From Planctomycetaceae bacterium (GTDB lineage Bacteria; Planctomycetota; Planctomycetia; Pirellulales; PALSA-1355): a DNA stretch of 34,008 nt. This document shows positions 1-34,008 of the stretch, one piece after another (the first letter of the stretch is position 1; each line of letters opens with the position of its first letter). The stretch is taken from NCBI GenBank assembly GCA_003153375.1, contig PLYM01000159.1, positions 1 to 34,008 of the forward strand. The letters are read 5' to 3'. The translations under genes and the position numbers were made by a program. A model generated the notes under the pieces. It did not search any database and was not told where the DNA came from. It saw only the letters and a list, made by a program, of their open reading frames with translations.

Positions 1-75
1 GTCAAACGTTGGGGAAGTTGGGCTAACTCGTAACTCGCAACTCCCAAAGGAGGTTTGCCCAATTGGGGAAACTCA

Positions 76-170
76 GCAGTCCTAGTGAGGGTATTCACCT
101 GCGATGGCACAGCCGCAAATGTGCCAGTTCGCGACTGCGTTTTCGGGCGGGCAAAATTACCAGCCTGCCC
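76..170 (+). ncRNA. Candidate structured RNA or 5' leader element
   Basis: Read as plus-strand RNA, this stretch folds into nested helices. A closing helix GCAGTC/GACTGC (76-81 with 133-138) encloses a short hairpin GTGA/TCAC (85-88 with 95-98). It also encloses a longer arm, GCGA/TCGC (101-104 with 129-132) continued by TGGCAC/GTGCCA (105-110 with 121-126). Together these form a three-way junction. A separate 8-bp hairpin follows (145-152 with 163-170, one G-U pair, loop AAAATTACCA). I do not recognise a known riboswitch class. Pairing was found by eye, without energies or covariation, so this is a candidate only. Confidence 0.3.
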
Positions 171-261
171 CTTGTAAAACTGTTAGATTCTGGCAATTAT
201 GTCTTTGTTTGCAATCTGCCATTTGGACTACTCAGCACGCCCCGCAAGCCGGTTGAGGAGC

Positions 262-299
262 AAGGGCCCCCGTAAGCCAACCTGAGTTCGGGGGTCTTT
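262..299 (+). terminator. Hairpin upstream of the PEP-CTERM gene (terminator- or attenuator-like)
   Basis: AAGGGCCCCCG (262-272) pairs with CGGGGGTCTTT (289-299) with two G-U pairs. The loop can add AAC/GTT (279-281 with 286-288). It lies 37 bases before the ATG at 337. The 3' arm contains CTTT, but there is no long U-run, so it may be a leader attenuator, the terminator of an upstream transcript, or only a 5' UTR structure. Confidence 0.35.
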
Positions 300-336
300 A
301 GGAACCGGTTCAATCTTCCCCAGGAGAGAGACGCCA

Positions 337-1470
337 ATGTCGGCAAAGTATATTTCGCGCTCCCAGAGCGCATTCTCCGGCCGCGCGCTACCTATCTGCG
401 CAGCGTCTCTCGCCGTGATCGGCTTGATTGCATCGATGGATCCGGCTTATGCCGTTGGATTGCAATTCACCAACATTGATGCTGCCTCGAATAATCAAAG
501 CAAGATCGGCATCGTGGCCACCGCCACCTTTACGGGCGCCACCCTCACCGAGGGGCCGCAATTTGCGCCCGGGGGGCTCAATGGCAACGGCAGCGAAGTG
601 TCGCTCTATAAACAGACAGCCACCAACACGCCCAGCTACATGGGCGCCGACGTTCATCTGAATAGCATTGTGTTCCCCAGCACCTCGTTGTCCCAGGCCG
701 CCAACGCCTCGGGCACGTTCGGTAACCTGAATATCGCACCGGGCGTGGGCGGCGCGTCGGGCACGGCTCCGGCCGATTACGGCGTCGTCTTTACTTCGCC
801 GCAGAGCACGGTGATTCCCCCGATTGACTTAAGTTCTCTGGGAGTTTCCGGACTGGGAACGCTCAACCTCGGCACGTTGACCGGCATCAACATCAACATT
901 GCCTTGCGCAACTTCGCAGTGAATTTGCAAAGCAATCCCATTCCGACGACCGCGGCAAGCAATACATACCCGACGCACTTTGATTCGACACAAGTGAATA
1001 TCGGCGTCACCGGCAACGCCGATATCTCGGTCACGGCCACCCTGCAACAGACGAACCTGACCTCCTTTCTAGTGACCAATGCGGCGTTGCTTTTGTTGCA
1101 ATCGACGTTGGCCGGACAAGGCGTCTCGATCGTGCTTTCCAATCAAAACTTCATCAACGACACCGAACAAATTGGCATCGCTTTTCCCGCCGCATTGCCG
1201 GCCACGTTTTCCCCAAACGCCGATGCCTCGCAGGGCACGTTGGATCACGTGGGCTCGAATCTTCGCTTGACCATGCCGGTGGCGTTCAACGTCGCACCAA
1301 CGATTCCCGCAGGCCTGAGTTCGCTGGTTTCGGCCAATTTCGCCATGAGTGGCCAGCTCATCGGTCAGACGCCCTTCTTGACGATCCCCGAGCCCTCGTC
1401 GGTCGTGATGGCTTTGACGGGCCTGACGGGCATGTTGGGATTGGTTTGGCGTCGACGGCGCACGGCCTGA
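337..1470 (+). CDS. PEP-CTERM sorting domain surface protein
   Basis: A 377-residue secreted protein. The N-terminus has a hydrophobic export segment (about residues 17-39, ending near AYA). The C-terminus has the PEP-CTERM tripartite signal: PEP at 351-353, a hydrophobic helix and the basic tail RRRR near the end. In known systems this signal is processed by an exosortase, delivering the protein to the surface or exopolysaccharide matrix; no exosortase is present in this window. The body is rich in Thr, Ser, Asn, Ala and Gly with beta-strand-like patterns and resembles no enzyme I recognise. The start ATG has AGGAGA about 10 bases upstream. A foldable leader precedes it and a strong terminator follows. 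Confidence 0.85.
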   Translation: MSAKYISRSQSAFSGRALPICAASLAVIGLIASMDPAYAVGLQFTNIDAASNNQSKIGIVATATFTGATLTEGPQFAPGGLNGNGSEVSLYKQTATNTPSYMGADVHLNSIVFPSTSLSQAANASGTFGNLNIAPGVGGASGTAPADYGVVFTSPQSTVIPPIDLSSLGVSGLGTLNLGTLTGININIALRNFAVNLQSNPIPTTAASNTYPTHFDSTQVNIGVTGNADISVTATLQQTNLTSFLVTNAALLLLQSTLAGQGVSIVLSNQNFINDTEQIGIAFPAALPATFSPNADASQGTLDHVGSNLRLTMPVAFNVAPTIPAGLSSLVSANFAMSGQLIGQTPFLTIPEPSSVVMALTGLTGMLGLVWRRRRTA

Positions 1471-1515
1471 AACAAAGCAAGCCTGAGCCTTTAAATTAAT
1501 CGAACTGCCGTAATC

Positions 1516-1557
1516 AAGCGGGGGCGATCGTGGTTCATCACGGTCGCCCCCGCTTCT
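1516..1557. terminator. Strong bidirectional rho-independent terminator
   Basis: A long GC-rich inverted repeat pairs 1516-1532 with 1539-1555 (core GCGGGGGCGA with TCGCCCCCGC, one G-U pair) around loop GTTCAT. It is flanked by AA on the left and TTCTTT on the right. It lies between the convergent PEP-CTERM (+) and PilT-like (-) genes and probably stops transcription from both sides. Confidence 0.8.
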
Positions 1558-1621
1558 TTGTCCAGTCGATTCTCGGGCCGGCGCTGCGATTCCGAAACTA
1601 CGGTACCCATCGCCACGTTGT

Positions 1622-2956
1622 CTATCGGTAATTCACCATCACGTCCGACATCGTCTCGGGCGTGATCGCCCCTTCGTCAACCAGATTCTGCAGCGAGGTC
1701 TGCATCGAGATCATGCCGAATTTCTTGCCGGTCGTGATGACGTTGCGCAGAAAGAACGTCCCGCGATTGCGGATGATGTGCTTTGTCGCCTGGTTGACGA
1801 TCAGCACCTCGCAGGCCAACCGCTTGCCGCCATCGCGGGCCGGCACCAGTTCCTGATGGATCACGCCCACCAGCGTGTCTGCCAGGACGTAGCGAATGTG
1901 CCCCTCGTCCTCGGCCGGCGCGAAACTCAAAAGTCGTTCGATGATCTTGTCGATCGACATGATGTGCAGCGTCGAGAGTACGAGGCAGCCCGTTTCGGCG
2001 GCGGTGAGCGCGATCTTAATGGTCTCGAAGTCGCGCATTTCGCCGATCGAGATCACATCGGGATTTTGCCGCAGCGCGGCCCGCAGGCCAGAGTGAAAGT
2101 CTTTCGTATCGCGGCCGGCCTGCCGTTGGCGGACCAGGCCTTTCTTGTTGGTGTGCAAGTATTCGATCGGATCTTCGATCGTGATCACGTGCCGCGTATG
2201 GTAGGTGTTGATCTCATCGATGATCGCGGTCATCGTGGTCGTCTTGCCCTGGCTGGCGCTGCCGGTCAACAGCACGAGCCCCTTGGTCGACGACGCCAGC
2301 TCCTTGATCACCTCCGGCACTCGCAACTCCGAGAGCGTGCGCGGCCGCTGGGCCAAAATGCGGATGACCGTGCCGATGTCGCCGTCGAAATAGCCGACAT
2401 TGACGCGATAACGGCCATAGTCGTCGATGGCCATGAAGTCGTAGTCGAGCGCGGCGTGAAATTGCGTCTGTTGCGATTCACTGAGGAGTTCCAATGAAAG
2501 TCGCTCGCTCTGCTTCGACGTCAACGATTTCGGGGTCGCCGGCACCAGCTTGCGGGCGATGCGAAACAACACCGGCGCGCCGGGCGCCACGTGGATGTCG
2601 CTCACTCGGTGGGCGCGGCCGTGCTTGAGCACTTCGTGAATCGATAGCTCGTTGAGCGGCGTGGTGAGCATCGGAAGGCTGGGCATCGCGGTGGGTCGCT
2701 CGGGCGCTAGCGGCGACTCGTCGTCGAGGTCGACCACGGCCTGCGGCTGCACCACGCGCGGTCGGACCAGCGAGACCTGCGCGTTTGCAGGAGGCGCGGC
2801 GCTAGCGCGCGCCGTCGCCGCGGGCGGGGCCCCAGCCACCCCGGCAATCGTCACCAGGCCACGGCAATGGGTGCAATGCACCTGCTGGTCGGTCGACTGC
2901 GGTTCGACCTGGAAGGTGCCAGCGCAATGAGGGCAACGAAACAGCACCGGCGCCAT
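1622..2956 (-). CDS. PilT-like type IV pilus/secretion ATPase with N-terminal zinc ribbon
   Basis: A 444-residue protein of the PilT/PilU branch of secretion ATPases, hexamers that power pilus retraction. The N-terminus is a zinc ribbon (CPHC at 8-11, CTHC at 28-31), then a Pro/Ala-rich linker to about 95. The ATPase part has the Walker A stretch GSASQGKTT (232-240), the Asp box ITIEDPIEYL (258-267), the Walker B region with GEMRD (305-309) and a His box around STLHIMS (328-334). The C-terminus (FGMISMQTSLQNL onward) matches the PilT end. The P-loop is less Gly-rich than the usual GPTGSGKS, and the ribbon is an addition to the family core. No pilin or other pil gene is nearby. The ATG has GGAG five bases upstream. 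Confidence 0.88.
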   Translation of the reverse strand: MAPVLFRCPHCAGTFQVEPQSTDQQVHCTHCRGLVTIAGVAGAPPAATARASAAPPANAQVSLVRPRVVQPQAVVDLDDESPLAPERPTAMPSLPMLTTPLNELSIHEVLKHGRAHRVSDIHVAPGAPVLFRIARKLVPATPKSLTSKQSERLSLELLSESQQTQFHAALDYDFMAIDDYGRYRVNVGYFDGDIGTVIRILAQRPRTLSELRVPEVIKELASSTKGLVLLTGSASQGKTTTMTAIIDEINTYHTRHVITIEDPIEYLHTNKKGLVRQRQAGRDTKDFHSGLRAALRQNPDVISIGEMRDFETIKIALTAAETGCLVLSTLHIMSIDKIIERLLSFAPAEDEGHIRYVLADTLVGVIHQELVPARDGGKRLACEVLIVNQATKHIIRNRGTFFLRNVITTGKKFGMISMQTSLQNLVDEGAITPETMSDVMVNYR

Positions 2957-2969
2957 GAAATCTCCGTCT

Positions 2970-2988
2970 CCCGGCCCGCGCGGCCGGG
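2970..2988 (-). promoter_or_regulatory. GC hairpin in the leader of the PilT-like gene
   Basis: CCCGGCC (2970-2976) and GGCCGGG (2982-2988) form a perfect 7-bp stem with loop CGCGC. It sits just upstream of the ribosome binding site and start codon at 2956. It could affect translation of the PilT-like gene, but no further evidence supports regulation. Confidence 0.3.
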
Positions 2989-3184
2989 TTTCAAGGTCTC
3001 ATCAAAATCGATAGGAATCGCCCGCCACGTTCGCAATCCGCCGTGAACCCATCGCTCGAGCACGAGCTCTAATAGCTTTTCAGCGGTGCAAGTTTCAGTG
3101 TAAGGACGCGGACAACTGCCGAGCAAGAGTGCCTTGCGACCTGCGAGTCACTTCCCGGCGATTAACGCAAGTCGCTGAGACGCC

Positions 3185-3213
3185 TTGAATTGTCGCGGGC
3201 CAACTCTTATAAA
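3185..3213 (+). promoter_or_regulatory. Sigma-70-type promoter of tRNA-Leu
   Basis: TTGAAT (-35, 3185-3190) and TATAAA (-10, 3208-3213) are separated by exactly 17 bases. The predicted start is a few bases before the first tRNA base at 3224. Position and spacing fit a housekeeping promoter well. Confidence 0.75.
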
Positions 3214-3223
3214 GTCTTGCAGA

Positions 3224-3307
3224 GCCGAAGTGGCGGAATTGGCAGACGCGCTAGCCTCAGGAGCTAGTCCGGGTAACCGGGTGCAGGTTCAAGTCCTGTC
3301 TTCGGCA
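3224..3307 (+). tRNA. tRNA-Leu (anticodon CAG)
   Basis: A complete class II tRNA of 84 bases. The acceptor stem GCCGAAG/CTTCGGC is perfect, with discriminator A at 3307. The anticodon stem CTAGC/GCTAG encloses loop CTCAGGA, giving anticodon CAG (3258-3260), which reads CUG. A long variable arm (CCGG-GTAA-CCGG) and a T-arm with TTCAAGT confirm leucine. The 3' CCA is not encoded (ACTT follows), so it must be added by the CCA transferase. A promoter lies directly upstream and a terminator hairpin about 130 bases downstream. Confidence 0.97.
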
Positions 3308-3435
3308 CTTATTACGTGGCAAGGGGTTAGATTACGAGCCAGCGCGGTTCGCGGCGATTCTTTGCCGGTGGTCCGCAGGTGCTTCGATCGGTGGGCGTTT
3401 GATCGGCAAGGCTCGATTCCGCGCCTGTTTTGTCG

Positions 3436-3457
3436 GCGCTCACCGGTGGGCGCTTTT
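3436..3457 (+). terminator. Probable terminator after tRNA-Leu
   Basis: The inverted repeat GCGCTC-ACCGGT-GGGCGC (3436-3453, one G-U pair; the loop is itself self-complementary) is followed directly by TTTT. It fits the end of the tRNA transcript. The U-run is short, so confidence is moderate. The bases from here to 3520 show nothing else. Confidence 0.5.
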
Positions 3458-3537
3458 CGGGCTGCCCCCGGCAAACCCGCTAACTGCCGCGGGCTCATGG
3501 CTTTTTCAGAAGATTCGAATTGAAAGGAATGTTCAGT

Positions 3538-3711
3538 ATGGGTGCGAATCGCTCGGGCACCAATTTGCGGCTGAAACGCAAACGGCACAAGAAGAACGTC
3601 GAGACGTATTTCGCTGCCCTCGAGAAGCGAGAACAAGCGGCCACGGCCAAGAAGCCGGCCAAGCCCAAGGCCGCCAAACCGGCCAAACCCAAGGCAAAGG
3701 CCGCCGAGTGA
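3538..3711 (+). CDS. Small Lys/Ala/Pro-rich basic protein, unknown
   Basis: A 57-residue, strongly basic protein. The first half has a dense cluster of Arg and Lys (LRLKRKRHKKN, about residues 9-19) followed by a short predicted helix. The second half is a low-complexity tail of repeated AKPxK units (about 36-55), resembling histone H1-like tails. This suggests nucleic-acid or ribosome binding, but I cannot assign a family. ATG 3538 is chosen because AAAGGA (3523-3528) lies nine bases upstream; an in-frame ATG at 3529 and TTG at 3520 overlap or precede that site. It sits alone between the tRNA and the TIM-barrel gene. Confidence 0.65.
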   Translation: MGANRSGTNLRLKRKRHKKNVETYFAALEKREQAATAKKPAKPKAAKPAKPKAKAAE

Positions 3712-3784
3712 ACGGCTGAAAAGCGCTGCGATCGTGGCGCTGCGTTCGTGGTGGTGAAACCCTGGCGGTCAGGAGCGCACTGAC

Positions 3785-4819
3785 ATGTTCCCAGACGAGC
3801 GTTCGTGGGCCGAACAGCGCTGCACCCGCCGCACCGCGCTCGGTGCAGCCTTGGCCGCCACTGCCGCCTCGCAGGTTCTCGGCCACGGTGAAGTCTTGGC
3901 TGCCGACGCAGCCGCGGCGGCCCCCCGGATCGACATGAAAAAGTCGATCAATCTCTGGGCCTTTCCCTATCCGGACCAGATGTCGCTCAAGCAGTGCCTG
4001 CAACTGGCCAAGGACGCCGGTTTCGACGGCATCGAGCTGAACTACGACCTCGAGAACGACCTTTCGCCCAAGCATGGCACGGCCGACTACCAAGCAATCC
4101 GGAAACAGGCCGATTCCATCGGCATCGCGATCAGCGGCGTTTGCTCGTTTCTGTTCTGGCCCTATCCGATGACCAGCAACGCCCCCGAGAAGCGGGCTCG
4201 ATCGCTCGAGTTGGGAAGCAAAATGATCCAGGCCGCGCACGACCTGGGCACCGACAATCTGCTGGTCGTTCCAGGCGCCGTTCATATTCCCTGGCGAACG
4301 GATTACGAGCCCGTGGCCAACGACGTCTGCGATCGCCGCGCCCGCGAGGCCGTCGGCAAATTGCTGCCGCAGGCCGAGAAGCTGGGCGTGAACCTGAACA
4401 TCGAAAATATTTTCTTCAACGGCTACCTGCTCAGCCCACGCGACATGATCGAGTTCGTCGACAGCTTCAAAAGCCCCCGGCTGCACGTCCATTTCGACAC
4501 GGGGAACATCATGATGTTCCAGTTTCCCGAGCACTGGATCAAAATCCTCGGGCCGCGGATTCAGAACGTTCACTTCAAGGAGTTCTCCAAGAAAGGGACC
4601 GACTACTCGTTGGAGTCCTTCCGCCCGTTGCTCGACGGTAGCACGAACTGGCCGGCCGTGATCACCGCGCTCGATGATGTGGGATATCGTGGTTACGTGA
4701 CATTCGAGTATTTCCATCCTTGGAACCACTATCCCGAAGCGCTCGTCTATCAGACCTCCGATTCGCTCGATCGCATGCTCCGCCGGCCCGGGCGGCTGTC
4801 GGCCCAAAAAGTCGGCTAA
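3785..4819 (+). CDS. Exported sugar phosphate isomerase/epimerase-like TIM barrel
   Basis: A 344-residue member of the xylose-isomerase-like TIM-barrel superfamily (AP_endonuc_2 fold), which isomerises or epimerises sugars or related compounds using divalent metal. The N-terminus is Tat-like (CTRRTALGAALAATAAS, ending near LAADA), so the enzyme is probably exported folded. The expected metal ligands are visible at strand ends: E207 (NIENIF), D238 (HFDTGN), H263 (NVHFKEF) and E308 (TFEYF). The start ATG has AGGAG nine bases upstream. It is the first gene of a seven-gene plus-strand run that also holds an enolase-superfamily enzyme and an MFS carrier, which supports a catabolic role. The substrate is unknown. 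Confidence 0.85.
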   Translation: MFPDERSWAEQRCTRRTALGAALAATAASQVLGHGEVLAADAAAAAPRIDMKKSINLWAFPYPDQMSLKQCLQLAKDAGFDGIELNYDLENDLSPKHGTADYQAIRKQADSIGIAISGVCSFLFWPYPMTSNAPEKRARSLELGSKMIQAAHDLGTDNLLVVPGAVHIPWRTDYEPVANDVCDRRAREAVGKLLPQAEKLGVNLNIENIFFNGYLLSPRDMIEFVDSFKSPRLHVHFDTGNIMMFQFPEHWIKILGPRIQNVHFKEFSKKGTDYSLESFRPLLDGSTNWPAVITALDDVGYRGYVTFEYFHPWNHYPEALVYQTSDSLDRMLRRPGRLSAQKVG

Positions 4820-4892
4820 TGCACGTTGCATCAAGCCTTGTTCGGCACGGCAGCCCCCGAACGCGACGCAACCCAATCTGTCGAGGCAACCC

Positions 4893-5576
4893 GTGGCACA
4901 CTGGCAAAATCGCGACGAGCCGGCCTGGCAAACCTTCCAGTTCAATCAGCCTTATGCCAAGGGCCTGAAGCGACTCAAGGAGGAGGTGCTGGCCAAGACC
5001 GACTTCGACCCGGCCACGCTCTGGCAATGGGGCACGATGCAGGCCATGGCCGTGATCGAGCTGCTCAAGACCTTCGAGCGGCTCTTCGGTCGACCGGGCC
5101 AGGAGGCAGCCCTCGAGGCTTTGCACCGCGTGGGCCTGGATGTCGGGCGACAGATACTCGCTGGCACGCAGAAGCCCGAAGGCATGAGCGAAGCCGAGTT
5201 CCTCAGCTTCTATGCCACGGTGATCAATCGCATCGCTTATGCTTCGCTCGAGGCCCCGAGAATCGACGGCCCGGACCAGGTGAGCTTCGACATTCTGTGG
5301 TGCCCCCATCAGGACCACTACCAGGCGTTCGATTGTCGCGTGCAGCGCTACTTCGTCGAAGGCATGATCGACGCCATGCGCGAGTTCGGCGACGAGCATG
5401 GGTTCGACGTCCGCTTCGACAGCACCATTCCCGCTGGCGCCCCCACCTGCCATTTCACGATCTGGCGCAGCTCAGCCACGGAAAACACCGATTGGCAGCG
5501 CTATACGAACTCAATCGAACGAAAGGCGCTCGAAATCGCCCAGCGCCCGCCGATTTCGGGCGAAACGAGCACGTAG
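4893..5576 (+). CDS. ATC hydrolase-like protein (L-2-amino-thiazoline-4-carboxylate hydrolase family)
   Basis: A 227-residue cytoplasmic protein without signal peptide or membrane segment. The C-terminal half has the layout I recall for the ATC_hydrolase family: a CP motif (WCPHQDHY, around 137-144), a further Cys in AFDCRV, a helix, then the terminal pattern IPAGAPTCHFTIW with a conserved Cys before the last strand. Characterised members open the thiazoline ring of ATC in L-cysteine synthesis, but most members are uncharacterised, so the reaction should not be transferred with confidence. The GTG start is supported by GAGG six bases upstream (4883-4886). It lies 73 bases after the TIM-barrel gene and 158 before the cytochrome protein. 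Confidence 0.65.
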   Translation: MAHWQNRDEPAWQTFQFNQPYAKGLKRLKEEVLAKTDFDPATLWQWGTMQAMAVIELLKTFERLFGRPGQEAALEALHRVGLDVGRQILAGTQKPEGMSEAEFLSFYATVINRIAYASLEAPRIDGPDQVSFDILWCPHQDHYQAFDCRVQRYFVEGMIDAMREFGDEHGFDVRFDSTIPAGAPTCHFTIWRSSATENTDWQRYTNSIERKALEIAQRPPISGETST

Positions 5577-5734
5577 CGTGCCGCGGACAGACGGCTTCGA
5601 CTGCTGGACGGCCTGTGGTTTCTGGACACGGGGCCGTCGCGGCAAATATGATGAACCTCTGGCGAGCGATCGGGGCGCGCGGCCCATTCCTTGCCAAGCC
5701 GCCCGCCCACCGAATTCCTGTCAGCTACGCAGCC

Positions 5735-8700
5735 ATGAGACCCTCTCTCAGACCCCTGATCGGGTGTTTCACATTCGCCTGTCTGGCGATTCGTGGCCTG
5801 GCCCTCCCCGTCTTGGCAGCCGAGCCGGTAGGCGAAACGATCGACTACAACCGCGACATTCGTCCGATCCTGTCGAACAATTGTTATCAGTGCCACGGTC
5901 CGGATGACAAAGAGCGTCATGCCGGTCTGCGATTCGACCTTGCCGACGCCGCCATCCGCCCGGCCGACTCGGGAAAGGCGGCCATCGTGCCGGGCCAGCC
6001 CGAGAAAAGCGAGTTGGTGCGGCGGATTCTGTCGACCGACGAGACGGAGCGAATGCCGCCGCCCGACAGCAACAAGAAACTGAACGACGAGCAAAAACGC
6101 CTGCTCGAGCGGTGGGTGGCCGCCGGCGCGGCCATGCCCACCCATTGGTCACTCGTGGCCCCGGTGCGGCCAGAGCTGCCGGTCGTGGTCGATCACTCCT
6201 GGGCTCGCAACGAGATCGACCTCTTCATTCAACAACGGCTTGAGCGCGAAGGCCTGACGCCTTCGCCCGAGGCCGACCGGCTTACGCTCGTGCGGCGTGT
6301 GTATCTCGATTTGATCGGCTTGCCGCCCACGCCCCAGGAGGCCGACGATTTCGCGGCCGATCCGCGACCCGAAGCTTACGCCGAGCTCGTCAATCGACTG
6401 CTCGATTCGCCCCATTACGGTGAGCGTTGGGCCCGACGCTGGCTCGATTTGGCGCGGTACTCCGACACGAACGGCTATGAAAAGGATCGAGCCCGCTCGG
6501 TCTGGCCCTATCGCGATTGGGTAATTCGCGCCTTGAACGCCGACATGCCGTTCGACCGCTTTACGATAGAGCAGCTGGCCGGCGACCTGGTTGACGACGC
6601 GAACGTCGACAGCCGCACGGCGACCGGCTTTCACCGCAACACCATGCTCAACGAAGAAGGAGGCATCGACGTTGAGGAATTTCGCTTCTATTCGATCGTC
6701 GACCGCACCAACACAACCGGCGCGGTATGGCTCGGCCTGACCATTGGCTGCGCCCAGTGCCACAACCACAAGTTCGACCCGATCACGCAGCGTGAGTATT
6801 ACCAGTTGTTCGCCTTTCTGAACAACGCCGACGAGCCGCAATTGGCGATCCCGCGGCCCGAGATCAGCGTCAAGCACGCGGCCATTGTGACTCAAATCGA
6901 TGCGCTCGTCGATGCCCGCCGGGCGCAGCTCGACGAGGAAAAGTTCACGCGCTGGGCTCGCCAGTCGGGCAAGACGGCCCAAAGCTGGACGAGCGTCAGG
7001 CCGTCGGCTCTCAAGTCGTCGAATCATGCCACACTCACCGTCCTCACCGATAACTCGGTACTGGCGAGCGGTGACCTGCCGAACCAGGATACGTACACCG
7101 TTGACCTGATTGTCGACCTGCCGCGCGTCACCGCCATCCGCCTGGAAGTCCTGCCGGACGAATCGCTGCCCGAGGGCGGCCCCGGCCGGGCGCCGTTGTA
7201 TTCCGAAGGCGATTTCATGCTCGGCGAGTTCAGCGCCAGCACGATCTGCGCAGGCGAAACGGCAACGCCGTTGCCACTGACCAACGCCACGCACAGTTAC
7301 GCCGCCGAGAAAACATCGGCGGCGGCCACGATCGACGACGATCTCGACACCGGCTGGTCGATCAAGGGCCGCGCGGGCGAGGCCCACCAGGCCGTGTTCC
7401 CGTTGGCCAAACCGCTCGAGGCCGCCCAGAGAACCCGATTGCGCGTGACGCTCGACCACCGCTTCATCCACAACATGATCATCGGCCGCTTTCGACTGTC
7501 GCTCTCCGACGCGGCCACGCCGGTCGCCTCGCCGTTGCCGGCCGAAGTCGAGGCCATTCTGACCGTCGAACCGACACAGCGCACGGCTGAGCAACAAGCG
7601 ACGCTCAAAGACCACTATCTGACCATCGCGCCCGAGCTGGCCGAGCAGAACAAGCAGATCGCCGAGTTGCGTAAGACCCTGCCCAAGCAGCCGACAACGC
7701 TGGTGCTGGCCGAACGCGACGCGGCCCACGCGCGGACCACGCATCGGGCGCATCGCGGCGAGTTTCTTAGTCCGCGCGAGCCCGTTGAGCCGGGCGTGCC
7801 GCAGGTGTTACCGGGACTGCCGGGGGTCGCGAATTCAAACCGGCTGGCGCTGGCGCGTTGGTTGGTCAGCCCGCAAAATCCGCTGGTGGCTCGCGTGACG
7901 ATGAATCGGCATTGGCAGCATCTGTTTGGCCGCGGCCTGGTGCGCACCAGTGAAGACTTTGGTCTGCGTGGTGAACCGCCGTCGCATCCCGAGTTGCTCG
8001 ACTATCTGGCCACCGAGTTTGTCGCCCGCGGCTGGTCGCTGAAGCAAATGCACCGGCTGATGGTCACTAGCGCCACCTACCGGCAAGCGTCGCTGGTGCG
8101 CACGCCCCTCGGCGAGCGCGACCCACAGAACGTGCTGCTGGCTCGCGGTCCACGGTTTCGCATCGAAGCCGAGACCGTGCGCGACGTGGCCCTGTCGGCG
8201 TCGGGACTCCTAAGTTCAACCGTCGGCGGCCCCAGCGTGTTTCCACCGCAACCGGCCGGTGTGAACGATTTGGCCTGGGGCTCGGCGGCCTGGCCAACCA
8301 GCCAAGGACCCGATCGTTTCCGGCGCGGCCTTTATACCTACCTGAAACGTACGAGCCCTTACGCGGCTTTCACGACGTTCGATGCTCCCAGCGGCGAGAA
8401 TTGCGCCGTGCGTCGCGAACGGTCGAATACTCCACTGCAAGCCTTGACGCTGTTGAACGACACGGTCTTTGTCGAAGCGGCCCAGGCCCTCGCTCGGCGC
8501 GTGGTCCAATCGGATTCCAGCGATCCCACCGGCCGCGTACGTCAAATTTTCCGCTGGTGCCTAACGCGCAACCCCGGCGATGACGAGGTGCGCGACCTGA
8601 CACAGTTTTACGAGGACCGGCGCACTCAATGCCAGCAAAACCCCGTGGATGCCAAGGCGATCGCAGGCGAGGGGGCCGATCCCGAGCGATTGACCGAACT

Positions 8701-8764
8701 GGCCGCTTGGACCTTAGTCGGCCGAACAATCTTGAACCTCGATGAGTTCGTCACTAAAGAATGA
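5735..8764 (+). CDS. PSCyt1/DUF1549/DUF1553 exported cytochrome-type protein
   Basis: A 1009-residue planctomycete-specific protein of unproven function. In order: a signal peptide (1-29); a PSCyt1 cytochrome-like domain with heme motif CYQCH (50-54) and the usual MPPPDS segment near 110; DUF1549/PSCyt2 (about 165-375) with a second CxxCH, CAQCH (339-343); a beta-rich middle domain (about 430-595); and DUF1553/PSD1 (about 700-985). The two CxxCH motifs suggest up to two covalent hemes outside the cytoplasm. The frame stays open far upstream, to 4826, overlapping the ATC-hydrolase-like gene. ATG 5735 is chosen because it gives a clean signal peptide; MM at 5648 and 5651 is the alternative. The DUF1501 partner follows after 49 bases, the typical arrangement. 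Confidence 0.92.
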
Positions 8765-8813
8765 AACGACTCCGCGCCAATGCCGAACTGGCCATCCAGA
8801 CCCCGGTGATCCG

Positions 8814-10253
8814 ATGAGATCTGAGGAAGAACACTTGCGACAGATCACACGGCGGCATTTCTACAGCCAATGCGGGGTTGGCCTGGGCAAGATTGCGCTA
8901 GCCTCGCTGCTCGGAGGCGATCTCGTCGCGCTCGCTTCAGCGGCCACGGCGACGCCTCCCAACCCGCTATTGCCCAAGCCCGCGCCTTTCGCTCCTAAAG
9001 CCAAACGGGTGATCTATCTGTTCATGGCCGGCGCCCCGAGCCAACTCGATCTGTTCGATTTCAAGCCGGCGCTGGTGAAGCACGACGGCCAGCCGATCCC
9101 GGCCGATATCGTCCGCGACCAGCGCTACGCCTTCATTCGCCGCGATGCCAAGCTTTTGGCCCCGCGGTTCAAATTCGCGCGGCATGGCCAGTGTGGCGCC
9201 GAATTGTCGGAGATGCTGCCCGGCCTGGCCAGTGTGGCCGACGAGGTGGCGATCATTCGCGCGATGCACACCGATCAGTTCAATCACGCGCCAGGCCAAT
9301 TGTTCATGAACACCGGCAGCTCGCTGCCCGGCCGGCCCTGTCTCGGTTCCTGGGTGTCCTATGGCATCGGCAGCGAATCGGAACAATTGCCGGCCTTTGT
9401 CGTGCTGCCCAGTGGCAGCAACAGTGCGGGCGTGGCCAACTGGTCGAGCGGTTTTCTGCCCACCACGTTTGCCGGCGTTCCGCTGCGATCCAAGGGCGAT
9501 CCGATTCTCAATGTTTCGAGTCCGCCGGGCGTCGACAACGCTACTCAGCGACAGACGATCGACCTGATCTCGCGGCTCAACACGCGGCGGCTTGAGATCG
9601 TGTCCGATCCGGAGATCGCCACCCGCATCGGCGCCTACGAAATGGCCTACCGCCTACAATCTTCGGCGCCGGAACTGATGAACATCGGCAACGAGAGCAA
9701 GGAGACGCTCGAACTCTATGGCGCCGAGCCCGGCAAGGCGTCGTTTGCCAACAACTGCCTGCTCGCCCGCCGCCTGGTTGAGCGCGGGGTGCGGTTCGTG
9801 AACATCTACCACGAAGCCTGGGATCACCACTCCGACGTCGAAGGGGGACTGCGCACGCAATGCGGGCTGACCGACAAGCCCTGCGCGGCGTTGATCAAGG
9901 ATCTTCGCCAGCGCGGCCTGCTGGATGACACGCTTGTGGTCTGGGGCGGCGAGTTTGGCCGCACGCCCATGGTCGAATCGAATGCCAGTCTCGGCCGCAA
10001 ACTTGGTCGCGATCATCATCCGCAGGCCTTCACCATGTGGCTTGCCGGCGGCGGCGTCAAAGGGGGCGTCAGCCTGGGCCAAACCGATGAGTTGGGCTTT
10101 CACACCGCCCAAGACCCCGTACACGTCCACGATCTACAAGCCACGATCCTGCACTTGCTGGGCATCGACCACAAACGCCTGACCTATAAATTCCAAGGGC
10201 GCGACTTCCGTCTGACCGACGTCAGCGGTAATGTGGTAAGTCAGTTGCTGTGA
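8814..10253 (+). CDS. DUF1501 family exported protein (partner of the cytochrome-type protein)
   Basis: A 479-residue DUF1501 protein, a family with an alkaline-phosphatase/sulfatase-like fold, mostly uncharacterised, almost always encoded beside DUF1549/DUF1553. Residues 11-35 resemble a Tat signal (TRRHF with the twin Arg at 13-14, then a Gly/Ala/Leu segment). Family hallmarks are visible: [14 protein letters not shown] near the N-terminus, [11 protein letters not shown] in the last third, and [14 protein letters not shown] followed by [13 protein letters not shown] at the end. The frame extends to GTG 8742 inside the upstream gene, but ATG 8814 places the twin-Arg motif near the N-terminus. 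No strong ribosome binding site is visible at either start, so translation may be coupled to the upstream gene. Confidence 0.9.
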
Positions 10254-10323
10254 GTCATGAACGCCGTGCCGAAGCACCGCGTGCTGGCGTCATTCAGTTA
10301 AGCGGCCCAGAGCCGCACGATCC

Positions 10324-11442
10324 ATGAAAATCACTCAAGTCGTCTGTCAGATCTTACGTGTTAAAAGCGTCGTGGCCAAAACGGCCAGCAGCCAGGACGC
10401 GGTCATCGTGCGTGTGCGGACCGACACCGGGCTGGAAGGGATCGGCGAGGCCGATGCTTCTCCCGAGGTGGTCAAGGCCATCATTGACGCGCCGTTCAGC
10501 CATAACATCGCCTGTGGATTGCGGCAGATTCTGCTGGGCGAAAACCCACTCGATACCGAACGACTGTGGCAGAAGATGTATCGCCGCACGATGTACTTTG
10601 GACGCACGTCCGTGGGTATCGCCGCCATGGCCGCGGTCGACATGGCCCTGTGGGACCTAAAGGGCAAACACTACAACGAGCCGATCCACCGGCTATTGGG
10701 CGGCAAGCAGCACGATCGGATCCTGGCCTATGCCTCGATTCTCTTCGGCCGCGACGGTCGTGAGACGGCTGACATCGCCCGTCGCTGGCGTGCCGCGGGC
10801 TATCGCGCCGTGAAGTGCGGCTGGGAACCCATGGGCCAGAACGAAACGGTCGACATTGCGCTGGTGCGCGGAGCCCGCGAGGGCATCGGACCGGGCACCC
10901 TGCTGATCGACGCCGGCTGCGTCTGGGATGCGCGCACGGCCCTGCGCCGGGCGCAAGCCTTTGCCGAGTTCAATATCGAATGGCTCGAAGAGCCCCTGCG
11001 AGAGGATGACATCGACGGCTACGTCTGGCTACGCGATCGCTCGCCCGTGCCGATCGCCGCGGGCGAAGGCGAATGCGGCCGAGAGTCGTTTCGTCCCTGG
11101 ATCGACCGTCACGCACTCGACGTCTATCAGGTGGATCTGTCGCGCTGCGGTTTTACGGATGCCGCGTATATTCGCGCCCGCGTCGAGGAGCGCAACGCCC
11201 GGCTGTGCAACCACTGTTACACCAGCCCCCTGACCGTGGCCGCCAGCCTGCACTGGCTGAGCACCTGTCGCGATGCCTTCATCTTCGAGGATTGCGTCGA
11301 AGATTCGCCGTTGCGGCACAACCTCACGAAGGAAAAGGTGCAGGCGGTCGACGGTTGGATCACCGTTCCCGATCGCCCAGGGCTTGGCGTCACACTCGAC
11401 GAAGATTTCGTGAAGGACCATCTCATTAGCGAGTCGACATGA
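10324..11442 (+). CDS. Enolase-superfamily enzyme (mandelate racemase/muconate lactonizing type)
   Basis: A 372-residue two-domain protein: an MR_MLE N-terminal capping domain (1-about 125) and the barrel (about 130-360). Metal ligands appear as D196 (LLIDAG), E222 (WLEEP) and E248 (AAGEGE). A His-Asp dyad is suggested by H297 (CNHCYTSP) and D271 (YQVDLSRCG). The usual KxK of the racemase subgroup is K164-C-G166 here, so the second Lys is lost. This argues for a dehydratase-type or other one-base reaction on a sugar acid rather than racemisation; that is inference. It is cytoplasmic, with no signal peptide. The ATG has no clear Shine-Dalgarno. It lies 70 bases after the DUF1501 gene and 82 before the MFS transporter. 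Confidence 0.88.
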   Translation: MKITQVVCQILRVKSVVAKTASSQDAVIVRVRTDTGLEGIGEADASPEVVKAIIDAPFSHNIACGLRQILLGENPLDTERLWQKMYRRTMYFGRTSVGIAAMAAVDMALWDLKGKHYNEPIHRLLGGKQHDRILAYASILFGRDGRETADIARRWRAAGYRAVKCGWEPMGQNETVDIALVRGAREGIGPGTLLIDAGCVWDARTALRRAQAFAEFNIEWLEEPLREDDIDGYVWLRDRSPVPIAAGEGECGRESFRPWIDRHALDVYQVDLSRCGFTDAAYIRARVEERNARLCNHCYTSPLTVAASLHWLSTCRDAFIFEDCVEDSPLRHNLTKEKVQAVDGWITVPDRPGLGVTLDEDFVKDHLISEST

Positions 11443-11524
11443 TCGCGCCGCCGTGGGGCCTGTTGAACGACTCGTATGATAGCGTCTTCATGGCTCGCCC
11501 CATTCCAACGCGAAAAGAGCCGCC

Positions 11525-12793
11525 GTGAGCGCGACGCGGGTTCGCTACGCCGTGCTGGCCGGTTTGTCGTTGGTGGCCGCGATCGCTTACTTCGAGCGGC
11601 AACTCATCGCTGTCGTGGCCACGCCGCTGCGGTCCGATCTGCAATTGGACGAAACTCAAATGGGCTCGGTGATGGCCAGCTTCTATTTGGGCTATGCGCT
11701 CTTTCAGATTCCCTCGGGCTGGCTGGCCGACCGCTGGGGCAGCCGCAAGTCGCTGAGCCTGTTCGCCGCGCTCTGGTCGCTGGCGGCCGCCGGGATGGCG
11801 CTGGCCACCGGGTACGCGAGCCTAACCCTGATGTGGTTCGTTGTGGGCAGCGCCCAGGCCGGGGTCTTTCCGTGTGCCACCAATTCGATTCGCCAGTGGA
11901 TTCCGCTGACGCGGCGCGCGTTCGCCAGTGGGATGCTGGCCAGCTTCATGTCACTCGGAGGCGCCTTCTCCGCCTACCTGGCTGGCAAACTGATCGGCTC
12001 GTTCGATTGGCGAGCCTTGTTCATACTGTTCGCGCTGCCTGGCGTGGCCTGGGCCATCAGCTTCTATTGGCTGTTTCGCGACAGCCCGGCCGAGCTTGCC
12101 GCGGTAAATGAGGCCGAGCGGGTGACCATTTCGGCTGGTGTGGTCGCGTCGCCCGAGCGAGACACACGGCCCGCGACGCCCTGGCGCGCGCTACTCACCA
12201 GCCGCTCGATGTGGGCGGTTTGCGGACAACAATTCTTTCGCGCGGCGGCTTACATCTTTTTCGCCACCTGGTTCACGACTTACCTGAAGGCCAGCCGTGG
12301 GCTGTCGTTGGAAGCGGCCAGCACGCTAACTAGCCTACCGCTGTTGGCCGTGGTCGCGGGTTCGCCCGTTGGTGGCGCCCTCTCCGATTGGCTGCTGGCC
12401 ACGACCGGAAGCCGCCGAGCAAGCCGGTGCCTCTTGTCGGCTACCAGCATGGCGTCGTGTGCCGCGCTCATTCTGGCCGCCTATTTTGTCGCCGACGCGC
12501 GCTGGGCGGTGCTGGTGATTAGCGGCGGGGCCTTTTGTGCGGCGGTCGGTGGCGTCAGCGCCTACACGATCACGATGGATCTCGGCGGCCAGCACGTCGC
12601 CACGGTGTTCAGCGTGATGAACATGTGCGGCAACATCGGCGCCGCTCTCTGTCCGCCGCTTGTCGGCTGGTTGGCGCAAACGACCGGCCGCTGGAATGAG
12701 ATTCTGCTGTTGTTCGCGGCGATCTATGCCGCCGCCGGGCTATGTTGGTTGCTGCTCGACCCCAGCCAACCGATCGTTCCGGCCGAGGAATGA
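11525..12793 (+). CDS. MFS transporter, ACS (organic/sugar acid) type
   Basis: A 422-residue membrane transporter with about twelve hydrophobic segments. The N-terminal helix has the anion:cation symporter pattern (IAYFERQLIAVV), and the loop between helices 2 and 3 carries the MFS signature GWLADRWGSRKS (about 66-77). WRALFILFALPG and FRDSPAEL after helix 6 are also typical of this subfamily. ACS carriers import hexuronates, galactonate, tartrate and similar anions with protons, which fits the sugar-acid-type enzyme encoded just upstream. The GTG start is weakly supported by AAAAGAG upstream. A TATGATAG element at 11475-11482 in the 82-base gap could be an internal promoter, but it lacks a -35 partner. 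Confidence 0.9.
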   Translation: MSATRVRYAVLAGLSLVAAIAYFERQLIAVVATPLRSDLQLDETQMGSVMASFYLGYALFQIPSGWLADRWGSRKSLSLFAALWSLAAAGMALATGYASLTLMWFVVGSAQAGVFPCATNSIRQWIPLTRRAFASGMLASFMSLGGAFSAYLAGKLIGSFDWRALFILFALPGVAWAISFYWLFRDSPAELAAVNEAERVTISAGVVASPERDTRPATPWRALLTSRSMWAVCGQQFFRAAAYIFFATWFTTYLKASRGLSLEAASTLTSLPLLAVVAGSPVGGALSDWLLATTGSRRASRCLLSATSMASCAALILAAYFVADARWAVLVISGGAFCAAVGGVSAYTITMDLGGQHVATVFSVMNMCGNIGAALCPPLVGWLAQTTGRWNEILLLFAAIYAAAGLCWLLLDPSQPIVPAEE

Positions 12794-12847
12794 TCTCGGG
12801 CCGGAAGATTTAGTACACTGTGGCGTACCACCGCAAGGAGATCCCGC

Positions 12848-14302
12848 ATGCCGCACGTCGACATTCCGCAATCGCACTGCAAGGGCGCGATCGCCCGTCG
12901 TGACATCACGCCGCCGGTCGGCATGTACCATCGCATGTGGGGCGCGGCGACACATGACCGCTCCACCGGCATTCACCGCCCGTTGTTGGCGACGGCGCTC
13001 GCTTTGCAATCTTCGCACAAGTCGGCAGGACACGGGACGCTCCAGGTCTTGGTCTCCCTCGATCACTGCCTGCTATGGACGGAGGAGATGGAAGCCCTGC
13101 GAAGTGCAGTCTGCCGCTCGGCGTGGATCGCGCCCGAGTCGCTGCACATTACCTTTTCGCACACCCACGCCGCCGGTCTGCTCGACCCGGCGCGGGCCGA
13201 CTTGCCAGGCGGCGATCTGATTGCGAGTTACTTGGAACTTGTCGTCCAGCGTGTGGCGTCCGCGGCGCGCGAAGCCATCGATGCGTTGCGGCCGGTGTGG
13301 ATTGTCTACGGCCTGGGGACGTGCGATTTGGCGGCTCATCGCGATTTCTGGGATGCTGAAAATCGGCTATTCGTTTGCGGCTTTGATCCGAGTGGAGTGG
13401 CCGACGATACGGTGCTGGTGGCGCGCATCACCGACGAGCGGTCGAAATGCGTGGCGACCGTCGTCAACTACGCCTGCCATCCGACGACGCTGGCCTGGGA
13501 CAACACGCTGGTGAGCCCCGATTACGTCGGGGCCCTGCGCGAAACCGTCGAGGCGGCAACCGGCGCGCCCTGCCTGTTCCTGCAAGGCGCCTCGGGCGAA
13601 TTAGGACCGCGTCACGGGTACGTGGGCGACATGTCGGTGGCCGATCGCAATGGTCGACAGCTTGCCTATGCCGCGCTGGCCGCACTCGAGCCGTTGCCCG
13701 CGCCGGGCGTGCGATACGAGTACACCGGACCTGTGGTTTCCGGCGCCACGATTGGCACCTGGGCCTATGCGCCGCTGTCGAAGGAGGAGCTGCATGGCCA
13801 ATCGAGCTGGCGTTGCGAGCACTTTACCGTCGACTTGCCTTATCGGGCCGACTTGCCGACGCGCGACGCGACCGAGGCCGAACGCGCCCGCTGGCAAGCC
13901 GCCGAAGAATCGGCCAATCGCGCCGGCGATCGCGAACAAGCCCGGGATTGCCGCGCCCAAATCGAGCGAATGAATCGGCAACTGGCCCGGCTGCGCTCGT
14001 TGCCCGAGGGCACGTCCGTGCCGCTGTCGGTCTCGCTGTGGCAGTTGGGCGGCGCCTTGTGGTTGATGCTCGAAGCGGAACATTACAGTCTGCTGCAAAG
14101 AGCGTTGCGCGAGCGCTTTCCGGACTACCCGATCGTGGTCGTCACGATGACCAACGGCTGGCGTCCCGGCTATGTGCCAACCGCCGAGACGTACGGCAAG
14201 GGAATCTATCAAGAATCGATCGCCGTGGTCGCTCCAGGCTCCCTGGAGCAGCTTATCGAGCAGATCGGCACACGGATTGCAGAGTGGCAGGCCGCAGGCT
14301 AG
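12848..14302 (+). CDS. Neutral/alkaline ceramidase-like hydrolase, no signal peptide
   Basis: A 484-residue protein of the alkaline non-lysosomal ceramidase N-terminal family. The start AIARRDITPPVG (14-25) is the family opening. Candidate zinc ligands are H105/H107 (SHTHAAG) and H211 (NYACHPTTL). FLQGASGELGPRHG (244-257) occupies the place of the nucleophile loop; S249 is the obvious candidate, in a motif that departs from the ceramidase form. A charged, probably helical segment follows at about 340-380. Characterised ceramidases are secreted; this one has no export signal and is probably cytoplasmic, so a different amide or ester substrate is likely. AAGGAG (12835-12840) lies seven bases before the ATG. 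It closes the catabolic run. Confidence 0.82.
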   Translation: MPHVDIPQSHCKGAIARRDITPPVGMYHRMWGAATHDRSTGIHRPLLATALALQSSHKSAGHGTLQVLVSLDHCLLWTEEMEALRSAVCRSAWIAPESLHITFSHTHAAGLLDPARADLPGGDLIASYLELVVQRVASAAREAIDALRPVWIVYGLGTCDLAAHRDFWDAENRLFVCGFDPSGVADDTVLVARITDERSKCVATVVNYACHPTTLAWDNTLVSPDYVGALRETVEAATGAPCLFLQGASGELGPRHGYVGDMSVADRNGRQLAYAALAALEPLPAPGVRYEYTGPVVSGATIGTWAYAPLSKEELHGQSSWRCEHFTVDLPYRADLPTRDATEAERARWQAAEESANRAGDREQARDCRAQIERMNRQLARLRSLPEGTSVPLSVSLWQLGGALWLMLEAEHYSLLQRALRERFPDYPIVVVTMTNGWRPGYVPTAETYGKGIYQESIAVVAPGSLEQLIEQIGTRIAEWQAAG

Positions 14303-14377
14303 AACTGCCCCTCCGAGGGACTGGCCGCGAGCAATCGGACCCATAACCCACCGAACAGCGCATTCTGGGAGAGCACC

Positions 14378-14836
14378 ATGGCTGAAAAGAAAGCCACGAC
14401 GAAGAAAGAATTGGTCGATGCCCTTAACGGGGATTTGGCCCGCGAATATCAGGCGATCATTGCCTACATCAACTACAGCCAGGTGCTCAAAGGGGCGGAG
14501 TACATGAACATCGCCAAGGAGTTGGAGAAGCACGCTGGCGAAGAACTGGCGCACGCATTGCAAATCGCCAAGCAGATCGACTACCTGGGCGGTATGCCGA
14601 CCGTCCAGCCCGATCCCGTAAAGACCTCGAACAAAGCCAAGGACATGCTCAAGTTCGACCTCGACAACGAGCTGCGCACCATCTCCCACTATCGCAACCG
14701 CATTCGCCAGGCCGAGTCGCTGGGCGAGTTTGCCCTCTGCGAAGTGTTGCGCGAGATCACGAAGCAAGAGCAGGAACACGCCATCGATCTGGCCACGGCT
14801 CTGGGCATCGAGGTGCCGCCGATCCCAGAAGTTTGA
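14378..14836 (+). CDS. Bacterioferritin-like iron storage protein, probably non-heme
   Basis: A 152-residue four-helix ferritin-like protein. The full diiron set is visible: E23 (REYQAI), E56 and H59 (EELAH), E98 (DNELR), E131 and H134 (EQEH). It should oxidise Fe(II) and store iron in the cytoplasm. The GGMPTVQP turn after helix B is bacterioferritin-like. The Met that binds heme in Escherichia coli bacterioferritin (next to the first ExxH glutamate) corresponds to L57 here, so heme binding is unlikely. A Lys-rich N-terminal extension (4-10) could contact DNA or acidic surfaces. GGAG lies six bases before the ATG. Iron storage beside putative heme proteins may be more than chance. Confidence 0.9.
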   Translation: MAEKKATTKKELVDALNGDLAREYQAIIAYINYSQVLKGAEYMNIAKELEKHAGEELAHALQIAKQIDYLGGMPTVQPDPVKTSNKAKDMLKFDLDNELRTISHYRNRIRQAESLGEFALCEVLREITKQEQEHAIDLATALGIEVPPIPEV

Positions 14837-14913
14837 ACAATGGGTCGAGGCGCGTCGCCCGAATCGCGGGCGCCAAAATGGGTTTTGGCAGCTCGGGCGT
14901 ACGCGCAGGCGAG

Positions 14914-14942
14914 TGGCAATCTGGGAACGGATCGGGTATCAT
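14914..14942 (+). promoter_or_regulatory. Possible promoter of the second DUF1549/DUF1501 operon
   Basis: TATCAT (14937-14942, followed by GG) is a good -10. TGGCAA (14914-14919), 17 bases upstream, matches -35 only in part. The 167-base gap after the ferritin gene and the absence of a ribosome binding site next to the ATG at 15004 leave room for a leader of about 55 bases. It is weak evidence. Confidence 0.28.
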
Positions 14943-15003
14943 GGATGCGACCTGAGCCCACCTGGTTTGACCCTCCCTGCACGGTGTTCCGAGGCGTTAT
15001 TGC

Positions 15004-17754
15004 ATGGGGCCTCCGATTCGCTCCGCGATTGCCGGCGGTTTAATGCTGCTGTCGTTGGCATGCTTGGCTGCGCGCGGTGACGAACCTTACGGCCGTGGGC
15101 AATTCGAAGCTGACAAGCGCGACCATTGGTCTTTCCAAACCGTGGTGCCGCCGGTGGTTCCCAGCGCCGACGATGCGGCGTGGGTTCGTAACCCAATTGA
15201 CGCCTTCGTATTGGCCGGCTTGCGCGAGGCCAAACTCAAGCCAGCCACGCCGGCCGATCGCGCGACCCTGTTGCGACGCGTTTACCTCGACCTGATCGGC
15301 TTGCCGCCGACCCCCGCGGAGGTCGACTCCTTTTTGGCCGATACGCGTCCGACGGCCTTTGCAGCGGTGGTCGACGACTTGCTCTCGCGGCCCCAGTATG
15401 GCGAGCGTTGGGCTCGGCACTGGCTGGACGTCGTGCGTTATGCCGAGACCAATGGCTATGAGCGCGACGGTCTGAAGCCGCAGGCCTGGCGCTATCGCGA
15501 TTGGGTCATCGCGGCCTTCAATGCCGATAAGCCGTACGATCAGTTTCTGATCGAGCAGTTGGCCGGCGACGAGATCCCGGGCTCGAATGAGAACTCGCAG
15601 ATCGGCGCCACGATGTTGCGGCTAGGGCCCTGGGACGACGAGCCGGCCGATCCGCTGGCCGACCGCTATGACCAGTTGGACGACATCGTGGCCACCACCT
15701 CGGCCACGTTCCTGGGGTTGACGCTGCGCTGCGCGCGGTGCCACGACCACAAGTTCGAGCCCTTTTCGCAGAAGGACTACACACGCTGGCTGACGGTCTT
15801 TTCGCCGCTCAAACGCCCGCAAAAAGATCGTTCGGACTTGGACCGCGACTTGGGTCCTTATCAGGACGTCATGGCCCATCAGCAATTGGTGAAACAGCTC
15901 GATGCGCGGATCGAAGGGGCCAAGGAGCAGGCGCGTTCGCTCGAATATCAGGTTTGCCAACGGGCTGTGGCCGAAGGACGGTTGCCGCTGGCTGTCCCCA
16001 AGGTCGTGCTCGCAGCCACGTCGCAGGCCGAGCCGCAGGCGTGGCGCTATGCCTTCGAGCCGCCCGCCAAGGCCGATTGGATCGAGGCTGATTTCGACGA
16101 CTCCGGCTGGAAGACGGGGCAGGGGGGATTTGGCACCGAGGGCACGCCGGGCCCCGTCGTCCGCACGGTGTGGAATACTCCCGAGATTTGGCTGCGGCGC
16201 GAGTTCACCTATGCCGAGCAGCCGTTTGCCGAGTTGCGTTTGTTGGTGGCGCACGACGACGACGTCGAGATCTATCTGAACGGAGTGCTGGCCGACAGCG
16301 CCGTGGGCTTTACGACCGAATATCGTGAGTTCCCCGTGTCGCCGGCCGCCCGCGCGGCGCTGCGGCCGGGCCGCAACGTGTTGGCGGTGCATTGTCGCCA
16401 GACGACCGGTGGCCAGGCGATCGACGTGGGCCTGATCGCCGCGCTCGAGCAGCCGGCCAATCAGGAAGTCGCCACGGCGATGAAGGACCTGCCGCCTGAC
16501 GCCTTGCAAGCGATCGCCGCCGACCCGGCCAAGCGCAGCGACAATCAACGCAAGTTGCTCGCCAAGCACGCCGCCGCCGTTCAATCACTTGCTCGGCAGT
16601 TAGCCACTGGCGAAGAGCGCAGCCGCTTTGAGGAATTTGAAAAGCAGCTCGCGGCGAGCAAGGCCAGCTATCCAGCGCCCATGCCCAAGGGCTATGTCTG
16701 GTATGAAGAGGGACCGACGGCCGCCGTGTCCTACGTGTTCCGACGCGGCGATCCACGGCAGCAGGGAGCCGCCGTCGATCCAGGCTTCCCGGCGATTCTG
16801 GTCGACGCCCCGCCCACTCCTCCTTCGCCCACCGAACACTCGACGGGTCGCCGTTTGCAACTGGCCCGCTGGCTCGCGCGGCCCGATCATCCGCTGACGG
16901 CGCGGGTGATGGTCAATCGCCTTTGGCAGCACCATTTTGGCGACGGCATCGTCGCGACCGAAAACGATTTCGGCGTGATGGGCGCGGCCCCGGCCAACCA
17001 GCCGTTGTTGGATTGGCTGGCCAGTGAGTTCGTCGCCCGCGGCTGGAGCATCAAGCAGATGCATCGGCTGATGCTGCTCTCGCAAACCTATCAAATGGCT
17101 TCGACGCCCGATCCAGTCGCCGAACGCGTCGATCCGACGGGTTCCTTGATGTGGCGATTCACGCCACGGCGCATCGAGGCCGAAGCCCTGCGCGATACGA
17201 TCCTGGCCGTCAGCGGCCAGTTGAATCCGCTTGCCGGCGGACCGGGGGTGTATCCGAAGATTTCGCGAGCCGTGCTCGAAACACAATCGCGTCCTGGCGA
17301 CGGCTGGCACACGTCCGATCCATTGCAGGCCGCTCGCCGCAGCGTCTACGTGTTTCTCAAGCGAACGTTGCTCGTGCCGGAGTTGGAAGTCTTGGATTTT
17401 CCTGGCACCGAGGAATCGTGCGAGCAACGCGTCGTGTCGACCGTGGCGCCGCAGGCATTGACCTTCCTGAATGGCGAGTTCATCCACGAGCAGGCGCAGG
17501 CGTTTGCCGAACGCCTGGCCCGGGAGGCCGGCCCCGATCCGGCCGCGCGCATCGAGCGGGCCTATCGCCTGGCGTTTTGCCGTGTGCCCAACGAGCGAGA
17601 GCGGGCGGCCGTGCTCGAATTCTTGGCCAGGAACAAGGCCCAAGTGACCGCCGACTCGCAAGGACAATTGTCGGACGCGGCGGCTGACCTCAAGGCCCTG
17701 GCGGCGTTCTGCCTGGTGCTGCTGAACACCAACGAACTGGCCTACGTGCAATGA
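15004..17754 (+). CDS. DUF1549/DUF1553 exported protein with beta-sandwich insertion, no PSCyt1 domain
   Basis: A 916-residue paralogue of the cytochrome-type protein upstream. After a signal peptide (1-25) it goes almost directly into DUF1549/PSCyt2 (about 60-275), which keeps one CxxCH, CARCH (243-247). The N-terminal PSCyt1 cytochrome domain is missing. Residues about 345-480 form an insertion resembling the beta-galactosidase jelly-roll/carbohydrate-binding fold (DFDDSGWKTGQGGFG, WLRREF, DDVEIYLNGV, NVLAVHC in order). DUF1553/PSD1 occupies about 612-905, with the ARWLA, VNRLWQHHFG and FVARGWSIKQMH motifs. The ATG lacks a visible ribosome binding site. The stop overlaps a potential ATG of the next gene (ATGA), so both are surely co-transcribed. 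Confidence 0.92.
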   Translation: MGPPIRSAIAGGLMLLSLACLAARGDEPYGRGQFEADKRDHWSFQTVVPPVVPSADDAAWVRNPIDAFVLAGLREAKLKPATPADRATLLRRVYLDLIGLPPTPAEVDSFLADTRPTAFAAVVDDLLSRPQYGERWARHWLDVVRYAETNGYERDGLKPQAWRYRDWVIAAFNADKPYDQFLIEQLAGDEIPGSNENSQIGATMLRLGPWDDEPADPLADRYDQLDDIVATTSATFLGLTLRCARCHDHKFEPFSQKDYTRWLTVFSPLKRPQKDRSDLDRDLGPYQDVMAHQQLVKQLDARIEGAKEQARSLEYQVCQRAVAEGRLPLAVPKVVLAATSQAEPQAWRYAFEPPAKADWIEADFDDSGWKTGQGGFGTEGTPGPVVRTVWNTPEIWLRREFTYAEQPFAELRLLVAHDDDVEIYLNGVLADSAVGFTTEYREFPVSPAARAALRPGRNVLAVHCRQTTGGQAIDVGLIAALEQPANQEVATAMKDLPPDALQAIAADPAKRSDNQRKLLAKHAAAVQSLARQLATGEERSRFEEFEKQLAASKASYPAPMPKGYVWYEEGPTAAVSYVFRRGDPRQQGAAVDPGFPAILVDAPPTPPSPTEHSTGRRLQLARWLARPDHPLTARVMVNRLWQHHFGDGIVATENDFGVMGAAPANQPLLDWLASEFVARGWSIKQMHRLMLLSQTYQMASTPDPVAERVDPTGSLMWRFTPRRIEAEALRDTILAVSGQLNPLAGGPGVYPKISRAVLETQSRPGDGWHTSDPLQAARRSVYVFLKRTLLVPELEVLDFPGTEESCEQRVVSTVAPQALTFLNGEFIHEQAQAFAERLAREAGPDPAARIERAYRLAFCRVPNERERAAVLEFLARNKAQVTADSQGQLSDAAADLKALAAFCLVLLNTNELAYVQ

Positions 17755-17789
17755 CCCAGCCGGCGAGGACGACTCGCCAGGAGTGTGCC

Positions 17790-19292
17790 GTGTCCGATAG
17801 CCGAAAACGCGAACCGCTGGCCAGCCGCGAGGCCATGCTGCCGCGATTGACGCCCTGTGGGCGCACGCGGCGCGAGTTTATCTGGCAAGCCGGTGGCGGA
17901 TTCATTGGCACGGCGCTCGCTTGGATGCTGGCTCAAGAGGGCTTTGGCGGTCGCGCGCTAGCGGCCGGATCGAAAGAGGCGTCGCTGATGACGCCCAAGC
18001 CGGCTCATTTTGCGCCCAAGGCCAAAAGCTGCATCTTCCTGTTTATGTATGGCGGACCGAGCCAGGTCGATTTGTTCGATCCCAAGCCCGAGTTGACCAA
18101 GCGTAACGGTCAGCCGATGCCCGATCTGGAAAACGATCCTCGCTTCGACGCCAAACGCACCAACGGCCGGCCGCTGTTGGGGACTTTATGGGATTTCAAG
18201 AAGTGCGGCCAGTCGGGGCTGGAAATCTCGACCCTGTTTCCCAAGCTGGGCGAACGGGCCGACGACCTGGCCATCATCCGCTCCTGCCATGCCGACAGCT
18301 TTGCCCACGGATCGGGGCTGTTGCAGATGAACACCGGCAGCCTGCGGCAGGGTTATCCGAGCCTTGGCTCCTGGGTCACTTATGGCTTGGGCACCGTCAA
18401 TCAGAACTTGCCCGGCTACGTGGTGCTGCTCGACCATCGTGGCGGCCCGATCGGCGGAGCGCCCAACTGGGGCGCCGGTTTCATGCCAGCCGGCCTGCAA
18501 GGAACCCAATTTCGCACCAGCGGCGACCCGATCATCGACCTCTCGCCCCGCGGCGGCGTCACTCGGGCCCAACAGCGGCAGCAACTCGACCTGCTCTCGC
18601 AACTCGGCGAGATGCACCGCCAGCAGTTGCCGCACGACACCGAGTTGGCGGCCCGGCTCGAAAGCTATGAGTTGGCGTTTCGCATGCAGCAACACGCGCC
18701 CGAAGCGGTTGACCTGGCCAGCGAAAGCCCGGCCACGCTCGAGCAGTATGGCTTGAACCATGCCACGACCGAAAAGTTCGGCCGCCGCTGCCTGATGGCT
18801 CGCCGGCTCGTTGAGCGGGGCGCGCGGTTCGTCCAAGTTTACTCGGGCGGCGGGCACTTCGACGAAAACTGGGACGCCCACCAGGGCATGAAAAAGAACC
18901 ACGAGCTGCACTGCGCCGAAACCGATCAGCCGATCGCCACGCTGCTGGCCGATTTGAAGGATCGCGGCCTGCTCGACGAAACCCTCGTTGTCTGGGGCGG
19001 CGAATTCGGCCGCACACCCACCAGCCAGGGCGACAACAAGGGACGCGACCACAACCCGCGCGGGTTCAGCATGTGGATGGCCGGCGGCGGCATCAGGGGC
19101 GGACAGGCCTATGGCGCGACCGACGAATTCGGCTATGCCGCGGTCGAAAAGCGGGTCCACGTCCACGATCTGCACGCCACGATTCTGCACCTGATGGGGC
19201 TGAATCACGAAGCCCTGACCTTCTTCCACGGTGGCCGCGAAATGCGACTCACCGACGTGGCCGGCAACGTGATCCACGATCTGATCGCCTAA
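17790..19292 (+). CDS. DUF1501 family Tat-exported protein, second copy
   Basis: A 500-residue DUF1501 protein paired with the preceding DUF1549/DUF1553 protein. A Tat-type signal (TRREFIWQAGGG, twin Arg at 27-28) is followed by a hydrophobic stretch. The hallmarks are present: [32 protein letters not shown], then DHNPRGFSMWMAGGG and HVHDLHATILHLMG. GTG 17790 is chosen because AGGAG (17779-17783) lies six bases upstream. ATG 17751, overlapping the previous stop as ATGA, is in frame and would add 13 residues without its own ribosome binding site. It is clearly homologous to the copy at 8814 but differs throughout, so the duplication is old. Confidence 0.9.
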   Translation: MSDSRKREPLASREAMLPRLTPCGRTRREFIWQAGGGFIGTALAWMLAQEGFGGRALAAGSKEASLMTPKPAHFAPKAKSCIFLFMYGGPSQVDLFDPKPELTKRNGQPMPDLENDPRFDAKRTNGRPLLGTLWDFKKCGQSGLEISTLFPKLGERADDLAIIRSCHADSFAHGSGLLQMNTGSLRQGYPSLGSWVTYGLGTVNQNLPGYVVLLDHRGGPIGGAPNWGAGFMPAGLQGTQFRTSGDPIIDLSPRGGVTRAQQRQQLDLLSQLGEMHRQQLPHDTELAARLESYELAFRMQQHAPEAVDLASESPATLEQYGLNHATTEKFGRRCLMARRLVERGARFVQVYSGGGHFDENWDAHQGMKKNHELHCAETDQPIATLLADLKDRGLLDETLVVWGGEFGRTPTSQGDNKGRDHNPRGFSMWMAGGGIRGGQAYGATDEFGYAAVEKRVHVHDLHATILHLMGLNHEALTFFHGGREMRLTDVAGNVIHDLIA

Positions 19293-19308
19293 GCGCGTTG
19301 GATTGTCG

Positions 19309-19324
19309 GCGTCGGAACCGACGC
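19309..19324. terminator. Hairpin after the second DUF1501 gene
   Basis: GCGTCGG and CCGACGC form a perfect 7-bp stem with only AA between them; in RNA two pairs would open to make the loop. It lies 17 bases after the stop, followed by GC-rich sequence without a U-run. It could mark a transcript end or protect a 3' end. I see nothing else in 19325-19465. Confidence 0.35.
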
Positions 19325-19469
19325 GGCGTTGGTCCGCGCCCCAAATGCCACGCACCAGCGCGCTGTCAAATGGCCTGCCATGAGCGACCGCCCCGCACCC
19401 AACGTACTGCCCGGCCTCGTTTTCAAGCCTACGGGATATTGAGGCCAATCGCCGTGAAATGAACTATTA

Positions 19470-19499
19470 TTTACATATCGTCTTTAATGTATTTATTTT
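19470..19499 (+). promoter_or_regulatory. Candidate promoter in an AT-rich island
   Basis: TTTACA (-35, 19470-19475) and TATTTT (-10, 19494-19499) are 18 bases apart in the most AT-rich stretch of the window (about 19458-19512). This places a start near 19506, with the AGGAAG ribosome binding site (19527-19532) of the DUF2089 gene inside a short leader. Other -10 choices are possible because the island is so AT-rich. Confidence 0.4.
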
Positions 19500-19542
19500 A
19501 TTTAGTTCTGTGGTACAACCGCATTCAGGAAGTGAAGTTTTC

Positions 19543-19914
19543 ATGGGCGACCAACAGCAACCGATTACGAACGAGTGCCCGTATTGTCGCGCGGCGATGG
19601 CGGTGACGCAAATGGCTTGCGGTCACTGCCAGGTTTCGGTCTCGGCCGTCTTTCCGATGTCGCGGTTGGCCGGCCTGCCGGTCGAGCATCAGCGGTTCAT
19701 CGAGATGTTCGTACTGGCCGGGGGCAACCTGAAGGAGATCGCCGAGCAAGTGGGCGTTTCTTATCCCACGATTCGCTCGCGACTCGACAAGGTGATCGAG
19801 GCCCTGCGGGGTGAGATCGCCAAGACGCAACGCGTCAGGGGTAATCTGTTGGATGCGGTCGATCCAGGAAAGACCAATGCGGCCGAAGCGGCCCGGCTTA
19901 TCAAGCGCATCTAG
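19543..19914 (+). CDS. DUF2089 zinc-ribbon/HTH protein
   Basis: A 123-residue DUF2089 protein. The N-terminus is a zinc ribbon (CPYC at about 11-14 and CGHC at about 27-30). The middle keeps the family core: FIEMFVLAGGNLKEIA, then VSYPTIRSRLDKVIEAL, a helix-turn-helix resembling sigma-factor region 4. A transcriptional role is likely, though I know of no firmly established targets. ATG 19543 has AGGAAG ten bases upstream and starts just before the ribbon. An in-frame ATG at 19459 would add 28 hydrophobic residues encoded by the AT-rich promoter island and is rejected. The TPR membrane protein gene follows after 17 bases, suggesting a regulatory pair. Confidence 0.87.
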   Translation: MGDQQQPITNECPYCRAAMAVTQMACGHCQVSVSAVFPMSRLAGLPVEHQRFIEMFVLAGGNLKEIAEQVGVSYPTIRSRLDKVIEALRGEIAKTQRVRGNLLDAVDPGKTNAAEAARLIKRI

Positions 19915-19931
19915 AAACGGGAGCCATGCCG

Positions 19932-21152
19932 ATGTCCTCAGGCAAATCACCAGGTTCGCAGTCGACCTCGTTCGGCGGCCCAGCCGATGAACAGTCGCGG
20001 CTGGACGAAGCCATGCTGCGGGGCGAGCAGTTGCTGGTCACTTCGCTTCAAGTCGAAGAGCGCCGTCGCCGACGGCGCCGCATCCTCCTCATTTCACTGG
20101 GAGCCTTGACCATGACGGCCCTGTGCATTGTGTTGATCACTCTCGCTGGCGCGCCCGCAACCGAGAAACCCGACAAGCCGAATCCCGAACAGGCGGCGCA
20201 GCTTTCGCAAGAAGGCTGGAGCCTCTGGCAAAAGCAAGAATTTGCCGCCGCGGTGCCGAAGTTCGAAGCAGCCGTAAAGCTCGATCGCAAAAACACCAAT
20301 GCCTGGAACGGCCTGGGCTGGAGCCGATTCAACAGCGGTGACACCGAGGGTGCCGAAGTGGCCTTTCAGAACGTCATCGAGTTGGAGCCCAACCACCCGG
20401 CGGCCTTGAATGGCCTGGGCCAACTAGCTCTGGATCAGCGGAAATATGACCTCGCGGAAAAGTATCTGCTCAAAGCCGCTCGCAAGGAAGCCACGGCCGC
20501 CTGGTATGGCCTGGCCAAGCTCTACCTGATCAAAAGCAACTACAACGAGTCGGCCAAGTGGGCCCAAAAGGTGATCAAGTCGGGCGAAGGCGAAGCGGAG
20601 ATCGCCGAAATCCTGCAGGCCGCCAAGGCCAAGAAAGTGCCCGATGCGCTGCGCCGCTCGCTCGATCCACAATCGGGCTCCGCCAACGCGGCGCCCAACA
20701 AGGACGTGGCCCGTGCCTGGCAACTGTGCAACCAGGGGCGCCGCGCCGAAGGCAAGGCACTCTTCCTGGAAGTGCTAGCCAAGAGTCCCCAGGACGCCGC
20801 CGCGCTCAACGGCCTGGGCTGGTGTCTGTTGGGAGGCGGAGACATTGACGAGGCCAAGCCCTATTTCGAAAAGTGCCTGGCGGTCGATCCCAAGGCAGGA
20901 GGCGCCATGAACGGACTGGCCCGGGTGTTGAAGGCCCAGGACGATCTCGACGGGGCGATCAAGATCTGGCAGCAGATGGTCGACGACATCCCCGGCCCAC
21001 ACGCCGGCACTTACGGCCTGGCCGATGCCTATTTGGAAAAAGGCGAACCGAAAAAAGCCTTGCCGTTGCTCGAAGAACTGGCCAAGTCCAAACCCGACGA
21101 CCGCCAACTTCAGGCCAAGCTCGCCGAAGCCAAAGCCGGCAGCACCGAATAG
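19932..21152 (+). CDS. Membrane-anchored TPR repeat protein
   Basis: A 406-residue protein with a cytoplasmic N-terminal stretch (1-43), a run of seven Arg (44-50), one membrane helix (about 51-72) and a long domain of tetratricopeptide repeats (about 82-400). By the positive-inside rule the repeats face the extracytoplasmic side. Four near-identical NGLG-type turns (NGLGWSRF, NGLGQLAL, NGLGWCLL, NGLARVLK) mark successive repeats. It is probably a scaffold for protein contacts. ATG 19932 is chosen because GGGAG (19919-19923) is eight bases upstream; ATG 19926 would be only two bases from it. It is in one operon with the DUF2089 protein. The stop lies six bases from the stop of the convergent PQQ-type gene. 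Confidence 0.85.
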   Translation: MSSGKSPGSQSTSFGGPADEQSRLDEAMLRGEQLLVTSLQVEERRRRRRRILLISLGALTMTALCIVLITLAGAPATEKPDKPNPEQAAQLSQEGWSLWQKQEFAAAVPKFEAAVKLDRKNTNAWNGLGWSRFNSGDTEGAEVAFQNVIELEPNHPAALNGLGQLALDQRKYDLAEKYLLKAARKEATAAWYGLAKLYLIKSNYNESAKWAQKVIKSGEGEAEIAEILQAAKAKKVPDALRRSLDPQSGSANAAPNKDVARAWQLCNQGRRAEGKALFLEVLAKSPQDAAALNGLGWCLLGGGDIDEAKPYFEKCLAVDPKAGGAMNGLARVLKAQDDLDGAIKIWQQMVDDIPGPHAGTYGLADAYLEKGEPKKALPLLEELAKSKPDDRQLQAKLAEAKAGSTE

Positions 21153-21158
21153 CCCAGA

Positions 21159-22400
21159 CTATTGCTCGATGCGATAGAGGTGCGTCTTGCCGCGCAGATA
21201 GAGGGCCTTATCGTAGATGGCGGGCGAGGCCATGAAGCCGTCGTCGAGGCGGTTGGTGGCGACCAGTTTGTACTTGGGTTCGGCGGCGACAACGAACGTG
21301 ACACCGTCCTGGTTGCAGAAGTAAATCTTGCCGTCGGCACAGACGGGCGATGAGGAAAACTCGCCTTCGAGCCGCTGCTGCCAGACGGGCTTGCCGGTTT
21401 GAGCGCTCATGCACGTGGCCACGCCCGCGTCGCTGACCATGTACAGCCGCGGGCCGATCAACAACTGCGAGGAGCGTGTGGGTATCCCTTGGCTGGCTTT
21501 CCAATCGACGTTCGTATCGGTCAGGTCGCCGGTGCCGGTGGGACGCATGGCGAACATTTTGAATCCGCCAGCGGCGGTGTTGATATACAGCCGCCCGCCA
21601 CCAAACAGCGGCTTGGCCGAGGCGTTCATGCCTCCGTGCCGCACTCGCCAGATCTCTTCGCCCGTCAGCGGGTCGTAGGCGATCGTGGCGCCGGCGCTGG
21701 GATAGATCATCTCGGGCTTGCCGTTCACTTGGATGATCGTGGCCGTGCAGTAAGCCTTCTTGGCGTCGCCGTCCTCGGTGCCATAGTCGATATTGCGATC
21801 GCGCCGCCAGACGGTCTTGCCGGTTTCCTTGTCGAGAGCCACGACGTATTGCAGATCAAAGCCGTCGAAGGCCACGATGAACAAGTTCTTATAGAGAATC
21901 GGCGACGAGGCCGGGCCGCGAAAATGATTGCACGGAAGGTCCTGCCGCATCCAAAGCTTTTCGCCAGTCTTGGAGTCCAGGCAGGCCGTGCCGTGGGCCC
22001 CGAAGTGGACATAAACGCGGCCCTCCTCGACGACCGGCGTGGGGCTGGCATAGCTATTGAATGGGATGCAGTACTGTGGCTCGGCGATCTCGAACACCAG
22101 GATGTCGTGTACGATCTCGCCGCTCTGCCGGTCAACGCAGACCGCATAGAGCTGCTTGCCATCCTCGGGCGCCGTGGTCATCCAAATCTGGTCGCCCCAA
22201 ATGACCGGCGAGGACCAGCCCTTGCCGTGAATTGGCGTTTTCCAGACGACGTGCTCCTGCTCGCTCCAGGTCACGGGCAGTCCGGTGGCCGACGAGGTGC
22301 CGTCGCCATTGGGCCCGCGAAAACCGGGCCAGTTGTCAGCCGCCTCGGCCCCGCCTGCAACCACCAGCCACACCGCCGCCATCCAAGCCAAACCACGCAT
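21159..22400 (-). CDS. Secreted PQQ-like beta-propeller protein
   Basis: A 413-residue secreted beta-propeller of the PQQ-like repeat class common in planctomycetes. A clear signal peptide (MRGLAWMAAVWLVVAGGAEA) precedes WPGFRGPNGDG, the typical start of the mature domain. Repeated blade motifs follow (SSPVIWGDQIW, ASPTPVVEEGRVYV, KTGEKLW, DKETGKTVW, QTGKPVWQ). These proteins often lack the residues for a quinone dehydrogenase, and I see no catalytic signature, so it may be a binding or scaffold protein. An ATG five codons upstream (22415) is in frame; 22400 is chosen because it starts the signal peptide exactly and has GAGGG about eight bases upstream. It is monocistronic. Confidence 0.9.
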   Translation of the reverse strand: MRGLAWMAAVWLVVAGGAEAADNWPGFRGPNGDGTSSATGLPVTWSEQEHVVWKTPIHGKGWSSPVIWGDQIWMTTAPEDGKQLYAVCVDRQSGEIVHDILVFEIAEPQYCIPFNSYASPTPVVEEGRVYVHFGAHGTACLDSKTGEKLWMRQDLPCNHFRGPASSPILYKNLFIVAFDGFDLQYVVALDKETGKTVWRRDRNIDYGTEDGDAKKAYCTATIIQVNGKPEMIYPSAGATIAYDPLTGEEIWRVRHGGMNASAKPLFGGGRLYINTAAGGFKMFAMRPTGTGDLTDTNVDWKASQGIPTRSSQLLIGPRLYMVSDAGVATCMSAQTGKPVWQQRLEGEFSSSPVCADGKIYFCNQDGVTFVVAAEPKYKLVATNRLDDGFMASPAIYDKALYLRGKTHLYRIEQ

Positions 22401-22504
22401 GCCCCACGCCCTCATTCAATGAGAATTCAATCCCGTTTGTTCATCGACGATCGCTCGCGGGCCGTCGCTCCATGAACGCCGGTCCACCGCGCGACGCCGA
22501 AACC

Positions 22505-22515
22505 CTATTGTAACC
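22505..22515 (-). promoter_or_regulatory. Candidate -10 element of the PQQ-like gene
   Basis: On the minus strand this reads GGTTACAATAG, containing TACAAT, about 105 bases before the start codon. The same 11-mer occurs upstream of the NHL gene (26169-26179). No convincing -35 is seen, so this is a weak promoter call based on position and recurrence. Confidence 0.3.
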
Positions 22516-22564
22516 GACCCCAGGACGGGGCTCGAAGCATTTTTTCCCATCCCGCGTGCCGCGC

Positions 22565-22593
22565 TTGACAGCGTGCGCGCCGATTACTATGTT
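22565..22593 (+). promoter_or_regulatory. Promoter of the PadR operon
   Basis: TTGACA (22565-22570, a perfect -35) and TATGTT (22588-22593) are separated by 17 bases. The predicted start near 22600 gives a leader of about 34 bases before the GTG at 22634. The -10 is overlapped by a palindrome, as expected for a repressible promoter. Confidence 0.7.
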
Positions 22594-22603
22594 ACGCATA
22601 GTA
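22585..22603. promoter_or_regulatory. Palindromic operator, probable PadR binding site
   Basis: TACTATG (22585-22591), spacer TTACG, CATAGTA (22597-22603): a perfect 7-bp inverted repeat with 5-base spacer covering the -10 box. PadR repressors typically bind such dyads at their own promoter, so autorepression is the natural reading. It lies 31 bases before the padR-like start codon. Confidence 0.7.
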
Positions 22604-22633
22604 TGTGAGGCCATTACCTAGCGAGGTGTTGCC

Positions 22634-22984
22634 GTGCGAGTCGAACGCGAAATGATGCGAGGAGCCGGGCCGGTCGCGGTGCTCAAGCTGCTCGAAGGCG
22701 GAGCCAAGTACGGCTACGAGCTGGTCGAAACCCTGGCCCGCACGTCGAACGGTGTGTTGGATATGGGGCAATCGACACTCTATCCGTTGCTCTACAACCT
22801 CGAGGCCCAGGGGCTGGTCAAGGCCGAGTGGCGCGAGGACGGAGCGCCGCGGCCGCGCAAATATTACGCGCTCACAGGCAAGGGAAAAAAGCGACTGGCC
22901 CACGACGTGGCCCAATGGCAGGCCGTGGCCGGGGCCATGCGGGCGCTGGGTGTGTTGCAACCGGCGTTGGGCGGAACCGCTTGA
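22634..22984 (+). CDS. PadR family transcriptional regulator
   Basis: A 116-residue winged-helix regulator of the short PadR subfamily. The family pattern is clear: GAKYGYELVETL (helix 2 region), GQSTLYPLLYNLEAQGLV (recognition helix and start of the wing), then RKYYALTGKGKKRL. The C-terminal helix for dimerisation is short. The GTG start has GAGGTG five bases upstream. It probably represses its own operon through the dyad at 22585-22603 in response to an unknown signal. The next gene, 21 bases downstream, encodes a membrane protein with a HAAS-like segment, the usual partner of such PadR proteins. Confidence 0.92.
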   Translation: MRVEREMMRGAGPVAVLKLLEGGAKYGYELVETLARTSNGVLDMGQSTLYPLLYNLEAQGLVKAEWREDGAPRPRKYYALTGKGKKRLAHDVAQWQAVAGAMRALGVLQPALGGTA

Positions 22985-23005
22985 GAACGAGAGGCAGAAC
23001 AGATC

Positions 23006-24937
23006 ATGGCCGAGCTCTATGAATTCCAGCCGCCGGGCCGGTTTGCCCGCGTGCGCTATACGCCGCTTCGCGAGGCCTTACGGGGCGAGTGGACCGCGCG
23101 GCTCGATCCGCGTGCCGAGATCGCCGCCGCGGCGCTCCCCGCGCCCTTGCCCGACGTGATCTACACCGTCGTGCGACGCTGTCGCCTGTGGCGCCGCGAG
23201 CAGTTGGACGTGGCCCGCGAGCTGATCGCGCATTTTTCCGACGGGCTGGCCGCCGGGCGCTCGTCCGAGGCGTTGGCCCATGATTTTGGCTCGCCCCAGC
23301 AGGCGGCCCGGCTCATTCGCCGCGCCAAGCTGCGCGCTCGTCCGTTGGCCTGGAAGAGCTGGCGGGTGTTTTTGTCCTTTATCGCGGGCAGCCTGGTTGT
23401 CTATGCCTTGTGGAGCGCGCGATTCTATTGGGGACAGCCGCTGTTGGCCCACAACTACTGGAGCGAGATCAACGCCGCCCGGCGAGTTCCGCAACCCGAT
23501 CGCGCCTGGCCGATCTACCGCGACGCCTTGTTCAAGCTCGGCCGGAAAGATGCCCATTGGATGGATACCGATAAGATCGCTCGCGGTCCCGAGGGCAAGG
23601 ATTGGGCGAAAGCCGTCGCGGCCTTGGAGCGCCATCAAGACGCGCTGCGCATGGTACGCGAGGGGGCGAAGAAGACGGTGCTCGGGTATTACCTCGGCGA
23701 CCCGGATGACCACGTGGCCGCCAAGGCGGCCCACGGAGAGTGGCTGATTGGGGAGCAAATTGCCGAAGAGAATTCTGAATTGCTCTCGGCTTTACTGGAT
23801 GGTCCGCAGAGTAGCCGCAGCATTGCGCGATGGCTGGAGACGGACGCCCGGGTGGCGGCCTTCAAGGGCGATGGCGGCACGGTCCTCGCGGACCTGACGG
23901 CGGCGATCGGCGTGGCCGAGCAGCAGTTTGCGCCGCACGGGATGCTTGTCGAACAACTGGTCGGCATGGCCATCTTCAACGTGACCATGGAGAACCTTGG
24001 CCGCATTCTGGCCACGACGCCGGGCGTGCTGAGTGATGCCCAACTGCGCGACCTGGCCCATCGCATCGCGGCATTCCGCGGCGGCGCGATGCCGGTGGAT
24101 TTCAGCGGCGAGAGAATGTTGTTCGAAGATTGCCTGCAACGAGCGTATACGGACGACGGGCACGGCAACGGTCGAATGACTTGGGATGGCTTGCAATACC
24201 TGGACCATTTGGAAAGCTCTCCTTCGAACGGATTGTTAAGCGTCTGCCGTGCCGACCCGAAAGACCCAAGCGCGCGATTGGGGGCACGGCTGGTCAGTCC
24301 CGGTGTCGCGGTGGTCATTGGCAGTCGCGAGGAGAACTCGCAGTTCTACCGTTCGCTGATGGAGGATATGATCGCGCTGCACCAGGGAGATCCCTGGAAA
24401 TGGGACCGCAGCGCCATCGACGCTCACCAGCAGCGACTTCAGAACGGCATTCAAGGCCCAACCAACGGGCTGAAACATGTCTTCGTGGGGTTGCTGCTGC
24501 CGGCGATTGGCGCGGTTTACAACGCGGCGGAGCGGACCGCGCAAACGCGCGATGCGGCCGAAGCGGCGATCGCCTTGGAGATTTGGCATCGCCGTCACGG
24601 CACCTGGCCCGAGCGGCTCGAACAGCTTGTGCCCGATCTGTTGCCGGCCGTACCCGCTGATCGACTGGATGGCCAACCGCTGCACTATGTTGTGAGAGAC
24701 GGCCAGCCGGTGCTCTACAGCGTCGGACGCGACCGCAGGGACGATGGCGGCCGGCCAACGCCTTCGCCGAACGACGCGCTTCCAACCGACTTTGCGCCAC
24801 AGGGCGCCGAGATGGCAAAGCGCGAGGTCTCACCCGAGGGAAGCGGTGATTGGATTCTCTGGCCGCCCTTGCCCGAGGAATTGCCCGAAGAAGATGACGG
24901 CGATCCCGCGGTCACGACGGAGTTGCTCCCCGAGTAG
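23006..24937 (+). CDS. Membrane protein with HAAS-like N-terminus and large unknown domain
   Basis: A 643-residue protein. Residues about 58-105 form a helical segment like the HAAS domain that accompanies PadR regulators (RELIAHFSDGLAAGRSS then DFGSPQQAARLIRRAK). One membrane helix follows (about 119-140). The remaining 500 residues should be extracytoplasmic and match no enzyme I recognise. A part near 525-590 (AAIALEIWHRRHGTWPERLEQLVP, written here in pieces: AAIALEIWHRRHG, TWPERLEQLVP, LDGQPLHYVVRDGQPVLYSVG) resembles the C-terminal part of secreted pseudopilin-like planctomycete proteins. The tail is acidic. It is in one operon with padR. The ATG has only GAGAGG about 12 bases upstream. 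Confidence 0.75.
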   Translation: MAELYEFQPPGRFARVRYTPLREALRGEWTARLDPRAEIAAAALPAPLPDVIYTVVRRCRLWRREQLDVARELIAHFSDGLAAGRSSEALAHDFGSPQQAARLIRRAKLRARPLAWKSWRVFLSFIAGSLVVYALWSARFYWGQPLLAHNYWSEINAARRVPQPDRAWPIYRDALFKLGRKDAHWMDTDKIARGPEGKDWAKAVAALERHQDALRMVREGAKKTVLGYYLGDPDDHVAAKAAHGEWLIGEQIAEENSELLSALLDGPQSSRSIARWLETDARVAAFKGDGGTVLADLTAAIGVAEQQFAPHGMLVEQLVGMAIFNVTMENLGRILATTPGVLSDAQLRDLAHRIAAFRGGAMPVDFSGERMLFEDCLQRAYTDDGHGNGRMTWDGLQYLDHLESSPSNGLLSVCRADPKDPSARLGARLVSPGVAVVIGSREENSQFYRSLMEDMIALHQGDPWKWDRSAIDAHQQRLQNGIQGPTNGLKHVFVGLLLPAIGAVYNAAERTAQTRDAAEAAIALEIWHRRHGTWPERLEQLVPDLLPAVPADRLDGQPLHYVVRDGQPVLYSVGRDRRDDGGRPTPSPNDALPTDFAPQGAEMAKREVSPEGSGDWILWPPLPEELPEEDDGDPAVTTELLPE

Positions 24938-25003
24938 CCGATGGCGACAGCGTGCCGGCGCGCGAGGCGGTCAGCGACTTGTCCTTTGCAAGTACGGCGT
25001 CCC

Positions 25004-26125
25004 TTAGCGATGCACCCAGCGGACACGGTGGTTGTTGGTGTCGCCGATGAAAAAGCCGCCGTCGGGCGCCAAGCCGATGCCGTGCGGCCGGTCGACTTTG
25101 GCCGAGGTTGCCGGCGCCTTGTCGCCGGCAAAGCCGCGGGCCTGGGGCCCGCCGCCGGCGATCGTTTCGATCGATCCGGCAGCGGTGTCGAGCAGGCGAA
25201 CCGCCTGGTTTTCGGAATCGACCACATAGACCCAACCCATCGGCGTGGCGGCGATGCCTTTGGGACCGTTGAACAGGGCCAGCTTGAGCGAGCCGCCGTC
25301 GCCGCCATATCCGGCCCGGCCGCTGCCCGCCACGTGGCGGATGATCAGCGAATCGAGATCGAGCCGCCAGACGCTGTTCCCCTCCCGCAGGGCAATCCAC
25401 ATCGTGCGCCCCACGATGACCAGGGCGCGTGGGCCGAGGATCGGATTGCCGCTGGCAACCGCGCCATCGCGCGGCAACTCCTTGTTGCCGTCGCCCGCGA
25501 TCGAGTCGATCGTGCCGGCGCGCAGGTTGATGCGGCGAATGCGATGGTTGCCGATGTCGGCGACATATATGCAGCCGCGATCGTCGAGCGCGATGCTGTG
25601 GGGTTGTCGAAAGAGGGCTTCGCGCGCCGCACCTCCATCGCCGCCGAATCCCAGCGTCGGCGCGCCGGCCACGGTCGAGATCAGGCCCGTTCGAGCGTCG
25701 ACGCGGCGAATGAGATGATTCTGCATCTCGACGAAATACAGGTTCTTGTCGGCGTCGAAGCGAATTTCATAGGGCTCGTTCAACTGCGCCTGGGTCGCCG
25801 GTTGGCCATCTCCGGCATAGCCTTTGACGCCCGAACCCGCGACGCTCGTCACGATGCCGTGCTCGCGGTCGAGCCGTAGCACGCGATGCTGGCCGACGGA
25901 CGCAATGTACAACGCGCCATCGGGTCCCAATTCGACGCCGAACGGCTGATCGACCGGCACGGCCAAGGCCGCGCCTCCGCCCGGGGGCAGGTCGCCTGAG
26001 CGACCGTCACCAGCCACGGTCTCGATGACCAGCCGGTTGGTTGCGGCGGGCTCGGCGGCGGCGCCCCTGACAGAAGACGGAATCAGAACGCAAGCGGCAA
26101 GAACGAATCGCGTGAGTCGATGCAT
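25004..26125 (-). CDS. Secreted NHL-repeat beta-propeller protein
   Basis: A 373-residue secreted protein. The signal peptide is MHRLTRFVLAACVLIPSSV followed by small residues. The body is a series of NHL blades with repeating patterns: QPFGVELGPDGALYIAS, EPYEIRFDADKNLYFVE, QPHSIALDDRGCIYVAD, GPKGIAATPMGWVYVVD and PHGIGLAPDGGFFIGD, each followed by an HRV/HLI/HRI-type turn and VAG-GxxGYxGDG linkers. NHL propellers bind proteins or ligands; no catalytic residues are evident. The open frame extends 48 codons upstream, but ATG 26125 is chosen because it starts the signal peptide. The gene ends 66 bases from the convergent HAAS-protein gene and is divergent from the metallo-beta-lactamase gene. 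Confidence 0.9.
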   Translation of the reverse strand: MHRLTRFVLAACVLIPSSVRGAAAEPAATNRLVIETVAGDGRSGDLPPGGGAALAVPVDQPFGVELGPDGALYIASVGQHRVLRLDREHGIVTSVAGSGVKGYAGDGQPATQAQLNEPYEIRFDADKNLYFVEMQNHLIRRVDARTGLISTVAGAPTLGFGGDGGAAREALFRQPHSIALDDRGCIYVADIGNHRIRRINLRAGTIDSIAGDGNKELPRDGAVASGNPILGPRALVIVGRTMWIALREGNSVWRLDLDSLIIRHVAGSGRAGYGGDGGSLKLALFNGPKGIAATPMGWVYVVDSENQAVRLLDTAAGSIETIAGGGPQARGFAGDKAPATSAKVDRPHGIGLAPDGGFFIGDTNNHRVRWVHR

Positions 26126-26168
26126 GGTGGGTGACTCGAGCGGGTGAAACATCGTGGCAGGCCGCGGG

Positions 26169-26179
26169 CTATTGTAACC
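26169..26179 (-). promoter_or_regulatory. Candidate -10 element of the NHL gene
   Basis: The minus strand reads GGTTACAATAG, identical to the 11-mer upstream of the PQQ-like gene, here about 44-54 bases before the start codon. TACAAT would serve as the -10; no clear -35 is found 16-18 bases upstream. Confidence 0.33.
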
Positions 26180-26322
26180 AAGACCGCGGGGTCGTGCGCC
26201 GGTCGCGGGCCCAGGCCGGCGAATCGGCGTTGGTTGCACGGCACGCGGCCGGATTGCACAATGCACCATGGAGGCCGTCGGCCGGTTTTCTCCCGCTCAT
26301 TTCGTCCCCTCGAGGTGTCACG

Positions 26323-27654
26323 ATGTCGTTTCGCTCGATTCGATCCTATGCGGCTGCCATGTGCCTGGTCCTCGCGCCTCTGACGGCCGCGGCCCAACAG
26401 AATTTCGGCCAGGCGGCAGGCCAGCAGGCAGTCGACTTTGCCCGACTCGGCCAAAACCAGACCGAAGCGCTCCAGGTGAACGAGGCGATTTACCAAGGAA
26501 TTGGCTTTGGCAACACTTTTCTGGTCGTCACGCCTGCGGGCAATGTGATCATCGACACGTCCTCGGCCGGTATGGCCAATCGGCATCACGAGTTGCTCAC
26601 CAAGGTCAGCACGGCGCCGGTGCGATACATCATCCTGACCCACGGCCACGGCGACCACACCGGCGGGGTGACTGACTGGAAGCAGGACGGCACGCAGATT
26701 CTCACGCAGCGGCTTTTTCCGGACTTCTGCGCCTATCAGGACCGCTTGGCGATGTACTTTGCCCGCAGCAACGCGGCCCAGTTCAACTTTGACGCGGAGC
26801 GTCTGAAACAATTGCAGCGCTCGCCGCGCGGTAAGGTGACGCCGACGATCACGTTTGACGATCGTTATGAATTCGAATTGGGCGGGCTGAAGTTCGACGT
26901 TTTCCACACTCCTGGCGAGACCCCCGACGCGCTCTCGGTGTGGCTGCCCAAATACAAGGTGGCCTTTGTCGGCGACAATATTTACGATTCGTTTCCCAAC
27001 ATCTACACGCTGCGCGGTACGCAGCCGCGCTGGGCGTTGGATTATGTGGCCTCGATCAACAAAGTGCTCAAGCTCGAGCCCGAAATCGTGCTGCCGAGCC
27101 ATGGGCTGCCGATCAAAGGCCACGAAGAGGTCGTGAAGCGGCTGACGAAATATCGCGGTGCGATTCAATACGTCCACGACGAGACGGTCAAGGGCATGAA
27201 CGATGGCAAGGACGTGTTCAACTTGATGCGTGAGATCAAGCTGCCGGCGGAGCTCGACATGGGCGAGACGTACGGCAAGGTGGCCTGGAGCGTGCGCGGC
27301 ATCTATGAGGGCTATGTCGGCTGGTTCGACTTGAACCCAGCCACGATGTATGCCGCATCGCCGAACGTGGCCGACGCCGAGTTAGTCATGATGGCCGGCG
27401 GAGCCAACGCCGTGGCGGTCAAAGCCCAAGAGGCCGTGAAGGCTGGCGACGCCGTGAAAGGGTTGCGGCTGGCCGATGCGGCACTGGCCAGTGAGCCGGC
27501 GCATCGCGGGGCGCTCGAAGCCAAGTTGTTGGCGCTCGAAACGCTGCAGAAGTCGACGCGCAACGGGCTGGAAAACGCCTGGCTCGGCTATGGCATGCGC
27601 GGCGTGCAAAAACTGCTGAATCCGCCGACCGGCCCGCAAGGCGAAGCGAAGTAA
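26323..27654 (+). CDS. Secreted alkyl-sulfatase-type metallo-beta-lactamase fold hydrolase
   Basis: A 443-residue secreted protein. Signal peptide 1-24 (cleavage after TAAA). The MBL domain has the dizinc motif THGHGDHTGG (H107, H109, D111, H112) and later metal-site segments FHTPGETPD and LPSHGLPI. From about 300 on it has the alkyl-sulfatase dimerisation domain (ELDMGETYGKVAWSVRGIYEGYVGWFD, seen in pieces: MGETYGKVAWS, RGIYEGYVGWFDLNP). This points to the SdsA1/BDS1 group, which hydrolyses primary alkyl sulfates. It is shorter than SdsA1 and ends after the dimerisation helices, without the SCP2-like C-terminal domain, so the substrate is uncertain. GAGGTG five bases upstream supports ATG 26323 over the longer frame. 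Confidence 0.88.
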   Translation: MSFRSIRSYAAAMCLVLAPLTAAAQQNFGQAAGQQAVDFARLGQNQTEALQVNEAIYQGIGFGNTFLVVTPAGNVIIDTSSAGMANRHHELLTKVSTAPVRYIILTHGHGDHTGGVTDWKQDGTQILTQRLFPDFCAYQDRLAMYFARSNAAQFNFDAERLKQLQRSPRGKVTPTITFDDRYEFELGGLKFDVFHTPGETPDALSVWLPKYKVAFVGDNIYDSFPNIYTLRGTQPRWALDYVASINKVLKLEPEIVLPSHGLPIKGHEEVVKRLTKYRGAIQYVHDETVKGMNDGKDVFNLMREIKLPAELDMGETYGKVAWSVRGIYEGYVGWFDLNPATMYAASPNVADAELVMMAGGANAVAVKAQEAVKAGDAVKGLRLADAALASEPAHRGALEAKLLALETLQKSTRNGLENAWLGYGMRGVQKLLNPPTGPQGEAK

Positions 27655-27673
27655 CGGCTGCGTCCCCCAGGCG

Positions 27674-28777
27674 TTAGCCTTTGGCGACGTCGACGAACAC
27701 CTTAAGCGGCGGTTCGTCGCTGGTCAGGGCGCTCATCATGTTGGCGTAGTTGTCCAGGCCATCGATCGGCGTGGTCAGAATCCGCTGGATGACGCCCGGA
27801 TAGGTGACCTCGGCCAGGGCCAGATCGCGAATCCCCATCTCGAAGTGCTCGTGGTTGGCGCTTACCGAGCCCAGCAGCAGCTTATTGCCGAGCACCCAAT
27901 CGAGGTTCACCTTGTCCGAGGGAACTTCGACGTGCTGACGGCCGCCGGTAACGCTGGTCCATACCAGCACGCCGTTGTGCCCCAGCAATTGCATCGAGTC
28001 GAACGCGACGGCGCTTGAGCCGGTGGCGTCGATGATCAGGTCGGGCTTGCCCACCTTTTTCACCAGGTCGCGGGCCGACGTCTGCCGGGTGCTCGTATAG
28101 TGGGCGCCCAGGGCATTGACCAATTCGGCCTTGAGCGAGGGCGGCTCGCTGCGCGCGAGCGTATAGACCTCGAAGCCCCGCAGTCGCAGAGCCAGCGAGC
28201 AGAGGATGCCGATTTGGCCGGCGCCCATCACGAAGGCCAGCTTGGGCCGCCAAACGTGCAGTCGTCGCTGCACTTCATAGGCTTGTTGCACCGCCTTGCT
28301 CGCACAGCTCATCGGCTCGGCCAGCACATGCAAGTGTTTCAGTCCGCCGGGAACGTGAACGATGTAGTCGACGTCGTCGACGAAGTATTCGGTCAGAAAG
28401 CCGTGCAGCAGGTTGATGCCGCGCTCGAAATAGACCTCGTCACTAGTCATGTCGTACGTGCCGATATGGTCGTAAATCGACCCGCCGGGACGCCGCACGG
28501 TGGCCGCCACATAATCGCCCGGCTTGAACTGCGTGACGTTTGGGCCGACGGCCTCGACGACGCCGAACGATTCGTGGCCAATGACCAGGAAATCGAAGCC
28601 AGGCGGCGACGCGCCATACTTGGCCTCGTTGATCTCCCGATCCGTGGCATCGACGCCGATCTTCAAAACCCGCACCAACACCCCACGCCCACCGGGAATG
28701 TCGTCCAGGCGCGGTTTGGGCAGGTCGGCCAGGTGGACGCTATTGGGTTTTCCGGGTGTGACGGCGACGGCTTGCAT
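27674..28777 (-). CDS. Glucose 1-dehydrogenase-like zinc MDR oxidoreductase
   Basis: A 367-residue medium-chain dehydrogenase of the glucose dehydrogenase group (N-terminal GroES-like domain, then Rossmann domain with [10 protein letters not shown]). The DATDREI segment and GHESFG (H68, E69) are typical of this group. The first catalytic zinc ligand, usually Cys, is D43 here; haloarchaeal glucose dehydrogenase shows the same Asp. The structural-zinc Cys cluster expected after VRRP is absent ([16 protein letters not shown]). It probably oxidises a sugar or polyol with NAD(P). ATG 28777 follows GTG 28783 by two codons; neither has a ribosome binding site. It converges on the metallo-beta-lactamase gene with a 19-base gap that holds only a weak, bulged inverted repeat (27656-27679). 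Confidence 0.85.
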
Positions 28778-28971
28778 CTGCACAAAGATAAAGGATGCGG
28801 GTTGCGGGATGAAGGGGGGCCGGGTCGTTTCGCGCCGAATTCGACAGACACGTGAATTCCACGGGCGGCCGAGCGCCTTTGACGCCCCGCCTCGCTGGCG
28901 GTAGCTTGATGGGCGCGTGCGGCAGGTTGCACGCTCACCGGTTATTCATGAATCGCTACCGCTGGGAGGAT

Positions 28972-29376
28972 ATGAACGTGGCCAACGTAACGATTGGATT
29001 CGGAGCGATTCTGTCTTTGTTGGGGGTGTTTGGTTACTTTCACGCTGAGCCCGATCATCGTAGTTTGACGGCGCTGATTCCGTTGGCGTTTGGAGTGGGG
29101 CTGCTTGTTTGCGGCGCCGTGGTGTTGAGCAAACCCAGCTTGCGGATGCACGTGATGCACGTGGCGGTGCTGCTGGGGTTGGTCGGTTTTCTGGCAGCTG
29201 CGGGACGCTGGCTTTCGAAGTTGCCGGATGTCCTCACTGACGATAAGACTGTCGACAAGTTTCCGGTACGCATGGTAGGCGCGATGGCGATTGTTTGCCT
29301 GGTTTATACGTGCGCGTGCATCGCTTCCTTCATTTCGGCCCGCCGGCGCCGCAAAGCCGGCGAAGGCGCTGCCTAG
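28972..29376 (+). CDS. Small four-helix membrane protein, unknown
   Basis: A protein of about 134 residues with four hydrophobic helices (roughly 5-24, 33-53, 60-80 and 100-122) and a basic tail (RRRRK). I do not recognise a family. GGAGG (28965-28969) is only two bases before ATG 28972 but eight bases before GTG 28978, so translation may begin at the GTG. ATG 28948 is a further in-frame option. It starts 194 bases from the divergent dehydrogenase gene, and the alpha/beta hydrolase gene follows after 19 bases, so the two may share a transcript. Confidence 0.7.
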   Translation: MNVANVTIGFGAILSLLGVFGYFHAEPDHRSLTALIPLAFGVGLLVCGAVVLSKPSLRMHVMHVAVLLGLVGFLAAAGRWLSKLPDVLTDDKTVDKFPVRMVGAMAIVCLVYTCACIASFISARRRRKAGEGAA

Positions 29377-29395
29377 ACCTCGCCCGAGAGAATTC

Positions 29396-30364
29396 ATGAT
29401 GCGCGCCAACTGGCTCCTGAGCATGTTGACCGCTGTCGGACTGTTGGCCTGCGCGACTGCATCCATGGCCGACGACTCCGAATGGAAACCCGAGACGATC
29501 GTCTACAAGGCAGTCGGCCCCACCAAGATCGAAGCCGATGTCTATCGCCCGACGGGCAACGAAGCCCGGCCGACGATTGTTTGGATCCACGGGGGCGCCT
29601 TGATCATGGGCGGCCGCCAAGGCGTGCCGGGAAATATCCTCAAGTTGGCCCGCGAGCGCAACTACGTCGTGATCTCGCTCGACTATCGTCTGGCCCCCGA
29701 AGTGCGACTGCCGGCGATCATCGAGGACATCCAGGATGCGTTTCGCTGGATTCATGCGCAGGCCGCACAGTTGCACGTCAATCCTCAGCGCATCCTCGTC
29801 TCGGGTGGATCGGCGGGCGGCTATCTAACCATGATGACCGGCATTTGCATTGAACCGCGGCCACGCGCGCTGGTGGCTTACTATGGATACGGCGATATCG
29901 ATGGCCCCTGGTACATCGAGCCCTCGGCCCACTACCGTCAGCAGCCGCTCGTGTCGCGCGAAGACGCGATGAAGGTCGTCGGCGACGACGTGAAGACCGG
30001 CTCCGATGGCCGGCCGCGCGGCACCTACTATCTCTATCTGCGGCAGAACGGCCTGTGGGCCCAGGAAGTCAGCGGCTTCAACCCCCGCACCGAGCCGCGA
30101 AAGTTTGATCCTTACTGCCCGGTGCGCAACATCACGCCCCAGTATCCGCCCATCCTGATGCTGCACGGCACGGCCGACACCGACGTGCCCTACCAGGAAT
30201 CGGCCGACATGGACGCCGCGCTGGCGAAGCAGGGGGTCGAGCACGAATTGATCACCGTGGTGGGCGCAGGGCACGGTCTGGGCGACAGGAACGACCCAGC
30301 CACGAAGGATGCCCACTCCCGGGCAATCGCCTTCATGCGGCAGCATCTCGAAGCGGCCCCGTAA
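29396..30364 (+). CDS. Exported alpha/beta hydrolase, HSL-like esterase
   Basis: A 322-residue exported carboxylesterase-type hydrolase of the alpha/beta hydrolase-3 (hormone-sensitive lipase-like) group. The signal peptide spans about 1-25. The oxyanion motif HGGA is at 65-68 and the nucleophile is S139 in GGSAGG. Probable catalytic acid and base are D263 (HGTADTDVP) and H293 (GAGHG). The long insertion between the nucleophile and the acid (about 165-245, rich in Tyr and Arg) may form the substrate lid. It is likely to cleave esters such as acetylated sugars outside the cytoplasm, but the substrate is not readable. ATG 29396 is chosen for the signal peptide and GAGAGA upstream; the frame is open upstream inside the previous gene. 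Confidence 0.88.
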   Translation: MMRANWLLSMLTAVGLLACATASMADDSEWKPETIVYKAVGPTKIEADVYRPTGNEARPTIVWIHGGALIMGGRQGVPGNILKLARERNYVVISLDYRLAPEVRLPAIIEDIQDAFRWIHAQAAQLHVNPQRILVSGGSAGGYLTMMTGICIEPRPRALVAYYGYGDIDGPWYIEPSAHYRQQPLVSREDAMKVVGDDVKTGSDGRPRGTYYLYLRQNGLWAQEVSGFNPRTEPRKFDPYCPVRNITPQYPPILMLHGTADTDVPYQESADMDAALAKQGVEHELITVVGAGHGLGDRNDPATKDAHSRAIAFMRQHLEAAP

Positions 30365-30376
30365 GCGGAGTGGCTG

Positions 30377-31795
30377 CTACAGCAGCTCGCGAATCGGTTC
30401 GCCGCGGTCGATGATGAATCGCGGGCGGCCACGCGAATCGAGGTAGGTGGCGTCGAGCGGTACGCCCATGTGCTGATAGATCGTGGCCGCCAAATCACCG
30501 GGCGTGACCGGGCGTTCCTTGACCTGTCCGCCGTCGCGCTCCGAGGAGCCGATCACCTGGCCGTGGCGCATGCCACCGCCGGCCAGCGTCATCGACATCA
30601 CGACCGGCCAGTGGTCGCGGCCATCGGTGCTTCCCTGTGTGCCTAGCTTGGGCGTGCGGCCAAACTCGCCCATAGCGATCACCAGCACCTTGTCGAGCAA
30701 CCCTCGTTGTTCCAAGTCGGCGACCAGTGTCGTCAGCACGTGATCGAACACCGGCAGCAGCGGGCGAAGGCCGTTCCAGATGCCACCATAGGGCGGAATG
30801 TTATCGCCGTGCGTGTCCCAGGTTCCCGACGAGCTGTGGTTGCTCAGGTCGATCGTGACGAAGCTCACGCCGGCCTCGACAAGTCGCCGGGCCAATAGCG
30901 CCTGCTGCGCCCAGTTGTGATTGCCATAACGCTCGCGTGTGGCCACTGGCTCGTTCGATAGGTCGAAAACCTGCTGGGCCTGCCGGCCGGCGACGATGTC
31001 GACGGCTTGCTGATCAAAGCGATCCATCGCAGACATCGAGCCGGAAATATCGAGATCGCGCCGTAGCCGGTCGAACTGCTGATGTAGCGTGTGGCGCGTC
31101 GTCACGCGGTCCTGGTCCAGTCCGCGCGGCAACTGAAACAGCGAGCCGGCCTGATTGCCGAGAAACGGATCGTACTGATGGCCGAGGTAGCCGCCCCAGG
31201 CGACGTGCGACCGCGATTGCATGTTCAGCACCACGTTGGGCGGCATCGCGGGATTTGCCGGACCACGATGTTTGGCGATGATCGAAGCAATGGCCGGATA
31301 TTTTTCGGCCTCGGCGTTGATCCGCGGCTCGGCGTCAAGATTGGCCGTTTGAAAAACCTGGTTGGGCTCATGGTTGCTGAACCGCGCGTCGACCGAGCGA
31401 ATGATCGTCAGCTTGTCCATCATCGCGGCCTGCTTGGGCAGGTACTCGCACAGCCGCACGCCCGGCAACTTCGTGCGCACGGTGCCAAACGGGCCGCGAA
31501 CTTCCGAGGGCATGTCCGGCTTGACGTCCCAGGTATCGATGTGGCTGGGCCCGCCAGTCATCCAGATCAGGATCACGCTCTTGCCGTCGCTCAGCGGTTG
31601 CCCGCGCTCGGCCGCCTGACTGCGCAGCCGCAGCAGATCGGCGAGCGATAGCCCGGCCATTCCGGCCAGGCCCGCCTTGAGCACGCTGCGGCGGCTGAAG
31701 ACCGTCAGCCCTTCGCGCAGCCGAGCGTTCAGATCGACGAAGGCGTGACGAGGGGCGTGCGTGTGGCTGGCGGGGTCGGGCATGGCAGGGGCCAT
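30377..31795 (-). CDS. Orphan DUF1501 family Tat-exported protein
   Basis: A 472-residue DUF1501 protein with no DUF1549/DUF1553 partner next to it. It has the best Tat motif of the three copies (SRRSVLKAG, twin Arg at 35-36). Core motifs: LIWMTGGPSHIDTWD, VIAMGEFGRTPKLG, GRDHWPVVMSMTLAGGG and TPGDLAATIYQHMG. The GGPSHIDTWD and GEFGRTP forms place it in a different branch from the paired copies. The ATG of 31795 overlaps a TACAAT(GG) element; if that is the -10, the true start would be ATG 31783, four codons in, close to the transcript start. It is convergent with the esterase gene, with 12 bases between stops. Confidence 0.88.
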   Translation of the reverse strand: MAPAMPDPASHTHAPRHAFVDLNARLREGLTVFSRRSVLKAGLAGMAGLSLADLLRLRSQAAERGQPLSDGKSVILIWMTGGPSHIDTWDVKPDMPSEVRGPFGTVRTKLPGVRLCEYLPKQAAMMDKLTIIRSVDARFSNHEPNQVFQTANLDAEPRINAEAEKYPAIASIIAKHRGPANPAMPPNVVLNMQSRSHVAWGGYLGHQYDPFLGNQAGSLFQLPRGLDQDRVTTRHTLHQQFDRLRRDLDISGSMSAMDRFDQQAVDIVAGRQAQQVFDLSNEPVATRERYGNHNWAQQALLARRLVEAGVSFVTIDLSNHSSSGTWDTHGDNIPPYGGIWNGLRPLLPVFDHVLTTLVADLEQRGLLDKVLVIAMGEFGRTPKLGTQGSTDGRDHWPVVMSMTLAGGGMRHGQVIGSSERDGGQVKERPVTPGDLAATIYQHMGVPLDATYLDSRGRPRFIIDRGEPIRELL

Positions 31796-31845
31796 TGTAG
31801 TCGAAATGGCTAGGAACGGAAAACTCGGCTATTTCGCTCGGATGT

Positions 31846-32697
31846 CTAGGGGCGGTCGTTGTCGTTGATGAACTGGACCAGTGAATCGATATACAACGGC
31901 GGGATGTAGCCGGCCATGATGGCCGTCAGGTGCGACTTGCCGGGCAGCACGACGGCGTGAAAGTTCGTCAGCTCGCGCTGCATGCGGTGTGTTTTGGCGT
32001 TGGCCCCATCGAATTGACCGTTGATCGCCAGCACCGGAATCTTGATCGTGGTCAGGTCAACCCGACCACGCTCGTTCTCTTTCCATGGGTATTGCCGCAC
32101 GGCCGCCAGGGCCTCCGCGTCTTGGTTCGGGGTCGCCCGCAACTTGCCCGAGGCTTCAGCTTCTTGCGGATCGGGCCCCGGCTCGTCAGCGGGCACTTGC
32201 TCCTTGAACTTCGGATCGATCTCTGGCACGCCCGAGCCGCCGTACGACGCGGTGATGAACCGGTCGGGCTGCATGGTCAGCAATTGCGTGACCAGGAACC
32301 CGCCCATCGAGTAGCCATGCACGTGGGCCTTGGCGATTTTCAGATGGTCCATCAGCTCCATCACATCCTTGGCCATCTGTGGGCCATACTTCGTCGGATC
32401 GTGCGGCTTCTCGCTCTGGCCATGGCCGCGACAATCGATGGCGACGACGCGATGATTCTTGGCCAAGGCCTCGGCCACGCCGTTCGAGAACCAGTTTCCC
32501 TTGGCCGTGCCCGAATAGCCGTGAATCAGGACGACCGGCGAACCTTGGCCCGCCTCCAAGTAGTGGATTTTCACGCCGTCCGACGCCGTGAACGTGCCAT
32601 CAATCGGCTCGACTGCGGCGAGCGAGGCACACGGCGCACCGAACACCGCGAACAGCAACAACCCAAGAGCGACTCGAACGCCTGGCGGACATCGCAT
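31846..32697 (-). CDS. Exported alpha/beta hydrolase (fold family 1)
   Basis: A 283-residue exported hydrolase. Signal peptide at about 1-28. HGYSG (59-63) forms the oxyanion region, S130 in GYSMGG is the nucleophile, D230 (NGQFDGAN) the acid and H256 (GKSHL) the base. The order and spacing are complete, so it should be active. The family includes esterases, lipases and haloperoxidase-like enzymes; the substrate is unknown. A Pro/Glu/Asp-rich lid (about 165-185) is distinctive. An ATG seven codons upstream (32718) is in frame; 32697 is chosen because GAGGG is placed about nine bases upstream and the signal peptide starts there. It is divergent from the redoxin gene and follows the orphan DUF1501 in direction, 50 bases away. 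Confidence 0.88.
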   Translation of the reverse strand: MRCPPGVRVALGLLLFAVFGAPCASLAAVEPIDGTFTASDGVKIHYLEAGQGSPVVLIHGYSGTAKGNWFSNGVAEALAKNHRVVAIDCRGHGQSEKPHDPTKYGPQMAKDVMELMDHLKIAKAHVHGYSMGGFLVTQLLTMQPDRFITASYGGSGVPEIDPKFKEQVPADEPGPDPQEAEASGKLRATPNQDAEALAAVRQYPWKENERGRVDLTTIKIPVLAINGQFDGANAKTHRMQRELTNFHAVVLPGKSHLTAIMAGYIPPLYIDSLVQFINDNDRP

Positions 32698-32827
32698 GGT
32701 TCCACACCCTCGCGCCATGGGTGAAATGTCTGGAGATCACGGGCGATTGTCTCGTTGGCCACGTCAAAACGCAAGTTTTTTTACTCGGAGCGCCCGGCTC
32801 GATCCCAAAGTTGACCCTAGCCGAGGA

Positions 32828-32862
32828 AGTCGATTAAGCTCAAACGACTAACCGCAATCGAC
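32828..32862 (+). promoter_or_regulatory. Two mutually exclusive hairpins upstream of the redoxin gene
   Basis: AGTCG (32828-32832) can pair with CGACT (32845-32849), or the overlapping GTCGATT (32829-32835) can pair with AATCGAC (32856-32862). Both use the same left arm, so only one can form. A partial -35 (TTGACC, 32811-32816) lies just upstream. It could be an operator dyad or a leader switch for the redoxin gene, or chance. I see nothing else in the 203-base divergent gap. Confidence 0.28.
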
Positions 32863-32900
32863 GTTACTCCGAATTCTTCAAGTCCGTGGGAAGGCAATCC

Positions 32901-33521
32901 ATGCTTCGCTTCGCTGTGCTGACCAGTTTGCTTTTGTTTGCTGCCACCGTGGCTCAGGCAGGCAAATACAACGCAACGCTGAACATCGGCGACGCCGCGC
33001 CGGCTTGGGTCGACTTGGAAGGAACTGATGGCAAGCAGCACGCCTTGAAGGATTTGGCCGGTAAGGACGTCGTCGTCGTGGTCTTCATCTCGAATAGCTG
33101 CGACGTGGCCACGGCTTATGAGGATCGCATCCTGAACTTCTCGAAGAAATTTGCCGGACCGGCTGGCAAGGTGGGCCTGGTGGCCATCAACGTTAACACG
33201 ATTGCTGAAGACCGGCTCGACAAGATGAAGGCGCGGGCCGAGGCCAAAGCCTTCGACTTCGAGTACCTCTACGACCCTTCGCAAAAGATCGGCAAGGCCT
33301 ACGGCGCGGCGTTCACGCCCGAGTTTTTCGTGTTGGATCGTCAGCGGCAAGTCGTTTACATGGGCGGCATGGACGACAGCAGCCAACCTTCGGAAGTGAA
33401 GCAGAACTTTCTCGATCCGGCCGTCGAGGCGGCGCTGGCCGGCAAATCGCCCGCCACGGCCGAGGCCCCGGCAATCGGCTGCCGCATTCGCTACGCACGT
33501 GAGCGGCGCAGCAAGGAATAA
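32901..33521 (+). CDS. Secreted redoxin (thioredoxin-fold) protein with single active-site Cys
   Basis: A 206-residue secreted protein. Signal peptide 1-20 (cleavage after AQA), then a redoxin/AhpC-TSA-like thioredoxin fold. The active-site segment is ISNSCDVATAYEDRI; planctomycete relatives I recall have CPxA here, so C67 is the peroxidatic-type Cys without a CxxC partner. The cis-Pro region is AFTPEFFVLD. A second Cys, C194, lies in an Arg-rich tail (GCRIRYARERR) and may act as resolving residue. It could reduce peroxides or handle thiols outside the cytoplasm. GGGAAGG six bases before ATG 32901 fixes the start. Confidence 0.85.
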   Translation: MLRFAVLTSLLLFAATVAQAGKYNATLNIGDAAPAWVDLEGTDGKQHALKDLAGKDVVVVVFISNSCDVATAYEDRILNFSKKFAGPAGKVGLVAINVNTIAEDRLDKMKARAEAKAFDFEYLYDPSQKIGKAYGAAFTPEFFVLDRQRQVVYMGGMDDSSQPSEVKQNFLDPAVEAALAGKSPATAEAPAIGCRIRYARERRSKE

Positions 33522-33553
33522 CGTGGCTGGGGCTCGTCTCGCGCCCGGCTACG
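33522..33553. terminator. Possible convergent terminator hairpin
   Basis: CGTGGCTGGGGC (33522-33533) pairs with GCCCGGCTACG (33543-33553), with two G-U pairs and one bulged G. It lies between the convergent redoxin and membrane-protein genes and overlaps the last codons of the latter. There is no U-run, so it is a moderate to weak call. Confidence 0.35.
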
Positions 33554-33992
33554 AATCGTAGAGCCGCCTCACCGATTCTCGCGAGAGGATCACGTAGGTG
33601 AAGGCGCAAAGGACCGCGCCGGCGGGCATGAACACGCAGCTCAGGCAGTTCACCGCGGCCATCACCAAGGTGAACAGGCGCCGCTTGCGAACCTGAATGC
33701 TGCGCGCGGCAAACAGCGTCAGCCCGCCCATCACCGACCCCGCGAACACGAACAGCATGCCGAACAGCGCCATGAAGAGCCCAAAAAACGCCGGCGGCGG
33801 ACCGGGTTGATGTTCGGATCCGTGCAAGAGCACGATCGCCAGGCCGAAGATGACATAGATCAACCCCAGGCCGGAAAAGCAGATCGTGATCCCGCCCAGC
33901 ATGTAGTAGAAAATCGCCAGCAGCTTGAGATGCTCGCGATCGGAATTGGTCTGGGAGTCGACGGGCACGACGTCAGCGGGGATTTCGTTCAT
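33549..33992 (-). CDS. Small membrane protein, unknown
   Basis: A 147-residue protein with a polar N-terminus (1-21) and about four hydrophobic segments (roughly 23-40, 42-58, 68-95 and 107-135), separated by a Pro-rich loop (HQPGPPP) and a basic turn (VRKRR). I do not recognise a family; proteins of this layout are common as hypotheticals in planctomycetes. The ATG has GAGGT seven bases upstream. Only a few bases of its upstream region are in the window, so its neighbours on that side are unseen. Confidence 0.75.
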   Translation of the reverse strand: MNEIPADVVPVDSQTNSDREHLKLLAIFYYMLGGITICFSGLGLIYVIFGLAIVLLHGSEHQPGPPPAFFGLFMALFGMLFVFAGSVMGGLTLFAARSIQVRKRRLFTLVMAAVNCLSCVFMPAGAVLCAFTYVILSRESVRRLYDS

Positions 33993-34008
33993 AGGTAGAC
34001 CTCAGGCG

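Follow-up and report, generated by a model that had tools for sequence, protein, structure and literature searches.

The window, a 34,008-nucleotide stretch of a contig from a Planctomycetaceae bacterium, carries a two-gene operon that is a well-supported member of the HAAS-PadR systems, with an unusual outer part in its membrane protein and an unusually well conserved operator. A predicted PadR repressor is followed by a 643-residue protein in which a HAAS domain, a single membrane helix, a long helical region, and a GspG-like pseudopilin domain are joined in one chain (Table 1). The assignment was read from gene order, the HAAS and PadR families, a candidate operator overlapping the promoter, its conservation together with one PadR clade, and the predicted GspG-like fold, all at the level of sequence.

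Table 1. Features of the padR operon, in coordinates of the window
Feature	Position	Strand	Basis
Sigma-70-like promoter TTGACA-17-TATGTT	22565..22593	+	consensus scan
Promoter boxes TTGACA and TATGTT, 17 nt spacer	22565-22570 and 22588-22593
Candidate PadR operator, dyad TACTATG-N5-CATAGTA (= TACT-N11-AGTA)	22585..22603	.	conservation; core TATG-N5-CATA
padR, 116 aa winged-helix protein, probable repressor	22634..22984	+	PF03551; GTG start
Partner gene, HAAS - one membrane helix - helical region - GspG-like domain protein, 643 aa	23006..24937	+
HAAS domain (predicted), residues 48-110	23147..23335	+	profile, model, orthologue alignment
Membrane helix, residues 114-142	23345..23431	+	model helix, hydropathy
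Extracytoplasmic (predicted) all-helical region, residues 151-497	23456..24496	+	model; without clear fold match
GspG-like pseudopilin domain (predicted), residues 501-627	24506..24886	+	profile, model

The padR operon and its promoter

Both reading frames of the predicted PadR operon were confirmed, and the first product matched PF03551 with 76.8 bits against a cut-off of 27. It contains the motifs YGYELVE and RPRKYYALTGKG, corresponding to the PadR-s2 motifs YGYE and G(P/R)RKYYx(L/I)TxxG with the first G of the second replaced by R (PMC3506622, cited here, like PMC5050560, PMC6624303, and PMC11237479, for the parts of its text that were available). The protein probably binds its own promoter and represses it, and most likely it represses its own operon only.

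The TTGACA-17-TATGTT promoter and the perfect dyad overlapping it were both present as originally described. The promoter scored 10/12 against the sigma-70 consensus and was the sole sigma-70-like match in 22400-25100, where 0.4 were expected. The dyad reads TACTATGTTACGCATAGTA, both 7-base arms being perfect, and overlaps the promoter -10. With up to 3 mismatches allowed, 0.08 matches to the pattern were expected by chance in the window; a blind inverted-repeat search of the 250-base upstream region gave as good a result in 3 of 50 shuffles as in the window's own region. Judged from one sequence, the dyad was barely beyond chance and made a weak case, and it is by its conservation across genomes that it can be taken as more than chance. 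The older PadR motif ATGT-N8/10-ACAT (PMC3506622) does not agree with the spacing of the dyad. The suggested genome search for further copies was carried out: within 2 mismatches, no second copy was present in the own genome (6.7 Mb), where the operon thus appears to hold the only strong site.

Elsewhere in the window, a T2SSE-like ATPase gene (1622-2956) lies 20 kb from the operon, and positions 4826-19292 are occupied by PSCyt1/PSCyt2/PSD1 and DUF1501 gene pairs typical of planctomycetes.

Conservation of the operator

Orthologous operons were gathered by a protein search of 57 related genomes. The dyad precedes PadR with 0-1 mismatch at seven loci with the N-terminal segment (the window, L003, L004, L005, L006, L007, and L009) and also at L039. 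When 392 genomes sampled from across the phylum were scanned for the pattern, the exact 21-base TACTATGN5CATAGTATG was recovered in nine of them, and a PadR of the same clade together with a relative of the partner was found at 9/9 of these loci. Where upstream DNA was present at loci of the order, PadR was preceded by the TATG-N5-CATA core in 13/13 cases, 10 of which matched the full dyad with at most one mismatch. A PadR survey gave 58 matches in the 57 relatives, 30 of which were turned into loci. Close PadR relatives had both the dyad upstream and the partner (8/8), whereas neither the TATG-N5-CATA core nor TACT-N11/12-AGTA occurred in the 250 bases upstream of the 24 other PadRs tested, namely the remaining 22 loci and two further PadRs of the own genome (L045 and L047).

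TTGAC occurred no more than 40 nt upstream of the dyad core at 17 of 22 related loci, compared to 3.0% of random 40-nt pieces from the same loci. The -10 falls on the left dyad arm in loci of the window type and would fall on the right arm in the L039/L090-L093 type, since there the distance from TTGAC to the core is shorter.

When sites were counted in 25 genomes with one mismatch allowed, 19 contained the dyad and 17 of these had a single site. Two were found in G605 and three in G104, for which the reversed-pattern control likewise gave three matches. Among the six genomes without a match, the upstream region was off the contig in G448, a contig break was present in G585, no PadR was found in G600, and the dyads of G569, G573, and G577 were more diverged. 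The extra dyad of G605 (L104:508-526, 1 mismatch) is located directly before an exported hydrolase-like ORF, possibly a second PadR target; a second, tandem dyad also stands before padR in this genome. In L005, L009, L039, L103, L106, and L109 the blind inverted-repeat search preferred other repeats, so the dyad would not have been picked from these six sequences singly.

HAAS domain and its association with PadR

Profile matches and modelling indicate that the N-terminus of the partner is a HAAS domain, as the original prediction had suggested, and the system therefore appears to be of the HAAS-PadR kind proposed by Ravi et al. (2024) (PMC11237479). The window's own copy matched PF22564 over residues 64-102 with 19.0 bits (E 0.0018), below the curated cut-off of 27. 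Of 13 aligned family members, 7 were matched by the profile (best 6.2e-10) and equally many have the N-terminal segment; the cut-off was exceeded in 4 of 10 homologues scanned (L005, 39.7; L091, 34.1; L092, 30.3; L009, 28.2 bits). An AlphaFold2 model of the partner, built from 13 sequences (mean pLDDT 84.7), placed HAAS helices at residues 48-58, 63-82, and 87-94/97-110, the third being broken at GxP (G95-S-P97) within the sequence F94-G95-S96-P97. FG was present in all 14 aligned HAAS rows and GxP, with its proline, in only 9 of them. The single membrane helix was likewise recovered: Kyte-Doolittle analysis gave one clear candidate at 120-138 (mean 1.58; next best 489-507, 1.38). Since residues 100-118 include 7 K/R and 0 D/E, the HAAS side is probably cytoplasmic.

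Doubled HAAS-like segments were seen in some members (L005, L032 gene B, L039, and L091). In L032, the partner gene is tandemly duplicated behind one padR (4556-6700 and 6728-8635), and the second copy carries the doubled segment.

From a survey of 246 genomes of the order, 30 loci were taken, 16 of them HAAS-bearing. PadR adjoined 14 of these 16; of the exceptions, L107 is cut by a contig end, and L108 has a homologous N-terminus with degenerate HAAS and no PadR in the flank fetched. The 14 others included one contig-edge half gene (L110), which was set aside; in the remaining 13 HAAS-less relatives, all away from contig edges, neither PadR nor the dyad (up to 3 mismatches) was found (0/13). 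HAAS, PadR, and operator thus travel together, and the rest of the partner protein exists also without all three. Identities of PadR and partner co-varied over 22 loci (Mantel r 0.50; 0/2000 permutations as high). In genus g47 (L180 and L181), the partner genes are broken by stops or frame changes, with padR and the dyad kept.

Outer part of the partner protein

The original prediction left 500 residues as unknown. For the helical region no clear fold match was obtained: the fold search with the whole partner model gave no match with E <0.001, and the VIA rows for this region (Z ~8) were other helical repeats and uninformative. At the C-terminus a GspG-like domain was recognised, and the outer part belongs to a widespread Pirellulales-type family, so that the 500 residues can be called unknown only in part. 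The C-terminal module is found repeatedly in the order: the protein query P0002 matched 40 of 57 related genomes, mostly via residues 490-590. Other families of the phylum likewise have the GspG-like module in full-length partners (L172, L173, L174, and L176), with part of it in L180. A scan of the genome contigs revealed no relative.

Profile comparison and modelling agree in giving the C-terminus the GspG pseudopilin fold. A C-terminal profile was built from 26 modules, two of 28 being dropped as the motif used did not find them. Aligned with planctomycete GspG by hhalign, it gave 95.7% probability and a score of 53.1; none of 40 column shuffles scored above 17.0, and the reversed control and the PadR alignment reached 11.6 and 11.3, respectively. 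One family member (G007:C246) lies above the T2SSG cut-off. The domain was modelled separately (pLDDT 83.0) and showed a long helix and strands at 560-564, 567-572, and 615-619. The six best VIA rows for this model were GspG/EpsG/PulG (Z 6.9-8.6), the top match being 3fu1_A (Z 8.6, rmsd 3.0, 95 aligned). GspG entries ranked first by VIA realignment only and without Foldseek significance, as plain Foldseek gave no E <1.7 and listed a type IV pilin second. Sequence searches against PDB gave nothing useful with the 643-residue protein (phmmer, best E 0.26), and a profile of 8 C-terminal modules searched likewise reached E 0.53; NCBIfam gave only weak matches. The domain contains the motif YSVGxDxxDDGG, and its DDGG loop is conserved. 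The D-rich loop of pseudopilins has a calcium role, and one calcium-bound PulG entry was among the VIA rows. The class III prepilin signal G-[FYAIL]-[TS]-[LMIV]-[LIVM]-E was absent throughout the partner.

Other PadR partners in the order

As we read the sequences, most of the remaining PadR genes in the order are paired with a protein whose N-terminus looks HAAS-like. Pfam HAAS support was obtained for 5/5 and 4/10 of the partners scanned; in the other 6 of these 10 (L133, L136, L138, L143, L151, and L152) no HAAS match was present at E 0.5. A second HAAS family linked to PadR, with HAAS, one membrane helix, and a secretin-like region in this order, is represented by five loci (L132:133-1410, L134:1877-2881, L135:1-1401, L139:1901-2689, and L142:166-1332). 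In L142, Secretin_N and Secretin were above Pfam cut-offs, and the other four appear to have STN/secretin-N-like sequence. In the PadR neighbours of L133, L136, L146, L147, L151, and L152, a single membrane helix is combined with an outer domain that weakly resembles CarboxypepD_reg; matches were below the curated cut-off, and L152 gave a weak DUF4198 match only. Further PadR partners of the order are small multi-spanning proteins.

These sets (L142, L146, L147, and others) share with the window operon the PadR neighbour, the HAAS-like N-terminus, the single membrane helix, and the large outer part. They differ in their outer domains, and their PadRs are no more than 42% identical to that of the window and lack the TACTATG-N5-CATAGTA dyad. 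The original contrast, in which small multi-spanning domains are the norm for HAAS proteins and a large outer part would mark a new kind of partner, was not upheld. Large outer partners are already on the list of Ravi et al. (PMC11237479), and single-helix HAAS proteins with secretin or CarboxypepD_reg-like parts recur in this order; because such proteins are common, the contrast fails in this phylum.

Proposed mechanism

We consider it reasonably likely that the operon is a self-contained HAAS-PadR signalling unit, in which PadR autorepression is lifted by the membrane partner upon an envelope signal. A PadR dimer would bind the dyad over the -10 and silence its own two-gene operon. The partner would be inserted in the membrane with HAAS in the cytoplasm and with the helical region and the GspG-like domain outside, where the outer part may act as the sensor. 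The envelope signal would alter the HAAS domain, which would contact PadR, as the proposal of Ravi et al. (PMC11237479) includes, and this contact would lift repression and yield more of the same membrane protein.

It is less probable, though still worth considering, that an LmrR-like PadR senses a drug or metabolite whose binding lifts repression, the membrane protein being the output (for example, envelope-protective) and HAAS serving only for feedback or as a tether. Direct drug binding is known from PadR-s2 proteins, LmrR among them (PMC3506622, PMC5050560), and no strong operator is present outside the operon itself; however, a HAAS-PadR link fits better than a ligand-only circuit because the dyad and PadR follow the HAAS-bearing members and not the HAAS-less ones. 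We regard it as improbable that the partner belongs to a large planctomycete family of envelope proteins with GspG-like tips, chiefly structural or enzymatic in role, PadR limiting a harmful dose without any signal passing. HAAS-less relatives are widespread without a PadR link, and excess of the Listeria HAAS protein Lmo0600 impairs growth in the cold (PMC6624303), but across families and classes of the phylum the HAAS part, the FG(xP) motif, and the operator have been retained, beyond the needs of plain dose control. Hardly credible is a dyad that serves another regulator and lies beside padR incidentally, as 9/9 phylum matches adjoin this PadR clade and 0/24 other PadRs carry the dyad.

A speculative and rather doubtful suggestion is that planctomycete HAAS-PadR circuits took T2SS pieces as sensors, a GspG-like head here and secretin domains in the sister operons, which would signal the condition of a secretion or pilus apparatus in the envelope without a kinase. 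The Psp response to misplaced secretins is a parallel. The case for T2SS monitoring is weakened, as no T2SSG match reached the cut-off in the own draft genome (96% complete; best E 0.75); a same-genus genome does have one.

It has been proposed that HAAS-PadR pairs offer an alternative to two-component systems that needs no kinase. The operon is compact and conserved between classes of the phylum, its operator is apparently unique, and its membrane protein has a single membrane helix and an outer domain that can be recognised; therefore, it offers a tractable case for HAAS-to-PadR signalling and for the PadR-s2 operator code. It also gives an instance of a pseudopilin fold within a protein that probably signals.

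Comparison with known systems

Like GspG/PulG/EpsG of the T2SS, the C-terminal domain appears to combine a long helix with a small beta-sheet and a YSxGxDGxDD-type loop. Unlike these proteins, the partner has no prepilin signal, and as the domain forms the C-terminus of a 643-residue protein, its incorporation into a pseudopilus is not expected.

The systems described by Ravi et al. likewise have a stand-alone PadR beside an N-terminal HAAS of three helices with a GxP kink, fused to membrane or sensor domains. Their partners include PspC, LiaI-LiaF, Toastrack, FtsX/MacB, FtsW/RodA, and small multi-TM domains, whereas here the partner is GspG-like (PMC11237479). The terms pilin, GspG, and planctomyc are absent from the main text of that paper, and no published description of a HAAS protein with a pseudopilin domain was found in a search that most subscription papers and preprints lay outside.

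Clostridioides difficile cdPadR1 binds TACT-N11/12-AGTA in vitro, including its own promoter in EMSA (PMC5050560). The window dyad has the same form, TACT-N11-AGTA, but its arms are extended to TACTATG/CATAGTA. The cdPadR1 site overlaps -35/-10, and about 200 sites are predicted in the genome of cdPadR1, compared to essentially one here (PMC5050560).

In the lltR-lmo0600-lmo0601 operon of Listeria the PadR gene also comes first and is followed by that of a DUF1700 membrane protein, and LltR represses its own operon strongly, ~100-150-fold (PMC6624303). The Listeria DUF1700 protein is multi-spanning, whereas one membrane helix and a GspG-like outer part are joined here in one chain (PMC6624303).
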